NCBI RefSeq assembly: GCF_025486315.1
Contig: NZ_JAOOPY010000002.1
Coordinates: 361,501-425,500, forward strand
DNA from: Variovorax sp. N23
Lineage (GTDB): Bacteria; Pseudomonadota; Gammaproteobacteria; Burkholderiales; Burkholderiaceae_C
Reading direction: 5' to 3'
Length of the DNA: 64,000 nt
Made by a program: the position numbers and the translations under genes. The stretch's first letter is position 1, and every line of letters starts with the position of its first letter. The notes under the pieces are model-generated. The model was not told the DNA's origin and ran no database searches. It saw nothing but the letters and a program-made list of their open reading frames with translations. This document shows, in pieces, positions 1 through 64,000 of the stretch.

Positions 1-386
1 ATGCGTGCCGCAGTGAAGTTGGAGAGCAGCCCGAGGCAACTGCCCAATGCGACGCCGAGCGTCGGCGCGAAGGGCCCCGACATCCAGTGCAAGGTCAGCA
101 CATAGACCGTGTAGTTGATGGCCGCACCGCCCAGCATCGACGAGATGTAGGCTATGTATTCGCGCCCGATCGACAGACGCGCCTGCGACCCCGGCGCTGC
201 GCGAAAGGTGAATCGGCGATTGAGCCCCCAGGTGCAGGTCGCCGCGGCGACGAACGACACGGCGCGCGCCAGATACCAGCCGAGCCAGTGCGCCAGCAGG
301 TAAAGCACGGCCAGGTCGACGAGCAGGCCGGCAATGCCGACCATGCCGAACTGGACAAAGCGTTTAGCGAGGAGCGCTTTCAGCAT
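1..386 (-). CDS. GtrA-like membrane protein (3' end cut by window)
   Basis: The reverse strand from an ATG at 386 reads MLKALLAKRFVQFGMVGIAG and continues with hydrophobic segments and a TWGLNRRFTF stretch, the pattern of the GtrA family: small four-helix inner-membrane proteins thought to help move polyprenyl-linked sugars across the membrane. The frame is open to position 1, so the C-terminus lies outside the window. It overlaps the 3' end of the upstream glycosyltransferase gene by 23 bp, which suggests cotranscription and one glycan-modifying pathway. The family call comes from hydropathy and conserved residues and was not checked by a search. Confidence 0.8.
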   Translation of the reverse strand, partial: MLKALLAKRFVQFGMVGIAGLLVDLAVLYLLAHWLGWYLARAVSFVAAATCTWGLNRRFTFRAAPGSQARLSIGREYIAYISSMLGGAAINYTVYVLTLHWMSGPFAPTLGVALGSCLGLLSNFTAAR

Positions 387-1347
387 GGGCAGAAAAGAGC
401 GGCGCTGGGATCGAGAGGTAAATCAGTCGTTTGGCTTCTTGTCGACCGAGGGTGACAGTGTGCAGGATGGCACCACTCGCTTGCGCCAGCATGGCCGAAA
501 GCATGGTGCCGACGCATAGCAGCGCGGTTGGCTGGCGTGGAACCAGTCCCGTACGCAAGTACTCGAAGACCAGCGGCACGGCGAGGACCACCGAGAGCAG
601 CGCCAGTCCACCCGCAAGCACAGAGAAAAAGGCGAGCGGACGTTCGCTCACGAACAGGCGCACGATCGTGCCGAGAATTCGCCACCCATCGCGAAAGGTG
701 GACAACTTGCTTTGCGTCCCAACGGGGCGTGCCAGGTAAGCGGCAGGAAACTCCAAGTACGGCATGCGCAATTCGAGCGCATGCACAGTGAGCTCGGTCT
801 CCGTCTCGAAGCCGTGGGCCGCGGCCGGAAACGATTTGACGTAGCGGCGCGAAAAGATGCGATAGCCCGACAGCATGTCCTTGAAGCGCCCGCCAAACAG
901 AGCGCTCACTGCCGACGTCAACAGCGTGTTTCCCAGCCGATGTCCGGGGCGATAGGTCTGTGGGTTGCGTCCATCATCGAATCGCGCCCCCACCACCATG
1001 TCGAGGTTCTCGCTCACCAGGCGATCGATCATCTGCGCAGCTTTCGAAACGTCGTAGGTGGCATCGCCATCCACCATCACGTAGACGTCGGCTTCGACGT
1101 CGGCAAACATCCGACGTACCACGTTGCCTTTGCCGCGCAGCGGGACATGTGTCACTCTCGCGCCGTGTGTGCGGGCGACGGCGGCGGTGTCGTCGGTGGA
1201 GTTGTTGTCGAAGACATGGATCACGGCGTGCGGCAGAACCGCCTTGCAATCCGCGATCACGGTGGCGATGGCTCCGGCTTCATTGAAGCAGGGAAGAATG
1301 ACCGCGATACGCAGGCCGGGATACGCATTGGTGCAGGGCACTGTCAC
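364..1347 (-). CDS. GtrB-like family 2 glycosyltransferase
   Basis: A 327-residue protein starting at a GTG (1347) that overlaps the previous gene's stop as GTGA. The N-terminal half is a GT-A fold: AVILPCFNEAGAIATVI near residue 12, DNNSTDD, and the metal-binding VMVDGDATYD. The C-terminal part carries two hydrophobic helices around SERPLAFFSVLAGGL, as in GtrB/DPM1-type enzymes that load a sugar onto a polyprenyl phosphate. Its neighbours, a GtrA-like protein and a polytopic PMT-like protein, form the usual three-part glucosylation unit. The sugar and acceptor cannot be told from sequence. A much longer open frame extends upstream but is a shadow of the next gene. Confidence 0.85.
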   Translation of the reverse strand: MTVPCTNAYPGLRIAVILPCFNEAGAIATVIADCKAVLPHAVIHVFDNNSTDDTAAVARTHGARVTHVPLRGKGNVVRRMFADVEADVYVMVDGDATYDVSKAAQMIDRLVSENLDMVVGARFDDGRNPQTYRPGHRLGNTLLTSAVSALFGGRFKDMLSGYRIFSRRYVKSFPAAAHGFETETELTVHALELRMPYLEFPAAYLARPVGTQSKLSTFRDGWRILGTIVRLFVSERPLAFFSVLAGGLALLSVVLAVPLVFEYLRTGLVPRQPTALLCVGTMLSAMLAQASGAILHTVTLGRQEAKRLIYLSIPAPLFSAHAESAPR

Positions 1348-3101
1348 GGCGTGCTCCCGGGCTTTAATTTGTAGAGTTTCACGGGCCCCTCTGTCCATAC
1401 ACCTTCGAAATAACGCGCAAAGTCTGGCTGCGTCACGAACTGCGGAAGTCGTTCGGTGTGAATGACCAGCGCATCGAATTTCTCCGCGGCCAATTTTCGG
1501 TGGAGGTCTGCAACGCCCAGGGACGCGTAGTCCCGGTAGCGCCAGGGCCCGAAGATTTCGCCCCATACGGGCTGCGGGGCATAGAACAGTGAATCCTCGT
1601 TGCCCAACTGATAGATGCGCCCGACAGGGTGTGCCTTGACATACGTCCACATGGCATAGCCAGGGACGCGCTGGGTGAGTAGTGCCGTCCGAGCTTCGAG
1701 CGTGGGCGAGATCCGCTTCCAGTACCGCACGACCTCTGCTGTGGCCATCAGCGCCAGGTAGAGCAGCAGCAGGGATGCAGCAGCGAGCACGATAGTGCGC
1801 TTGCGTAGAAAAGGCCATGCCGAAGATGCCAGGCGGATCGCGCACACGCTGGCGGCGGCCGACAGGAGCACCAGCAGCGGATAGGCGGACTGGAGGTAGC
1901 GCGGGTAGGGCACGCTGACTGCCCACGTCAGGATCATGTATCCCCCCATGATCATCGCTCGGCGCGCGGCGACGCTGCGTCTGAGCGCCGGGATGAATGG
2001 GGCGGCGAGCGCCGGCCATAGGGGCCATGCAGGCCAGCCGCGCACGCGCCGAAGGTCTTCGAACTGTGCTTGGTGATCGGCGGCATTCCAGTCCGTGAAG
2101 CCGAAGATTCTTCCCCCAATCGGATTGAACGGGTCCCCCGTTAGCAGGGCGTTTCGCCCGTACCAATAGATGCATGGCACCAGCAACGCGACGACGACGA
2201 GCAGCCAGGTCGTCGGCCGTCGGTCGTGCCAGATCAGACCCACTGCAAACAAGGGCAACAGTGTCAACGCCTGGTACTTTGAGCCCACAGCGAGGCCCAG
2301 AGCGAAGGCGCAGGTTGCCAGCCATCGGCGATCTTCAGTCGTTCGCCATGCTTGATAGGCGACGCCAGCAACCAGCACGAACAGCGCGACGCCCATATCG
2401 ATATAGGCGCGCGTGAAATCATCCGCGGCCAACAGCACCCACAGCGATGCGGCCACGCAGGCCGTCAACCTGTCCAGGTGCTGAACGCCCAGGCGATAGA
2501 TCAGCCACGCCGTGAGCCACCCCGCCAATGCATGCAGCAAATGAGGCAGCACGTCGTTGCCGAAGAGCAGGGCCCCGGCGTAGAGCAGATCGAAGTCATA
2601 AGGAAACCATGGATAGCGCAGCCATTCGTTCACCGTCAGGTGACCGCTGGCTGCCCACTGTTGCGCATGCGGCAGGTGGTACATCAGCTCATCCCACTGG
2701 GTGGGCGGCGGCAGCGGTGCGGTCAGTGTCGAGAACAGCACGGCCGCAAGCGCCGCCAGGCCCCATCGATCGGGCGGCGGCATTGCTTTCCACCCGATGC
2801 GCCAGGCAGGCAAGCGAAGGGAGGCTCGGCCCGCGAGCGCATGCCACGCGCCGAGCAGAATGCCAACTGCGACCAGAAGGCTGACGAAGTGCACCGTCAT
2901 ATACCCGACGATCGCCAGGCCTTGCAGCACGCAGATGCCAATGCCGAGACCCAGCGTGATGGCCAGCGGCGCGCCGAGGCGTGTGGTCGGATCGCGATCG
3001 ATCTTCAGAAGGCGCAACAGCGCCTCACCCCATCCCCAGCATGCCGCTACGACCAACGCGAGCGCGCCGTATTGGCTCAGCAAGAACCCGAGCTTTCCCA
3101 T
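1344..3101 (-). CDS. polytopic membrane glycosyltransferase-like protein (PMT/ArnT-like)
   Basis: A 585-residue protein with about a dozen hydrophobic segments and a hydrophilic C-terminal domain (from around YVKAHPVGRIYQLGNEDSLF). An acidic pair in the first periplasmic loop (TQWDELMYHLPHAQQWA, about residue 135) matches the conserved Asp/Glu position of GT-C enzymes of the PMT/ArnT/GT39 group. Such enzymes transfer a sugar from a polyprenyl phosphate to a periplasmic acceptor, and the GtrA and GtrB-like genes downstream would supply that donor. ATG 3101 is preceded by a purine-rich GGGG site. The exact subfamily is uncertain and the function is inferred from topology and context. Confidence 0.7.
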   Translation of the reverse strand: MGKLGFLLSQYGALALVVAACWGWGEALLRLLKIDRDPTTRLGAPLAITLGLGIGICVLQGLAIVGYMTVHFVSLLVAVGILLGAWHALAGRASLRLPAWRIGWKAMPPPDRWGLAALAAVLFSTLTAPLPPPTQWDELMYHLPHAQQWAASGHLTVNEWLRYPWFPYDFDLLYAGALLFGNDVLPHLLHALAGWLTAWLIYRLGVQHLDRLTACVAASLWVLLAADDFTRAYIDMGVALFVLVAGVAYQAWRTTEDRRWLATCAFALGLAVGSKYQALTLLPLFAVGLIWHDRRPTTWLLVVVALLVPCIYWYGRNALLTGDPFNPIGGRIFGFTDWNAADHQAQFEDLRRVRGWPAWPLWPALAAPFIPALRRSVAARRAMIMGGYMILTWAVSVPYPRYLQSAYPLLVLLSAAASVCAIRLASSAWPFLRKRTIVLAAASLLLLYLALMATAEVVRYWKRISPTLEARTALLTQRVPGYAMWTYVKAHPVGRIYQLGNEDSLFYAPQPVWGEIFGPWRYRDYASLGVADLHRKLAAEKFDALVIHTERLPQFVTQPDFARYFEGVWTEGPVKLYKLKPGSTP

Positions 3102-3122
3102 GTTTCCCCCTTGCGGTTTTGT

Positions 3123-4751
3123 CTAACCCGCCGACTGCAGCGCCAACCCCGCGTGCTCCCGCAGCGGATGGAAGTGGATCTTCGGAAAGCGTTCCTGCGC
3201 CAGCCGAACGTCGTAGGGCGAGGTGCACAGGAAGGCCAACGTGTCGGCCGCGTCCTTGGCCATGCGCACCGGGTAGGCATTGACAAATTCGCGCAGTTCG
3301 GCCGGCGTGTTGGCCGTGATCCAGCGCGCGCCGGTGTACTGGCAGCCTTCGAGCCGCACGTCGGCGTCGTACTCGGCCTTCAGGCGGTGCTGCACCACTT
3401 CGAACTGAAGTTGGCCCACGGCACCCAGCAGCATCGGGCCACCGACCTCGGGGCGGAAGACCTGGATCGCGCCTTCTTCGCCGAGCTGGGCCAGGCCCTG
3501 CTGCAACTGCTTGGTGCGCAACGGGTTCTTCAGGATCACCGTCATGAAGAGTTCGGGCGCGAAGAAGGGCAGGCCGGTGAACATCAGGTTGGCGCCGTCG
3601 GTGATGGTGTCGCCCAATTGCACGCCGCCGTGCGTGGTGAAGCCGACGATGTCGCCCGCGTAGGCTTCTTCCACGGCCTCGCGGCGCTGGCTCATGAAGG
3701 TGACGACGCTGGTGGGGCGCAGTTCCTTCGCGGTGCGCTGCACCTTGAGTTTCATGCCCGGTGTGTACTTGCCCGAGGCCATGCGCACGAAGGCGATGCG
3801 GTCGCGGTGGTTGGCGTCCATGTTGGCCTGCACCTTGAAGACCACGCCGGCGAAGTCCTTGTCCTCAGGCCGGATTTCCTTCACCACCGGCTGCCGGTTG
3901 ACCATCGTGGTGCTGATGCGCGACTGCGGCGGCGGCGCCAGGTCGACCAGTGCGTCGAGCACTTCCATCACGCCGAAGTTGTTCACGCCGGAGCCGAAGA
4001 ACACGGGCGTCTGCTTGCCGGCGAGGAAGGCCGCATGGTCCCAGGTGGGCGACGCGCCGGTGGCGAGCTCCATGCTGTCCATGGCGCTGTCGAAGTCGGC
4101 GCCGAAGCGCTTCGTGAGAACGTCGCGCTCGCTCAACGAAATGGTCTCGAAGTCCTGCGGCAGCCGCTCGCTGCCCGACTCGAACACTGTCATCGCCTGC
4201 GTGCGCAGGTTCATGATTCCGCGGAAGCTCTTGCCCTGGCCCACCGGCCAGGTCATCGGCACGCACGGCATGCCGAGCTCTCGCTCCACCTCGTCGAGGA
4301 TGTCGAGCGGCTCGCGCACTTCGCGGTCCATCTTGTTGACGAAGGTGATGATGGGTGTGTCGCGCTGGCGGCAGACCTCGATCAGCCGGCGCGTCTGCGC
4401 CTCCACGCCGTTGGCTGCGTCGATCACCATCAGCGCCGAGTCGACGGCGGTCAGCACGCGGTAGGTGTCTTCCGAGAAGTCCTTGTGGCCGGGCGTGTCG
4501 AGCAGGTTGATCACGTGGTCGCGGTAGAGCATCTGCATGACCGACGAGGCCACCGAGATGCCACGCTGCTTTTCGATCTCCATCCAGTCGGAGGTCGCGT
4601 GCCGCGAGGCCTTGCGCGCTTTCACCGAGCCGGCGATCTGGATCGCGCCGGAGAACAGCAGCAGCTTTTCGGTGAGCGTGGTCTTGCCGGCGTCCGGGTG
4701 GGAAATGATCGCGAAGGTGCGACGGCGGCGGGTTTCGGATTCGAAGGTCAT
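3123..4751 (-). CDS. prfC: peptide chain release factor 3
   Basis: A 542-residue translational GTPase. The G1 loop SHPDAGKTT lies at about residues 17-25, followed by the DTPGHKDFS G3 and NKMDRE G4 motifs, then a domain II with RF3-typical sequence (FFGSGVNNFGVMEVLD) and a C-terminal EF-G-like region. RF3 recycles RF1/RF2 from the ribosome after peptide release in the cytoplasm. Length matches the family (about 530). The gene ends 21 bp before the glycan gene at 3101, so the two could share a transcript, though no functional link is expected. No frameshift or missing motif was seen. Confidence 0.97.
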   Translation of the reverse strand: MTFESETRRRRTFAIISHPDAGKTTLTEKLLLFSGAIQIAGSVKARKASRHATSDWMEIEKQRGISVASSVMQMLYRDHVINLLDTPGHKDFSEDTYRVLTAVDSALMVIDAANGVEAQTRRLIEVCRQRDTPIITFVNKMDREVREPLDILDEVERELGMPCVPMTWPVGQGKSFRGIMNLRTQAMTVFESGSERLPQDFETISLSERDVLTKRFGADFDSAMDSMELATGASPTWDHAAFLAGKQTPVFFGSGVNNFGVMEVLDALVDLAPPPQSRISTTMVNRQPVVKEIRPEDKDFAGVVFKVQANMDANHRDRIAFVRMASGKYTPGMKLKVQRTAKELRPTSVVTFMSQRREAVEEAYAGDIVGFTTHGGVQLGDTITDGANLMFTGLPFFAPELFMTVILKNPLRTKQLQQGLAQLGEEGAIQVFRPEVGGPMLLGAVGQLQFEVVQHRLKAEYDADVRLEGCQYTGARWITANTPAELREFVNAYPVRMAKDAADTLAFLCTSPYDVRLAQERFPKIHFHPLREHAGLALQSAG

Positions 4752-4962
4752 GGCGTGAACGCGGGGCGCGCGAAGAACGGTGAGCGCGTGGCGCTCACGG
4801 CGCGGCGGCTACGCAAAGCCGATGATTTTAGCGAGCGGACCTCAGCTTGCGAGGGCGCGGAGCACTGACGCGAAGTCATCGGGCCCTGTAGTCCTTTTTG
4901 CCTCTAGCGTCTGCCGGTGTCGGGGTCGCCCCTTTGCACGTCTGGCTGGGCTAAAATCTTGG

Positions 4963-5024
4963 TTCCGAGGAGCGTTGCAGCGCCGTCAGGCGTGAGGCTC
5001 GGACCCCATCGCAACCACGCTCAT
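4963..5024 (+). promoter_or_regulatory. SAH riboswitch (S-adenosylhomocysteine aptamer)
   Basis: The segment has the consensus of the SAH riboswitch. P1 pairs CCGAG (4965-4969) with CTCGG (4998-5002). A second pairing joins GAGCGTTGC (4970-4978) to the 3' strand GCAACCACGCTC (5011-5022), and AGGCTCGG sits in the expected place. It lies about 80 bp before the ahcY start, the classic location. The aptamer is known to raise ahcY expression when SAH builds up. A TAAAAT sequence at 4952-4957 could be the -10 element of the promoter, but I see no well-spaced -35 box. The 4752-5104 gap holds nothing else I recognise. Confidence 0.92.
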
Positions 5025-5104
5025 CCGCTGTTCTCGCGGTGAGTCCCTATCCGGTCGAACCTCCCGAGTGCAGCGGCAGTTGTCAAACTTGCTTTGGAGT
5101 TTTC

Positions 5105-6544
<1,440 letters not shown>

Positions 6545-7354
6545 TTGCGCACCTTGCGTGCTGATCAGCTGTTGGTAGAGCGCGGCCTCGCGGCATCGCG
6601 CTCGCAAGCCGTCCGTCTCATCGCGGGCGGTCTGCGTTGGCGCGACGCCGGCAGTGGCGCCGAATGGCGCAGCGTCGGCAAGAACCGCGACGACATCCCC
6701 GAGTCGGCCGAGCTCGAACTGGTCGATGCGGCCGAGTCGCGCTATGTGTCGCGCGGCGGGCTGAAGCTCGACGGCGCGCTGGCGGCGACAGGCATCGACC
6801 CGTCGGGCCGCCGCTGCCTCGATGTGGGCCAGTCGACCGGCGGCTTCACCGACTGCCTGCTGCAGCACGGCGCGGCACATGTGGTCGGCATCGACGTGGG
6901 CCACGGCCAGTTGCACGACCGCATCCGGGCCGACGAGCGGGTCACCGCCATCGAGAAGGTTAATGCGCGGGCGCTGACGGCCGACGATTTCCCGGAAGAC
7001 GAGGCCACCACGTTCGATCTGATCGTCGGCGACCTGTCCTTCATCTCGCTCACGCTGGTGCTGCCGGCGGTGGTGCCGTTTCTCGCGGTCGGCGGCGACC
7101 TGCTGATGCTGGTCAAGCCGCAGTTCGAGCTGCAACCCGGCCAGGTCGGCAAGGGCGGCATCGTGCGCGACGAGGCGATGTACCCGATCGTCGAGCAGCG
7201 CCTGCGCGATGCCTGTGCCGCGCTCGGCCTGCGCGTGCTGCGCTGGTTCGACAGCCCGATCGCCGGGGGCGACGGCAACCGCGAGTTCTTCATTCACGCC
7301 GTCCATGACGACGGCCCTGCCGGAGCTGCCCATGCAACTTCCGTTGAGCTTTGA
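6545..7354 (+). CDS. TlyA family rRNA 2'-O-methyltransferase
   Basis: A 269-residue SAM-dependent methyltransferase. An S4 RNA-binding domain (LRADQLLVERGLAASRSQAV) opens it, followed by the FtsJ-like Rossmann domain with CLDVGQSTGGFTDCLLQ (SAM loop), a DLSFISL motif and a KPQFE segment. Relatives methylate 16S/23S rRNA, and older annotations call them hemolysin A. It starts at a TTG immediately after the ahcY stop, so the two are translationally linked. A second TTG at 6554 is an alternative. Being next to the enzyme that removes the product of methylation fits one regulatory unit under the SAH riboswitch. Confidence 0.9.
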   Translation: MRTLRADQLLVERGLAASRSQAVRLIAGGLRWRDAGSGAEWRSVGKNRDDIPESAELELVDAAESRYVSRGGLKLDGALAATGIDPSGRRCLDVGQSTGGFTDCLLQHGAAHVVGIDVGHGQLHDRIRADERVTAIEKVNARALTADDFPEDEATTFDLIVGDLSFISLTLVLPAVVPFLAVGGDLLMLVKPQFELQPGQVGKGGIVRDEAMYPIVEQRLRDACAALGLRVLRWFDSPIAGGDGNREFFIHAVHDDGPAGAAHATSVEL

Positions 7355-8165
7355 ATTCTTTCCGACCAAGACACCCGAAGGCGCGGTGAAGCTGCGCGCG
7401 GTGCGCCAGCAGCTGTATGCGATGCGTCCCGAGTTCTGCTCGGTGACCTACGGCGCGGGCGGCTCCACCCACGACGGCACCTTCGCGGCGGTGCGCGAGA
7501 TCCTGGAGGAGGGCGTCGCCGCCGCCAGCCACTTCTCGTGCATCGGCGCCACCAAGGCCACCGTGCGCGCGCAGCTTGGCGAGTTGAAGGCCATGGGCGT
7601 CAAGCGCCTGGTGGCGCTGCGCGGCGACCTGCCCAGCGGCTACGGCGTGGGCGGCGAGTTCCTGTATGCGAGCGACCTGGTGGCCTTCATCCGCGAAGAG
7701 ACCGGGCGCGATTTCCACATCGAGGTGGCCTGCTACCCCGAGGTGCATCCGCAGGCGCGTTCGCCCGAGGCGGATCTGCGCGCCTTTGCGGCCAAGGCCA
7801 GTGCCGGCGCCGATTCGGCCATCACGCAGTACTTCTTCAACGCCGATGCGTACTTCCGCTTCGTCGACGAGGCGCGGCGCCTGGGCATCTCGACGCCGAT
7901 CGTGCCGGGCGTGATGCCCATCACCAGTTCCACGCAGCTCATGCGCTTCTCCGATGCCTGTGGCGCGGAGATTCCGCGCTGGGTCCGGCTGCGGCTGCAA
8001 AGCTACGGCGACGACACCGCCTCGATCAAGGCCTTCGGCCTCGACGTGGTGACGCGCCTGTGCGAGCAACTGCGCGACGGCGGCGCACCGGCGCTGCATT
8101 TCTACACGATGAACCAATCCGCAGCCACGCTTGCCCTGCTGGAGCGGCTCGGCAGGCGCGCATGA
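7332..8165 (+). CDS. metF: methylenetetrahydrofolate reductase
   Basis: A 277-residue flavoprotein reducing 5,10-methylene-THF to 5-methyl-THF for methionine synthesis. Diagnostic segments are SFEFFPTKT at the N-terminus (catalytic Glu), the SVTYGAGGSTHDGT loop, ALRGDLPSG, and ITQYFFNADAYFRFVD. ATG 7332 was chosen because it gives the canonical start; the gene overlaps the tlyA end by 23 bp. The overlap and shared strand put it in the ahcY operon, probably also answering to SAH levels. Confidence 0.96.
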   Translation: MQLPLSFEFFPTKTPEGAVKLRAVRQQLYAMRPEFCSVTYGAGGSTHDGTFAAVREILEEGVAAASHFSCIGATKATVRAQLGELKAMGVKRLVALRGDLPSGYGVGGEFLYASDLVAFIREETGRDFHIEVACYPEVHPQARSPEADLRAFAAKASAGADSAITQYFFNADAYFRFVDEARRLGISTPIVPGVMPITSSTQLMRFSDACGAEIPRWVRLRLQSYGDDTASIKAFGLDVVTRLCEQLRDGGAPALHFYTMNQSAATLALLERLGRRA

Positions 8166-8848
8166 GGTTCGGCGGCGTCGGCAGGGCGGGTTTCGCCGCC
8201 CTGCTCGCCGGGTTGCTGGTGGCCTGCGCCGCGCCACCGGGCGACGAGGGGGCGGCGTCGTCATCCACCGCGCCCGGCCTGCGGCCGTTGACGCGCGATC
8301 TGTCGGTGCCGGCGGGCGCCCGGCCCCGGTCGGCCGTGCCCTCGGTGCGCTACGACCTGGCCTCGTCGGGCCAGGACGAACTCGGTCCCGACGACGGTTT
8401 ACCGGGTGACGACGCGCCTCGTACCGTCTACCAGCGCGGTGGCGCGTCGTGGTACGGCATCGGCTTCCACATGCGCAAGACAGCGAATGGCGAGCGCTTC
8501 GACATGACCTCCATGACGGCGGCCCACCGCACGCTGCCCTTCAACACCGTCGTGTGCGTGCGCAGCCTGGTCAACGGGCGCGAGGTGCTGGTGCGCGTCA
8601 ACGACCGCGGGCCCTTCGCCGCCGGCCGCGTCATCGACCTGAGCCGGGCTGCCGCAGAGGCCCTGGACATGGTGAACACGGGGATCAAGCAGGTGGCGCT
8701 GCACGTCATCGACCAGCCGGGTATGCGCTGCAACGGCGAGGTGGCCGACGTGGCGGCATTGCAGCCGTCGCCGGACGCCGAGCCGGCGCAGGCGAAAGCG
8801 CCGACGACCAAGCCGAAGCGGCGGGTCGCGGCGCGGCGCCGCAAGTAG
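8162..8848 (+). CDS. RlpA-like septal ring lipoprotein (double-psi beta-barrel)
   Basis: A 228-residue protein with a lipoprotein signal (LLAGLLVACAAP, lipobox Cys near residue 22), a low-complexity linker and a double-psi beta-barrel domain: GGASWYGIGFHMRKTANGE through VRVNDRGPFAAGRVIDLS. The conserved Asp of NDRGPF is kept. RlpA proteins are outer-membrane lytic transglycosylases acting on denuded glycan at the septum. No SPOR domain follows; instead there is a short basic tail (TKPKRRVAARRRK). The ATG overlaps the metF stop as ATGA. It may be a shorter RlpA paralogue. Confidence 0.85.
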   Translation: MRFGGVGRAGFAALLAGLLVACAAPPGDEGAASSSTAPGLRPLTRDLSVPAGARPRSAVPSVRYDLASSGQDELGPDDGLPGDDAPRTVYQRGGASWYGIGFHMRKTANGERFDMTSMTAAHRTLPFNTVVCVRSLVNGREVLVRVNDRGPFAAGRVIDLSRAAAEALDMVNTGIKQVALHVIDQPGMRCNGEVADVAALQPSPDAEPAQAKAPTTKPKRRVAARRRK

Positions 8849-8858
8849 CCCGCCGGCT

Positions 8859-9788
8859 TCAGCCGCCCGCGTCGAGCGAGAAGGTGGCGTTGCGGTCCTG
8901 GCCCAGACGTTTCGCCAACTGCGGCAGCGCGGCTGCCATCTGCGCCTTCAGCGTGTAGGGCGGGTTGATCAGGAACATCCCGCTGGCCGGCAGCCCGGGC
9001 CGGCGCGTCTCGCCGGTCGGCGCCGTCACGATCTTGCTCGACTTGACGGTGAGCGTGGCGTGCAGCCACGACTTGCCCGCCTTGGTCGCCATCGTCTTGA
9101 GCCGGCGCGGGAGGTCGTGCGCCTCGGGCCGCGGAATGATCGGGTACCAGACGGCGTAGGTGCCGGTGGCGAAGCGCTTGAGCGCCTCGCCAACGAAGTC
9201 GAGCACGCGGCCATAGTCAGTCTTCAGCTCGTAGCTCGGGTCGCACAGCACCAGGGCGCGGCGTGAGGGCGGCGGCAGGAACTTGGTGGCGCTGCCAAAG
9301 CCGTCTTCGCTGAAGACGGCGATCTGCCGGCCGGCCTCGAGCTGCGCGATGTTGGCGTCGAGCGTGCGCGAGTCGGTCGGGTGCAGCTCGAAGAGCTTGA
9401 GCCGGTCGTGCTCGCGCAACAGGTGCTGCACGATGAACGGCGAACCGGGGTAGACCTTGGCGCCGCCCTTCGGATTGAAGTCGGCGATCACCGCGAGGTA
9501 GCGGGCGATGGCGTCGGCCAGCGGCGCTTCGGCTTCCGGGGCGGCCGCCTTCTTCGCGGGGGCGGCGGCGACAGGCGGTTCGAGCAACCGGAGCACGCCC
9601 TGCGCCGCCTCGCCGCTGGTGCCGGCGTAGTCGCCGTCGAGTCGGTACAGGCCGGCGCCCGCATGGGTGTCGACGACGGTGAGCGCCGCGTCTTTCTCGA
9701 GCAGATGCTCGAGCGTGGCGATCAGCACCGTGTGCTTGAGCACGTCGGCGTGGTTGCCGGCATGGAAGGCGTGGCGGTAGCTGAACAT
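8859..9788 (-). CDS. rlmJ: 23S rRNA (adenine-2030-N6) methyltransferase
   Basis: A 309-residue protein beginning MFSYRHAFHAGNHADVLKH, the signature start of RlmJ, which methylates A2030 of 23S rRNA. The SAM-binding VVDTHAGAGLY and the catalytic LCDPSYELK (DPPY-like) motifs are present. An Ala/Glu-rich insertion near residues 90-110 (AAAPAKKAAAPEAEAPLA) accounts for the excess over the E. coli protein (280). It converges on the rlpA-like gene with a 10-bp gap. The 250 bp between its start and the porin carry no other gene. Confidence 0.95.
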   Translation of the reverse strand: MFSYRHAFHAGNHADVLKHTVLIATLEHLLEKDAALTVVDTHAGAGLYRLDGDYAGTSGEAAQGVLRLLEPPVAAAPAKKAAAPEAEAPLADAIARYLAVIADFNPKGGAKVYPGSPFIVQHLLREHDRLKLFELHPTDSRTLDANIAQLEAGRQIAVFSEDGFGSATKFLPPPSRRALVLCDPSYELKTDYGRVLDFVGEALKRFATGTYAVWYPIIPRPEAHDLPRRLKTMATKAGKSWLHATLTVKSSKIVTAPTGETRRPGLPASGMFLINPPYTLKAQMAAALPQLAKRLGQDRNATFSLDAGG

Positions 9789-10039
9789 GAGAAACGGTGC
9801 CTGGAAAGAAGAGAGAGGATGGGGCGATCCGCCCCTGCGCGGGTTGACCGCACAGGCGAGAGCCGGATTGCGGACTGGCGATTTTGGGGCCAGTGCCCGG
9901 GCTTCGGACGGCTGTCCATTCTCACAGGTTGCGCCGCCAGGGCTTCCGGAGTCCGAGGGCGATGGTCACTTGTGGCCCGGAATTTGCGTGGGCCAGGCGA
10001 TTCTCACATTCTTTCACGTTTGTAAACAACACTCGCTCC

Positions 10040-11101
10040 ATGAAACGCCACCTCACCCTCATCGCCGTTGCAGTCACCACCCTGCTGGCAGCGCCCGCCC
10101 ATGCGCAGTCTTCCGTGACCCTCTCTGGGCTCGCCGATGCATTCGTCGGTTCAATGCGCATGGCGGGCGCGCCGGGTCGCGTCGACCAAGTGGGCAGCGG
10201 TGGGCTCACGACCTCGTGGTTCGGCATGCGCGGCGTCGAGGATCTGGGCGGCGGGCTGGCGGCCACCTTCGCGCTGACCTCGTTCATGCGCGTGGACACC
10301 GGCTCGGCGGGGCGCTTCGACGGCGACCCGTTCTATTCGCGCGACGCCAACGTGGGGCTGTCGGGTAGCCTGGGCTCGGTGCGCCTCGGCCGTGCCACCG
10401 CGCCCAATTTCCTGCCGACCATTTTGACCAACCCCTTCGGCGACTCCTTCACCTTCTCGCCGCTGGTGCTGCATGCGAACGTCAACACGTCCGCTTGGTC
10501 GTACCGCACCACGCCCGCGGACACGGGCTGGGGCAACCAGGTGCTCTACACGACGCCCAGCTTCGGCGGCCTGACGGCGACGCTGCAGTACCAGTTCGGC
10601 GAACAGCTCAATACGACGGGCAACGACAGCAAGAAGAATGTCGGCGTGAACCTGATCTATTCGAGCGGCCCCTGGTCGGCGGCGGCGTACTACGAGCGCG
10701 ACCAGGTGTCGAACCCGGGCAACTCGGCCCCGCTGACCACCGTGGTGGCCGGCGTGGCCGTGCCGGAAACCAAGAAGGACTGGATGGTCGGCGGTTCGTA
10801 CAACCCCGGCTTCGCCAAGTTCTTCGTCACCTACGGCGGCGCCAAGACCGAGGTCGCCGACTACGACGCGAAGACGACGTCGCTGGGCGTGTCGGTGCCC
10901 GTGGGCGCCGGCTCGATCCTGGCGGCCATTGCACGCACCAAGGTCGAGGGCGCCTACGACGGCAGCCGCACCACGGGCAGCGTGGGCTACGACTATTTCC
11001 TGTCGAGGCGCACCGACCTGTACGCCGTGCTCATGCAAGACCGGATCACGGACCGCAGCCATGGCAACAGCATCGGCCTGGGCATGCGCCACCGCTTCTG
11101 A
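10040..11101 (+). CDS. Gram-negative outer membrane porin
   Basis: A 353-residue protein with a signal peptide (cleavage after APAHA, about residue 22), then SSVTLSGLADAFVGS, the typical first beta-strand of the beta-proteobacterial trimeric porin family. Repeated amphipathic strands follow, with GSLGSVRLGRA near the expected constriction-loop region, and the protein ends in LGMRHRF with the terminal Phe needed for outer-membrane assembly. It lets small solutes diffuse across the outer membrane. ATG 10040 is chosen for the signal peptide; no convincing Shine-Dalgarno sequence is visible just upstream. Confidence 0.93.
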   Translation: MKRHLTLIAVAVTTLLAAPAHAQSSVTLSGLADAFVGSMRMAGAPGRVDQVGSGGLTTSWFGMRGVEDLGGGLAATFALTSFMRVDTGSAGRFDGDPFYSRDANVGLSGSLGSVRLGRATAPNFLPTILTNPFGDSFTFSPLVLHANVNTSAWSYRTTPADTGWGNQVLYTTPSFGGLTATLQYQFGEQLNTTGNDSKKNVGVNLIYSSGPWSAAAYYERDQVSNPGNSAPLTTVVAGVAVPETKKDWMVGGSYNPGFAKFFVTYGGAKTEVADYDAKTTSLGVSVPVGAGSILAAIARTKVEGAYDGSRTTGSVGYDYFLSRRTDLYAVLMQDRITDRSHGNSIGLGMRHRF

Positions 11102-11139
11102 TCGTCGCCCGATCCCGCTGGCCCCGGTCGGCGGGAAAC

Positions 11140-11169
11140 TTGCCCGGAGCCCGCCTTTCGTCATAGAAT
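11140..11169 (+). promoter_or_regulatory. probable promoter of rplM-rpsI
   Basis: TTGCCC at 11140-11145 and TAGAAT at 11164-11169 are separated by 18 bp, a good sigma-70 pair, about 160 bp before rplM. The leader that follows contains a small hairpin, CCAAC (11293-11297) with GTTGG (11302-11306), shortly before the start codon. In E. coli this operon is autoregulated through its leader by L13, so the hairpin may be regulatory; that part is inference. Confidence 0.6.
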
Positions 11170-11329
11170 CTTCGGCTTCGCAGCGTTTTGGCAGCCCCGC
11201 GGCGAAGTGTGCGAGCCGGCTCCGGCACGCGATCCCCCACCTAAGAGATTCCCACCAGAGGAAAACCGACCGTGGAAAAGGGCACAGCCACACCAACTCC
11301 GGTTGGGCAAACCAAGTCGAAAGATACTC

Positions 11330-11797
11330 ATGAAAACGTTCAGCGCAAAACCCGCTGACGTGACGCACGAGTGGTTTGTGATTGACGCGACCGACAAGGT
11401 CCTCGGACGAGTAGCCAGCGAAGTTGCTCTCCGTTTGCGCGGCAAACACAAGGCCATTTACACGCCTCACGTCGATACCGGTGACTTCATCGTCATCATC
11501 AACGCAGCCCAGCTGCGCGTCACCGGCGCCAAGTCGATCGACAAGGTGTACTACCGTCACTCGGGTTACCCGGGCGGCATCAGTGCCACCAACTTCCGCG
11601 ACATGCAGAACAAGTTCCCGGGCCGCGCCCTGGAAAAGGCCGTCAAGGGCATGCTGCCCAAGGGTCCGCTTGGCTACGCCATGATCAAGAAGCTCAAGGT
11701 GTACGGCGGCGCGGAACATCCGCACACTGCACAACAGCCCAAGGTTCTGGAAATCGCAGGCTTGTCCACCAACGCCCAACGTGAGGCCGCCAAATGA
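11330..11797 (+). CDS. rplM: 50S ribosomal protein L13
   Basis: [20 protein letters not shown] followed by [30 protein letters not shown] and [10 protein letters not shown] is unmistakable L13, an early-assembly protein of the large subunit that binds 23S rRNA. It is 155 residues, about a dozen longer than the E. coli protein because of the C-terminal tail after KVYGG. ATG 11330 gives the conserved start. Its stop overlaps the rpsI start as ATGA, the standard two-gene operon. Confidence 0.98.
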
Positions 11798-12186
11798 TCG
11801 GTGAATGGAACAATGGAACCGGTCGTCGCAAATCCAGCGTCGCCCGTGTGTTCATGAAAAAGGGCACCGGCAAGATCACGGTCAACGGCAAGGACATCCA
11901 GGCCTATTTCGGCCGTGAGACGTCCATCATGATCGCCAAGCAGCCGCTGTTCTTGACGAACAACGTCGAAGCTTTCGACATCATGATCAACGTGGCCGGT
12001 GGCGGCGAATCGGGTCAGGCCGGCGCGGCGCGCCATGGCATCACCCGCGCCCTGATCGACTACGACGCGACGCTCAAGCCGGTGCTCAGCCAGGCTGGCT
12101 TCGTGACGCGCGATGCGCGTGAAGTCGAGCGGAAGAAGGTCGGTCTGCACTCCGCCCGTCGACGCAAGCAATTCTCCAAGCGCTGA
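11794..12186 (+). CDS. rpsI: 30S ribosomal protein S9
   Basis: A 130-residue protein with [19 protein letters not shown] near the N-terminus, the [19 protein letters not shown] core and the basic C-terminal [10 protein letters not shown] tail whose last Arg reaches the P-site tRNA. It overlaps rplM by 4 bp and is followed by a gap and an intrinsic terminator at 12,311. No anomalies. Confidence 0.98.
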
Positions 12187-12310
12187 TCTTCGCTGCTACG
12201 CCACTGCATGGCGGCGTTGCAAATCCTCGCCGGACGGGAGTCCGGCTCCGGTTTGCGCCTTGCCCTGCAGCGGCTCGCGACGCGAATATCCGCACTTCGG
12301 GCATTGCCGA

Positions 12311-12336
12311 AAGCCGCCCTCCGGGGCGGCTTTTTA
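12311..12336 (+). terminator. Rho-independent terminator after rpsI
   Basis: AAGCCGCCCT (12311-12320) pairs with GGGGCGGCTT (12323-12332) and is followed by a T run. It closes the rplM-rpsI transcript before erpA. The 12187-12310 stretch before it contains no gene I can support. Confidence 0.85.
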
Positions 12337-12398
12337 CTTGTTGAAGTAGCATCCTCGTCATTGGCCGCATGTTCGGCCCACCCCCACAGGAGTAAGCC

Positions 12399-12770
12399 AT
12401 GAGCGCTGTTGCCGAAACCATCCAGACCCCGACCCAGATGCCCGAGCCGATCGTCTTCACCGACAGCGCGGCCGCCAAGGTGGCGGACCTGATCGCCGAA
12501 GAAGGCAACCCCGAGCTCAAGCTGCGGGTGTTCGTGCAGGGGGGCGGCTGCTCCGGCTTCCAGTACGGCTTCACCTTCGACGAGATCACCAATGAAGACG
12601 ACACGACCATGACCAAGAACGGCGTGTCGCTGCTGATCGATGCGATGAGCTACCAGTACCTGGTCGGTGCCGAGATCGACTACAAGGAAGACCTGCAGGG
12701 CGCCCAGTTCGTGATCAAGAACCCGAACGCCACCAGCACCTGCGGCTGCGGCTCGAGCTTCTCGGCCTGA
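12399..12770 (+). CDS. erpA: iron-sulfur cluster insertion protein ErpA
   Basis: A 123-residue A-type carrier that hands Fe-S clusters to apo-enzymes. The three family cysteines are visible in [11 protein letters not shown] and the C-terminal TCGCGSSF. It starts at ATG 12399 after AGGAG about 8 bp upstream. Terminators lie on both sides, so it seems to be a single-gene unit. IscA is the alternative, but the N-terminal extension and the rpsI-erpA neighbourhood in beta-proteobacteria favour ErpA. Confidence 0.94.
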
Positions 12771-12802
12771 TGCCTGGATGCTGCTGACCCAGCGTCCCCG
12801 CC

Positions 12803-12826
12803 AAGCCGCCTTCGGGCGGCTTTTTG
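12803..12826 (+). terminator. Rho-independent terminator after erpA
   Basis: AAGCCGCC (12803-12810), loop TTCG, GGCGGC (12815-12820) and then TTTTTG. A GC-rich stem with a stable tetraloop and a T run just after erpA. Confidence 0.88.
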
Positions 12827-12860
12827 CTGCCCGTCGCTCTTCCCATCTTCCCGTTCTCCC

Positions 12861-14294
12861 ATGACGCCAGAGGCCATCACCTCCGCTGCCCCCGTCCGCA
12901 AAAGCCTTCTCTGGCTCGTCGCCGTCGGCTTCTTCATGCAGACGCTCGACGCGACCATCATCAACACGGCGCTGCCGGCCATGGCCGCCAGCCTGGGCGA
13001 AAGCCCGCTGCGCATGCAGTCGGTGGTGGTGGCCTATTCGCTGACCATGGCGATGCTGATTCCCGCGTCCGGCTGGATCGCCGACCGCTTCGGCACGCGG
13101 CGCATCTTCTTCTCGGCCATCGTGCTGTTCGTCCTCGGTTCGATCGCCTGCGCGCTGTCGCAGGGCCTCGGCCAGCTCGTGACCGCCCGGGTGGTGCAGG
13201 GGCTCGGCGGCGCGCTGCTGCTGCCCGTGGGACGCCTGGCGTTGCTGCGCACGGTGCCCCGCGCGGAATTCCTGCAGGCCATGAGTTTCGTCGCCATCCC
13301 CGGGCTGATCGGCCCGCTGCTCGGCCCCACGCTCGGTGGCTGGCTGGTGCAGTACGCGTCGTGGCACTGGATCTTCCTGATCAACGTGCCCGTCGGCCTG
13401 CTGGGCTGTATCGCGACGCTGCGCTTCATGCCCGACCTTCGCGGCGCGGTGCTGCGGCGCTTCGATGCCACCGGCTACGCCATGCTGGCCTTCGGCATGG
13501 TGGCGATCTCGCTGGCGCTGGACGGCGTGGCCGAATTGGGGCTGCGCCAGGTCAGCGTGTTCGTGCTGCTGGTGTTCGGCTTCGCCAGTTTGACGGCTTA
13601 CTGGCTGCAGGCGGCGCGCAAACCAGAGCCGCTGTTCTCCCCGGTGCTCTTCAAGGTGCCCACCCTCGGCATCGGCCTGCTCGGCAATCTCTTTTCGCGC
13701 CTGGGCAGCGGCTGCATGCCGTTCCTCGTGCCGCTGCTGCTGCAGGTGTCGATGGGCTATTCGCCGCTGCGCGCGGGCCTGATGATGCTGCCCATCGCCA
13801 TGGCGGGCATGGCCATGAAGCGCTTCACCACGCCGCTCATCACGCACCTGGGCTACCGCCGGGTGTTGGTCGCTAACACCGCGCTGGTCGGCCTGACGAT
13901 GGGCAGCTTCGCGCTGACGTCGCCGGGGCAGCCGGTGGCGCTGCACATCGTGCAGCTGCTGTGCTTCGGCGCGGTGAACTCGCTGCAGTTCACCGCGATG
14001 AACACTGTCACGCTGCGCGACCTCGACGGCAGCATGGCCAGCAGCGGCAACAGCCTGCTGTCGATGGTCCAGATGCTGGCGATGAGCCTGGGCGTGGCGG
14101 CTGCCAGCTCGGTCCTGGGCGGCTATTCGGGCATCTTCGGGAGTGCCGCGCCCATCGATACCCTGCACGCCTTCCAGGCCACGTTCGCGACCATGGGGCT
14201 GATCACGCTCGCCTCGGCGCTGATCTTCTGGCACCTGCCGCCCGAGGCGCGTGCCGTGCAGCCCGCGCAGCCCGAGGTGTCGGGGCACGGCTGA
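12861..14294 (+). CDS. MFS multidrug exporter (DHA2/EmrB-QacA type)
   Basis: A 477-residue, strongly hydrophobic protein. DATIINTALPAMAASLGES near residue 30 is the DHA2 family motif D1, and GWIADRFGTRRIFF is the MFS motif A. Multiple helices run to about residue 465. Members export drugs or metabolites by proton antiport across the inner membrane. Length and motifs resemble MdtD-like single-component members, as no membrane-fusion partner gene is adjacent. The substrate is unknown. Confidence 0.88.
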   Translation: MTPEAITSAAPVRKSLLWLVAVGFFMQTLDATIINTALPAMAASLGESPLRMQSVVVAYSLTMAMLIPASGWIADRFGTRRIFFSAIVLFVLGSIACALSQGLGQLVTARVVQGLGGALLLPVGRLALLRTVPRAEFLQAMSFVAIPGLIGPLLGPTLGGWLVQYASWHWIFLINVPVGLLGCIATLRFMPDLRGAVLRRFDATGYAMLAFGMVAISLALDGVAELGLRQVSVFVLLVFGFASLTAYWLQAARKPEPLFSPVLFKVPTLGIGLLGNLFSRLGSGCMPFLVPLLLQVSMGYSPLRAGLMMLPIAMAGMAMKRFTTPLITHLGYRRVLVANTALVGLTMGSFALTSPGQPVALHIVQLLCFGAVNSLQFTAMNTVTLRDLDGSMASSGNSLLSMVQMLAMSLGVAAASSVLGGYSGIFGSAAPIDTLHAFQATFATMGLITLASALIFWHLPPEARAVQPAQPEVSGHG

Positions 14295-14309
14295 AGGCGT
14301 CGACGGGCG

Positions 14310-15419
14310 TCAGGCGGGGTAGATGGCCCCGAGCACCCGTGCGCCGCGCGCGCCGGTCACGCTGGCCAGGTTGCCGGGCTCGCGCCGCACGGTGGCCCGC
14401 GCCAGCCAGGCGAAGGCGGCGGCCTCGACCTGCTGCGGCGGCAGGCCGCGTTCGGCGGAGGAACACACCGTCAGCTTGGGCAGCAGGGCGGCCAGGCGCG
14501 CCATGAGGTGGTCGTTGAGCGCACCACCGCCACAGACGATCAGCGTGGTCGCGTCGCCGGCGTACAGGCGCACGTCGTGCGCGCAGGCCGAGGCGGTGAG
14601 TTCGGTGAGCGTGGCCTGCACGTCGACCGGGGCGAGCGGGGCATCGCCGAGCATGGCGTCGAGCCAGGCCGGGCGGAACAGATCGCGGCCGGTGCTCTTG
14701 GGCGGTGGCTGCGCGAAGAAGGGTTCGGCGCGCATCCGCGCCAGCAACAGCGGGTCGACGCGGCCGCTGGCCGCCCAGCGGCCGCGGTCGTCGAAGGGCT
14801 GGCCGGTGTGCAGGTGGCACCAATGGTCCATCAGCGCGTTGCCGGGGCCGCAGTCGAAGCCGAGCACGGTGCCGCCCTCGGCGGGCAGCACGCTGAGGTT
14901 CGAGATGCCTCCGATATTGAGGACGGCGAGGGTCTCGTGCGCCTGGCCGAACACCGCGTGGTGAAAGGCGGGCACCAGCGGCGCCCCCTGGCCGCCGGCG
15001 GCCACGTCACGGCTGCGGAAGTCCGCCACCACGTCGATGCCGCACAGTTCGGCGAGCAGGGCGGGGGTATTGAGCTGCAGCGTGTAGCCGACGCCGTCGA
15101 CCGCGCCGGGCTGGTGGCGGACGGTCTGGCCGTGGGCGCCGATCGCCACGATGTCGGCGGGCGCCAGCGCGGTGTCGTTCAGCAATTGGCGAACAACCCC
15201 GGTGTAGATGCGCACCAGGCCATTGGCCGCCAGGGCGGCGCGGTGCAGCTCGTTGTCGCTGGGCGTGTTCAGCGCGAGCAGCTCGGCGCGCAGATCATCG
15301 GGGAAGGGGGCGCTGGCGTGCGCCAGGACCGCGATGCGGCCCCCGTCGAGGTCCGCGAGAACCCCGTCGACCCCGTCGAGCGATGTGCCCGACATCAGGC
15401 CGATGAAGCGTTCAGCCAT
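14310..15419 (-). CDS. anmK: anhydro-N-acetylmuramic acid kinase
   Basis: A 369-residue cytosolic enzyme that hydrolyses and phosphorylates 1,6-anhydroMurNAc during peptidoglycan recycling. The ATP-binding loop MSGTSLDGVDGVLADLDGG opens it; IGAHGQTVRHQP, NIGGISNLSVLP and FDCGPGNALMDHW are family motifs, and VCGGGALNDHLM is near the C-terminus. It lies 43 bp downstream of an M23 peptidase on the same strand, so the two are probably cotranscribed wall-metabolism genes. Confidence 0.96.
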   Translation of the reverse strand: MAERFIGLMSGTSLDGVDGVLADLDGGRIAVLAHASAPFPDDLRAELLALNTPSDNELHRAALAANGLVRIYTGVVRQLLNDTALAPADIVAIGAHGQTVRHQPGAVDGVGYTLQLNTPALLAELCGIDVVADFRSRDVAAGGQGAPLVPAFHHAVFGQAHETLAVLNIGGISNLSVLPAEGGTVLGFDCGPGNALMDHWCHLHTGQPFDDRGRWAASGRVDPLLLARMRAEPFFAQPPPKSTGRDLFRPAWLDAMLGDAPLAPVDVQATLTELTASACAHDVRLYAGDATTLIVCGGGALNDHLMARLAALLPKLTVCSSAERGLPPQQVEAAAFAWLARATVRREPGNLASVTGARGARVLGAIYPA

Positions 15420-15462
15420 GATCGCTCAGCCGTGCGCCGGGCCCGGTCGCTGAAGGTGGGTC

Positions 15463-16818
15463 TCAGTCGGCGCTTGCCTGGACCACCGAGAAGGCGGCCG
15501 CCAGCTCGCGGCGCGTGGACATCGCCTGGCGGTCGAACAACGGCCGCGCCGATGCGCTGATCGGCGTGCCGCCGTCCTGCTGCGCGATGTTGGCCGGGTT
15601 GGTGTACTCGCCGTTCACGCGGAACTCGAAGTGCAGATGCGGGCCCGTGGCCCAGCCGGTGGCACCGACCGCGCCGATGAACTGGCTCTGGCTCACCGCC
15701 TGGCCCACCTTCACGTCGATGCGGCTGAGGTGCGCATAGACGGTTTCCTGGTGGTTGCGGTGCTTCACGATGATGATGTTGCCGTAGCCGTTCTGCTGGC
15801 CGGCGAACTCCACCACGCCGTCGCCCACCGCCCGCACCGCCGTGCCGGTAGGCGCCGCGAAATCGATGCCGTTGTGCTGGCGCCAGGTGTTCTGGATGGG
15901 GTGCATCCGCATCGCGAAACCGCTCGAGATGCGCGAGAACTCGACCGGCGACGACAGGTAGGCGCGCAGCAGGCTGTCGCCGTTCGGGCGGTAGTAGCCG
16001 CCCTTTTTGCCCGGTTCCTGGAACCACATCGCCTGGTAGACCGTGCCGTTGCTCTCGAACTCGGCCGACAGCACCCGACCGCTGCGCAGCGACTGGCCGT
16101 CGGCCTCGAAGGTTTCGTAGACGACGGCGAAGCGGTCGCCCTTGCGCAGCGCGCGGAAGTCCACGTTGGCGGAGAAGATGTCGGCCAGCTGGCTGGCGAC
16201 CGCATCGGGGATGCGGGCCTCGTCGGTGGCGGCGAAGAGGGAGCTGCGGACGACGCCGCTGGCGAGCCGGCTTGCGGCAGTGAGCCGGTCGGCCTCGGTG
16301 CGGACCGTGAAGCCGTTGCCAGCGCTGTTGCGGGCGATCACCAGGCGCTTGAAGTCGCCATCGCCGTCGGGGATCCAGCGTGCGCTCAGACGCTGCAGCG
16401 TGTTGTCGCGGCCGGCCTCGGCCGTCACCGTGCGGCCGGTGCGGTTGAACAGCGCGCCGCGGGCCTCGGCATTGCCGCGCACGAAGGCGGCAGCGGCCGG
16501 ATCGGCGATGCCCAGGCGCTTGAGCAGGGCGTCGATGGTGTCGCTGGCCCGGGTCAGTTCCGTGCGGAAGAGCGTGAAGTCATGCGTGTCGAGCGCGTCC
16601 ACCTGTTCGGCATAGGCCAGAGGGTGGACGGCTTCGAGCACCTGCCGGACCGGCAGATCGGCCACGTCCGGGCCGAGCGATGCCACGGCGAAGGCGCCCC
16701 CGCCCGCGCACAGCAACAGCGCGCCGATGGCGCCGCTGATCTGCTTCGGATAGGTGCGGAATGTGTGTGCCACACGGGAAGCCAGCAGCTCCTCGGCAGC
16801 GAGAATGGCGTTGATCAA
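15463..16818 (-). CDS. M23 family metallopeptidase (peptidoglycan DD-endopeptidase type)
   Basis: A 451-residue protein with an N-terminal membrane anchor (SGAIGALLLCAGGGAFAVASL, about residues 28-48), a middle regulatory region, and a C-terminal LytM domain. The Zn ligands lie in HNGIDFAAPTGT (His, Asp) and GPHLHFEFRVNG (HxH). Such proteins cut peptidoglycan cross-links in the periplasm. Length and layout resemble MepM/Csd3-type enzymes. It is divergent from tyrS with about 160 bp between the starts, which must contain both promoters. Confidence 0.9.
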   Translation of the reverse strand: MINAILAAEELLASRVAHTFRTYPKQISGAIGALLLCAGGGAFAVASLGPDVADLPVRQVLEAVHPLAYAEQVDALDTHDFTLFRTELTRASDTIDALLKRLGIADPAAAAFVRGNAEARGALFNRTGRTVTAEAGRDNTLQRLSARWIPDGDGDFKRLVIARNSAGNGFTVRTEADRLTAASRLASGVVRSSLFAATDEARIPDAVASQLADIFSANVDFRALRKGDRFAVVYETFEADGQSLRSGRVLSAEFESNGTVYQAMWFQEPGKKGGYYRPNGDSLLRAYLSSPVEFSRISSGFAMRMHPIQNTWRQHNGIDFAAPTGTAVRAVGDGVVEFAGQQNGYGNIIIVKHRNHQETVYAHLSRIDVKVGQAVSQSQFIGAVGATGWATGPHLHFEFRVNGEYTNPANIAQQDGGTPISASARPLFDRQAMSTRRELAAAFSVVQASAD

Positions 16819-16976
16819 CGTCGTAAAGCCCTGTATCGGTTCGGCGGGTCCTCAGCACTGGGCTCGCACGGCGAGGCTGTAGGACGGAGCGGAAGAAAGC
16901 GCCGCTTAGAATCCGACGCTTGGAAAGTCGGGCTGAGTATAGCTTCGGCCATACGCAAAACTGCCAAAAATTCCCA

Positions 16977-18209
16977 ATGAAGCCCGAGTTTGTTACAAGC
17001 CAAAGTCTTTCCGATGATGTAGGACGTGCGCTCGAAATCTCCCTGCGAGGGGCTGACGAGCTGCTCCCCCAGGAGGAGTGGGTGCGCAAGCTGCAGCGCG
17101 CCGAGGCGAGCGGCACCCCGCTGCGCATCAAGCTGGGGCTCGATCCGACGGCTCCGGACATCCACATCGGTCATACGGTGGTCTTGAACAAGCTGCGTCA
17201 GTTGCAGGATCTGGGCCACACCGTCATTTTCCTGATCGGCGATTTCACCAGCACCATCGGCGACCCGTCGGGCCGCAACACCACCCGGCCGCCGCTGACC
17301 CGCGAGCAGATCGAGGCCAACGCCCAGACCTACTACCGCCAGGCCAGCCTGGTGCTCGACCCGGCGCGCACCGAGATTCGCTACAACTCCGAGTGGAGCG
17401 ACCCGCTGGGTGCGCGCGGGATGATCCAGCTGGCCGCGAAGTACACCGTGGCGCGGATGATGGAGCGCGACGACTTCAGCAAGCGTTTCAAGGCGGGCCA
17501 GTCGATTTCGGTGCATGAGTTCCTCTATCCGCTGATGCAGGGCTACGACTCGGTGGCGCTCAGATCGGACCTGGAGCTCGGTGGTACGGATCAGAAGTTC
17601 AACCTCCTGGTCGGGCGGCATCTTCAGCAGGAATACGGTCAGGAGCCGCAGTGCATACTCACTATGCCGCTGCTCGAAGGCCTGGATGGCGTCGAGAAGA
17701 TGTCCAAGAGCAAGGGCAACTACATCGGCGTGACCGAAGAGCCGAACACCATGTTCGCCAAGGTGCTGTCGATTTCCGACGAGCTGATGTGGCGCTGGTA
17801 CACGCTGCTGAGCTTCCGGTCCATCGCCGAGATCGCCGCGCTGAAGGCCGAGATCGCCGGTGGCCGCAACCCCAAGGACGCCAAGGTCGCGCTCGCGAAG
17901 GAAATCACCGCGCGTTTCCACAGTGCTGCGGCCGCCGAAGCCGCCGAGCAGGACTTCGCGAACCGCAGCAAGGGCGGTGTGCCCGACGAGATTCCGGAAG
18001 TGGCGCTGGCCGGCGCCCCGCTGGGCATCGCACAACTGCTCAAGCAGGCCGGCCTGGCGCCATCGACCTCGGAAGGCAACCGGCTGATCGACGGCGGGGG
18101 GGTGCGCATCGACTCGGCCGTCGTGAGCGACAAGGGCCTCAAGCTGCCGGCCGGCAGCTATGTGGTGCAGGTGGGCAAGCGCAAGTTCGCCCGGGTACAG
18201 CTGAGCTGA
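16977..18209 (+). CDS. tyrS: tyrosyl-tRNA synthetase
   Basis: A 410-residue class Ic synthetase. HIGH-like [16 protein letters not shown] and the [12 protein letters not shown] (KMSKS) loop are both intact, and a C-terminal S4 RNA-binding domain ([20 protein letters not shown]) finishes it. This is the TyrZ-like variant (HIGH with shorter insert, S4 tail). ATG 16977 is chosen over an in-frame upstream ATG because sequence similarity starts about residue 10; no clear Shine-Dalgarno sequence is present. Confidence 0.95.
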
Positions 18210-18244
18210 GCGCCCGCAGTGGCGCGGGCCAGGGCGCGCTCAGC
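18205..18244. terminator. hairpin between convergent tyrS and OmpA-like gene
   Basis: GCTGAGCGC (18205-18213) and GCGCTCAGC (18236-18244) are a perfect 9-bp inverted repeat with further GC pairing inside. It covers both stop codons. There is no T run, so termination in either direction is only inferred. Confidence 0.45.
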
Positions 18245-18848
18245 GCACTTCGATCGTGACGCGGCGGTTCCCCGGTTCCTCGACATCCTCGGCGGTCGGG
18301 ATGACCGGGTTGCGCTGGCCTCGGCCGACCGCCTGGATGCGATAGGCGGGAAAACCGCGGTCGGCGAACATCTGGCGCACTTCCTGGGCGCGGCGGCGCG
18401 ACAAGTCGTCGTTGCGTCCCGGCGTGCCCGTCGTGTCGGTATGGCCGGTCACCACGATTTCCCCGCCATTGCGGGCGGCTGCGGCAGCCAGCGCTTCGTT
18501 GAAGGTGCGCTGGGACTCGGGCGTCAGTGCCGTTTCGCCGGCATTGAAGTAGATCGTGTAGCGCTGCGGGCGGGGTGGCATCAGCTCGAACAGGCTGCGG
18601 TTCTCGGCCTCGATGCGCGCCGGATCGGCCTGGTCGACCACCGGAGCGCCAGCGCTTCCCTGGCGGGCGGTGGCCCGCTCGTAAGGCTTCTTCAGCACTT
18701 CTTCGCCGCCGGTGGCATTGGCGCGGACCACCACGGCCGATGGCCGGCCATCGGCCTGCGGCAACAGCACCACGCGGGTGGAGGTCGACGAACAGGCCGC
18801 GATCAGGACGCTGGCCGAAACAATGGCAGCAAGACGACGAAAGGTCAC
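18240..18848 (-). CDS. OmpA-family peptidoglycan-binding lipoprotein
   Basis: A 202-residue protein with a lipobox (SVLIAACSS, Cys about residue 19) and a C-terminal OmpA-like domain: YTIYFNAGETALTPESQ, VTGHTDTTGTPGRNDDLSRRRA and GRGQRNPVIPT. The Asp and Arg that grip diaminopimelate are kept in the HTD and SRRRA parts. It would be an outer-membrane lipoprotein anchored to the cell wall. Its ATG overlaps the stop of the FecR-domain gene (ATGA), so the two form a unit. Confidence 0.9.
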   Translation of the reverse strand: MTFRRLAAIVSASVLIAACSSTSTRVVLLPQADGRPSAVVVRANATGGEEVLKKPYERATARQGSAGAPVVDQADPARIEAENRSLFELMPPRPQRYTIYFNAGETALTPESQRTFNEALAAAAARNGGEIVVTGHTDTTGTPGRNDDLSRRRAQEVRQMFADRGFPAYRIQAVGRGQRNPVIPTAEDVEEPGNRRVTIEVR

Positions 18849-19315
18849 GGTTGTGCGTCGGCCTGCACGATGAAATCGGTGCCGCGGATCCCGATGGTGG
18901 CGGTCTGGGTCTCGACGCGCACGGCGTCCGGCTGCTTCTTGCCGATCAGCCCGGTGACCATGCGCATCGAGCCGCGCAGCAGGGACACCAGCAGGCCGCC
19001 GTCCTGGGTCGTGGCGTCGAAATGGAATTCCTTCACATCGAGCCGCGACGAGGGGCCGACCACCATCGTCGTGCCATCACGCAGCACGATGCTGGCGGCG
19101 GCGTCCGCGCCGGTCAGGATGCGATCGATGGGCATCAGCACGTCGCCGGGCGAGGCGGGGCGCTGCGTTCCGGAGGCGCTGAGCAACTGCACGTCGCCGC
19201 GCACCGACTTGATGGTGCCGGCCTGCAGTTCGGGCGGTGTTGCGGTCGTCTGCGCGAACGCGCCGCCGCTGGCCAGGGCAAGGGCGCACAGCAGGGTCGG
19301 GGTCCGAAGGTTCAT
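18845..19315 (-). CDS. FecR-domain periplasmic protein
   Basis: A 156-residue exported protein: signal peptide MNLRTPTLLCALALASGGAFA, then a FecR-type beta-rich domain (AGTIKSVRGDVQLLSASG, GDVLMPIDRILTGADAAASI, GTTMVVGPSSRLDVKEF) ending in TATIGIRGTDFIVQ. The start at 19315 has AGGAG upstream, while a longer in-frame start lacks a signal peptide. Stand-alone FecR-domain proteins of this size often sit next to OmpA-like lipoproteins. There is no sigma factor nearby, so classical iron-citrate signalling is unlikely. The role is unknown. Confidence 0.82.
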   Translation of the reverse strand: MNLRTPTLLCALALASGGAFAQTTATPPELQAGTIKSVRGDVQLLSASGTQRPASPGDVLMPIDRILTGADAAASIVLRDGTTMVVGPSSRLDVKEFHFDATTQDGGLLVSLLRGSMRMVTGLIGKKQPDAVRVETQTATIGIRGTDFIVQADAQP

Positions 19316-19442
19316 GGTCGCTCCTGGAGGTCTGTCGCAACGAGGCGAGGCCCAGCATGGTAAGCGACCGCATCGCCGCGCCACGCAGGTCGCGATAATT
19401 CAGCGCCCTTGTGGGGTCTAGTTCCGCGCTCCCGTCCTTTCA

Positions 19443-20378
19443 ATGCCTACCTCTGCACCGTCGTCATCCGCTCGCTGGAGTCCCAGGGCCTTGCTGCGCG
19501 CATCGGTCGCGGTGGCGCTGGTGACCATCGTGCTCAAGGGCGCGGCGGGCTACATGACGAATTCCATGGGCCTGATCTCGGACGCCATGGAGTCCTTCGT
19601 CAATCTCGCGAGTGCGATGTTCGCCCTGGCGATGGTCACCATCGCCGCGCGGCCGGCGGACGAGGATCATCCCTATGGCCATCACAAGGCGGAGTACTTC
19701 TCGTCCGGCTTCGAAGGCATCCTGATCATCGGTGCGGCATTGGCCATCGGCTGGGCAGCCATCGTGCGGCTGATGTCGCCGCAGCCGCTCGAACAGCTCG
19801 GCTGGGGCCTGGCGCTGTCGATCGTCAGTTCGATGCTGAACGCGGCGCTGGCCGTCGCGATGTTCCGTGCGGCGCGCGCGCACCGATCCATCGCGCTCGA
19901 AGCCGATGGCCGGCACCTGGTCACCGATGTGTGGACCTCGGCCGCCGTGGTGGTCGGCATCGTCGCGGTGCACTTCACCGGCTGGCTGTGGCTCGATCCG
20001 CTGCTGGCCATCGGGGTCGCGCTGAACATCGTGCGCGAGGGGGCGCACCTGGTCTGGCGTTCGTCGCAGGGCTTGATGGACCAGGCGCTCGATGCACCGT
20101 CGCTTGCCGCGATCGACGCCGCGCTCGCGCGCTTCACCGAGTGCGCCGATGGTGCGCAGCTGCGCTTCGACGACATCGTCACGCGCAGCGCGGGGCGCCG
20201 GCGCTTCGCCGACCTGCACATGCACGTGCCGGGCGAGTGGTCGCTGCAGCGCGCGGCGGCATTGCGTGATGGCCTCGAGCAGGCGTTGATGGAGGCCGTG
20301 CCGGGCCTGCGCGTCACGATCCAGCTGCTGCCGCTCAACATGGAAGCGCGCGCCGTGGGCATGGGCGACCACGAATGA
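19443..20378 (+). CDS. cation diffusion facilitator transporter
   Basis: A 311-residue CDF protein. Helix-2/5 metal-site patterns are visible ([12 protein letters not shown] with an Asp, and [16 protein letters not shown] with HxxxD), plus the [12 protein letters not shown] loop, and a cytoplasmic C-terminal domain ends it. Family members export Zn, Fe or Co by proton antiport. Its stop overlaps the dtd start as ATGA, an arrangement with no evident functional link. The metal is unknown. Confidence 0.9.
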
Positions 20379-20818
20379 AGGTGGTGCTGCAACGGGTGCG
20401 TGAAGCCCGCGTCGACATCGCAGGCGAAACCGTCGGCGCGATCGGTGCGGGGCTGCTGGTGCTGCTGTGCGCCGAGCGCGGCGACACCGACGCGGTGGCC
20501 GACCGGATGCTCGCCAAGATCCTCAAGCTGCGCATCTTTTCCGACGACGCCGGCAAGATGAACCGCAGCCTGCAGGACATCGGCGGCGGGCTGCTGGTCG
20601 TGAGCCAGTTCACCCTGGCCGCGGACCTGAGCGGCGGCAACCGGCCGAGCTTCACGCAGGCCGCGGCACCCGATGAAGGCCGGCGGCTCTACGACCTGTT
20701 CGTGGCGCGGGCGCGCGCCGCGCATCCCGTCGTCGCGACCGGCGTGTTCGCCGCCGACATGCAGGTGCACCTGGTCAACGATGGGCCGGTGACGATCCCG
20801 CTGCAGATGACGGCGTAG
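20375..20818 (+). CDS. dtd: D-aminoacyl-tRNA deacylase
   Basis: A 147-residue protein beginning [15 protein letters not shown] with the two catalytic strips [17 protein letters not shown] and [11 protein letters not shown] (the NxGP cis-proline motif). It clears D-amino acids and glycine mischarged on tRNA. Coupled by ATGA to the CDF gene. It is complete and canonical in length. Confidence 0.96.
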
Positions 20819-20832
20819 CGGACGCCTGCCGG

Positions 20833-21291
20833 CTACTTGCCGTAGGGGCTGCGGATGCCCATTTCGGCAAGGATCTCGATCTCATACGCTTCCATCGCGT
20901 CGGCGTCGGCCTCGCCGGTCTCGTGGTCCCAGCCCTGCGCATGCAGCGTGCCGTGCACCAGCAGGTGCGCGTAATGGTCGGCCAGCGTCTTGCGGTTTTC
21001 CCTCGCCTCGCGCGCCACCACCGGTGCGCACAGCACCAGGTCGGCCATCACGATCGGCGCCTGCGCATAGTCGAAGGTCAGCACGTTGGTCGCGTAGTCC
21101 TTGCCGCGGAACTCGCGGTTGAGTTGCTGGCCTTCTTCCGCATCGACGATGCGCACGGTGATCTCGCCGTCGATGTCCAGCGCATGCCGGATCCAGCGCG
21201 TGACGCTGTGGCGCGGCAGCGCGGCACGGTGGCGCTCCACGCCGGGGAAGCGCGCGAATTGCAACGACAGCGACAGAGCCGGCAGCGCCAT
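20833..21291 (-). CDS. ybeY: endoribonuclease YbeY (rRNA maturation)
   Basis: A 152-residue metallo-RNase. The zinc site [12 protein letters not shown] matches the H3 motif (HGxLHxxGxDH), preceded by the family [15 protein letters not shown] segment. It takes part in 16S rRNA 3'-end maturation and ribosome quality control. The ATG overlaps the phoH stop, the conserved phoH-ybeY pair. Confidence 0.95.
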
Positions 21292-22238
21292 CACGCGCCT
21301 CCGCTGCGCTTGCGTTGCCCGTCGTAGGCGTCGACGATGCGCGCCACCAGCGGGTGCCGCACCACGTCGGCGCTGCTGAAGCGCGTGATGGCGATGCCCT
21401 TGACGCGCTTGAGCACGCGCTCGGCGTCGATCAGGCCCGACAGCTGCGACTTGGGCAGGTCGATCTGGCTCACGTCGCCCGTCACCACCGCCTTGGCACC
21501 GAAGCCGATGCGCGTGAGGAACATCTTCATCTGCTCGGGCGTCGTGTTCTGTGCCTCGTCGAGGATCACGAAGGCGTTGTTGAGCGTGCGCCCGCGCATG
21601 AAGGCCAGCGGCGCGATCTCCAGCGCGTTGCGCTCGAAAGCCTTCTGCACCTTGTCGTAGCCCATCAGGTCGTAGAGCGCGTCGTACAGCGGACGCAGGT
21701 AGGGGTCGACCTTCTGCGACAGGTCGCCCGGCAGAAAGCCGAGTCGCTCGCCGGCTTCGACCGCCGGGCGCGTGAGCACGATGCGCTGCACCGCGCTGCG
21801 CTCCAGCGCATCGACCGCGCAGGCCACGGCCAGGTAGGTCTTGCCGGTGCCTGCGGGGCCGATGCCGAAGGTGATGTCGTGCTTGGCGATGTGGTCGAGG
21901 TAGGCCGCCTGGGTCGGCGTGCGGGCGCGCAGGTCGGCGCGGCGCGTGACCAGCATCGGGCCGTCCTCGCCGCTCTCGGTCATGCCCGAGTCGCTGGCCA
22001 GCGTGAGCTGCACCACGGCCGGGTCGATGGGCCGCTCGGCGATCTCGTACAGCGCCTGCAGCACCTCCATCGCCTGGTCCGCGATGGCCTTCGGGCCTTC
22101 GACCTTGAACTGCTCGTGGCGGTGCGCGATCGTCACGCCCAGCGTGTCCTCGATGCGGCGCAGGTGCTCGTCGAGCGGGCCGCACAGGTGGCCGAGGCGC
22201 ACGTTGTTGAGGGGCTTGAAGGTGTGGCGAACGATCAA
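21291..22238 (-). CDS. ybeZ: PhoH family ATPase (YbeZ)
   Basis: A 315-residue protein with Walker [16 protein letters not shown], Walker [13 protein letters not shown] and the family [11 protein letters not shown] segment. YbeZ works with YbeY in rRNA processing. No ATG fits the conserved N-terminus ([19 protein letters not shown]), so a TTG at 22238 is proposed; the frame stays open upstream with no similarity. It is divergent from ruvA with only 30 bp between the starts. Confidence 0.93.
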
Positions 22239-22268
22239 AGGATAATTCCGGCTCTTGAAGGGGCACCC

Positions 22269-22841
22269 ATGATAGGCAAATTGACCGGCACGCTGGCCGA
22301 ACGCAATCCACCGCAGGTGGTCGTCGACTGCAACGGCGTCGGTTACGAGGTCGACGTGCCGATGAGCACGTTCTACAACCTGCCGCACACCGGCGAGCGC
22401 GTGTCGCTGCTGACGCACTTCGTGGTGCGCGAAGACGCGCAGATTCTCTACGGTTTCGGCACCCACCAAGAGCGTGCGGCTTTCCGCCAGCTCATCAAGA
22501 TTTCCGGCATCGGCCCGCGCATGGCGCTGGGCGTGCTGTCGGGGCTGAGCGTCGGCGAACTGGCGCAGATCGTCACGCTGCAGGACGCCGGCCGGCTGGT
22601 GAAGATCCCCGGCATCGGCAAGAAGACCGCCGAACGCCTGCTGCTCGAACTCAAGGGCAAGCTGGGCGCCGACATCGCGCTGCCGGCGCACGCCGCCACC
22701 GACGCGCAGGCCGACATCCTGCAGGCGCTGATCGCGCTGGGCTACAGCGACAAGGAGGCCTCGGCGGCGCTGAAGGCGTTGCCGAAGGATGCGAGCGTGA
22801 GCGACGGCATCAAGCTGGCGCTGCGGGCCCTGGCGAAGTAG
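22269..22841 (+). CDS. ruvA: Holliday junction branch migration protein RuvA
   Basis: A 190-residue protein starting [20 protein letters not shown]. It has the OB-fold domain I, two helix-hairpin-helix motifs ([15 protein letters not shown] and [19 protein letters not shown]) and the C-terminal RuvB-contacting domain III. RuvA tetramers hold the junction while RuvB pumps DNA. In this genome it is separated from ruvB by about 8 kb. Confidence 0.97.
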
Positions 22842-22886
22842 GAGCGCTGCAGCGACACGGTGCCGCTAACCGGCGGGCCGCCATCG

Positions 22887-24767
22887 TCAATTGGCGCGGC
22901 GCCCGATCTCGATCAGACGGTTGTCCGGCAGGCCGAAGTAGTCGGATGACCGAGCCGCATTCCGCTGCAGCATGCCGAAGAGCGCCTTGCGCAGCACACC
23001 CAGCCCCGGCAGCCGGCCCAGGCCCAGCGATGCGCGCGAGGTGAAGTACGACGTGGACATGGACTCGATGCTCAGCCCGTGCTGGTAGGCCATCAGGCGC
23101 AGGTACTCGGGGACGGCCGGGTCTTCCATGAAGCCCTGGTAGGCCGTCACGCGCCAGAAGCCGTGCGCCAACTGCTCGACCTGCAGCCGGTCGGCCGGGT
23201 ACACGCGGGGAACGGGGCGGGTCCGCACGCACAGGATGATCACCCGCTCGTGCAGCACCTGGTTGTGCTTGAGGTTGTGCAGCAGCGCATGCGGCACGCT
23301 GTCCGGGTCGGCCGTCATGAAGACGGCGGTGCCATGCACGCGGTGGGGCATGTCGACCGCCAGCGCGTCGATGAAGGGCGTCAGTGCGATGCGCTCCTCG
23401 GCCGCCGCCTGCTCGGTCACGCGCCGGCCCTTGGCCCAGGTCGTGAAGACGAACATCACCATTGCCGCCACCACCAGCGTGAGCCAGCCGCCTTCGGCGA
23501 TCTTCAGGCTGTTGGCCGTGATGAAGGTCAGGTCCACGAGGGCGAAGAGGCCCACGCCGATGCCCACGGCCACCCTGTTCCAGCGCCACAGGCGCCATGC
23601 CACCACACCCGCCAGCAGCGTGGTGGTCAGCATGGTCACCGACACCGCAATGCCATAGGCGGCCGACAGCGCCCCGGAGCTGCGGAAGGCCAACACCAGC
23701 AGCAGGACGCCCGCCATCAGCAGCCAGTTCACCGTCGGCAGGTAGACCTGGCCGATGGCGGAATCGGATGTCTGCACGATGCGCATGCGCGGCAGGTAGC
23801 CCATGTGCATGGCGTGCGCGGTCATCGAGAAGGCGCCGGAAATCACCGCCTGCGAAGCGATGACGGTCGCGCAGGCCGCCAGCACCACCATCGGCAGCGT
23901 GGCCCAGGCCGGGAAGAGGCGGAAGAAGGGGTTGTCGATGGCCGTCGGGTCTGCCAGCACCAGCGCGCCTTGGCCGAAGTAATTGAGCACCAGCGCCGGC
24001 AGCGCGATGAAGGTCCAGGCCATGCGGATCGGCGCCGCGCCGAAGTGCCCCATGTCCGCATACAGCGCCTCGCCGCCCGTGAAGGCCAGAAAGACCGCGC
24101 CCAGCACGCCCAGCGACTGTGCCCGGTGCGTGAGCAGAAACTGCAACGCCCAGCGGGGGTCGATGGCTTCGAGCACATGCGGGTTCCGGATGATGTGAGC
24201 GATGCCCGAGACGGCCAGCACACCGAACCACAGCAACATCACCGGGCCGAACGTCCGGCCGACCGATGCCGTGCCCTTGCGCTGCACCAGGAAAAGCCCG
24301 ATGAGGACCACCAGTGTGATCGGCACCACGTAGGGCTTGAACACGGGCGTGGCGACCTCCAGTCCCTCCACCGCCGACAGGACCGAGATGGCCGGCGTGA
24401 TCAGGCTGTCGCCATAGAACATCGCGGCGCCGACGAGCCCGAGCGCGGCGACGGCCTTCCAGGCCCAGGGTCGTGCGCCGCCGTTCTCGAGCGCCTGGCC
24501 GGCCAGGCCCTGCAGGGCCAGGATGCCGCCTTCGCCGTCGTGGTCGGCGCGCAGCACGAACACCACGTACTTCAGCGTGACGACCAGCATGAGCCCCCAC
24601 AGCACCAGCGACAGCAGCCCGAGCACGGCGCTGCGGTCCAGCACGACGCCATGGGCCGGGCTCAGGCATTCCTTGAAGGCATAGAGCGGCGAGGTGCCGA
24701 TGTCGCCGAAGACCACCCCGAGGGCGGCCACCATCAGCACGGATTTCGCGGACTGACCGTCTTTCAT
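22887..24767 (-). CDS. kup: Kup-type potassium uptake protein
   Basis: A 626-residue membrane protein with the diagnostic start ALGVVFGDIGTSPLYAFKEC, about 12 helices, and a cytoplasmic tail ending in FGLPDNRLIEIGRR. It is a K+:H+ symporter family. Length matches E. coli Kup (622). Its ATG overlaps the stop of the CdsA-like gene (ATGA), making it the last gene of the ynb-like lipid operon, an unexpected partner. Confidence 0.95.
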   Translation of the reverse strand: MKDGQSAKSVLMVAALGVVFGDIGTSPLYAFKECLSPAHGVVLDRSAVLGLLSLVLWGLMLVVTLKYVVFVLRADHDGEGGILALQGLAGQALENGGARPWAWKAVAALGLVGAAMFYGDSLITPAISVLSAVEGLEVATPVFKPYVVPITLVVLIGLFLVQRKGTASVGRTFGPVMLLWFGVLAVSGIAHIIRNPHVLEAIDPRWALQFLLTHRAQSLGVLGAVFLAFTGGEALYADMGHFGAAPIRMAWTFIALPALVLNYFGQGALVLADPTAIDNPFFRLFPAWATLPMVVLAACATVIASQAVISGAFSMTAHAMHMGYLPRMRIVQTSDSAIGQVYLPTVNWLLMAGVLLLVLAFRSSGALSAAYGIAVSVTMLTTTLLAGVVAWRLWRWNRVAVGIGVGLFALVDLTFITANSLKIAEGGWLTLVVAAMVMFVFTTWAKGRRVTEQAAAEERIALTPFIDALAVDMPHRVHGTAVFMTADPDSVPHALLHNLKHNQVLHERVIILCVRTRPVPRVYPADRLQVEQLAHGFWRVTAYQGFMEDPAVPEYLRLMAYQHGLSIESMSTSYFTSRASLGLGRLPGLGVLRKALFGMLQRNAARSSDYFGLPDNRLIEIGRRAN

Positions 24768-25717
24768 GGAACCCACCAGTAGCGCAGCGCGTGAAAGTAG
24801 ACGGGCGCCGCGAAGATCACCGAGTCGAGCCGATCGAGCATGCCGCCGTGGCCTTCGATCATGTGGCCCCAGTCCTTCACGCCGCGGTCGCGCTTGATGG
24901 CCGACATCACCAGGCCGCCGAAGAAGCCCATCAGGCAGATGGTCAGCGCCATCAGCGCGGCCTGCCAGGGTGTGAAGGGCGTGGCCCAGGAGAGCGCCGC
25001 GCCGAGGGCGGTCGCGCTGGCCACGCCGCCGATCAGCCCTTCCCACGTCTTCGACGGTGACAGCTCGGGCGCGACCTTGCGTTGGCCCAGCAGCTTGCCC
25101 CACACGTACTGCAGTACGTCGCTGCCCTGCACCACGATCACCAGGAAGGCGATCAGCAGCAGGTTGCGGCCCTCGAAGCCGGGAATCTGCAACGTGAGCA
25201 GCGCGGGCACATGGCTGATGCAGAAGACGCAGACCATCAGCCCCCACTGAATCTTCGACGTGCGTTCGAGAAAGCGCTGCGTGTCGCCGCCCACGGCCGC
25301 CAGGATGGGCAGCACCAGGAAGGCGTAGACCGGGATGAAGATCGCGTACAGCCCATACCAGTCGATCCAGATCAGGAAGTACTGCACCGGCAGGGCGATG
25401 AAGAAGGCCACCGCGATGGCGGCGTGGTCGCCGCGCCGGGTGTAGGCCAGGCTCATGAACTCGCGCAGCGCATAGAAGGAGATCAGGTAGAACAGCACGA
25501 TCACGCCGCCCTTGCCGAAGGCGAAGGACAGGCCGATGACCGCCACCATCACCCACCACGCGTTGACGCGCGCGTTGAGGTTGTCGATCACCGAATGCGG
25601 CTGGCCGTGCGCCACGCGCCATTTCAGCAGCGCGCCGATGGCCGAGGCGAGCACGAGCACGCCGAAGACGCCGCCGAAGAGCATCAGCGTGGTGTGGGTC
25701 GAGGCGGAGATGGTCAT
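24764..25717 (-). CDS. CdsA/YnbB-like phosphatidate cytidylyltransferase
   Basis: A 317-residue polytopic protein with about eight helices and the CDP-diglyceride synthase signature near the C-terminus: SPSKTWEGLIGGVASATALG and IKRDRGVKDWGHMIEGHGGMLDRLDS (catalytic Asp cluster). The reaction is CTP + phosphatidate to CDP-diacylglycerol. Because the neighbours match E. coli YnbA, C and D, this is more likely the YnbB-type paralogue than the housekeeping CdsA. It overlaps the PlsC-like gene upstream and kup downstream by 4 bp each. Confidence 0.88.
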   Translation of the reverse strand: MTISASTHTTLMLFGGVFGVLVLASAIGALLKWRVAHGQPHSVIDNLNARVNAWWVMVAVIGLSFAFGKGGVIVLFYLISFYALREFMSLAYTRRGDHAAIAVAFFIALPVQYFLIWIDWYGLYAIFIPVYAFLVLPILAAVGGDTQRFLERTSKIQWGLMVCVFCISHVPALLTLQIPGFEGRNLLLIAFLVIVVQGSDVLQYVWGKLLGQRKVAPELSPSKTWEGLIGGVASATALGAALSWATPFTPWQAALMALTICLMGFFGGLVMSAIKRDRGVKDWGHMIEGHGGMLDRLDSVIFAAPVYFHALRYWWVP

Positions 25718-26397
25718 GCGCGGGCGTCCTCTGCCTTGTCGTATTCGGGGCGCAAGTCGAGCATCGCGGCGCGGGCGCGCGCGATGAAGGCGTTCTTGTC
25801 TTCGCCCTCGGCCAGTACCAGCGGCGCGCCGTAGCGCACCGTGCAGGCCAGCGGGATCGGCACCAGCGTGCCCTTGGGCAGCACGCGCTTGAGGTTCTCG
25901 ATCCATACCGGCACCAGCCGCACCTGCGGGCAGGCGCGCGCCAGGTGGAACAGCCCGCTCTTCAATGGCAGCAGGATGTCGTCGCCGGTGTTGCGCGTGC
26001 CTTCGGGAAACATGATGAGCGAGTCGCCGGACTGCAGCGCCTCGGTCATCTGCTCGACCGGGTTGGGCGCGCCCGCGGCAGTGCCGCCGTCGCGACGGAT
26101 CATCAGCGCGTTGAACACGTCCACGCCGATGAAGCGCCGCATCGACGACGCCTCCCAGTAGTCCTGCCCCGCCACCGGCCGCGTGAGGGCGCGCAGGTCG
26201 GCCGGCAGCGTGGCCCACAGCAGCACGAAGTCGCCGTGGCTCGTGTGGTTGGCGAAGTACAGCGTCTGCTCGGCCTTGGGCGTGGTGCCCGACCAGATGG
26301 CGCGCACGCCGGTCAGCAGCCGCGCGGCCAGCACGATCGACCAGGCCGAGACGACGGCGGCCGCGTGGCGCAGGCCGCTGCGAGGAAGGGAACTCAT
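25714..26397 (-). CDS. PlsC-like 1-acylglycerol-3-phosphate acyltransferase
   Basis: A 227-residue membrane-associated acyltransferase. FANHTSHGDFVLLW carries the HxxxxD catalytic motif (about residues 51-56) and MFPEGTRNTGDD the FPEGTR substrate motif. It would make phosphatidic acid, the substrate of the CdsA-like protein encoded next (4-bp overlap). E. coli ynb has no such gene, so this operon looks more self-contained. Confidence 0.88.
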   Translation of the reverse strand: MSSLPRSGLRHAAAVVSAWSIVLAARLLTGVRAIWSGTTPKAEQTLYFANHTSHGDFVLLWATLPADLRALTRPVAGQDYWEASSMRRFIGVDVFNALMIRRDGGTAAGAPNPVEQMTEALQSGDSLIMFPEGTRNTGDDILLPLKSGLFHLARACPQVRLVPVWIENLKRVLPKGTLVPIPLACTVRYGAPLVLAEGEDKNAFIARARAAMLDLRPEYDKAEDARA

Positions 26398-26435
26398 GGG
26401 AATGACGCTTCTTGTTGGGATGGAGAGGGGAGGGA

Positions 26436-26870
26436 TCAGCGCAAGTCTTGCGTCAGGAGCGCCAGCAGGAACATCGCGCTCTGGCAGGCGACGGCGATGC
26501 CGTGGCGCTGCATCAGCTGGCGCGCGCCCTGCACCCGGTCGGCCAGCGCGCGGGGCGCGTCGGGCGAGTGGCGCAGGCCGAGCTTCTGCAGGGCGACGTC
26601 GAGCGTGCTGAGCGACGGGATCGCGCCACTGGCCAAGCCGTCGAACAGCCCCACGTCGAGCCGCAGCCGCAGTGCCATGTAGCGCTCGAAGATGCCGATG
26701 ATCGCGACCGCGCCGAAGCCCATGCAGGACAGCATCGAGAGCGAGCGCCCCGTCAGCGCCAGCACGCCGATCGAGATGAGGCTGAGGCCCAGTCCCCAGG
26801 CCGCGATCACGCTGGCCGCCTGCAGCAGGCGGGCCGTGGCGGTACAGAGGGCGCGTTCGTGGTCGGTCAT
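26436..26870 (-). CDS. small membrane protein of the ynb-like operon
   Basis: A 144-residue protein with two or three hydrophobic segments (ASVIAAWGLGLSLISIGVLAL, SMLSCMGFGAVAIIGIFERY, and a last one near FLLALL). I do not recognise the family. ATG 26870 overlaps the stop of the phosphatase gene as ATGA, and the next gene starts 38 bp after it, so it belongs to the lipid operon. Probably a structural or accessory inner-membrane factor. Confidence 0.75.
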   Translation of the reverse strand: MTDHERALCTATARLLQAASVIAAWGLGLSLISIGVLALTGRSLSMLSCMGFGAVAIIGIFERYMALRLRLDVGLFDGLASGAIPSLSTLDVALQKLGLRHSPDAPRALADRVQGARQLMQRHGIAVACQSAMFLLALLTQDLR

Positions 26871-28195
26871 GGGGTGCGAGTGTGCCGTGTCGCGTGGTCG
26901 AGGGCGTTCTGCCAGGCGCGGCGCAGCACGATCTGCGGTCGCGCTCGGCGCACCTGCGCTTCCGCGTCACCGAGGCTGGCCGACGTGCCATGCAGCCGCA
27001 GCCAGGCGATGGTCGCCGCCGCGCTGCGCGAGAAGCCGAGCGCGCAGCACACCCACACGGTGTGTCCGGCGCGGCGCTGCGCGTCGATGACGTGGGCCGC
27101 GCGCTGCAGGCGATGCGGCGGCGGCACGACGAGGTCGAGCATCGGCACGCAGCGTGCGCCGTCGACGGCGGGCAACTGCAGTTCGGCGCACAGGCTCACC
27201 AGCCGCGGCTGGCCGGCCGCGGCCCATTCGTCACGCGACGGGATGCGGCCGAGCCGCAGCCCCGGCGCCACCTCGACCGACGCCGGCAGGCGCCGCGTCC
27301 AGGCCCAGGCGTTGACCGCCGCGCCGAGGCGGTAGGGTGCGAACAGCCAGCGCGCCGCCCATCGCATGCGGCCGTGGCCGTCCATCTGGAAGCCGCGGGC
27401 GCCGAGGGCCGCGTAGTTCAGCGCGACCAGGGCGAGCGATGCGGCGGGCCAACTGAGCCAGAGGCCGAGTCCGCCGATGGCCAGCGCGGCACCGAGCAGG
27501 ATCAGCGCGCCGACGCCATACAAACCCGCCAGCTTCCAGCGCTGCGGATCGCGCGTGACCCGCCACCCTTGCCGGATCGACGCCACCCGTTCCAGCGGCC
27601 ACAGCCACACGCAGACCAGCCCCAGCAGCGCACCGGTCGGGATGTCGATGAAGTGGTGCTGCCAGGTGGTGAGCACCGACGCGCAGATGGCGAAGGCCCA
27701 CCCGTGCAGCACCCCCCGCGCCCACCGCGGGCGGATGAAGCGGCGGTACCAGTCCCACAGGATCACGGCCAGCGCGATGTGCAGCGACGGCGCCTGGTTG
27801 AAGGGCTGGTCGAAGCCGCGCAGCGCGTCGAACAGAAAGGCCGGCGCGCCGCTGACCGCCGGCTGGCCGAAGCCAAAGCGCAGCGGCCACGCCACGAAGC
27901 AGCTCACCGCGATGACGGTGGCGCTGACCAGACGCAGCGCATGCCGGTCCATCGTGTGCCTGTCGCGCGCGAAGAACAGCGACAGCGCGTAGAAGACGTT
28001 GATGGTCCAGTACGGGAAGATGGTCCAGGGCCAGAAGGGAATGCCGCGCTCCCAGCCGAAGGCCAGCGTCGGCACCACGGCACGCGAGGCGGCCCACCCG
28101 TTCGCGAAGCCATAGGTCGCGTAGAACAGCGGCCCGAGCAAGACGAGCCAGGCGATGGCGCGCCGCCACGGTCGTTCTGCGAACCAGCGCCTCAT
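26867..28195 (-). CDS. PAP2 phosphatase fused to dual-specificity phosphatase (YnbD-like)
   Basis: A 442-residue protein. The N-terminal half is a polytopic PAP2/inositolphosphotransferase-like domain with NQAPSLHIALAVILW and TTWQHHFIDIPTGALLG (catalytic His). The C-terminal third is a dual-specificity phosphatase domain with VWVCCALGFSRSAAATIAWL, where C-x5-R is the nucleophile loop. E. coli YnbD has this fusion and nearly the same length. It starts one base after the stop of the hydrolase-methyltransferase gene. The physiological substrate is unknown. Confidence 0.87.
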   Translation of the reverse strand: MRRWFAERPWRRAIAWLVLLGPLFYATYGFANGWAASRAVVPTLAFGWERGIPFWPWTIFPYWTINVFYALSLFFARDRHTMDRHALRLVSATVIAVSCFVAWPLRFGFGQPAVSGAPAFLFDALRGFDQPFNQAPSLHIALAVILWDWYRRFIRPRWARGVLHGWAFAICASVLTTWQHHFIDIPTGALLGLVCVWLWPLERVASIRQGWRVTRDPQRWKLAGLYGVGALILLGAALAIGGLGLWLSWPAASLALVALNYAALGARGFQMDGHGRMRWAARWLFAPYRLGAAVNAWAWTRRLPASVEVAPGLRLGRIPSRDEWAAAGQPRLVSLCAELQLPAVDGARCVPMLDLVVPPPHRLQRAAHVIDAQRRAGHTVWVCCALGFSRSAAATIAWLRLHGTSASLGDAEAQVRRARPQIVLRRAWQNALDHATRHTRTP

Positions 28196-28196
28196 C

Positions 28197-29957
28197 TCAC
28201 TGAACGGTTCGTATCGCCAGCGACACGGTGAAGATGCCCCATTCGTCCACGCGCTGGGCGATCTTGCGGAAGCCGGCTTCTTCCACCAGCTGATCCATTT
28301 CGGCCTGCGTGCGGCGGCGCATCACCCAGGCCTCGCCCTGGCGGTGGCTGGTCAGCGCGCGCGCGATCATCTCCAGCTGCGGGTGCCACGGCTGGCCGGT
28401 GTAGACCAGGTAGCCGCGGTCTTCCACCGCATCGCCGACGCCGGCCAGCGAGCGGCGCACCATCTCGTTGTCGGGGAAGAGTTCGTACAGGCCCGAGACC
28501 ACGGCCAGCGTCGGCCGCGGCGTCACGGTCGCGAGGCTGATGCGGTCGAAGGCGTCGGCCTGCACGAACTTGGCAACGTCCTGCAGTTCCTTCTCGGCGA
28601 TCAGCCTGGTGCCGTCGCGCACATTGATGTCGCTGTAGTCGCGCAGCAGGATCGAGCTGGCCTTCACCGGACTGGCCTGCACCGCGTCGAGCACATAGCG
28701 GCCATGGCCGGCGGCGATGTCCATCACGCGCACCTCGCGCTGCTGCTCGGCCAGCCGCTCCATCGCTTCGCGGATCAGTTCCTCGACATGGACCTTGCGC
28801 TGGCGGATGCCGCGCCAGCCGATGGACTCAAGGTAGGTCTTGTCGATCGAGCGGCCCAGCGCGCCCTTGCCCTCCGGCGCGTTGCGGTAGACGTAGTCGA
28901 GCGTGCTGCCCGAGTCGAAGCCGGTGTCGTGCCCCAGCTTGACGCCGCGGGACAAGAGCCCGCCGAAGCGCAGGCTGGCGCGCGTCATCGCCCAGTAGGC
29001 GCCGCGTGGCGACCAGGGCGACAGGGGCGCGGCGAGCGCGCGCGATTCGTCGGCCGTCGCGCCGTGCAGGTGCGCCTCGCGCAGGTCGACCGGTGGCGTC
29101 GGCGCGTCGAAGCGCTGCAGGATGAACTCGCGGATCGACGCCACCACCGGTGCGCGGTCGCGCTCGCCCAGCGTGTCGTGGAAGAAGCCGGGCAGCACCG
29201 TCTTGGTCTTGATCGCGCTGCCGAGCCGCTCGAAGAAGGTGTGCTGGGGCTTGTGGTGCACCACCCAGTCGGCGCCGGAAATCAACAGCTGCACCGGCAG
29301 CGTGATCGCGTTGGCATCGGCCACCACGCGGTCGGCCGCCGTGTACAGGTCGAGCAGGATGTTCACCGCGATCGGCCGCGAGATGAGCGGGTCGCGCTCG
29401 TAGCTGGCGATGCGTTCCGGGTCGTGCGTGAGGAACTTCGCCTTGACGTAGCTGTTGACGAAGAACAGCCCGCGCAGCTTGTGCATCAGCCCGAGGCCGG
29501 CGCGCGCGAAGGGCACGTAGAGCTTGACCTGGAACGCCGGCGACGCGAGCGTCAGGCCGCGCACCTTGGGCGCGTAGTCGTGCGCCCAGGTCGAGATCAG
29601 CACCGCGCCGACGCTCTGCGCGATGACGTACTGGTCCCTCTCCCGCACGCCGTGCGCGCTGCCGATGTGGTCGACGAAGGTCTGCACGTCGCGCACCGAG
29701 GTCGCGAAACTGGGGCTGTGGCCGCGCGCACCGGGCGACTGGCCGTGGCCGCGGGCGTCCCAGGCGAAGAAGTCGAAATCGGGCAGGTCGAGCTCGTCGA
29801 CCAGATGCGCCATGCGCGCGCCGTGCTCGTGGCCGCGGTGGAACAGCAGGATGGCACCGCGACGGAGGGCGCCGGTGGCCGGCCAGTGGCGGTAGAACAG
29901 CGAGACGCCGTCGTGCGTGGTGAAGTGGTGCTCGTGCGGAACGCGAGGCTGGGTCAT
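28197..29957 (-). CDS. alpha/beta hydrolase fused to SAM methyltransferase (YnbC-like)
   Basis: A 586-residue fusion. The first about 310 residues are a monoacylglycerol-lipase-like alpha/beta hydrolase: FHRGHEHGARMAHLVDEL, WDARGHGQSPGARG and the nucleophile elbow VIAQSVGAVL (AQSVG in place of GxSxG). The last about 250 are a class I methyltransferase domain with VRVMDIAAGHGRYVLDAV as the SAM loop. E. coli YnbC has the same architecture and about the same length. The position between the CDP-alcohol transferase and YnbD-like genes supports a shared lipid or lipid-headgroup pathway. Confidence 0.87.
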   Translation of the reverse strand: MTQPRVPHEHHFTTHDGVSLFYRHWPATGALRRGAILLFHRGHEHGARMAHLVDELDLPDFDFFAWDARGHGQSPGARGHSPSFATSVRDVQTFVDHIGSAHGVRERDQYVIAQSVGAVLISTWAHDYAPKVRGLTLASPAFQVKLYVPFARAGLGLMHKLRGLFFVNSYVKAKFLTHDPERIASYERDPLISRPIAVNILLDLYTAADRVVADANAITLPVQLLISGADWVVHHKPQHTFFERLGSAIKTKTVLPGFFHDTLGERDRAPVVASIREFILQRFDAPTPPVDLREAHLHGATADESRALAAPLSPWSPRGAYWAMTRASLRFGGLLSRGVKLGHDTGFDSGSTLDYVYRNAPEGKGALGRSIDKTYLESIGWRGIRQRKVHVEELIREAMERLAEQQREVRVMDIAAGHGRYVLDAVQASPVKASSILLRDYSDINVRDGTRLIAEKELQDVAKFVQADAFDRISLATVTPRPTLAVVSGLYELFPDNEMVRRSLAGVGDAVEDRGYLVYTGQPWHPQLEMIARALTSHRQGEAWVMRRRTQAEMDQLVEEAGFRKIAQRVDEWGIFTVSLAIRTVQ

Positions 29958-29967
29958 GAGGTTCGAT

Positions 29968-30585
29968 TCAGAGAGTGGGGTGCGCGCCGGCTTCGGCCAG
30001 CGCGCGCCGGATGCGGTTGACGATGGTCCAGGCGACGAGCGCGGCGAGCAGCGGCATCAGCCAGCCTGCCCAGACCGGCAGCGGCCAGCCCAGCGCGACA
30101 TAGAGCCCGAGCGCGCCGAAGACGAAGGCGCGGTCGCTCTTGCCCAGCGGGCCGTCGTAGCGGCGCGAGGCGCCGACCGTGGGGCCCAGTGCGCCCGTGA
30201 ATTCGCTGAGGCCGGCCAGCACGATCACCGTGCCGACCCAGAAGGGGTGGAAGGGCGCGACGAGCGCGAAGGGCAGGTACAGCGCTGCGTCGGAGAGCAC
30301 GTCGGTCAGCTCGTTGAGGAAGGCGCCCAGGGCGCTCTGCTGGCCGTGTTCGCGCGCCAGCATGCCGTCGATCGCGTTGAAGGCCATGCGCAGGAACATC
30401 CAGAGCGGGATCAGGGCGAAGTAACCGGCATGCGGCGCGGCGAAGAAGAGCCACAGCCCGAGCGCCACCGAGATCACGCAGGCCGCCAGCGTCACCTGGT
30501 TGGCGGTCACGCCTGCGGCGTGCAGTCGCACCACGAGCGGCCGGAGCAGCGCCTGGAAGCGTGGCTTCAGTTCATAGATGCTCAC
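29968..30585 (-). CDS. CDP-alcohol phosphatidyltransferase (YnbA-like)
   Basis: A 205-residue polytopic protein with the CDP-alcohol phosphotransferase signature: FNAIDGMLAREHGQQSALGAFLNELTD in register with D-G-x2-A-R-x8-G-x3-D-x3-D, split here as NAIDGMLAREHG and GAFLNELTDVLSD. It would join a CDP-lipid to an alcohol headgroup in the inner membrane. It is the first gene of the minus-strand operon, and all downstream members overlap or nearly touch. Confidence 0.88.
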   Translation of the reverse strand: MSIYELKPRFQALLRPLVVRLHAAGVTANQVTLAACVISVALGLWLFFAAPHAGYFALIPLWMFLRMAFNAIDGMLAREHGQQSALGAFLNELTDVLSDAALYLPFALVAPFHPFWVGTVIVLAGLSEFTGALGPTVGASRRYDGPLGKSDRAFVFGALGLYVALGWPLPVWAGWLMPLLAALVAWTIVNRIRRALAEAGAHPTL

Positions 30586-30701
30586 TTGGACGGCTCCTCC
30601 TTGGGAGGGGCATTCTGCCCCAGGGTGTTGTGGTCGCCGGCCGCGGGCGACCCCGGTGCGGCCATTCGGCCGACTAAACTGTTCCTTCAGCCTAGCCTCC
30701 C

Positions 30702-31757
<1,056 letters not shown>

Positions 31758-31767
31758 AAGCACCGCC

Positions 31768-32754
31768 ATGCATACCCATGACCTGAGTCGCTGGAAACAC
31801 CACCACCGCTTCGACACCGAAAGCCACGGCGCCGAGCGCAGCACGCGCCTGGTGATGTGGATCACCGCCGCCACGATGGTGCTGGAGATCGGCGCCGGCT
31901 GGTGGTTCAACTCGATGGCACTGCTGGCCGACGGCTGGCACATGAGCTCGCATGCCTTTGCCATCGGCCTGAGCGCCTTCGCCTATGCGGCGGTGCGGCG
32001 CTACGCGGCCGACCCGCGCTTCGCCTTCGGCACCTGGAAGATCGAGGTGCTGGCCGGCTTCGCCAGCGCGCTCTTCCTGCTGGGCATCGCCGCGCTGATG
32101 GTGGTCGGTTCGCTGGAGCGGCTCTGGTCACCCGAGCCCATCCACTACCGCGAAGCAGTCGTGGTGGCCATCATCGGGCTGCTGGTCAACCTGGTCTGCG
32201 CGCGGCTGCTGGGCGGCGCGCACCACGGGCACGACCACGGCCATGACCATGCACACGCACACGGTCATTCGCATGGTCACGCCCACGCGCATGGCGAAGA
32301 CCTGAACCTCCGATCCGCCTACCTCCACGTCATTGCCGACGCCGCCACCTCGGTGCTCGCCATCGCGGCGCTGGTCGGCGGCTGGCTGATGGGCTGGCGT
32401 TGGCTCGACCCGCTGATGGGCATCGTCGGTGCCGTGCTGGTGGCGGTGTGGGCCAAGGGCCTGCTGCTGCAGACCGGCCGCGTGCTGCTCGACCGCGAGA
32501 TGGACCACCCGGTGGTCGACGAGATCCGCGAAGGCGTCGAGCAAGGCCTGGCCGACTCGCACACCCGCGTGGCCGACCTGCATGTCTGGCGAGTCGGCCG
32601 CAACGCCTATTCGTGCGCCCTGACGGTCGTGACGCACTCGCCGACCCTCGATGCCGACGCCGTGCGGGCGACCTTCTCGATGCACGAGGAAATCGTGCAC
32701 TCCACGGTCGAAATCCAGCGTTGCGCGGGCGACGAGCGGCCCCGCGCCGCCTGA
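31768..32754 (+). CDS. CDF transporter, DmeF-like (Co/Ni efflux)
   Basis: A 328-residue CDF protein. HxxxD-type metal sites are seen in LADGWHMSSHAFAIGL and HVIADAATSVLAI. A long His/Asp-rich loop (about residues 150-175, with repeated HGHDH and AHAHGH units) sits between helices 4 and 5. DmeF-family members export Co2+ and Ni2+. It begins 10 bp after ruvB, probably in the same transcript though unrelated in function. The metal is inferred only from the family. Confidence 0.88.
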   Translation: MHTHDLSRWKHHHRFDTESHGAERSTRLVMWITAATMVLEIGAGWWFNSMALLADGWHMSSHAFAIGLSAFAYAAVRRYAADPRFAFGTWKIEVLAGFASALFLLGIAALMVVGSLERLWSPEPIHYREAVVVAIIGLLVNLVCARLLGGAHHGHDHGHDHAHAHGHSHGHAHAHGEDLNLRSAYLHVIADAATSVLAIAALVGGWLMGWRWLDPLMGIVGAVLVAVWAKGLLLQTGRVLLDREMDHPVVDEIREGVEQGLADSHTRVADLHVWRVGRNAYSCALTVVTHSPTLDADAVRATFSMHEEIVHSTVEIQRCAGDERPRAA

Positions 32755-32836
32755 GCGAAGGACCGTTGCCGGTGGTGATCCGGCGTCGCTTCTGGCACTA
32801 TCCGGCTCATTGCCGCCCTCATCGAACGGAACCGTC

Positions 32837-33028
32837 ATGAAAGCGCTTCAGAGCCCCCTCGCCAAGAAAGTCCTGGCCGACAACCAGGCGCGCACGCAGC
32901 TGCGCCAGGTCGTGTCGCTGGCGAGCCGCCGCGGCGTCGAGACCGACGTGCGCGAGGCCACCATCCTGCTGCGCGAAGGCGCCACGGTGCGCCGCCTGAC
33001 CGCCGTGGTCGTCCCCAAGGCGGCCTGA
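32837..33028 (+). CDS. small conserved-looking protein, unknown
   Basis: A 63-residue basic protein (MKALQSPLAKKVLADNQART...). I do not recognise it. It has the regular composition and codon bias of neighbouring genes, and the next gene starts 18 bp after it. No strong Shine-Dalgarno sequence is present. No membrane or metal motif is evident. Confidence 0.6.
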   Translation: MKALQSPLAKKVLADNQARTQLRQVVSLASRRGVETDVREATILLREGATVRRLTAVVVPKAA

Positions 33029-33046
33029 CGCCGCCCGCTGACCGCG

Positions 33047-33820
33047 ATGAACGTCGCGCTGCCGGCGCTGGTCATCTTCCTGCTCGTTCTCCCCGGTTTC
33101 GTCTTTCGCAGCCGCTTCAAGCGCGCCGAGCGCACCGCCCTCGACTACGCGCCCTTCGGCCGGGTCGTCGCCGAAGCCGTGCTCTGGGCCTGCCTGCTGC
33201 ACGGCCTCTGGCTCTTCGGGGCGTGGCTCTTCCTCGGTGAACTCATCCGCTTCGACCTGCTGCTGGGCCTGCTCTCGTCGAGCCCGCTGACGCAGACCGC
33301 GGCCGTGGCCAGCGTCGGCGCGCTGGCCGGGCCGGTGGTGCGCTACTTCGGCACCCTGCTGGCCGCGAGCGTCGTGGCGCCCACGCTGCTGCGTTCGCTG
33401 ATCACCTGGCGCCGGCTCGACCGGCTCGGCCACTGGCTGGCACCCGTCGCACGCTTCCACGACGCGCCCTGGTACTACCTGCTGACGGGCGCCGATTTCG
33501 AGCGCGCCGAGCTGCCCGACCTGATCAAGGTGGCCGCCGTCGTCGACGTCGCCGGCCAGCCCGTGCTGTATCAGGGCTTTCTCGAAGATTTCTATTTCAC
33601 GCCCGACGGCGCGCTCGACCGCCTGGTGCTGCAGGGCGTCGGCCGCCGCCCGCTCAGCGGCGACAAGGCGCTCGACGCCGCGCCGGGTGACCCGGCCGGC
33701 GAAGAGCGCTTCTACCCGGTCGAGGGCGACTACTTCGTACTGCGCTATGCCGAGGCGATCACGCTGAACATCCAGTACCTGCGGCTGGAAGAAGAGCCCG
33801 AACCGCCGCCGGCTGCCTGA
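33047..33820 (+). CDS. membrane protein, possibly DUF6338-like
   Basis: A 257-residue protein with a membrane segment at the very start (ALVIFLLVLPGFVFRSRF), another around residues 45-70 and another near 85-115, then a soluble C-terminal part with YYLLTGADFERAELPDLIKVAAVVDV. The PGFVF at the first helix and overall shape recall DUF6338-type proteins, a weak assignment. It may be cotranscribed with the preceding 63-residue gene. Confidence 0.6.
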   Translation: MNVALPALVIFLLVLPGFVFRSRFKRAERTALDYAPFGRVVAEAVLWACLLHGLWLFGAWLFLGELIRFDLLLGLLSSSPLTQTAAVASVGALAGPVVRYFGTLLAASVVAPTLLRSLITWRRLDRLGHWLAPVARFHDAPWYYLLTGADFERAELPDLIKVAAVVDVAGQPVLYQGFLEDFYFTPDGALDRLVLQGVGRRPLSGDKALDAAPGDPAGEERFYPVEGDYFVLRYAEAITLNIQYLRLEEEPEPPPAA

Positions 33821-33916
33821 GCAGCCACCTAGGCGCAGGTGGCGTGCGCGCCACGTCACCGAAGCGTCACGCCGTCGCCACGGCGCCGACACGCGCGTCG
33901 ACGACGCTGCGTTCCC

Positions 33917-34792
33917 ATGCAACGCGACGACGCCTTTCTTCGCGCATGGCGCGACACCACGGCCCTGTCACACGACACGGCCGATGACGATGCGACGCGT
34001 CCGCCGCTGCGCTACCGCACGCTGTGGATCTCGGACCTGCACCTGGGCACGCCCGGCTGCCAGGCCGCCGCGCTGCTCGACTTCCTCAAGCACACCGAGT
34101 GCGAGACGCTCTTCCTGGTCGGCGACATCATCGACGGCTGGCAGCTGCGGCGGCAGTGGTACTGGCCGCAGACGCACAACGACGTGATCCAGAAGCTGCT
34201 GCGCAAGGCGCGCAAGGGCACGCGCGTGATCTTCGTGCCGGGCAACCACGACGAGTTCGCCCGCAAGTACGTCAACCACGACTTCGGCGGCATCGAGGTG
34301 GTGGAGGACTGGGTGCACGAGACGGCCGACGGCCGCAAGCTGTGGGTGATGCACGGCGACCTGTTCGACGGCGTCATCCAGTGCGCCAAGTGGCTGGCCC
34401 ACGTGGGCGACTCGCTCTACGAATTCACGCTGCGGCTCAACCGCCACCTCAACTCGCTGCGCGCCCGCATGGGCCTGCCCTACTGGTCGCTGTCGCAGTA
34501 CCTCAAGCTCAAGGTGAAGCGCGCCGTCAGCTACGTCGGCGACTTCGAGACCGCCGTGGCGCGCGAGGCGCGCAAGCGCGGCGTGCAGGGCGTGGTGTGC
34601 GGCCACATCCACCACGCCGAGATGCGCGACATCGACGGCATCCTGTACTGCAACGACGGCGACTGGGTCGAGAGCCTCACGGCGCTGGGCGAGCGTGCCG
34701 ACGGCACGCTCGAGATCGTCCGCTGGGCCGAGCACATGCCCGTGATCGCGCGCGTGCGACGCGGCGACCGCAAGCGCGCGGTGCCCGCATGA
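33917..34792 (+). CDS. LpxH-like metallophosphoesterase
   Basis: A 291-residue calcineurin-type phosphoesterase. The five metal-binding blocks are visible: WISDLHLGTPG, LVGDIIDGW, VPGNHDEFARK, VMHGDLFDG and GHIHHAEM. Homologues hydrolyse UDP-2,3-diacylglucosamine or related nucleotide-lipid diphosphates. ATG 33917 was preferred because the upstream in-frame extension is Arg-rich and unlike the family. Its stop overlaps the next gene's start as ATGA, tying it to an MGDG-synthase-like glycosyltransferase. Confidence 0.85.
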   Translation: MQRDDAFLRAWRDTTALSHDTADDDATRPPLRYRTLWISDLHLGTPGCQAAALLDFLKHTECETLFLVGDIIDGWQLRRQWYWPQTHNDVIQKLLRKARKGTRVIFVPGNHDEFARKYVNHDFGGIEVVEDWVHETADGRKLWVMHGDLFDGVIQCAKWLAHVGDSLYEFTLRLNRHLNSLRARMGLPYWSLSQYLKLKVKRAVSYVGDFETAVAREARKRGVQGVVCGHIHHAEMRDIDGILYCNDGDWVESLTALGERADGTLEIVRWAEHMPVIARVRRGDRKRAVPA

Positions 34793-35973
34793 GCGGCCAA
34801 CGCACGGTCGACCTCGTCTACTTCGACGCCGGCGGCGGCCACCGCGCATCGGCCATCGCGCTCAAGGCGGCCATCGCGCGCGCCGGCCTGCCGTGGACGG
34901 TGCGCCTCGTCAACCTGCGCGAAGTGCTCGACCCCGCGCAGCGCTTTCGCCGCATGACGGGCATGGAGCCCGAGGACTACTACAACAAGCGCATCGCCCG
35001 CGGCTGGACGGTCGGCCTCGCGCAGGAGCTGAAGCTGCTGCAGGCCATGATCCGCTGGTGGCACGGGCCCACCGTGCGCCTGCTGCAGCAGCACTGGCTG
35101 GCCACCGAGCCCGACCTCGTCGTCTCGATGATCCCCAACTTCAACCGCGGCCTGCGCGAGTCGCTGGCCAGCGCGCTGCCCGGCGTGCCCTTCGTCACCG
35201 TGCTGACCGACCTGGCCGACCACCCGCCGCGCTTCTGGATCGAGAAGGGCATCGACCAGCACGTCGTTTGCGGCTCGGCCCACGCGGTGCAGCAGGCGCG
35301 CGACGCCGGCCTGCCCGCGACGCACATCCACGCCAGCTCCGGCATGCTGCTGCGCGACGACTTCTACGCGCCGCCCCCGGCCGACCGCGCCGCCGAACGC
35401 CGCCGCCTGGGCCTGGACCCCGACCGCCCGACCGGCATCGTGCTGTTCGGCGGGCAGGGCTCCAAGGCCATGCTCGGCATCGCCAAGCGCCTGCCCGACA
35501 CACAGCTCATCCTGGCCTGCGGCCACAACACGGCCCTGGCCGACGCGCTGCGTGCCTTGCCCGCACGCGCACCGCGGCTGGTGCTGGGCTTCACGCCCGA
35601 CGTCGCGCGCACCATGCACCTGGCCGACTTCTTCATCGGCAAGCCCGGCCCCGGCAGCCTGAGCGAAGCGGTGCAGATGCACCTGCCCGTGATCGTCGTG
35701 CGCAACCGCTGGACCCTGCCGCAGGAACGCTACAACGCGCAGTGGGTGCAGGAGAACGGCGTGGGCGTGGTGCTGACTAGCTTCGCGAAGGTCGATCGCG
35801 CGGTGGCGGAGCTGGTGCGGGACTTGCCGCGCTACCGGGCGGCGACGGAGCGGATGCACAACCGGGCGGTGTTCGAGTTGCCGGGGGTCTTGGCGCAAGT
35901 TTTGAATCAGTCGGAAGCACCGACCGTTGCGCTTGATGTTCTACCGATCGAACCACACTCGAAAGTCTTCTAG
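34789..35973 (+). CDS. MGDG-synthase/MurG-like glycosyltransferase
   Basis: A 394-residue GT-B fold enzyme. YFDAGGGHRASAIALKAAI at the N-terminus is the diacylglycerol galactosyltransferase/MurG acceptor loop, VLFGGQGSKAM the inter-domain loop, and GKPGPGSLSEAVQMHLPVIV the donor-binding motif. A lipid-linked acceptor is likely. It is coupled by ATGA to the LpxH-like gene. It is the last gene with core-genome composition; its final 60 bp already fall in GC, and accessory DNA starts after it. Confidence 0.85.
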   Translation: MSGQRTVDLVYFDAGGGHRASAIALKAAIARAGLPWTVRLVNLREVLDPAQRFRRMTGMEPEDYYNKRIARGWTVGLAQELKLLQAMIRWWHGPTVRLLQQHWLATEPDLVVSMIPNFNRGLRESLASALPGVPFVTVLTDLADHPPRFWIEKGIDQHVVCGSAHAVQQARDAGLPATHIHASSGMLLRDDFYAPPPADRAAERRRLGLDPDRPTGIVLFGGQGSKAMLGIAKRLPDTQLILACGHNTALADALRALPARAPRLVLGFTPDVARTMHLADFFIGKPGPGSLSEAVQMHLPVIVVRNRWTLPQERYNAQWVQENGVGVVLTSFAKVDRAVAELVRDLPRYRAATERMHNRAVFELPGVLAQVLNQSEAPTVALDVLPIEPHSKVF

Positions 35974-36071
35974 GCCTTGATGCTTGAGAGTTCTCGCTTC
36001 CGTGCCTTCATATGGATCAAGGCCGCGAAGTGGGCCGCTTCCGGGACAAAACCTGGGGCGATCGGATTTCA

Positions 36072-37589
36072 CTAAAAGGCTTGGTCATCGGCAGCTCCTT
36101 TGAGCTGTGCGGCCTTGTAACTCACCTCTATCTTGCCGACGATGAAGGCGCGGATCAGGCCTGTGTCCTGCGCAATAGACTGGAAACGTTGGAGCACTTG
36201 CTGTTGCTCATGGAAATCGATAAAGCAGAAAAAGAGCGCTTCCATCGCGCGTCGATCAAGGAGGGTTGGGCGACCAATCACATCCGGGAGAAGCAAGTTG
36301 TGCACGTATGCGTTGCGGTGCTGGTAGATCTTCCGCGCGGCATCAAGGGATCGTATGAACGCTTCCCCGTACCAGATCGGCAGAAGGTCGGCCTCCGCGA
36401 GCTCTGTAAACAGCCTCAACCTTGCCGCGTGGCCCATCCGAGAAACATGCTGCGCAAGATGGTGGGCGCTTCCTGAGACATAGATCAGGCTCTCCGATAC
36501 CAACACCTCAAGAAACGCGTTCAGAGGTGCGAGCGCTTCGGCGTGGAACCCAAGCGCCACGAGATCGGCCACGCGCCTGAGCGCGGTTCTGAGCAAGAAA
36601 GTTGAAGAGTGAGCGTCTGCGTCGTAGCGGCTAAGCGAATCAGCAAACCACTCGGCTGGAACAGGGGTGTGTTGCTGATTTGCTAGGCTGGCAAAGCCAA
36701 GGAAGTGGTCGGTGCCGTTAGCTTCACGGCCGAAAAAAGCGGTCGGCTCGCGCCAGTAGCCTTCCAACGTTGACGAAACCGGTACCCTGCCATATTCAAG
36801 CCGAAAGGCATCAATGACTCGATTTGAAAACTCGACGACGAAGTGCGACGTGTAGAGGGGTGCACATTGGATCAGCCACCGGATGTCCGGCCCTTCGCGT
36901 GTCGACCGCCGACTTTCGCAGAGGTTCTGCGCTGCGTGGCTGGCGACCAGCTCTGCGGTATCCGCTGGCAGGTGGACGCGCTCGGTGAAGTAGAGACTAC
37001 GCAAGCGTTCGGTAGGTATCTCAATCTCTAGAACGCCAAACTTATGTGGCGCATGAGTGAATCGAGGCTCTAAGGTGACGTTATGAGCTTTGAGCAGTTC
37101 GTTGATGCGGTCAATCGGCTCGTCGGGCAGATTTCGCAGCGTGAATCGGTAGAGTTGCTTTTGACTTTCAGGCTTGGCTTGGTAAGCCAACTCCCCCCTA
37201 CATTCAGAGTTGAGGCCCGGCCACGGCTGCGCCAAGACCAACGACGCAACAAGCTTCTCAAATCGGGGGGCGGCTCCGCTTTTGGGCGGCTCTACAACCT
37301 TGCAACTGCCGTCTGCAATCTGGTCGCGGATGAGCCTCAGCAGATGGCTGGGCTGATAGTCTGGAACGAACCCGAAGCGGGTCGCATAGCCCGATGGTTG
37401 GCCGCTCCGATCCAGTCTCCGGTGTACCGTGCCGAGTGCGGGCTCTACTACCTTGCACGCGCCACTATGAATGGCATGGCGGATACGCTGAAAGTCAGAG
37501 TTCCTGCGATCTAGGGGAACCGAGGATCCGTCCATTTGATAACCCGACAGCCTCCCGTTCCAATAGGTTCGTTCGACAATCACTGGCAC
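36072..37589 (-). CDS. unknown protein with N-terminal repeat and HEPN-like motif
   Basis: A 505-residue protein I cannot place. The N-terminus has two copies of a 35-residue unit (residues 16-50 and 67-101), each starting GY, holding VP at position 9-10 and ending in G-x-CKVVEP. The C-terminal third is helical and contains HRNAYVHN (Arg425 to His430), an R-x4-H pattern like that of HEPN RNases, in a region (SLDAARKIYQHRNAYVHN) that resembles abortive-infection and RiboL-PSP type HEPN contexts. GC content is well below the core genome. It is the first gene of the accessory region. A defence role is plausible but inferred from one short motif. Confidence 0.75.
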   Translation of the reverse strand: MPVIVERTYWNGRLSGYQMDGSSVPLDRRNSDFQRIRHAIHSGACKVVEPALGTVHRRLDRSGQPSGYATRFGFVPDYQPSHLLRLIRDQIADGSCKVVEPPKSGAAPRFEKLVASLVLAQPWPGLNSECRGELAYQAKPESQKQLYRFTLRNLPDEPIDRINELLKAHNVTLEPRFTHAPHKFGVLEIEIPTERLRSLYFTERVHLPADTAELVASHAAQNLCESRRSTREGPDIRWLIQCAPLYTSHFVVEFSNRVIDAFRLEYGRVPVSSTLEGYWREPTAFFGREANGTDHFLGFASLANQQHTPVPAEWFADSLSRYDADAHSSTFLLRTALRRVADLVALGFHAEALAPLNAFLEVLVSESLIYVSGSAHHLAQHVSRMGHAARLRLFTELAEADLLPIWYGEAFIRSLDAARKIYQHRNAYVHNLLLPDVIGRPTLLDRRAMEALFFCFIDFHEQQQVLQRFQSIAQDTGLIRAFIVGKIEVSYKAAQLKGAADDQAF

Positions 37590-37680
37590 CTTAAGAGTTT
37601 CGGTTCCAGGCTTTTATACACGGACGCAGAGTTGTCGCCAGGGCCATCCGGAAGCCTAGTTTTCAAGCGCTTGGTGGCGC

Positions 37681-38058
37681 ATGGAGAGCCAAACAACTAA
37701 GAAGGCATTTCGCCCCAAGATCGGGACCTATGCGCCACGATCGTGGCCTCTTACGCGGGTGATGGCTGAAGTTCGCGCAGAAAAGCAAAGCGCCCTGCAA
37801 GTCATGAACTTGCAGGGCGTTTCTATCTGGTGGCTCTTCACGGAAGAAAAGCCAAAATCCGGAAAGTCCTTGAATATCAAGTACTTGCGAACCCGCGACG
37901 GTCAGAAGTGGTACGGGATTCGTGACACCAACCGTATCACGTTCGCCGCCAGTTTCAAAGTGAAGATGGTCTTCAATCGCTCGTTGATCAGCGGCCGTGG
38001 CGGACGTGAAAACGCTCAGGCTACTCGCGAGTGGGCGCGCTCGGTGCGTTGGCCTTAA
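37681..38058 (+). CDS. doubtful small protein crossing a strong hairpin
   Basis: A 125-residue frame whose second half has a reasonable composition (NIKYLRTRDGQKWYGIRDTN). However, a perfect 11-bp inverted repeat followed by a T-rich stretch lies inside it at 37791-37819, which looks like a terminator. The frame also overlaps the YegP-like gene on the other strand by 38 bp. No Shine-Dalgarno sequence is evident. It may be a real orphan gene, or an intergenic region that happens to be open. A competing reverse frame (37663-38181) is weaker. Confidence 0.3.
   Translation: MESQTTKKAFRPKIGTYAPRSWPLTRVMAEVRAEKQSALQVMNLQGVSIWWLFTEEKPKSGKSLNIKYLRTRDGQKWYGIRDTNRITFAASFKVKMVFNRSLISGRGGRENAQATREWARSVRWP
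37787..37824. terminator. bidirectional terminator-like hairpin
   Basis: CGCCCTGCAAG (37791-37801), a 7-nt loop, CTTGCAGGGCG (37809-37819), then TTTCT on the plus strand and a T-rich stretch on the minus strand. It would end transcription of the minus-strand YegP-like gene or of plus-strand readthrough. Confidence 0.55.
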
Positions 38059-38344
38059 CCCAGGAGATTCCGTTGTCGCGTGCGCTCGCTGACGAATATG
38101 CTTCGCTGGTCCCGATGATCTCGCCGTTGGATCCCTTAAGCACGAAGTACGGCGATCCTCCTGTAGTCGTGCGGCGGTCATAGCGAGCGTCGTATGGTGA
38201 GTTTGCCTTCACTGATGCGATGCCTGCTTGAGCATTCTGCTTCGTCGTATAGCGCTCACTGGTGAGCACTACTTCTCCATTTCCTCCCTTGAGGTTGAAC
38301 ATGTACTGAATGCCGGACGGCTTGAGATGGAAGTAAGCTGACAT
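38021..38344 (-). CDS. YegP-like DUF1508 protein
   Basis: A 107-residue protein with two DUF1508 repeats: the first around MFNLKGGNGEVVLTSERYTTKQNAQAGIASV and the second around YFVLKGSNGEIIGTSEAYSSASARDNGISWV. Each has the family pattern F-x-L-K-x2-N-G-E followed by S-E-x-Y. E. coli YegP (110 residues) has this two-repeat fold. Biochemical function is not known. A solitary gene in the accessory region. Confidence 0.88.
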   Translation of the reverse strand: MSAYFHLKPSGIQYMFNLKGGNGEVVLTSERYTTKQNAQAGIASVKANSPYDARYDRRTTTGGSPYFVLKGSNGEIIGTSEAYSSASARDNGISWVKANAPSAPTRE

Positions 38345-38422
38345 CTGTAGTCTCGTAGTTATAGGGAAGTCCAGAGTACGTCAGTTGCGTTCCAGGTGCA
38401 TCCCCTGAAAGGGTGATCGCTA

Positions 38423-39370
38423 CTACGGAGCCAGACCCGCAGGCCACCGCTCTTCAAAGGTCGGCATCTTGAGCCCCATCCTCTTGAGCGCCGCGTCGAT
38501 CACCTTGCCGCGCTTTTGAACTGACCGCAGCACGTACTCTTGAACATGCTCGTCAATCTGCTCCGCGATCACCCCCCAGCAAAGCCCGACCAGCAGCCAT
38601 TCCAGTTGTAGCTGCGGGCTGCCATCTTTTTCAGTGGCGAGGTTCGCCAGCGCGATGGCCAGCAGGATCGAATCGTCCAGAGTGAATGCCTCCGGCAGCT
38701 TGTCCGCCTCGTCTTCTGCGAACGTCACTGCATACCGGTTGTTGATATGAGTGAGCCAGACCGGGTGCACATCGCGCTGCGGTCCAGTGAGGATGGGGAT
38801 ATCGTCCAACTTGACCCGATACGCCGGCGCAATCAGCGAGTCCATCACCTCCTGCACCAAGCCCGCGAAATCATCCTCCCATCGCTCTTTGGTGGGATTG
38901 AGCATCTCCTGAACGAACTCTTGGCAGGCCGTCATGTCGCCGTCCAGCACACGCCACACAGGTAGCTCGCCTGGCCCAAGGTCGTAGACGGCCGCAGAGC
39001 CCGGCAGCAAGGTCTCGAACACCGTCAGCGTGATTTCGGTAGGCGTCGTCTCACCAAGGTCGTAGTGCCTCCGCCCCAGCCGCTGAACTGCTTCAACCTG
39101 TTCTTCTGACAGATTGTGCTGAGTCAGGCTGTTCAGCCATTTCTGCAAGGCCGTATTGAGTCCCGGCAGTCGCTCCTCAGTGCCGAAGGTGTCGCGCCTC
39201 GCTGCGATGTCGGCATACCTCCCCACCTCTCTACCAACCGCGCGCTCCAGAACATGGCGGTACCAAGTCTGCACCCGCAGTGCCTGTAGTTCTTTGGACT
39301 TGACGGCGGGAGTAGAGCGCCGCCGACTTGCGTTGTGGCGGCCTGCCGGATGTTCGTTCTCAATATTCAT
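38423..39370 (-). CDS. hypothetical protein, unknown family
   Basis: A 315-residue soluble protein, acidic and helix-rich (HNLSEEQVEAVQRLGRRHYDL, EFVQEMLNPTKERWEDDFAGLVQEVMDSL). I do not recognise a domain. Start at ATG 39370 is preferred over 39412 as more compact; neither has a clear Shine-Dalgarno sequence. It is divergent from the replication-module genes at 39,530, so the 160 bp between them must hold both promoters. Confidence 0.65.
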   Translation of the reverse strand: MNIENEHPAGRHNASRRRSTPAVKSKELQALRVQTWYRHVLERAVGREVGRYADIAARRDTFGTEERLPGLNTALQKWLNSLTQHNLSEEQVEAVQRLGRRHYDLGETTPTEITLTVFETLLPGSAAVYDLGPGELPVWRVLDGDMTACQEFVQEMLNPTKERWEDDFAGLVQEVMDSLIAPAYRVKLDDIPILTGPQRDVHPVWLTHINNRYAVTFAEDEADKLPEAFTLDDSILLAIALANLATEKDGSPQLQLEWLLVGLCWGVIAEQIDEHVQEYVLRSVQKRGKVIDAALKRMGLKMPTFEERWPAGLAP

Positions 39371-39529
39371 AGCGAATTTTTTGTTTGTCAAGGCCCAACT
39401 CTTTGACGCCATGGAAAAAGCTGCGCCCGAATTAATTTTCTACCAAAAATAAAATTCAGGCATGCAAAACGCAAACGGAATAAGCCGATTGCGCGGAGCA
39501 TAAATCTTCAATTAACCATGGAGGAATCA

Positions 39530-40126
39530 ATGAAAAAAACAAACCGTAATCCCAAGAAAGTTAACCGTTCCCAAGAGGCGTTTCGCTTCCCAGGTCACGC
39601 CTGGTCGACCCAGAAGGTACATGCGAACAACCCGCTGGACTCGAATCCAGTCACGGGCTACGACTACCAGAGCTTCGAAGACATCTATTTCTTCAGCACG
39701 CTCCGGCCCGAAGACATCGATCGTATCGTGACTGGACTTGAAGAGGGAGGCGCACCGCTCATCCCAGAGACCGCCCTGCATTTCACCGACTGCTATGCAC
39801 CGCTGGTTGTTGCCTTCCTGATGGAAGGCGATCTGCTTTGCAGCGGTGGCCCCAACGGGCTTCACATCGCAGCAGTCGCCTGCATGCATGTCCGCATGGA
39901 CAACCCATTGACCGCCTACGAAATCTGCCGGTTCCTGGTGGAGGAAGGCATGGATTGGCCTGGGTTCGTTGCGGTTAGCAGGCTGTGCACCGACGACGAG
40001 GTGAACGACATGTTGTGCAGCGACATCGTTCCGATCTGGCAAGAAGCCAATGCCACGTATATGGCCGCCCGCCTTGGCGACCAACTCACCGATAAAAAAA
40101 CCGGCAGTTCAGCCAAAAAAATCTAA
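39530..40126 (+). CDS. hypothetical protein, first MKKTNR gene of the replication module
   Basis: A 198-residue protein starting MKKTNRNPKKVNRS after a GGAGG site (39,520-39,524), which decides this start over an ATG 12 bp upstream. The body is acidic and hydrophobic (PLVVAFLMEGDLLCSGG, YEICRFLVEEGMDW), with no motif I recognise. Only 11 bp separate it from the next gene, which starts with the same six residues. Both precede a D5/P4-type helicase, suggesting a role in element replication or its control. Confidence 0.75.
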   Translation: MKKTNRNPKKVNRSQEAFRFPGHAWSTQKVHANNPLDSNPVTGYDYQSFEDIYFFSTLRPEDIDRIVTGLEEGGAPLIPETALHFTDCYAPLVVAFLMEGDLLCSGGPNGLHIAAVACMHVRMDNPLTAYEICRFLVEEGMDWPGFVAVSRLCTDDEVNDMLCSDIVPIWQEANATYMAARLGDQLTDKKTGSSAKKI

Positions 40127-40137
40127 GGAGACACAAC

Positions 40138-40485
40138 ATGAAAAAGACAAACAGGAAATCAAACGCCGCACAAGCTCAGACTCGTGTGAACCCCGCGCTC
40201 ACCAGCATCGTCGCATCGGTCAGCCAATTCTGCCGCCGCGAGCGGGTCAGTGCCATCGCCCTGATGGGACAGGGTTTCAGTCCTGCCCTTCTTCCACTTT
40301 TCGCTGCCCTTCGGCAATTCGAGAGGGGCGAGGTTGAGCTTGCCCTCTCGCTCCTTTGCGATTGGGAGGTGGACAACAACTCGGTCTGCGACGAACCGAT
40401 CTTCATTCCCCTGGTGCTGGAGCACAACGGCGGTCACGCCCTTCATGTGATCACCAACATCACCGACATGGCAGAGGAGGGCTGA
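40138..40485 (+). CDS. hypothetical protein, second MKKTNR gene
   Basis: A 115-residue protein with the same basic N-terminus as its neighbour (MKKTNRKSNAAQAQTR) after an AAGGAG site. The remainder is hydrophobic and acidic (FSPALLPLFAALRQFERGEVELALSLL). No known domain is recognised. It ends 3 bp before the helicase start. The two genes may be diverged paralogues or may simply share a selected translation-initiation region. Confidence 0.72.
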   Translation: MKKTNRKSNAAQAQTRVNPALTSIVASVSQFCRRERVSAIALMGQGFSPALLPLFAALRQFERGEVELALSLLCDWEVDNNSVCDEPIFIPLVLEHNGGHALHVITNITDMAEEG

Positions 40486-40488
40486 ATC

Positions 40489-41964
40489 ATGACCAAAAAA
40501 TTTACCCCTTCCCTCGTGACTTCAGCCGGCCCTGCCGTTTCCAAGAGCCACAGTACGTCGGCTTCCACGCCGGACCTGCAATATGCCAATCTGTGCAAGG
40601 ACGATCCCAACACGGCCTGCTTGAGCCGCAAGCTCTATCGCTGGAACCGCGACCACTGGCAGGTCCAAACCGCCGAGCAGTGCGAACAGGATGCCTTCGA
40701 CTGGCTCGCCAACTTTGACCCTGCCCGTGCGACGGTTTCAATGGCTCGCGCTTGTGCCGATGCCGCGAAGCTGAAGTCGGGCAGGTTGCCCGAGCCGGAG
40801 AAGGACCGCACCATCATTCCGGTTATTGGAAGCTGGCTCGTCGTGGAGGGTGACGGGTCCATCCATGCGATTGAGCCGGATCGTTCCATCGGCATTTGCC
40901 ATCGCATTCAGTCCAGCAAGCCCATTCCTCTCGGCCCATATGTGCCACAACCGCTGGATCCGGAATCACTGTTCGCCAAGTTCCTGAACAAGTCGTTGCC
41001 TGATCCACAGGTTCAAGCCTTGGTGCAGGAATACATCGGCTACACCCTCACGCCGACGGCTTCCAGGCAGCAGGCCCAAATCTGGATCGGCAACACCGGT
41101 TCCAACGGCAAGTCGACTTTGCTGAACATCGTCCGTGCTCTGCATGAGAAGGCTGCGGCGATGAGGCTGGACGGACTCAAGGGGTTCGAACTGGAGCCGA
41201 TGCTCGGTGCTTCGCTCGCCTTCTGCGACGAGGCTCCACAGGGTCATATCAATCAGCAGATTCTGAAGACCTTGATCGCCGGTGGCGAGTTGCCGATTCG
41301 CGGGCTGTACGAAAAGGGCGGCAGCTATGCCCCGCAGGCCAAGTGGATTCTGTGTACCAACCACTTGCCCAAGTTCCGCGATACCTCCACGGCATGGTGG
41401 CGCCGCTTCCATGTGATCGAGTGGAACCAACGGGTGACAGGCAGCGACATCATTCACGACCTGGACCGCCGCATCGTGAAGACCGAACTGGACCTCGTGC
41501 TGGACTGGGCATTGGCAGGACTGCAACGGTTGATCCGCCAAAAGAACTTCGCTGTTCCGCAGCAGGTGGAAGCTGCCAAGCAGAAGTCCATGCAGGAAAC
41601 GGACTCAGTGAAGGAATGGGTGGAGAACTGCGGAGTCGCGCTTTCCACATTGCCGAGCCAGATGATTAGCAAGGCCGAACTGTCTGCTCGCTATCGCGAC
41701 CACTGCGACCAACAAGGCTTGATGCCTTTCGGTCACGGTGAGTTCTGCAAGCGGCTGAATGCCATCTTTCCTACGGTCAAGGAAGACCGCCCGGTGCTCA
41801 CCGTTGACGGCAAGAAAGAGCGGGTTCGCCGTCTCGGATTGATGCTGGGCCACTTTGATGTGAGCGGCACGACGACGACTGATCCGCATGCTGAACGGGA
41901 TGCCATGCTCATGGCGAACATCCCAACGGCAGACGAGGATTTCGACCCGTTCAAGAACAGGTAA
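40489..41964 (+). CDS. D5/P4-type superfamily 3 helicase (replication)
   Basis: A 491-residue protein. The SF3 core spans about residues 185-335: Walker A GNTGSNGKST (201-210), Walker B FCDEAPQ, and the D5/P4 sensor segment WILCTNHLPKFRDTSTAWWRRF. A C-terminal winged-helix-like part (KAELSARYRDHCDQQGLMPF) follows. P4 alpha and related proteins also have an N-terminal primase; here the first 185 residues lack recognisable primase motifs, so this looks helicase-only. It probably drives autonomous replication of the element after excision. The repeat-rich 41,966-42,110 stretch follows directly. Confidence 0.88.
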   Translation: MTKKFTPSLVTSAGPAVSKSHSTSASTPDLQYANLCKDDPNTACLSRKLYRWNRDHWQVQTAEQCEQDAFDWLANFDPARATVSMARACADAAKLKSGRLPEPEKDRTIIPVIGSWLVVEGDGSIHAIEPDRSIGICHRIQSSKPIPLGPYVPQPLDPESLFAKFLNKSLPDPQVQALVQEYIGYTLTPTASRQQAQIWIGNTGSNGKSTLLNIVRALHEKAAAMRLDGLKGFELEPMLGASLAFCDEAPQGHINQQILKTLIAGGELPIRGLYEKGGSYAPQAKWILCTNHLPKFRDTSTAWWRRFHVIEWNQRVTGSDIIHDLDRRIVKTELDLVLDWALAGLQRLIRQKNFAVPQQVEAAKQKSMQETDSVKEWVENCGVALSTLPSQMISKAELSARYRDHCDQQGLMPFGHGEFCKRLNAIFPTVKEDRPVLTVDGKKERVRRLGLMLGHFDVSGTTTTDPHAERDAMLMANIPTADEDFDPFKNR

Positions 41965-41969
41965 GGCAT

Positions 41970-42018
41970 GTCCAAGCTGTCCAGGCCGGCCAGCCATTTC
42001 GATGACTTGGCCGGCCAG
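41970..42018. repeat. inverted-orientation copies of the element repeat
   Basis: GTCCAAGCTGTCCAGGCCGG (from 41970) is the reverse-orientation, imperfect copy of the repeat at 42073, and CTTGGCCGGCC (42006-42016) a partial direct copy. Together with 42073-42104 they make an inverted-repeat cluster right behind the SF3 helicase gene, a plausible location for a replication origin. Confidence 0.5.
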
Positions 42019-42072
42019 ACAGTGACGACGACTTGCTCCTCCCGCTCCGCAGCTTCCATGCGACGAAACACA

Positions 42073-42104
42073 GAAATCGCTTGGCCAGCCTGGACAGGGT
42101 GGAC
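42073..42104 (+). repeat. 32-bp direct repeat, left copy
   Basis: This 32-bp segment begins GAAATCGCTTGGCCAGCC and ends GGGTGGAC. It matches 60346-60377 at 30 of 32 positions (differences at the seventh base, G/A, and near the end, G/T). The copies are 18.27 kb apart and flank the VapD, RadC, HTH and defence genes. Confidence 0.8.
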
Positions 42105-42130
42105 ACAACATAACTTTCAAGGAAACCAAA

Positions 42131-42478
42131 ATGACACTGAACGAATTTACCCAGGCATTCAATGCTGCCTTCACGCTGCGCCAGACCAACGGTGGTTATG
42201 GCTTCACCAATGACGACGACAGCTTCGCCTTTTCGATCACCATCCGCGAAGAGGAACTGAGCTTCGGCGAGGCGATGGGCTACGGCCGCGAAAAGGAACG
42301 CCCTGTCATCGACCCTGTCGATGCCATCTTTGAAGCCTGCTACTGCGATGGTGACTCGCTGGAGGAAATCTCCATCTACGGCGGCAACTTCACCGGTGCG
42401 ACCGATGCGGAACAGCTTCGCAACCTGCTGGACATCGCATTCGCACGAGATGAAGAACAGGCGGAGGACTGGTCATGA
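42131..42478 (+). CDS. hypothetical acidic protein
   Basis: A 115-residue acidic protein (MTLNEFTQAFNAAFTLRQTN..., ending DEEQAEDWS). No family is recognised. ATG 42131 follows an AAGGAAACC site. Its stop overlaps the next gene's start as ATGA. It lies just downstream of the left direct repeat, so the repeat sits in its leader. Confidence 0.72.
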   Translation: MTLNEFTQAFNAAFTLRQTNGGYGFTNDDDSFAFSITIREEELSFGEAMGYGREKERPVIDPVDAIFEACYCDGDSLEEISIYGGNFTGATDAEQLRNLLDIAFARDEEQAEDWS

Positions 42479-43041
42479 GCGCGATCATCTGGGCCGAGAC
42501 CGATTGGCATTGCTGGCGGATGGCGGTGATGGGTTATCCGGCGAGCGAAGCCGATGACTACGAGCCGAGGCCGGCTCACGACTACCAGCCGAACTTTCGG
42601 ACCCACACCATGCACAGTGCGCTGACAGATGCCGGTGTGGCGGACCTGACGGCAGCGATCAACCGGGGCGAGAAACTCACGCGGTGGCGGCTTCAGCACT
42701 TCAGCGATGACCACGCGACAGAGCTTGAAAATCTGCTCAGTGCCGGGGCATTGGCCGAGCCTGATCCGTCATCCGTGGGCCTTGCGATGCTTGCTCATCG
42801 GCACTGGATGGAGATGGGCAACCCTCGGGTAGCGAAGGTGCTGGTGATGTACATGCTGCAGTTGCAAATGACGGCCGACGACATCGTCGATGAACTCATG
42901 AACGAGAACAGCATGTCGGGCGAGGATCGTGATGACCGCTTCGCCGCCTTCGTCGTCAACTGCCAGACAGAATTGCGACATGAGGGCTTGTCGAACCGAC
43001 TCCCACCGAAGGCCGGCGCGGAGAAGAAGGTCAAAATCTAA
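42475..43041 (+). CDS. hypothetical protein coupled to the 42,131 gene
   Basis: A 188-residue protein (MSAIIWAETDWHCWRMAVMGYPASE...). The middle is helix-rich (VGLAMLAHRHWMEMGNPRVAKVLVMYMLQ) and the end is basic (PPKAGAEKKVKI). No known domain is recognised. Overlap with the previous gene means coupled translation. It is the last plus-strand gene before the minus-strand VapD-like gene. Confidence 0.72.
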   Translation: MSAIIWAETDWHCWRMAVMGYPASEADDYEPRPAHDYQPNFRTHTMHSALTDAGVADLTAAINRGEKLTRWRLQHFSDDHATELENLLSAGALAEPDPSSVGLAMLAHRHWMEMGNPRVAKVLVMYMLQLQMTADDIVDELMNENSMSGEDRDDRFAAFVVNCQTELRHEGLSNRLPPKAGAEKKVKI

Positions 43042-43093
43042 CGGAGTGCTTCAATATCGCCGTGTCCAACAAACCGAAAATTTTCTTGAGGCG

Positions 43094-43456
43094 CTACAGC
43101 GCCGGGGTCAAATCGTTGAGTTCTTCAATGCGAAGCATCCGAAGATCCCGAACGGACGCTTTGAACCAAGGAAGCGTTGCGCTGAGAGCCTGGGCAGCGA
43201 GCACACATTGAACAGCAGTTATCGTCTCATTCCCAAAGTAGACGCTGCCTTGCTGCCATGCGAAGCCTTTTGAGACAAGGATCTTTTTGATCTCACCATA
43301 CGCGTTGGTGTACGAGGGGCCGGGGTAGGCGCCCTGTAATACCTGAGTGTCTAGGTCAAACGCGATTGCATACATACGACCTGATTCCTTCGGGAGTTGC
43401 GGCGGCAGCGTGGCCTGCTGTAGGAGCTTTTGAACGGAACTGTCAAAGTAACCCAT
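43094..43456 (-). CDS. VapD-like endoribonuclease
   Basis: A 120-residue protein. MYAIAFDLDTQVLQGAYPGP, TNAYGEIKKILVSKGFAWQQGSVYFG and WFKASVRDLRMLRIEELNDLT follow the VapD family from start to end. VapD has a Cas2-like ferredoxin fold and acts as an endoribonuclease, a toxin in some species. A 27-residue N-terminal extension (MGYFDSSVQKLLQQATLPPQ...) precedes the usual start; an AAGG-type site supports ATG 43456. No VapX-type antitoxin gene is evident next to it. A GGCGC-TACA-GCGCC hairpin overlaps its stop codon at 43090-43103. Confidence 0.87.
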   Translation of the reverse strand: MGYFDSSVQKLLQQATLPPQLPKESGRMYAIAFDLDTQVLQGAYPGPSYTNAYGEIKKILVSKGFAWQQGSVYFGNETITAVQCVLAAQALSATLPWFKASVRDLRMLRIEELNDLTPAL

Positions 43457-43850
43457 TTCACGCCCTTCGTTAATAGCGGAGCATTCTACGCAAAATGTGC
43501 CAACCAGGTTGCTGGCAGCGTCGTTGCACCGGCAGCTAGTGCCTACGGAACACGCGAGCAAAGAACTTCAGTATAAGTGATTGCTCACTTATTTTTAGGT
43601 TTTTTGGTTTTTAGCTTTTGAGCCCTCGCTTCGCTCGCTCCGGCATGTTGCACATGCCAAGTCAAGACAGGTGACGTTGGGGGTGGGCGGGCTTGCTGTT
43701 CCCTTTTACCGTAGCACGTCGTTCTCGCTGTCAAGGTCTGCGGCTGCTGCGCACCCTTGCGTCCTGCCGGCCGTCTTCGAACCCTGACAACTGCGCTGCG
43801 GCGTGCTGCTTCCGGTCTCGGGCAATTTCGCCTGATTCACGGAGCCGACC
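43457..43850. other. 394-bp gap upstream of RadC-like gene
   Basis: Between the divergent VapD-like and RadC-like genes there is no supportable gene. The left part is AT-rich (a run of T-rich sequence at 43580-43620). A perfect palindrome GGCATGT-TGC-ACATGCC lies at 43642-43658 and could be an operator. Both promoters are presumably here, but no clear -35/-10 pair was found. Confidence 0.5.
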
Positions 43851-44387
43851 ATGGCACACGACCTCTTCTCTTCGCTTGATTCATTCACCACTTCCCATGC
43901 AGGTGCTTCGGCGCTGATGGTGCGCGATGTCGCAGGCAGCTACCGTCCGGCAGGCGACGATGAAATCCTGAACGCTGCTCAATGCTTGCTGGCGAGCCGG
44001 GTGCGCGGCACCGATACGCTGTCGTCGCCGCAGATGGTCAAGGACTTCCTGAAACTTCGCCTGGCAGGGCTGGAGCACGAGGTGTTCGCTGTCCTGCACT
44101 TGGACTCGCAGCATCGGGTCGTGGAGTACGTGGAGATGTTCCGGGGCACGGTCAGCCAAACGTCGGTCTATCCACGTGAAGTGGTCAAGGATGCGTTGAA
44201 GGTCAACAGCTCGGCGGTCATCTTCGTGCACAACCATCCTTCGGGCAATGCAGAGCCGTCGCGGGCGGACGAGATGCTGACTCAAACACTGAAATCGGCG
44301 CTGTCGCTGGTGGATGTCCGGGTGATCGACCACATCATCGTGGCGGGGTGCGCAACGCTGTCCATGGCGGAGCGGGGGATGCTGTGA
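43851..44387 (+). CDS. RadC-like JAB-domain protein
   Basis: A 178-residue protein with the JAMM/MPN+ metal site: the helper Glu in EHEVFAVLHLD (about residue 76) and HNHPSGNAEPSRAD (His127, His129, Asp140). This is the stand-alone RadC domain without the helix-hairpin-helix N-terminus of chromosomal RadC, a form usual on integrative elements and plasmids. Function is unproven; a DNA-repair or anti-restriction-linked role has been proposed for the group. Confidence 0.88.
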   Translation: MAHDLFSSLDSFTTSHAGASALMVRDVAGSYRPAGDDEILNAAQCLLASRVRGTDTLSSPQMVKDFLKLRLAGLEHEVFAVLHLDSQHRVVEYVEMFRGTVSQTSVYPREVVKDALKVNSSAVIFVHNHPSGNAEPSRADEMLTQTLKSALSLVDVRVIDHIIVAGCATLSMAERGML

Positions 44388-44391
44388 TGGC

Positions 44392-44412
44392 GGAGCCTTC
44401 GGGCTCTTACTC
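44392..44412 (+). terminator. hairpin after RadC-like gene
   Basis: GAGCC-TTCG-GGCTC (44393-44406) with a stable UUCG-type loop, then CTTAC. It lies 5 bp after the RadC-like stop. The T run is short, so this is a possible terminator only. Confidence 0.4.
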
Positions 44413-44647
44413 GGCCGCGCAGAGCACCAATGGCAACCCCATGGGCAAGTAGTCGGTGAGCTTGACACCCAGTAGCGTCCGTCGACATCGCCAATCGGCC
44501 TACTCAAGCGAAATGCCGGAATTTCGCCTCTCGATCTTGCCTCTGACGCCACCGTAAAAACCTCTGTCCATGGCCCCGTTGGATCACGACTCCATGTGGG
44601 AGAATTGGCCAGACTTGGCAACCTATCGAATGCTGCATGCGCCCCTA

Positions 44648-44845
44648 ATGACTGCCACTGAATGTGAAATCCTGACGCTGGAAGAGGTCGCCGTGTACCT
44701 CAAAGCCGGGAAGCGGACGATCTACCGCCTCGCCCAAAAGGGCGAGATTCCGGCCTTCAAGCTTGGAGGCACCTGGCGGTTTCGCCGCTCTGAGCTGGAC
44801 GGTTGGATCGCTGAGAGCATCAACAACAAGAAGCCGGAGGCATAG
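44648..44845 (+). CDS. excisionase-family helix-turn-helix protein
   Basis: A 65-residue DNA-binding protein: LTLEEVAVYLKAGKRTIYRLAQKGEIPAFKLGG followed by WRFRRSELDGWI is the HTH_17/MerR-like excisionase domain. Start is uncertain; in-frame ATGs at 44570, 44594 and 44630 exist, and 44648 gives the usual family size. No Shine-Dalgarno sequence stands out. It ends 61 bp before the SNF2 helicase start, on the same strand, so it may be the first gene and regulator of the defence operon, or an excision factor for the element. Confidence 0.85.
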   Translation: MTATECEILTLEEVAVYLKAGKRTIYRLAQKGEIPAFKLGGTWRFRRSELDGWIAESINNKKPEA

Positions 44846-44906
44846 TGGTCCGGCGCCAGGTCTGCAACCAAATCACATCTGGTCAGGTACACAGGGAGGA
44901 TGGCCG

Positions 44907-47780
44907 TTGATAACTCAGCAGCTTTTGACGCAGCATCAAAGCCAGTACTACGCATGGCTTTTGACGCGGCGCGCGGCAGGCGACTCAGTGGAGTCGCTCG
45001 CATCCACTCTTGTGGACTCGCAGGTTGACCTTAACCCCCACCAAGTCGAGGCGGCGCTCTTCGCCTGTAGCAATCCACTCTCGCGCGGCGTCATCTTGGC
45101 GGACGAGGTCGGGCTCGGAAAGACCATTGAGGCCGGTCTAGTCGTCTCGCAGCGTTGGGCCGAGCGCCGCCGCCGCATCCTGATCATCGTGCCCGCCAAC
45201 CTGCGCAAGCAATGGCACCAGGAACTGCAAGAAAAGTTCAATCTACAGGGCGTGCTCCTGGAGGCCAAGAGCTACAACACGATCCGCAAGCAGGGCCGCC
45301 AGAATCCGTTTCAAGGGGCAACTGGCCCCGTCATCTGCTCCTACCAGTTCGCAAAATCAAAAGCAGCGGACATCAAGGCTGTCGACTGGGACTTGGCCGT
45401 GCTCGACGAGGCGCATCGAATGCGCAATGTCTACAAGACCAGCAACGTGATCGCCAAAACGCTGAAGGAAGCGCTAGCCCACGTCCACTCCAAAGTTCTG
45501 CTTACCGCGACCCCGCTGCAAAACTCGCTGTTGGAGCTTTACGGCTTGGTCAGCATGATCGACGACCGCGTCTTTGGTGATATCGACAGCTTCCGCTCGC
45601 AATTCACGGCGCAGCCTAAAGAACAAGCATTCGCAGCCCTGCGAGCCCGCCTCGCCACAGTTTGTAAACGCACGCTGCGTCGCCAGGTTCAGCAGTACGT
45701 GCCGTACACGGCACGCAGGGCGATCGTGGAAGAATTTACCCCCTCGACTGAGGAAAGAGAGCTGTCAGGTCTTGTCGCCGACTACCTCCGCAGACCAAAT
45801 CTCAAGGCGCTGCCAGAAGGCCAACGGCAACTGATCTCGTTGGTGCTGTGGAAGCTGCTTGCCTCATCGACCCACGCCATCGCGGGCGCATTGGAGACCA
45901 TGGCCAAGCGGCTTCAGGGTGAACTTGACGAGTCATCCGACATCCCCGACCTGGCGGAGGTGCTGGATGAGGACTATGAATCGCTAGACGAAACCGCTGA
46001 CGAGTGGGAAGGGCAAGAGGCCAGCGTCGCGTCGTCAGCCGCCAGCCAACGCGATGCAATCACCCAGGAAATCGCTGAACTGAGGCACTTCAAGGCACTG
46101 GCGACCAACATTCGTGAGAACGCAAAGGGCACCGCACTCCTGACCGCTTTGGACAAGGCATTCGCTGAGCTGGGGCGGCTCGGTGCAGCGAAGAAGGCCA
46201 TCATCTTCACTGAGTCCAAGCGCACGCAGGAATACTTGCTTTCTCTCCTGGCGGCCACGCCCTACGGTGAAGGCATCGTCTTGTTCAACGGCACCAACAG
46301 CGATGCTCGGGCCCGAGCCGTCTACGAGGATTGGATCAAGCGCCATGCCGGGACGGATCGCATTACTGGGTCCAAGACCGCTGACACCCGAGCCGCACTG
46401 GTCGAGCACTTCAAAGAGCGCGGCACAGTGATGATTGCGACCGAGGCGGGTGCCGAAGGCATCAACCTGCAGTTCTGCTCGCTGGTCATCAATTACGACC
46501 TGCCATGGAACCCGCAGCGTATCGAGCAGCGGATCGGACGCTGCCACCGCTATGGTCAACAGTTCGACGTGGTAGTAGTCAACTTCGTAGACCGCAGCAA
46601 CGAAGCTGATGCCAGGGTCTACGAACTCCTAGATCAAAAATTCCAATTGTTTGAAGGCGTATTTGGTGCAAGCGACGAGGTGCTTGGGGCCATCGGCTCC
46701 GGCGTGGATTTTGAGCGTCGCATCGCAGACATCTACCAGAACTGCCGCGACCACGAGGCAATCAAAACCAGCTTCGAGCAGTTGCAAAGAGATCTGTCTG
46801 GCGAGATCAGCGAGGCCATGGTCAAGACGCGGCAAATCCTTCTGGAGAACTTCGACGAGGAGGTCCAGGACAAACTGCGAGTTAGAGCAGTAGACAGTCG
46901 CGCGGCGCGTAGCAAGTACGAACGCATGCTGCTCGAACTGACGCGGGCCGAGTTGGCTGACTGCGCACTGTTCGACGACGACGGCTTTGTCCTTCAGCGC
47001 CTGCCTTCCGCCACCTTGTATGAGGTTGACCTGGGCCGCTATGAGCTACCTCGCCGGTCTGGCGACACGCACCTCTATCGGATCGGCCATCCGCTAGCTG
47101 AGTGGGTGGCTAAGCAGGCCAAGAGCTATGAGCTTTCAGGTACACGGCTCGTCTTTGACTACAAGGCCTACGGCACCCAGATCAGCACGCTCAAACCGTA
47201 TCGAGGCAAGAGCGGCTGGCTGACCTTGAAGCTTGTGTCGGTTGAAGCCCTTGGGAACCAAGAGCAGCGCCTAGTGGTGGCGGCCATCACGTCAGACGGC
47301 CAAGTCCTGGCAGAGGACGACCCTGAAAAGCTGCTGCGGTTGCCGGCGCGGGCGCAGCCTGCCGAGCAGGGGAGCGTCGATGTTTCCCCGCTCAGTGAGG
47401 ACGTGGCGACACGGAAATCCGCCGTGCTGCGGGAGATCAACCAACGCAACCTGGGCTACTTTGAGCAGGAAGTCCAGAAGCTCGACGCGTGGGCTGATGA
47501 CTTGAAGCTGGGCATTGAGCAGGAAATCAAGGAGATCGACCGCCAGATCAAGGAAGTGCGCCGCACGGCAGCCAGTGCCCCCACGCTGGAAGAAAAACTC
47601 TCTTGGCAAAAACAGCAGCGCGAACTGGAAACCAAGCGGGGGAAACTGCGGCGTGAACTCTTCGCCCGGCAGGATGACGTCGAGTCCCAGCGTGACGATT
47701 TAATCAGTCAATTGGAAGTGCAACTTCAGCAGCGGGTCGAGGAACGCACCCTATTTACGGTTGAATGGGAGATGAATTGA
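44907..47780 (+). CDS. SNF2-family helicase with C-terminal coiled coil (defence operon gene 1)
   Basis: A 957-residue superfamily 2 ATPase. Walker A DEVGLGKT (66-73), DEAH (167-170), LTATPLQNS (199-207) and motif VI QRIGRCHRYGQ (about 541-551) are intact. The core resembles RapA and the DrmD helicase of class 1 DISARM. Residues about 845-950 are a charged coiled coil. No ATG fits; TTG 44907 lies 6 bp after an AGGGAGGA site at 44,892-44,900, so it is the proposed start. Its stop overlaps the next ATG as TGATG. It likely translocates on dsDNA for the system. DrmA, DrmB and DrmC are not present. Confidence 0.88.
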   Translation: MITQQLLTQHQSQYYAWLLTRRAAGDSVESLASTLVDSQVDLNPHQVEAALFACSNPLSRGVILADEVGLGKTIEAGLVVSQRWAERRRRILIIVPANLRKQWHQELQEKFNLQGVLLEAKSYNTIRKQGRQNPFQGATGPVICSYQFAKSKAADIKAVDWDLAVLDEAHRMRNVYKTSNVIAKTLKEALAHVHSKVLLTATPLQNSLLELYGLVSMIDDRVFGDIDSFRSQFTAQPKEQAFAALRARLATVCKRTLRRQVQQYVPYTARRAIVEEFTPSTEERELSGLVADYLRRPNLKALPEGQRQLISLVLWKLLASSTHAIAGALETMAKRLQGELDESSDIPDLAEVLDEDYESLDETADEWEGQEASVASSAASQRDAITQEIAELRHFKALATNIRENAKGTALLTALDKAFAELGRLGAAKKAIIFTESKRTQEYLLSLLAATPYGEGIVLFNGTNSDARARAVYEDWIKRHAGTDRITGSKTADTRAALVEHFKERGTVMIATEAGAEGINLQFCSLVINYDLPWNPQRIEQRIGRCHRYGQQFDVVVVNFVDRSNEADARVYELLDQKFQLFEGVFGASDEVLGAIGSGVDFERRIADIYQNCRDHEAIKTSFEQLQRDLSGEISEAMVKTRQILLENFDEEVQDKLRVRAVDSRAARSKYERMLLELTRAELADCALFDDDGFVLQRLPSATLYEVDLGRYELPRRSGDTHLYRIGHPLAEWVAKQAKSYELSGTRLVFDYKAYGTQISTLKPYRGKSGWLTLKLVSVEALGNQEQRLVVAAITSDGQVLAEDDPEKLLRLPARAQPAEQGSVDVSPLSEDVATRKSAVLREINQRNLGYFEQEVQKLDAWADDLKLGIEQEIKEIDRQIKEVRRTAASAPTLEEKLSWQKQQRELETKRGKLRRELFARQDDVESQRDDLISQLEVQLQQRVEERTLFTVEWEMN

Positions 47781-50700
47781 TGACTACTAAGAGAGAGATT
47801 TCGCGTGGAGCAGTCTGGAACCAGTGGGATCTGCATATTCATACACCTGCATCCTTCCACTGGGCCGGCCAAAGATTCGAGGGCGATATGTCGTCGCCTG
47901 AGAATCGTGCATTGATAGATCAAATGATTGAGGCCCTGAATGCAGCCGAACCTGCAGTCTTCGCTATCATGGACTATTGGACATTTGACGGATGGTTGGC
48001 TCTAAAACAACGACTCACGGAAAAGGATGCTCCTGTACTTACTAAGACAGTCTTCCCCGGTATCGAACTGCGTCTGTCCGCTCCTACGAGCAAGCGGCTG
48101 AACGCGCATGTCGTCTTCTCGGATACGACACCTGATCATCATTTGAAAGAGTTCCTTACTGATCTGAAGCTCGAACGTACGGATAGATCGATCTCCAAGG
48201 AGGCACTGATTGATTTGGCTAGGTCTACTGCCACCGACATGCTCATCAAGAAGGGACACAAGAAGGCAGTCGTGGATAGTGATGCCTCTGATGCGCTCTT
48301 GGCTGGTTATAAACTGGCCGAAGTAAAAGCTGAAAGCTATAAATCTGCTATCGCCAAGGTTCCGAACGGATTGGCAGTTGGCTTCATGCCGTTCGACACG
48401 AGTGACGGCCTGACGGAAGTGAAGTGGGAAGAACACTACGCCTACTTCCTCGGCCTACTAGAATCTTCTCCAATCTTTGAGTCAAGGAATGCCGATCTAC
48501 GAACAGCATTTCTGTGCGAGGAAACGTCGAAGAACAAGAGTTGGATTGGCAACTTCAAACATGGTCTCAAGAACATCCCCAGGCTAGTCGTTTCCGGCAG
48601 TGACGCGCACTGCTTCGTCGGTGTGACCGGCGATAACGACCGCCGCGGGTACGGGGATTTTCCATCAGGAAAAAGGACCTGGATCAAGGCTGACTTTACT
48701 TTCCAAGGACTGAAGCAGGCAATTCTGGAGCCAGCGAAGCGATCATTTATTGGCGAAAAGCCGCCGAAACTTCACGCGGTGGAGGCGAGCAAGACCCACT
48801 TCATCGAGTCGATCGAAGTCGCTAAGACCGGCACCAAAGCTGGCATCGGCAACTGGCTGGACGGCTGCGATCTGCCGCTCAATCCTGACCTTGTAGCCAT
48901 CATTGGCAACAAAGGCAGTGGAAAGAGCGCCTTAGCCGATGTCATCGCAACCCTCGGACACTCACGCCAGGCAAAGCACTTCAGCTTTCTTAAGCGTGAC
49001 CGCTTTCTGGGCAAGAGCGGGGATCCCGCTCGTCATTTCACAGGCACGCTGACTTGGCGCGACGAAAGTACCGAGGCCCGAACGCTAGAGATTCTTCCAA
49101 CAGATGAAAAGCAAGAACTAGTCCGCTACATCCCTCAGAACTACTTCGAGGAGCTTTGTAACGACCACGTCTCTGGCAAGTCAGACGCCTTTGAGAAGGA
49201 ACTGCGGGCGGTCATCTTCTCGCACACCAGCGAGGAGATGCGTCTCGGCGCTCTCGACTTCGATCAGCTCACTGAGCAGCAGGAACAAGCGCTGAGAAAC
49301 CGACTTGGGGAGTACCGCAAGGAACTGAAGACCCTCAATTCTTCCATCGCACGGATTGAAGATCAGCTGCAGCCGATTGAGGAAAAGAAGCTGACGGACC
49401 AGTTGCTGGTCAAGACGCGCGAGATCGAGGAGCACCAGAAGATCAAGCCGGCGGAGGTGCCCCCTCCGCCGGAAACGATGGAGCCCGAGCAGAAGCAGGC
49501 TGCAGAGGCGCTTGCAGCTTCGGCACAGAAGATCGAAACCGCTACCAAGCGCACGCAGCAGATTCAGACAGAGGTCACGGCGATCGCCAAACAGCAGAAG
49601 GCTCTTGTCAATGCGAAAGAACAGCTGAGACTGCTGCAACGTTCCTTCGACCAAACCAAGCAGCTCATCGCGGAAGACCTCATCCTCGCGGGATTGAACT
49701 GGGCCGATGTCGCGAAGCTGGACATCAAGACCAACTTGCTAGATGAGCGGGAGTCAGCCCTCGCTGAGAAACAGACGACGCTGCAGACCGAAGCCAGCAC
49801 CTTGGCTGACGCCACCGTGATCCTCGAGGAAGAGAAGAAAACACACGCAATCAAGCTCAACGCCCGTCAGCAGCACTTTGAAACCTACCAACGCCAGCTC
49901 GCTGAGTGGGCCAAGAAGCTGGATACCCTGAACGGCACGCCGACGGATCCCGACACCAAGGTCGGTCTTGAGACCAGATTGGCCCAAATCAAGCAACTGC
50001 CTGCCAAACGTGCGGAGCTGCAGGAGGCACGAATGAGGCTGACCGCCGAGATTTTCGAGTCCTTGGACGCGCAGCGGAAGGCTCGGGAGGACCTGTTCAA
50101 GCCGGTACAAAATCTGATCAAGGCGAACGACCTGATCCGAGAAGACTACCGTCTGCAGTTTCAGGCAACCCTAGCGGCCTCAGCCGAGACGATCGCAGAA
50201 CTGCTGTTCGCGATGATCAAGCAGACCTCAGGCACACTGCGCGGGCAAGATGAAGCGCTGTTGACGGTCAAAAAACTCTTTGACGGCCACGACCTGAATA
50301 CAAAGGATGGCGCCCTAGCGTTCTCCAAGGCCTTGCACGAAACCGTCGAACAGGCAGCCAAGGCATCAGGCACGGAGGTCGGCATTGCAAACCTCCTAAA
50401 GAAGGAGCAGGTGGCCGTTTCGGTCTACGACTTGATTTTTGGGCTCGAGTTTCTTGAGCCACGGTATTCGCTTCTGTTCCAGGACACGCAGATTGAGCAG
50501 CTATCTCCTGGCCAGCGAGGCGCACTCCTATTGATCTTCTATCTGCTGGTGGATAACGGCAAGACGCCCATCATCTTGGACCAACCGGAAGAAAATCTGG
50601 ACAACGAAACAGTGTTCCGCCTCTTGGTTCCAGTCCTATCCGAGGCCAAAAAGAAGCGCCAGATCATTATGGTCACTCATAACCCGAACCTGGCAGTCGT

Positions 50701-50866
50701 CTGTGATGCAGAGCAGATTATCCACGCATCCTTTGACCGGGCGTCAAACTGCAGCATCAACTACGTTTCTGGCTCATTGGAGAACCCGATGCTGAACAGC
50801 GCGGTTGTGACCGTACTGGAAGGCACCAAGCCAGCATTCAACAATCGCTCTGGGAAATATCATTGA
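47780..50866 (+). CDS. PHP-domain plus SMC-like ATPase, TrlF/Ppl type (gene 2)
   Basis: A 1028-residue protein. The N-terminal PHP phosphoesterase domain begins WDLHIHTPAS (about 16-25) and runs to about residue 290, with SGSDAHCF. An SMC/Rad50-like ATPase follows: Walker A GNKGSGKS (376-383), a long coiled coil (about 490-770), signature LSPGQRG (908-914), and Walker B PIILDQPEENLDN (930-942) with VTHNPNL after it. This layout matches the stand-alone Ppl defence protein and the TrlF family. ATG 47780 has GGGAGA 8 bp upstream. GC is clearly lower in the PHP half than in the ATPase half. Probably a nucleic-acid phosphatase or nuclease controlled by an ATPase. Confidence 0.88.
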   Translation: MTTKREISRGAVWNQWDLHIHTPASFHWAGQRFEGDMSSPENRALIDQMIEALNAAEPAVFAIMDYWTFDGWLALKQRLTEKDAPVLTKTVFPGIELRLSAPTSKRLNAHVVFSDTTPDHHLKEFLTDLKLERTDRSISKEALIDLARSTATDMLIKKGHKKAVVDSDASDALLAGYKLAEVKAESYKSAIAKVPNGLAVGFMPFDTSDGLTEVKWEEHYAYFLGLLESSPIFESRNADLRTAFLCEETSKNKSWIGNFKHGLKNIPRLVVSGSDAHCFVGVTGDNDRRGYGDFPSGKRTWIKADFTFQGLKQAILEPAKRSFIGEKPPKLHAVEASKTHFIESIEVAKTGTKAGIGNWLDGCDLPLNPDLVAIIGNKGSGKSALADVIATLGHSRQAKHFSFLKRDRFLGKSGDPARHFTGTLTWRDESTEARTLEILPTDEKQELVRYIPQNYFEELCNDHVSGKSDAFEKELRAVIFSHTSEEMRLGALDFDQLTEQQEQALRNRLGEYRKELKTLNSSIARIEDQLQPIEEKKLTDQLLVKTREIEEHQKIKPAEVPPPPETMEPEQKQAAEALAASAQKIETATKRTQQIQTEVTAIAKQQKALVNAKEQLRLLQRSFDQTKQLIAEDLILAGLNWADVAKLDIKTNLLDERESALAEKQTTLQTEASTLADATVILEEEKKTHAIKLNARQQHFETYQRQLAEWAKKLDTLNGTPTDPDTKVGLETRLAQIKQLPAKRAELQEARMRLTAEIFESLDAQRKAREDLFKPVQNLIKANDLIREDYRLQFQATLAASAETIAELLFAMIKQTSGTLRGQDEALLTVKKLFDGHDLNTKDGALAFSKALHETVEQAAKASGTEVGIANLLKKEQVAVSVYDLIFGLEFLEPRYSLLFQDTQIEQLSPGQRGALLLIFYLLVDNGKTPIILDQPEENLDNETVFRLLVPVLSEAKKKRQIIMVTHNPNLAVVCDAEQIIHASFDRASNCSINYVSGSLENPMLNSAVVTVLEGTKPAFNNRSGKYH

Positions 50867-50867
50867 C

Positions 50868-51002
50868 ATGCCGTTCTTTGAGCCTACCTATATTTCCATG
50901 TTGAGTACTGGTAGCGAGGGTGCGCATTGCGTCTTCGCCCACTCGCTCGATGCAAGCGAGCAAGTAGATGAGCCGCACTTTTCAACGTTGAGTGAGCATT
51001 GA
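50868..51002 (+). CDS. possible 44-residue peptide between genes 2 and 3
   Basis: An open frame beginning one base after the TrlF-like stop (MPFFEPTYISMLSTGSEGAH..., ending HFSTLSEH) and closing 5 bp before the AIPR start. It fills the only gap in the front part of the operon. It contains an inverted repeat (CTCGCT / AGCGAG) at about 50,943-50,960. The Shine-Dalgarno site is poor (GGGA about 13 bp upstream). It could be a real small protein, a coupling leader, or decayed sequence. Confidence 0.35.
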   Translation: MPFFEPTYISMLSTGSEGAHCVFAHSLDASEQVDEPHFSTLSEH

Positions 51003-51006
51003 CTTG

Positions 51007-52773
51007 ATGGCAACAGTGCCAACTCGCCCGCTTGAACTTGACCTGCTGTGCCAGAAGCTGGACGCCGACTACGCAGCACTCATCACCGGAACGGGCACAA
51101 GCCTGGAGTCTCGACGCAGCAACTTCCTGTCCAAGGCCATTGCAGCGTTCGTATTGCATGAGGCCGCAGGTGCGAGCCTGGGAGAGTCCGTCGCAGCGAG
51201 CATCGATGGCGGCTTGGATCACGGCATTGATTCGGTGTTCGTGGCCAATGATCAGACGATCTGGCTCGTTCAATCGAAGCACAAGGAGTCCGGTTCCGGC
51301 GAGCCTGAGCTTGGTGACGTGTCCAAATTCCGCGACGGCGTGACCGATCTCATCCGAGGTCGCTGGGAACGCTTTAACAGCGCGCTCCAAACACGCCGTG
51401 CTGCAATCACTGATGCCCTGAATAGCGGAATCTGCAAGGTCAAGGTCGTCCTCGCTTACTCCGGGACGGCTGTATCCGATGATCGGCGGGACATCTTTTC
51501 CGACATGGAGCGTGCGTTCAATGGTACGAATCCCGGTTTTCTGCGCTGCCATGCCTATGGGCTCACCACCCTTCACGACCTCCACTTGGACGGCATCTCT
51601 GCCCAAGCCATTGAGGCTGACATCGAGCTGAAGGACTTCGGGCACACCCAGGAACCCTACAGGGCGTTCTACGGTCGCATGGACGCTAAGCGGCTTGCAG
51701 AGTTGTGGGTCGAACACGAAGACCGCTTGGTTGACCGCAACATCCGGCGCTTCAAGGGAACCACGACCGTCAACACTGGTTTGACGGAAACCTTGCAGCA
51801 GGAGGCGCAGCACTTCTTCTACTTCAACAACGGTGTCACTTTTCTCTGCGAGGCGATCAATGAACAGCATCCCCGCGATCCTCATCGGGAATCAGGACGA
51901 TTTCGTGTTCGAGGGTTGTCCATCATCAACGGCGCTCAAACCGTTGGTGCCATAGCCAAAGAGCCCATCGCTTACTACGACGCCAATCCGGCCATGGTCA
52001 TGGCGACCTTCGTGTGCCTGGACAACGCGCCCGACGGTTTCGGCGACCGTGTGACTCAATCCCGCAACCGGCAGAACGCAGTGGACCTGGAAGACTTCGC
52101 CGCGCTGGATGAGCGGCAGGCCATGTGGCAGCAGACCCTGCGGATGGCAGGCATCGAATACATCGTCAAGCATGGTCAGGATGACCCTCCGCCTTCGCCG
52201 ACCACATTCAGTGCCAGAGAGCTGGCGCCGTACCTGGCTTGCACGGTCACCACGAGCGATTGGCAGGACTACCTCGTCGCGGCCAAGTCCGACAAGAAGA
52301 AGCTCTTCGGTCGGGAAGGGCTTGTGCCTGCAACCGATCCGTTACGCCAGTCCTACGAGCGCCTGTTTGCCGACTCGCTGACGTCCAAACAAATGTGGCG
52401 TATCGCCCAGGTCGGTCGCACGGTCGTTGGCAAGGTTCGGGATCGCGCAAGTGCGGAAGCCGACCCTATCGGGTTGCCACATGGCACGCTGCCCGCCAAA
52501 GAAATTCTCAGCCAAGGCGCGTGGATGATTCTGCATGTTGTGTTCATCAGGCTGCCGCTGCACAACGGCCCTGAGCTGAACCTCACCGCAGATCAGTTGA
52601 CGGCGCTGTCTCGCGAGATTGATCTGGTAGCAGATCGCTTGGTCACCGTCGTTCAGGCCGTTCAATGGAACAAGCAGGCGCGCAGCGTCTTTGAAAACAA
52701 AACGGACTGTCGATCCGTGAAAGGCCGCTTGATGGCGGCCTTGGCGCAACAAAACCAGGGAGGAGATCAATAG
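51007..52773 (+). CDS. AIPR-family protein with N-terminal PD-(D/E)XK-like motif (gene 3)
   Basis: A 588-residue protein. The AIPR (abortive infection phage resistance) core is recognised by FFYFNNGVTFLCE (about 270-282) and GLSIINGAQTVGA (303-315). The N-terminal domain has HGIDSVFVANDQTIWLVQSKHK, a restriction-endonuclease-like D75...Q89-S-K91 arrangement. Such proteins occur in defence loci including the Mza system. ATG 51007 is preferred over a GTG at 50992. Its TAG stop shares a base with the GTG start of gene 4, so the two are coupled. Probably a nuclease or regulator; the target is unknown. Confidence 0.87.
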   Translation: MATVPTRPLELDLLCQKLDADYAALITGTGTSLESRRSNFLSKAIAAFVLHEAAGASLGESVAASIDGGLDHGIDSVFVANDQTIWLVQSKHKESGSGEPELGDVSKFRDGVTDLIRGRWERFNSALQTRRAAITDALNSGICKVKVVLAYSGTAVSDDRRDIFSDMERAFNGTNPGFLRCHAYGLTTLHDLHLDGISAQAIEADIELKDFGHTQEPYRAFYGRMDAKRLAELWVEHEDRLVDRNIRRFKGTTTVNTGLTETLQQEAQHFFYFNNGVTFLCEAINEQHPRDPHRESGRFRVRGLSIINGAQTVGAIAKEPIAYYDANPAMVMATFVCLDNAPDGFGDRVTQSRNRQNAVDLEDFAALDERQAMWQQTLRMAGIEYIVKHGQDDPPPSPTTFSARELAPYLACTVTTSDWQDYLVAAKSDKKKLFGREGLVPATDPLRQSYERLFADSLTSKQMWRIAQVGRTVVGKVRDRASAEADPIGLPHGTLPAKEILSQGAWMILHVVFIRLPLHNGPELNLTADQLTALSREIDLVADRLVTVVQAVQWNKQARSVFENKTDCRSVKGRLMAALAQQNQGGDQ

Positions 52774-54773
52774 TGCAAGCGAACATCAAAGGTCTGGTGG
52801 ACCGGCTGGAGCTTTCTCAGGCCAAGGCCATGATGCCTCTCTACGAGGCCATCTCCAACGCCGTCGATGCCATCGAAGAGCACCAAGACGGCTTCAGCGA
52901 TCATACGATTCGCATCCGGTTGGTTGCCTCGAACGACCTTGCCCATCAGGGTGGAGACGGGACGCTGATCGTAGACGGCTTCGATGTGATCGACGATGGC
53001 GTTGGCTTCGACGACAAGAATCTGGCGTCCTTCAAGGAGGCTCACACCCTGTCGAAGGTGAAGCTGGGTGGTCGGGGTGTGGGCCGCTTCACCTTCCTAA
53101 AGGTCTTTTCGTCCGTCCGCATCCGCAGCGTCTTCAAGCGCGAGGATCAAGCCTTGTTGCGGGAGTTCGACTTCAGCATCGAAGATGAACTGAAGGGAGC
53201 AGACGTCACGTCCGAGATCGCGGAGTCATCTGGCACGCAGACCTCTCTGCGCGGCATGGACGAGAAGTTCCGAGCTGGGTGGCCTACCCAGCCGGAGACC
53301 ATCGCCGAGCGCGTCATCGCGCACTTCCTGATTCGGTTCGCGGCTCGCTCCTGCCCGCCCATGACGTTGGAGTCGCCGGGGCATGCGCCGATTGACCTGC
53401 ACGCCCTGTTTCAATCCACCGTGCTGGCACACATCGAAGAGCAATTCTTCGATGTCTCCGGCCACACTTTCGCCTTGCAGGCTTATCGCCACCGCGATGG
53501 CCGCTCGCGCCATGAGCTGAACTTGTGCGCCAACGGGCGTGAAGTCACCACCACCAAGCTGCGAGACCTGTTGCCAGAACTCCCTGAGAAGTTTCTGGAT
53601 GACGAGCAGGCACCGTACACCCTGATCGTGTTGGTCACAGGGGAGTACCTGGATGACCACGCCAACCAGGAACGGACGCGCATCGCCTTCCAAAGTGACG
53701 AAGAGCCCGAACTGGAGCAGACGCTTGTTTCTCGCCGAGCGTTGAACCAAGGCATTGCCGGTGCATTGCGTCCACTTCTCACAAGTGACTTGATGTCCAC
53801 GAACGAGGAAAAGCGCGCCCAGATTGAGAAGTTCGTGGAGCAAGCCCCGGAGTACAGAGCGCTCACCCATCCTCGCTACAAAGAGGTGATCGAGCAGATG
53901 ATTCAGCCCGGCCTGTCACAAGACAAGCTTGATGAGGCGTTGCTCCACGTAAAGCGAATCGTCGAGGATGACGTTCGCAAAGAGGCCAAACACGTCGCCG
54001 CGTTGTTTGAGACTGAGACGTTCGAGCAGTACCAAGAGAAATTCAAGGAAATTGCCGAGAAGGCCAACGAGATCGGTAAGGCACAGCTCGCTGCATACAT
54101 CGCGCACCGTCGCACGATTCTCGACCTGGTGAACAACAGCCTCAAGAAGAAGCGCACCGACGACAAGTACCCGCTCGAAAGGGTCTTGCACAAAATGATC
54201 TTCCCCATGGGTACAACCTCGAAGGATATCTTCTTCGAGCAGCAGAACCTTTGGGTCATTGACGAGCGGCTGTGCTATCACACGCTGCTCACCTCCGACA
54301 AGAAGCTGAAGAGCGTCGCCGGGCTCGGCGACACCTCGGGTCGCGAGCCAGACATCTTTGCCTTCTTCTACGACACGCCCATCGGTGTCGCCGAGGCCGA
54401 CAACCTGCCTGGCGGAGGTGTAGTCATCATCGAATTCAAGCGACCCGGCCGAGACAATTACGACAAAGACCCTGCCGACCAGATCATCCAACGGTTTCGA
54501 GAAATCGCAGAGGGCGGAGTCACAGATGTTGACGGCCGTCAGATCAACCCGACGAATCTGCGGTACACCGGCTATCTCATTGCCGACCTAATGCCATCTT
54601 TGCATCGGCAAGTATTCGGCCGCTACCACCGCACTGCCGATAACGAGGGGTACTTTTCCCCCTTGGCGACCGGCAACGGATATATAGAAATCCTCTCCTA
54701 TGACAAACTTATCAAGGATGCCAATCGTCGTAACCGCATCCTGTTTGACAAGCTTGGTCTGCACAAGAACTAA
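52773..54773 (+). CDS. GHKL ATPase with C-terminal PD-(D/E)XK-like domain (gene 4)
   Basis: A 666-residue protein. The Bergerat-fold ATP site is clear: N-box EAISNAVDA (25-33), G1 DDGVGF (74-79), and G2 GGRGVGRF (99-106). A helical linker follows, and from about residue 520 a nuclease-like segment with REPDIFAFF (Asp527) and VVIIEFKRP (Glu554, Lys556) fits the PD-(D/E)XK pattern. This combination resembles a MutL- or MORC-like clamp carrying its own nuclease. GTG start at 52773 overlaps the previous stop by one base. DNA-clamp or sensor role is inferred. Confidence 0.85.
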   Translation: MQANIKGLVDRLELSQAKAMMPLYEAISNAVDAIEEHQDGFSDHTIRIRLVASNDLAHQGGDGTLIVDGFDVIDDGVGFDDKNLASFKEAHTLSKVKLGGRGVGRFTFLKVFSSVRIRSVFKREDQALLREFDFSIEDELKGADVTSEIAESSGTQTSLRGMDEKFRAGWPTQPETIAERVIAHFLIRFAARSCPPMTLESPGHAPIDLHALFQSTVLAHIEEQFFDVSGHTFALQAYRHRDGRSRHELNLCANGREVTTTKLRDLLPELPEKFLDDEQAPYTLIVLVTGEYLDDHANQERTRIAFQSDEEPELEQTLVSRRALNQGIAGALRPLLTSDLMSTNEEKRAQIEKFVEQAPEYRALTHPRYKEVIEQMIQPGLSQDKLDEALLHVKRIVEDDVRKEAKHVAALFETETFEQYQEKFKEIAEKANEIGKAQLAAYIAHRRTILDLVNNSLKKKRTDDKYPLERVLHKMIFPMGTTSKDIFFEQQNLWVIDERLCYHTLLTSDKKLKSVAGLGDTSGREPDIFAFFYDTPIGVAEADNLPGGGVVIIEFKRPGRDNYDKDPADQIIQRFREIAEGGVTDVDGRQINPTNLRYTGYLIADLMPSLHRQVFGRYHRTADNEGYFSPLATGNGYIEILSYDKLIKDANRRNRILFDKLGLHKN

Positions 54774-54786
54774 GGTGGCATGACTC

Positions 54787-56499
54787 ATGAGTAAACAAAA
54801 ACTAGAACTTACTTGGGTGGGGAAGGAAAAGCGCCCCAAGCTGGAACCGCGCATCCTGCAAGAAGTCCCAGCAAAGTCCTATCACGCCAAACACCGCGTT
54901 TCGGACGACGACAGCTTTGACAACCGACTGATTTTCGGTGACAACCTGCTGGCATTGAAGGCGCTGGAGCAGGAGTTTTCTGGCCAAGTTAAGTGCGTAT
55001 TTATTGACCCGCCTTACAACACCGGTAGCGCTTTCAAACAATATGACGACGGTGTGGAGCATTCAGTTTGGCTCGGTTTGATGCGAGATCGTCTGGAGAT
55101 TATCAAACGGCTGCTCACTGAAGATGGTTCGCTTTGGATCACCATTGACGACAACGAGGCGCATTATTTAAAGATTTTGTGCGATGAAGTGTTTGGTCGC
55201 GGTTGTTTCGTCACAGCGTTTATATGGAAAAAGGTTGATAGCCCGAACGATAACAAGGTGCCGATAACCCCGGATCACGAATACGTTCTTTGCTTCACAA
55301 AGACACCCGGTGCTCGCCCGTTCAGGCAGAAGTTTGACGACTCGATATTGGCCGCATACCGTAAGCCGGATGGGGAATCCGATAGGCCTTACCGTGACCG
55401 ACTTTTGAAGAAGAATGGAAAAAATAGCCTCCGCTCTGATCGTCCGTCGATGTTTTTTTCCTTGACCGATCCCGATGGCGCGGAAGTATGGCCCATTCAT
55501 GACGACGGCAGGGAGGCCTGCTGGGCGCTGGGCAAGAAGGCTGTCGATGAATTGATTCTCAAGAAGGAGCTTATCTGGAAGAAGCGGGAGAGTGGGTGGA
55601 TTCCATACACACGGGAGTACGCGCCTGACAGCCCGTCGCGACCCTATCCGACAATATGGAATGATCTCGACACAACGCGACAAACGAAGGCACATCAAAA
55701 GACGCTATTCGGTGAAAACGTTTTCGCAACCCCTAAACCTGAAGACATGCTCAAGCGGGTTCTGGATATGGCTACCAGTCCCGGCGATATTGTTCTCGAC
55801 TCTTTCGCGGGGTCAGGAACGACGGGTGCTGTGGCTCAAAAGATGGGCCGACGTTGGATCATGGTCGAGCTTGGCGAGCATTGCCACACCCACGTCATTC
55901 CGCGTCTGAAAAAAGTCATCGACGGAGATGACAAGGGCGGCATCACCGAAATTGCTAACTGGCAAGGCGGCGGTGGCTTCCGCTACTACAAGCTCGCGCC
56001 CAGCCTCATCGTCACTGACCGCTGGGGAAATCCGGTCGTCAACCCGGAGTACAACGCTGCGCAATTGGCCGAAGCACTTGCTAAGTTGGAGGGCTTTTCC
56101 TACGCACCTTCCGAGGTGCAATGGTGGCAGCACGGCCATTCGAGCGAACGAGACTTCATCTACGTCACTACTCAAAACTTGTCTGCTGAGCAATTGCAGG
56201 CACTGTCAGATGAAGTGGGCGGCGAACAGAGCCTGCTCGTCTGCTGCGCAGCATTCCACGGCATCACAGCATCGAAGGCTTCCGAGCGCTGGCCGAATCT
56301 GACCCTGAAGAAGATTCCGAAGATGGTGCTGGCCCGCTGTGAATGGGGCCATGACGACTACAGCCTGAACGTAGCCAATCTGCCCATGGCGCAGGCCGAA
56401 GAGCCCGCGTCCATTGCTAGAGCCGTAGCACCCAAAACAAAAAAACCCGCCGCCGCGAGCACCGGGCAAGGCGGGCTGTTTAGGGAGGCCGAAGAATGA
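54787..56499 (+). CDS. type III restriction-modification DNA methyltransferase (Mod)
   Basis: A 570-residue N6-adenine (beta-class) methyltransferase. Catalytic DPPYNTG (74-80) precedes SAM-binding DSFAGSGTTG (338-347), with a TRD region between. It modifies host DNA so that the Res partner spares it. An AGGTGG site lies 8 bp before ATG 54787. The TRD region (about 55,000-55,780) is noticeably more AT-rich than the rest of the gene, as expected for exchanged specificity domains. A C-terminal extension after residue 380 (HWG-containing, Ala-rich tail KTKKPAAASTGQGG) is longer than in minimal Mods. Overlaps the Res gene as ATGA. Confidence 0.93.
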   Translation: MSKQKLELTWVGKEKRPKLEPRILQEVPAKSYHAKHRVSDDDSFDNRLIFGDNLLALKALEQEFSGQVKCVFIDPPYNTGSAFKQYDDGVEHSVWLGLMRDRLEIIKRLLTEDGSLWITIDDNEAHYLKILCDEVFGRGCFVTAFIWKKVDSPNDNKVPITPDHEYVLCFTKTPGARPFRQKFDDSILAAYRKPDGESDRPYRDRLLKKNGKNSLRSDRPSMFFSLTDPDGAEVWPIHDDGREACWALGKKAVDELILKKELIWKKRESGWIPYTREYAPDSPSRPYPTIWNDLDTTRQTKAHQKTLFGENVFATPKPEDMLKRVLDMATSPGDIVLDSFAGSGTTGAVAQKMGRRWIMVELGEHCHTHVIPRLKKVIDGDDKGGITEIANWQGGGGFRYYKLAPSLIVTDRWGNPVVNPEYNAAQLAEALAKLEGFSYAPSEVQWWQHGHSSERDFIYVTTQNLSAEQLQALSDEVGGEQSLLVCCAAFHGITASKASERWPNLTLKKIPKMVLARCEWGHDDYSLNVANLPMAQAEEPASIARAVAPKTKKPAAASTGQGGLFREAEE

Positions 56500-59228
56500 A
56501 TGCACGCGTCCAGAACGCCGTTACCGGCCGCCTGTCTCTGCGTCCGCCGCAGGCGGAGTCCTTGGCAAAGCTTGTGCGCGCTCTCGAAGCCGCGCCGAGC
56601 ATGCTCGGCCATGGCCAAGACGTACCCGCCATCCTCGCCACCTTGAAAGCTGAGTTCCCGACGCTGGAGGACTTTGAACGCGAGTTCCCCTCGCTGTGCT
56701 TTTCGCTAGCGACAGGCGTCGGCAAGACGCGTCTGATGGGCGCGTTCATCGCGTACCTGCACCTGGCGCATGGCATCAATAACTTCTTCGTGCTGGCACC
56801 GAACCTGACGATCTACAACAAGCTGATTGCCGACTTCACGCGCAACACGCCCAAGTACGTCTTCAAGGGGGTCGCCGAATTTGCCCAGCAACCGCCCTTG
56901 ATCATCACAGGCGACAACTATGACCAGACGGGCACTGTGGTTCAAGACCAGACCATGGGCTTTGCGCATGACGTGCGCATCAACATCTTCAACATCTCCA
57001 AGATCAACTCCGAGGTTCGCGGTGGCAAAGAGCCTCGTATCAAGCGGATGAAGGAGGTGCTGGGGGACAGCTACTTCAACCACCTGGCCGGCTTGGACGA
57101 TCTCGTGCTGCTGATGGACGAGTCGCACCGCTACCGCGCCAGTGCTGGGGTACGCTCCATCAATGAGCTGAAGCCGCTGTTTGGCCTTGAGGTGACGGCC
57201 ACGCCGTTTGTGGAATCCACGCGTGGTCCCGTGCCCTTCAAGAACGTGGTCATGGACTACCCACTGGCCCGGGCGATGGAAGACGGCTTCGTCAAAGAGC
57301 CTGCGGCTGTGACTCAGCGCAACTTCGACGCCAAGGCCCACTCGGCGGAAGAGATCGAAAAAATCAAGCTGGAGGATGGCGTCCGCCTGCACGAAACAAC
57401 CAAGGTCGAGCTGCTGACTTATGCCCGAGAGAACGGCGTGAAGGTGGTCAAGCCTTTCATGCTCGTGATCGCGCGGGATACCACGCACGCCTCACAGCTC
57501 AAGACACTGATCGAGTCTTCGGCCTTCTATGAGGGGCGCTACGCGGGCAAGGTGATCCAAGTGGACTCCAGCCGCACTGGGGCCGAAGAAGAGGAGATGA
57601 TCGCCAAGCTGCTTGCGGTGGAAAGCGTGGATGAGCCCACCGAGATCGTCATTCACGTCAACATGCTCAAAGAGGGCTGGGACGTGACGAACCTCTACAC
57701 CATTGTGCCGCTGCGGGCGGCCAACGCGCGCACGCTGGTCGAGCAGTCCATCGGTCGCGGCCTGCGTCTTCCCTATGGCAAACGCACAGGTGTCGCGGCG
57801 GTGGACCGACTGAATATCGTGGCGCACGACAAATTCCAAGAGATCATCGATGAGGCCAACCGTGGCGACTCGCCGATACGGCTGAAGCAGGTGATCCTTG
57901 AGGCCCCGAGTGCCGATGACAAGAAGGTGAGCGTGCAGGTTGGATCGGGTGCGATGACGCGCCTTGGGCTCACCGACGCGCCGACCATTGCCACCAATCC
58001 TGCCGGTGCGGGGGCAACACCGGCCGCTACGCCTGCGCCGGTGTTTACCACGGAGCGCGAGCGCCACGCCGCGCGTGTGGTAATGGACGTGATTGGAAAG
58101 TACGAGGTCAAGCGCGACCTCGTGCCGACCAGCAATGCGTTGCTCACCCCAGAGGTGCAGTCAGCCATCCTGGCTGAAGTGACTGAGCGGCTGAAGCCGG
58201 CCCAAGGTGACTTACTGGCTGGCACGGATGATGGAGCACCTGCACTTGATTTGTCGGCAGTGGTGTCCAAGACCACCGAGATTGTGGTCCAGCAAACCAT
58301 CGACATTCCGCGAATAGCGGTGGTACCCACGGGTGAGGTCACTACCGGCTTCCGACCGTTCAAGCTGGGCTCGTTGCCTAACTTCCAGCCGGGTCAAAGC
58401 GAGATCGTCGGTCAAGAGCTGCGCACGAACCATCAGTTCACGATGAGCCGGGAAGCTGGCATCAGGGAGCAGCGCTTCGAGGACTACATCGTCAAGAAGC
58501 TGATCGACTTTGACGACATCGACTACTTCACGCAGGCGGAACTGCTCTATGACTTGGCGAGCCAGGCCGTTGCCCACTACAAGGCGCAGAACTATTCCGA
58601 GAACGAACTGCACGAAGTGTTTGACACCTACGGCGCGGAGCTGGCCCGGCTGATTCGCGCCGAGATGATGGCCCACTTCTGGGAAGAGGCCACCGAGTAC
58701 GAGGTGCAGGTGAGCCGAGGCTTCACGGAACTTAAGCCGTGCAACTACACGGCTGTGGCCGGGCAAACGGCACATCACTACCGTGAGACCCTGACCGAGC
58801 TGGGCAAGATCAAGCAGATGCTGTTTGGTGGTTTCTCCCGCTGCCTGTACCCGCTGCAAAAATTTGACTCGGACACCGAGCGGCGCTTTGCGGTCATCCT
58901 GGAACGCGACGCCTTGAAATGGTTCAAGCCCGCCAAGGGGCAGTTCCAGATTTATTACAAGCTTGGCAGCGAACAGCCGGAGTACATCCCTGACTTCGTG
59001 GCAGAAACAGACTCGGCCATCTTCATGGTGGAAACAAAGGCGAGAGTCGATACGAATACTCAAGAGGTTCAGGCCAAGGCTACTGCCGCTTCTCGCTGGT
59101 GCAAGCACGCTTCGGATCACGCAGCAACTGTCGGCGCCGCGCCGTGGCGGTACTTACTAGTTCCGCACGATGAGATCGCCGAATCAAAGCGGCTCACTGA
59201 CTTTTTGCGCTTCCAAGTGAAGATCTGA
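56496..59228 (+). CDS. type III restriction endonuclease subunit (Res)
   Basis: A 910-residue SF2 helicase-nuclease. Walker A ATGVGKT (72-78), DESH box (208-211), and motif VI EQSIGRGLRLPYGKR are present. The C-terminal nuclease domain has YIPDFVAETDSAIFMVETKAR with Asp833 and Glu846-x-Lys848, a complete PD-(D/E)XK site. With Mod it would scan from unmodified asymmetric sites and cut DNA. Its length is typical for Res. It overlaps mod and is followed by the GIY-YIG gene after 2 bp. All catalytic motifs look intact, so the R-M pair is probably active. Confidence 0.93.
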   Translation: MNARVQNAVTGRLSLRPPQAESLAKLVRALEAAPSMLGHGQDVPAILATLKAEFPTLEDFEREFPSLCFSLATGVGKTRLMGAFIAYLHLAHGINNFFVLAPNLTIYNKLIADFTRNTPKYVFKGVAEFAQQPPLIITGDNYDQTGTVVQDQTMGFAHDVRINIFNISKINSEVRGGKEPRIKRMKEVLGDSYFNHLAGLDDLVLLMDESHRYRASAGVRSINELKPLFGLEVTATPFVESTRGPVPFKNVVMDYPLARAMEDGFVKEPAAVTQRNFDAKAHSAEEIEKIKLEDGVRLHETTKVELLTYARENGVKVVKPFMLVIARDTTHASQLKTLIESSAFYEGRYAGKVIQVDSSRTGAEEEEMIAKLLAVESVDEPTEIVIHVNMLKEGWDVTNLYTIVPLRAANARTLVEQSIGRGLRLPYGKRTGVAAVDRLNIVAHDKFQEIIDEANRGDSPIRLKQVILEAPSADDKKVSVQVGSGAMTRLGLTDAPTIATNPAGAGATPAATPAPVFTTERERHAARVVMDVIGKYEVKRDLVPTSNALLTPEVQSAILAEVTERLKPAQGDLLAGTDDGAPALDLSAVVSKTTEIVVQQTIDIPRIAVVPTGEVTTGFRPFKLGSLPNFQPGQSEIVGQELRTNHQFTMSREAGIREQRFEDYIVKKLIDFDDIDYFTQAELLYDLASQAVAHYKAQNYSENELHEVFDTYGAELARLIRAEMMAHFWEEATEYEVQVSRGFTELKPCNYTAVAGQTAHHYRETLTELGKIKQMLFGGFSRCLYPLQKFDSDTERRFAVILERDALKWFKPAKGQFQIYYKLGSEQPEYIPDFVAETDSAIFMVETKARVDTNTQEVQAKATAASRWCKHASDHAATVGAAPWRYLLVPHDEIAESKRLTDFLRFQVKI

Positions 59229-59230
59229 GT

Positions 59231-60130
59231 GTGATACCGATGCAACCTTTTTCCATCACACTTTTCGCAACCACTGGCGATCCCGAAGGCATCCGGCACC
59301 TAGACAAGTCGAACTGGTCCGGCTACGGAGTCGTCTTCAACAGGGAGCTGTTCCATCTGTTGAAACAGGAGCCGGGCTTCTTCCAAGCCGGTATCTACAT
59401 CCTCGTGGGCAATGCTGCTGAAGAGACAATTTACATTGGCGAAGCTGATCCTATCGGTGACCGCTTGAAGAATCACGTCTCAAACAAAGAGGGTTGGGTG
59501 TGGGGCGTCTACTTCTTCGATCGTAATCACAAGATCGGCAAGACGGAAGTTCAGTACCTGGAATCGGCATTGGTTGCACTGGCCAAAAAGCATGACCGGG
59601 CCATTCTTCTGAACAGGAACAACCCGACTGCGCCGACGATGGCCCCAGCAGCGAAGGCAACGGCCCAAGCATTTCTGGCTGATATGTTGTTGATTCTGCC
59701 GATGCTTGGAATCAATGCGTTCACACCGCTCAAGCAGGACGACCTTAGCGATCAGGTGCAGCCTGTCGGTTCAGAGATCGATAAGTTTGACACGATCGTT
59801 GTTCCGGCACGCGAGGAAGGGTTCAAGCAACGCTTCTTGAACGAGCACTGCTGGTTTGCCGTTCGGATCAATGTAAAGCAAATCTCGAAGCTGAAGTTCA
59901 TCGCGGCCTATCAGGTAGCCCCCGTTGCCGCCATCACGCACATCGCCGAGATCGACGCTATCGTTCCGTACAACGATACGGGTAAGTACATGATCAAGTT
60001 CAAAGGGTCGGCAACTCCGATCGTCCCGATCCCTCGCCCGGAGAGCAGCGAGGTAAATATGCAGTCGTCGCGTTATGCACTGCGGGAGAAGTTGCTGGCG
60101 GCGAAGAATCTGGATCAGGTGTGGGCGTGA
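59231..60130 (+). CDS. GIY-YIG nuclease-like protein (gene 7)
   Basis: A 299-residue protein with a GIY-YIG domain near residues 50-130: AGIYILVG, TIYIGEADPIGDRLKNH (YIG plus catalytic-type Arg78) and QYLESALV (Glu). The C-terminal half is unlike anything I recognise (FKQRFLNEHCWFAVRINVKQ, YMIKFKGSATPIVPI). This layout, GIY-YIG plus a C-terminal module, recalls DUF4357-type proteins beside R-M systems. GTG 59231 is used; ATG 59240 is the alternative. It ends the operon. The gap from here to MobC is non-coding. Confidence 0.85.
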   Translation: MIPMQPFSITLFATTGDPEGIRHLDKSNWSGYGVVFNRELFHLLKQEPGFFQAGIYILVGNAAEETIYIGEADPIGDRLKNHVSNKEGWVWGVYFFDRNHKIGKTEVQYLESALVALAKKHDRAILLNRNNPTAPTMAPAAKATAQAFLADMLLILPMLGINAFTPLKQDDLSDQVQPVGSEIDKFDTIVVPAREEGFKQRFLNEHCWFAVRINVKQISKLKFIAAYQVAPVAAITHIAEIDAIVPYNDTGKYMIKFKGSATPIVPIPRPESSEVNMQSSRYALREKLLAAKNLDQVWA

Positions 60131-60345
60131 AATTTTCGCATCATCACCAATGCCAACAATCAGCGCAGGTCCGTTCAAGCAAGTGAGGGGAATCGCCCTA
60201 TGGAAGAGTGGAGTGGATGCGGTTCGGGGGAAAAATGAGAACAGTTTCTGGTGAGGCTGAAACTGCATGGGTTCATAGGTAGGACGGTGGCGAGGCAGGA
60301 CGGTAGCAGGTAATCTGCGCAGGGAAGGTTGGGGAGTGAAAGTGC

Positions 60346-60377
60346 GAAATCACTTGGCCAGCCTGGACAGGTTGGAC
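60346..60377 (+). repeat. 32-bp direct repeat, right copy
   Basis: Partner of 42073-42104 (30/32 identical). It lies in the non-coding region after the defence operon and is followed by a CTCAATT ... AATTGAG inverted repeat (about 60,376-60,401). Confidence 0.8.
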
Positions 60378-60599
60378 TCAATTTTTCTTCTCAACAATTG
60401 AGCCGTGCCAGTCATCCTCAGATCATGCCATTGGTCGGAATCAGTTCACCGGCTCTTGTATTCCCGTCCGAATCTGCTTGAATGAAATCAGGGAGTGAGA
60501 GAAAACGAAAGAGGAAGCAAGGTCAACATTTCCGCCGAAGGCGAACATGTCCTTGATGGGGGGTTCCCCGCCCATGCCCCTGTCGTCTCCACCCCCGCT

Positions 60600-60620
60600 G
60601 GCGCTCCAATAGTGCGCCGG
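60600..60620 (+). other. possible oriT nic region
   Basis: GGCGC (60600-60604) and GCGCC (60614-60618) form an inverted repeat around TCCAATAGT, and the AATAGTGCGCC part resembles the AGTGCGCC core of nic sites in RSF1010-type oriTs. It lies 38 bp before mobC, where an oriT is expected. A resemblance only; the nicked base is unknown. Confidence 0.35.
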
Positions 60621-60655
60621 TACGGCACATAACAACAAGAAGAAAGGACGCCGCC

Positions 60656-61102
60656 ATGAACGACAACATCATCACCACCGCTGACCATCACGAGGTCGCC
60701 GAGAACATCATCAAGCAACAGCCCGGACAAGCTGGACACGATGGACAGCAACATCTGCGCACCCGCCGCGTGGAAACCAGAGTCTCGCCCGACGAGCACG
60801 CCACCATCTGCGCCCGTGCCTTGTCGCAGGGCTTCGGCAGTGTCGCGCAGTATGTTCGCCAGCAAGCAGTCCATGGCAGTGATGCCGACTCACCGTCGAG
60901 CAGTCAGCACATCCTGTTGGCCTGCCAGGCCGAACTGAACGACATCGCGGGCCATGTGAACCAGATCGCCCGTCACCTCACCGAAGGCGAGCCGCTGGAC
61001 GAGGAAATGCTGATGGTCATGATGCAGGTGTTGGACCTTGCCGAAGAAAACCTGAAGCGCATCACGAAGGAGAGCACTGCGGCAACTGCGGAGGCGGCGT
61101 GA
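60656..61102 (+). CDS. MobC-like relaxosome accessory protein
   Basis: A 148-residue protein. The region TRRVETRVSPDEHATICARALSQGFGSVAQYVRQQAV fits the MobC ribbon-helix-helix type DNA-binding start, and the helical C-terminal HVNQIARHLTEGE is the family motif (QxNxIARxxN-like). It would bind oriT and help the relaxase nick it. An AGAAAGGA site precedes ATG 60656. Its stop overlaps the relaxase start as GTGA. Confidence 0.85.
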   Translation: MNDNIITTADHHEVAENIIKQQPGQAGHDGQQHLRTRRVETRVSPDEHATICARALSQGFGSVAQYVRQQAVHGSDADSPSSSQHILLACQAELNDIAGHVNQIARHLTEGEPLDEEMLMVMMQVLDLAEENLKRITKESTAATAEAA

Positions 61103-62478
61103 TCGTCCGCATCTTCAAATCAGGCACTTCCAATGGCGAAGCGCCGGTGAACTATCTGCTCAGCATGAAGGACCATGCCGGCCAGCCTCGCGATGTCGCG
61201 CCCGAGGTATTGGAAGGTCATCCCGCCACGACCATTTCGGTCATCAACGCCATCCAGCGCAAGCACCGTTATGTGTCCGGCGTGCTGGCATTCCGGGACG
61301 ATGAGAAGCCGACCCGTGCGCAGATGTATGAGGTGATCGACTCGTTCAAGAAGGCCGTGGCGCCGGGCCTGTCTGACCGTCAGTTCAACAGCCTTTTCGT
61401 GCTGCACAGAGAGAAGGGGAACGATGAAATCCACTTCGTTGTGCCGATGGTGGAGTTTGCCAGCGGTCGCGGAAAACGCCTCAATGTGCATCCGCCCGGT
61501 GCTCGCAATCTCGCCCTGTACGAAGCCTTCACCCAGGTGACGAACCACGAGCTGGGCTATGGACAGGTTGTGCCCGATACGATGCGCGCCGCCATTTCGG
61601 TGACTGACCGGAAGCTACCCAGCAGCAAGGGCAAACGGCGCTCTACCCATCTCATTCAACAGGAAATCGTCCAGGCGGTCCAGGCCGGCCAAGTGAATAA
61701 CAGGAAAGAGTTGGTGCAGTGGTTGGATGACGCACTCGGCGTGACGGTCACACGGCAAGGACAGGACTACCTCTCGGTCAAGATGCCCGGCGCGACGAAG
61801 GCGATGCGGCTTCGCGGCCCGTTGTTTGAAGCCGGCACCGACTACCGTTCCTTGAATCCGCCAAAGAGCGGGAAGCCCGGCACCGTCATGCTGACCGTGC
61901 CCGAATATCAAAAAGCCCTGGCCAGCCTGGACACCCTGGTCAGCGAGAGGCGAGCCTTCAACATCAAGGCTTACCTGACCCCTCGCACGTTCCCAAGAAC
62001 CCAAGGCGCCGGCAGCGCCTCAGCAACGCTGAAACCTGCCAACTTCACAAGAGCAACAACAAAGGAGAAACCCATGCCCATCAAGAAGACACCCCACACC
62101 GAACGCATCGTGGAAGACGCGATGACCACCGCCAAGCAGGCAGACGACGAACATGTCAAGAAGCCGGTGATCGCGAGCACCGAACAGGCGACCCAGCGCA
62201 TGAAGGCCATGCGCGACAGTGGAACGACGGTCTCCACACCGAAGCCGTCCACGGCGATGGACACGATCAACAGCATTCAGGCAGCCATCGGTGCCTTGCA
62301 GCAGTCCATCAATGCCGCCGTAGCCGACATGGCGAATGCGACGACACCGGACGAAGCGAAGAAGGCTCAACAGCGATTGATGGCACTCATGGAACAGATG
62401 GCGCGGCTGGAGCAGCAGTTGCAGGATGCGAAGGTAAGGCAGATCAACGAGGCGCCGGTGATGAAGCTGAAGGTGTGA
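61099..62478 (+). CDS. MobA-type relaxase
   Basis: A 459-residue relaxase starting at a GTG overlapping mobC. The LHREKGNDEIHFVVP segment carries His103, Glu110 and His112, matching the H-E-N metal site of ColE1-type MobA with His in place of Asn. The N-terminal nicking domain ends by about residue 300; a helical, charged C-terminus with LMEQMARLEQQLQDAKVRQ follows. It would nick oriT and lead the strand during conjugative mobilization by a helper. No type IV secretion genes are present in the window, so the element is mobilizable rather than self-transmissible as far as seen. An in-frame internal start at 62,074 is noted separately. Confidence 0.85.
   Translation: MIVRIFKSGTSNGEAPVNYLLSMKDHAGQPRDVAPEVLEGHPATTISVINAIQRKHRYVSGVLAFRDDEKPTRAQMYEVIDSFKKAVAPGLSDRQFNSLFVLHREKGNDEIHFVVPMVEFASGRGKRLNVHPPGARNLALYEAFTQVTNHELGYGQVVPDTMRAAISVTDRKLPSSKGKRRSTHLIQQEIVQAVQAGQVNNRKELVQWLDDALGVTVTRQGQDYLSVKMPGATKAMRLRGPLFEAGTDYRSLNPPKSGKPGTVMLTVPEYQKALASLDTLVSERRAFNIKAYLTPRTFPRTQGAGSASATLKPANFTRATTKEKPMPIKKTPHTERIVEDAMTTAKQADDEHVKKPVIASTEQATQRMKAMRDSGTTVSTPKPSTAMDTINSIQAAIGALQQSINAAVADMANATTPDEAKKAQQRLMALMEQMARLEQQLQDAKVRQINEAPVMKLKV
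62061..62478 (+). other. internal in-frame translation start within the relaxase gene
   Basis: AAAGGAG at 62061-62067 stands 6 bp before an in-frame ATG at 62074 (Met326, MPIKKTPHTERIVEDAM). It would give a separate 134-residue helical protein equal to the relaxase C-terminus. The site is stronger than that of the full-length GTG start. RSF1010 uses a comparable nested arrangement within its mob region. Confidence 0.5.
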
Positions 62479-62587
62479 TACGACAGGGGCTCAGCATTCG
62501 TCCACTGGGAACGCTGCGAGCGGACGGGGCTGCCGCTGGGTGTTTGTCCACGGTGGACAGATCACCTGAACATCGCCGGGCAGCGTC

Positions 62588-63538
62588 TCACATTTCGTGG
62601 GGCCGCAGTCCCATGGAGGACGCGATCGGGTACCAAATATCTTGCCACCGAACATAGGCCAAATCAGTACCGGCGAACGCAGTTTCGTGATTGCCCTTGC
62701 GTAGCAGTTTCCCATTCGGGAGCTGCTTGCGGGACTGCACACCGATCGTGCCTTTAGTTAGTTCCTTCGGGAGAACTGAGCGCAGCGGAGTCACATAAAC
62801 GGGATCATCTGCCACAAGGTAGTACTCGTCGAACAGGTGAGAAAAGCTCTGAAGATGCTCGCCAAGGTCCAGTGAGTAGATCAATCCGGGCATTACGTTC
62901 AATCGCACCTCACCCTTCTCGTATTCCTTGACATAACCATCCAGTGCTTCCAACTCGCTCAAATCTTCGGGCGAACAGAAGATGAAGGCCGCAATGAACG
63001 ACTTCTCGTGCAGCCATTGAACGGCGTGCGGAATGAATTCATCCAAAGGTGTAAGTACCAGAGCCCTGCCAGGATGTAAGTCCCGGTAGAAATGGTGCGC
63101 GCTTAACATCTCGCGTCTTAGGAACGGGTAGTCGATGTACAGCACCCGATGCTTCAACGGGCTTCGCTGTATTCGTTCTCTGTAGATGGTGCGAACTTCG
63201 GAGACGCATTGTTGGGCATCCCTATGAATTTCCCGTCCTGTGAATCTTATAACTGTGTATCCGGCCCGGGAGAGATATCGTTGACGAACCGCATCTTTCT
63301 CCAGTTGGTCTCTGGTCGAGTGATACTCATGTCCATCAAGTTCGACGACCAGTCGCGCATCCTTGAACAAGAAATCCACCCTGTACCGACTGTGTTTCTC
63401 CGGATCGCCAAACCAGTGCTCTGCTTGGATTGCATCCGCCAAGTCCTCAAGATTTTTTGCGAACACTTCCTCAATGTGGGACGGCCCTCGGTCTCGGTAC
63501 CAGGACGGTGGCTCTTTTGGTTGGCCGGGGTACTTCAT
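62588..63538 (-). CDS. DUF559-type nuclease-like protein
   Basis: A 316-residue protein. The N-terminal 110 residues are a DUF559/Vsr-like domain: SRYRVDFLFKDARLVVELDGHEYH with Asp55 and Glu67-x-Asp69, followed by AGYTVIRFTGREIHRD. The remaining about 200 residues (LKHRVLYIDYPFLRREMLSAHHFYRD...) are not recognised. DUF559 proteins are PD-(D/E)XK superfamily members found on mobile elements, possibly nicking enzymes. It faces the relaxase gene with 109 bp between the stops. It is a further nuclease-like gene in the accessory region. Confidence 0.8.
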   Translation of the reverse strand: MKYPGQPKEPPSWYRDRGPSHIEEVFAKNLEDLADAIQAEHWFGDPEKHSRYRVDFLFKDARLVVELDGHEYHSTRDQLEKDAVRQRYLSRAGYTVIRFTGREIHRDAQQCVSEVRTIYRERIQRSPLKHRVLYIDYPFLRREMLSAHHFYRDLHPGRALVLTPLDEFIPHAVQWLHEKSFIAAFIFCSPEDLSELEALDGYVKEYEKGEVRLNVMPGLIYSLDLGEHLQSFSHLFDEYYLVADDPVYVTPLRSVLPKELTKGTIGVQSRKQLPNGKLLRKGNHETAFAGTDLAYVRWQDIWYPIASSMGLRPHEM

Positions 63539-63731
63539 ATGCGTACGTTAATTTGAAGGTGAGCGGGCGGCGAAGCTGTGCGTCCGACTGGGAGCCAAAC
63601 GCTACAACCGCCGCTTGCCTTGATGCTGCAATCAAGACGTCGGCTTCCTGAATAGCAATGACGCGATGAGTCGACGTTGGTGCGAGCAGACGATGAATAG
63701 CCTACTGCTTCAAGCCGGTTCTCGTCGTTCG

Positions 63732-63977
63732 TTACGGCAGTTTGCTCTTGTTTTTCTTCGTGGGTTTGTCTAGGTCCGTGAAGAATTCCGATGGCTGGAT
63801 GCCGAGCGCGTTGACGATTTTCAGGATATTGACCAGCGCCAGATTGTGCTCGCCTCGTTCAATGCCGCCCATGTAGCTGCGGTCAATCCCGCAGGCATCG
63901 CCAAAGCCTTCCTGAGAGTAACCCAGCTCCTTGCGACGGCGCCGCACGGCCTCGCCGAAAGCAACCAGTTCGGGCAC
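63732..63977 (-). CDS. XRE-family transcriptional regulator (5' end uncertain)
   Basis: An 81-residue helix-turn-helix protein: FGEAVRRRRKELGYSQEGFGDACGIDRSYMGGIERGEHN is a classic XRE/Cro domain, followed by LALVNILKIVNALGIQPSEFF. Size and sequence resemble controller (C) proteins of restriction-modification systems. GTG 63977 is the last possible start in view; the frame is still open to the window edge, so the gene may be longer. It is divergent from whatever lies beyond. Confidence 0.82.
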   Translation of the reverse strand: MPELVAFGEAVRRRRKELGYSQEGFGDACGIDRSYMGGIERGEHNLALVNILKIVNALGIQPSEFFTDLDKPTKKNKSKLP

Positions 63978-64000
63978 CTTCGGTTTGTCTAGGGAGACGG

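What the first reader, a model, noticed from the sequence alone, without database searches (positions are those of the whole stretch)
44907..60130. Seven-gene composite defence operon: SNF2 helicase, PHP-SMC ATPase, AIPR, GHKL-nuclease, type III Mod/Res, GIY-YIG
Seen: seven plus-strand genes with overlaps or gaps of a few bases (TGATG, TAGTG, ATGA; 13 bp between genes 4 and 5; 2 bp between 6 and 7). All ATP-binding, methyltransferase and nuclease motifs checked are intact. Known: SNF2 helicases (DISARM), PHP-ATPases (Ppl), AIPR and GHKL proteins (Mza), and type III R-M each act in phage defence. Inference: they form one system in which Mod/Res gives self/non-self discrimination, and the helicase, clamp-like GHKL protein and PHP-SMC ATPase add effector layers. 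DrmA/B/C, PglZ/BrxC and the Z1 protein are absent, so it is not DISARM, BREX or Mza. I cannot match the whole set to a named system.
Basis: partly seen in the sequence, partly recalled or inferred. Interest (0 to 1): 0.93.

Follow-up and report, generated by a model that had tools for sequence, protein, structure and literature searches.

The report
Restriction operon with swappable defence slots
This is an operon on a mobile DNA island whose outer helicase and restriction genes are found together in most related loci while much of what lies between them is exchanged for other genes, so it likely works as a DNA restriction system carrying plug-in backup defences against viruses rather than as one seven-part machine.

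Summary
They are not one fixed system. The stable part is SNF2 helicase - Mod - Res: SNF2 lies upstream of Res in 14 of 15 and 10 of 14 assessable Res-anchored loci. SNF2 and Res distances correlate (r 0.92, n = 31); the central Mod region does not follow them (r -0.07). Genes between SNF2 and Mod are exchanged: 24 loci not chosen by cargo show 20 different gene sets, or none, including DSR2, Kiwa, IetAS, GmrSD, TrlF alone and AIPR alone. Two operons with SNF2 and Res 92-93% identical in DNA carry KwaAB+GHKL or DSR2 from the SNF2 stop codon onward. So TrlF, AIPR, GHKL and probably GIY-YIG are embedded cargo, likely second-line effectors. Embedding is known in type I R-M, Hma and BREX; I found no description of this SNF2-type III platform in my searches, which could not reach the key preprint. 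New variant of a known kind; functions are inferred.

The parts
37828..37844 (+). Left end repeat of the mobile island: 17-bp copy of the tRNA-Met 3' end
   Evidence: Exact match to L091:3912-3928, where the tRNA-Met 3' end and an integrase gene lie
44570..44845 (+). HTH_17 (excisionase-type) small DNA-binding protein, possible operon regulator
   Evidence: Pfam PF12728 65.1 bits; matches upstream of SNF2 in L008, L010, L016
44907..47780 (+). Core 1: SNF2/RapA-type helicase, related to DrmD but below the DrmD cut-off
   Evidence: PADLOC DrmD 647.6 bits; NCBIfam DISARM_DrmD_b 655.8 bits against cut-off 950; Walker A and DEAH
47780..50866 (+). Slot A cargo: TrlF-family PHP-type protein with an SMC/ABC ATPase part
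   Evidence: NF045780 672.6 bits; HIHT, SDAH and GNKGSGKS motifs
50970..51006 (+). Decayed copy of the SNF2 3' end just before AIPR: likely scar of an older SNF2/AIPR junction
   Evidence: Alignment with the SNF2 tails of L008, L016 and L022 at the floor of 1000 shuffles (p 0.001); weaker or not significant with the other three tails
51007..52773 (+). Slot A cargo: AIPR protein with a D...QxK nuclease-like motif
   Evidence: PF10592 138.1 bits; D75, Q89, K91 invariant in 16 sequences
52773..54773 (+). Slot A cargo: GHKL ATPase with a C-terminal PD-(D/E)xK-like motif
   Evidence: Foldseek: GyrB/MutL/Hsp90 ATPase regions, best E 6.5e-11, on a model of mean pLDDT 59.7; E525, D527, E554, K556 invariant in 24 sequences
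54787..56499 (+). Core 2: Mod, type III-family adenine methyltransferase
   Evidence: PADLOC MTase_III 640.9 bits; PDB matches 6k0w_B and EcoP15I Mod 4zcf_A
55237..55686 (+). Exchangeable central region of Mod (residues about 151-300), predicted target recognition domain
   Evidence: 12-34% identity against 66-94% in the flanks in 8 of 9 loci compared; the ninth, L011, has 64-78%
56496..59228 (+). Core 3: Res, type III-family helicase-nuclease
   Evidence: PADLOC REase_III 680.5 bits; EcoP15I Res 4zcf_C; PD...ETK motif
59231..60130 (+). Tail gene: GIY-YIG protein, PADLOC candidate PDC-S14
   Evidence: 163.6 bits; an 88% match over 14% of it follows Res in L008, read as a remnant
60656..62478 (+). 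Mobilisation genes of the island: NikA-like protein (60656-61102) and relaxase (61099-62478)
   Evidence: PF21983 and PF03432

Best explanation
The operon is a type III-family restriction-modification core in which an SNF2 helicase gene is a co-inherited third member (SNF2-Mod-Res), with exchangeable modules (here TrlF, AIPR and GHKL) lodged between SNF2 and Mod, and it likely acts as a restriction engine that carries its own backup effectors. Shown here: gene order, exchange of modules and of the central part of Mod, and parallel divergence of SNF2 and Res. Inferred: Mod marks host DNA at an asymmetric site set by its exchangeable region; Mod-Res cuts DNA with unmarked sites; SNF2 helps this engine move on or clear DNA; the embedded proteins and GIY-YIG (predicted nucleases or nuclease-ATPases) act on their own as a second line when restriction is blocked or evaded; lying inside the operon gives them its expression and the mobility of its island.
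For: (1) Among Res-anchored loci that could be judged, SNF2 lies upstream on the same strand in 14 of 15 (order sample; 4 more cut by contig ends) and 10 of 14 (class sample; 6 more cut; one of the 10, L089, is decayed). (2) Distance correlations, n = 31: SNF2-Res 0.92; SNF2-Mod flanks 0.73; SNF2-Mod centre -0.07; Res-Mod centre -0.08. In 11 close loci GHKL-Res 0.17 (p 0.09), SNF2-Res 0.90. (3) 24 loci not chosen by cargo: 20 different gene sets in slot A, and none in 3 loci (unassigned genes are labelled by length, so sets that share a system can count apart, as with IetAS in L077 and L080). (4) Family models: DSR2 478.4 bits, KwaA 196.2, KwaB 478.6, HEC-06/GmrSD 777.3, IetA 356.1 and IetS 1202.9, PDC-S06 238.1; in the Mod|Res slot RhuM/PDC-S05 446.2 and YhcG/PDC-S02 529.6. 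14 of the 20 proteins I chose for PADLOC scanning score over 100 bits. (5) L022 and L035: SNF2 93.0% and Res 92.0% identical in DNA; similarity ends at the SNF2 stop and resumes in Mod; KwaAB+GHKL against DSR2 in slot A, RhuM against YhcG in slot B. (6) Scar of the SNF2 3' end before AIPR where TrlF is present. (7) Central Mod 12-34% identical against 66-94% flanks in 8 of 9 loci.
Against: No functional data. SNF2 was not found upstream of Res in 5 assessable loci (L046, L075, L082, L083, L090). SNF2 also lives without this Res: of 31 non-own SNF2 matches, 13 lie with it; of the other 18, one (L054, contig ends after Mod) has this Mod and 9 have a distant methylase (26-31%) downstream. AIPR distances do correlate with SNF2 and Res (0.66, 0.68) and GHKL weakly with SNF2 (0.25, p 0.04; n = 11), and AIPR+GHKL sit together in 9 of 12 GHKL-anchored loci that have SNF2 and Mod, 10 with the TrlF trio of L014, so that pair may be more than passing cargo. 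Distance correlations keep shared ancestry in and do not prove a complex. Some scanned cargo is not defence-like by model: DUF2130, AlbA-HATPase (24 bits at best), an unassigned 359-aa protein. Slot counts use a simple ORF caller (at least 80 aa, plus strand).
Confidence: 0.65

Rival explanations
1. One obligate seven-component defence system: Mod/Res discriminates and SNF2, TrlF, AIPR, GHKL and GIY-YIG are required effector layers.
For: Mostly tight same-strand organisation; the same front set next to mod-res in L014 and L030 (same contig as L034), and in L015 as far as its contig reaches; motifs intact.
Against: 1 of 24 Res/SNF2-anchored loci has the same set; TrlF, AIPR and GHKL each occur in the slot without the other two or without one of them; L008, whose SNF2+Res is 95% identical to the window's, lacks TrlF and has only a GIY-YIG remnant; GHKL also stands outside such operons.
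Confidence: 0.05
2. A modular but cooperating system: SNF2-Mod-Res is the sensor, and whichever embedded module is present is its direct effector, triggered by SNF2 or Res (a plug-in effector of one sensor).
For: The first cargo ORF lies within 30 bp of the SNF2 stop, overlaps included, in 24 of 33 loci with cargo; AIPR co-varies with SNF2 and Res (0.66 and 0.68).
Against: The cargo includes systems with triggers of their own (DSR2, Kiwa; recalled), and 3 of 24 loci have none; GHKL-Res correlation is not significant.
Confidence: 0.18
3. Neutral hitch-hiking: conserved flanks of SNF2-Mod-Res recombine easily and the cargo is there only for that reason, with no functional tie.
For: Conserved flanks with unlike middles are what homologous exchange would give; GHKL-Res correlation is not significant.
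Against: 14 of 20 cargo-position proteins chosen for scanning match PADLOC defence models above 100 bits; start and stop codons stay coupled at the SNF2 end in many loci.
Confidence: 0.12

Closest known systems
Type III restriction-modification (EcoP15I Mod/Res)
   Same: Adjacent mod and res; Mod matches EcoP15I Mod and 6k0w_B, Res matches EcoP15I Res; exchangeable central region in Mod.
   Different: An SNF2 helicase gene is a co-inherited third member, and other genes are lodged between SNF2, Mod and Res.
Defence systems embedded in type I R-M operons (DarTG2 between hsdS and hsdR; PrrC in EcoPrrI)
   Same: A second defence module lies inside an R-M operon (PMC12255303, passages; PMC12707154, passages; also PMC12629846, passages).
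   Different: Here the carrier is type III with SNF2 and has two internal slots plus a tail position.
Hma with Hma-embedded candidates (HEC); PADLOC 'guilt-by-embedding' candidates (PDC)
   Same: A helicase-methylase-ATPase operon with other defence genes embedded (passages); HEC-06 and PDC families recur here.
   Different: Hma has an m5C methylase and an ATPase (PMC8565338, passages), not type III Mod and Res. The preprint on embedded candidates is not held, so overlap with this platform could not be checked.
BREX and BREX-related (BR) systems with backup nuclease effectors
   Same: Snf2 helicase plus adenine MTase core with embedded nucleases, OLD and Schlafen-kinase modules (PMC12839542, section 29 and part 1 of section 35); an AlbA-HATPase protein of that make-up is cargo here too.
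   Different: BR systems have a DUF499 ATPase and BREX has PglZ/BrxC; neither is among the hits shown for the seven proteins.
DISARM class 1 (DrmD, DrmMI, DrmA-C; composition recalled)
   Same: The SNF2 protein is closest to DrmD.
   Different: Below the DrmD cut-offs; no DrmB or DrmC hit shown; Res in the operon instead of DrmA.
MORC/paraMORC GHKL proteins in R-M operons (Iyer 2008)
   Same: GHKL ATPases next to SFII helicases of type III or SNF2 type, methylases and AIPR (PMC2292703, passages).
   Different: That paper proposes a joint DNA-looping role; here the GHKL gene comes and goes relative to the core. Membership of the GHKL protein in a MORC family was not tested.

Membership tests
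Type III R-M | Type III Mod with DPPY and FxGxG motifs and an exchangeable recognition region | tested here: met
   MTase_III 640.9 bits; DPPYNT at 74, FAGSGTT at 340; central region 12-34% identity in 8 of 9 loci
Type III R-M | Res with SF2 helicase and PD-(D/E)xK nuclease motif, next to mod | tested here: met
   REase_III 680.5 bits; helicase motifs and PDF...ETK; Mod adjacent in 18 of 19 and 18 of 20 loci
Type III R-M | One-strand methylation and cleavage needing two inversely oriented sites | not testable with these tools
   Needs methylome and cleavage assay
DISARM | DrmA, DrmB and DrmC present | tested here: not met
   No DrmB or DrmC among the hits shown for the seven proteins; SNF2 hits a DrmA model at 134.5 bits against 647.6 for DrmD. 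The rest of the genome was not searched for them.
DISARM | SNF2 protein reaches the DrmD cut-off | tested here: not met
   655.8 against 950 and 261.9 against 610
Hma | HmaA helicase, m5C methylase HmaB, ATPase HmaC | tested here: not met
   HmaA 176.9 bits for SNF2, no HmaB or HmaC hit shown; the methylase is N6/N4 type, PF01555
BREX / BR | PglZ and BrxC, or DUF499 ATPase with DUF1156 MTase | tested here: not met
   No such hit among those shown for the seven proteins in Pfam, NCBIfam or PADLOC
Ppl | Protein 2 reaches the Ppl cut-off | tested here: not met
   97.4 against 1000; it is TrlF, 672.6 against 350
Embedded (HEC/PDC-type) defence | Separately occurring defence genes placed between the genes of another defence system | tested here: met

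The most novel reading that the evidence does not exclude
SNF2-Mod-Res is an unrecognised subclass of type III restriction in which the SNF2 helicase is an obligate third subunit working with Res, and the operon is a platform with an insertion point at the SNF2 stop codon, a second one between Mod and Res, and a swappable recognition domain, so that whole defence systems (Kiwa, DSR2, IetAS, TrlF, AIPR-GHKL) are loaded and unloaded as single updates. Unassigned genes found in these slots would then be new defence systems.
Probability: 0.45. Interest if true: 0.72.

Novelty: new variant of a known kind. Interest (0 to 1): 0.56.

Why it matters
If right, it turns a puzzling seven-gene operon into a general rule: a two-ended core (SNF2 ... 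Res) that is inherited together while much of what lies between its ends is exchanged. That gives a mining rule (read the slots to find new defence genes), a testable idea that type III restriction can have a third, SNF2, subunit, and a natural experiment, since operons with 92-93% identical SNF2 and Res genes carry different known defences.

Tried and rejected
One seven-part machine: rejected on slot exchange. DISARM, Hma, BREX/BR, Mza and Ppl as names: missing genes or cut-offs not reached. Close DNA copies in plasmids or E. coli: one 466-base match in a Deinococcus plasmid record, none in E. coli (megablast only). GHKL as marker of the operon: rejected, because plasmid relatives at 25-35% identity stand in other neighbourhoods (six of 55 records read). 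GHKL structure: modelled from 13 sequences, mean pLDDT 59.7, C-terminal part largely under 50, so only the ATPase region is used. A paper describing SNF2 with type III Mod/Res: none seen in the listings (8 of 10 searches used in all, with 38, 39 and 47); of ten papers I read passages, two sections in one case; most listed papers were seen as listings only. The tool says no bioRxiv preprints are held (PMC copies of some appear), and most subscription journals are missing. TrlF with phage as whole words: no paper. No test of label changes on the tree was run; cargo types are partly clustered on it. Odds: on checking, the four exclusive readings added to more than 1, so the main one went from 0.75 to 0.65 and the rivals were trimmed; the weak GHKL-SNF2 correlation, left out at first, is now told.
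Full report
What is there. Seven plus-strand ORFs run from 44907 to 60130. The motifs looked for are present. By comparison with operons that lack gene 2, gene 2 starts at 47780 (TGATG with the SNF2 stop) and gene 3 at 51007. A small HTH_17 gene precedes SNF2. Family models give: SNF2 helicase closest to DrmD but under its cut-offs; TrlF; AIPR; a GHKL protein without a named family; type III Mod; type III Res; GIY-YIG as PDC-S14. Mod and Res match the EcoP15I subunits in the PDB. The GHKL model matches GyrB, MutL and Hsp90 ATPase regions but is poor in its C-terminal part.

Where it sits. The operon lies on a low-GC island in a GC-rich chromosome. The island ends at a tRNA-Met with an integrase gene beside it, about 3.7 kb beyond the window (L091), and a 17-bp copy of the tRNA end lies at window 37828. 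That makes an element of about 30 kb with NikA-like and relaxase genes, RadC and a DUF5906 protein.

Sampling. Set one: 26 loci found through the GHKL protein in one-genome-per-species contigs. Set two: regions for the 19 non-own genomes with a Res match among 399 genomes of the order, plus 18 regions for SNF2 matches not lying with such a Res. Set three: 20 regions of 21 distinct non-own Res sites among 369 genomes of the class. A few genomes, the window's own among them, are in both samples. Set one is biased to contain GHKL, so cargo frequencies are taken from sets two and three.

The stable part. SNF2 lies upstream of Res on the same strand in 14 of 15 order loci and 10 of 14 class loci that could be judged; 4 and 6 more were cut by contig ends; five (L046, L075, L082, L083, L090) have no SNF2 in the 10.7 to 15.9 kb upstream that was fetched; one of the ten, L089, is a decayed copy. 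SNF2 and Res distances correlate at 0.92 over 31 loci, although about 1.7 to 10.5 kb lies between the two genes. Mod flanks correlate at 0.73 with both, the central Mod region at -0.07 and -0.08. Among 11 close loci with all genes, SNF2-Res is 0.90, AIPR-Res 0.68, SNF2-AIPR 0.66, SNF2-GHKL 0.25 (p 0.04), GHKL-Res 0.17 (p 0.09). The correlations retain shared ancestry; the contrast between genes is the point. The reverse link is weaker: of 31 non-own SNF2 matches, 13 lie with this Res family; of the other 18, one (L054) has this Mod and nine have a distant methylase of 26-31% identity downstream.

The exchanged parts. In 36 loci with SNF2 and Mod on one strand, the 24 not chosen by GHKL hold 20 different gene sets between them, and three have no plus-strand gene there (L048, L050, L088). 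Cargo: TrlF+AIPR+GHKL (window, L014, L034), AIPR+GHKL (nine of the twelve GHKL-anchored loci counted), TrlF alone (L039), AIPR alone (L054), AIPR with an SMC protein weakly like LmuB (L044, L078), KwaAB with GHKL (L022), KwaB (L023), DSR2 (L035, L041), GmrSD/HEC-06 (L047), PLD (L043), OLD with AlbA-HATPase (L045), PDC-S06 (L071), IetAS (L077, L080), others unassigned. As a rule one member of each family was scanned with family models and the rest were assigned to it by BLAST; IetA and IetS were scanned in both loci. Between Mod and Res lie RhuM/PDC-S05 or YhcG/PDC-S02 genes in part of the loci. After Res the window has GIY-YIG; L008 keeps what looks like a remnant; L010 and L016 have an AAA_21/OLD-like ATPase and a UvrD-like protein.

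Direct swaps. L022 (Azotobacter vinelandii CA) and L035 share 93.0% of SNF2 DNA up to the last base of the stop codon and 92.0% of Res. Between them L022 has KwaAB+GHKL and RhuM, L035 has DSR2 and YhcG, and the middle of Mod does not align while its ends are 82.7% and 88.1% identical. L039 and L041, whose SNF2 and Res are 76.4% and 80.8% identical, show the same with TrlF against IrrE+DSR2. Both pairs are sisters on the SNF2+Res tree. On that tree AIPR+GHKL stays within the window's wider clade and AIPR+SMC in one sister pair, so cargo also persists for some time. In the TrlF-bearing operons a decayed copy of the SNF2 3' end stands just before AIPR. For the window it reaches the floor of 1000 shuffles against three of six SNF2 tails (L008, L016, L022), p 0.003 and 0.016 against L010's and its own, and 0.23 against L014's; for L014, L030 and L015 only the L008 tail gives p of 0.002 or less, the others 0.01 to 0.95. 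I read it as a scar of TrlF insertion into an older SNF2/AIPR junction. A start codon overlaps the SNF2 stop by sequence pattern alone in 24 of 37 loci and in the window, though in some, such as L023, L073 and L077, the next called gene is further off; the first cargo ORF lies within 30 bp in 24 of 33.

Motif residues. Those tested were invariant in AIPR (16 sequences), TrlF (4), GHKL (24) and SNF2 (48); in Res the helicase residues in 50 of 50 and the PD...ExK residues in 47 of 50 (two gaps, one changed); in Mod the DPP in 42 of 42. That TrlF, AIPR, GHKL, Res and GIY-YIG are nucleases is a prediction; the names PHP, QxK, PD-(D/E)xK and GIY-YIG for the motifs are recalled, not taken from a call.

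Reading. The operon is a type III-family R-M engine with an SNF2 partner that carries embedded modules, likely second-line effectors. The first half rests on homology and parallel divergence, the second on exchange and on the identity of the cargo. What each module senses, and whether it depends on the engine, is inferred. Precedents: PrrC in a type IC locus, activated when restriction is inhibited (PMC12707154, passages); DarTG2 in a type I operon (PMC12255303, passages); Hma-embedded and other candidates found by 'guilt-by-embedding' (PMC12988326, PMC10855318, passages); backup effectors in BREX (PMC12839542, section 29 and part 1 of section 35). GHKL proteins beside SFII helicases and AIPR in R-M operons were noted in 2008 (PMC2292703, passages). 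SNF2 relatives at 34 to 50% identity also lie near other Res-type proteins with another endonuclease domain (L057, L060, L068), so the link between SNF2 and type III restriction is likely wider than this family.

Novelty. Embedding is known; this platform, with SNF2 and Res as co-inherited ends, I did not see in the listings, and the key preprint is not held. Hence a new variant of a known kind.

Noticed in passing
window 37828-37844 and L091:2506-3988: The operon's island is bounded by a 17-bp repeat of a tRNA-Met 3' end, with a phage-integrase-family gene next to the tRNA; about 30 kb in all.
   Followed up: yes
window 36000-37827: Low-GC DNA continues outside the left repeat, perhaps the remains of another element.
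   Followed up: no
L002-L007 (plasmids): Relatives of the GHKL protein at 25-35% identity stand beside DUF3800, Shedu, PIN, Abi or SIR2 genes; the window's own member has no PADLOC hit.
   Followed up: partly
L057, L060, L068, L061: SNF2 relatives at 34-50% identity near different Res-type or DEAD/ResIII proteins, some with long adenine methylases.
   Followed up: partly
L055, L065, L089: Broken or shortened copies of the SNF2 core in other genomes.
   Followed up: no
GHKL residues about 401-666, window against L008-L018: The C-terminal half falls into two classes (about 94-100% or about 58-88% identity to the window), as if exchanged separately from the ATPase half.
   Followed up: no
window 62588-63538, minus strand: DUF559/MTES_1575 endonuclease-like gene beside the relaxase.
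   Followed up: no
L083, L090: Mod-Res without SNF2 in the fetched DNA: L090 has IetS by model just upstream and a HEC-06 relative further off; L083 has KwaB and two genes of the same lengths as L080's IetA and IetS, not scanned.
   Followed up: no
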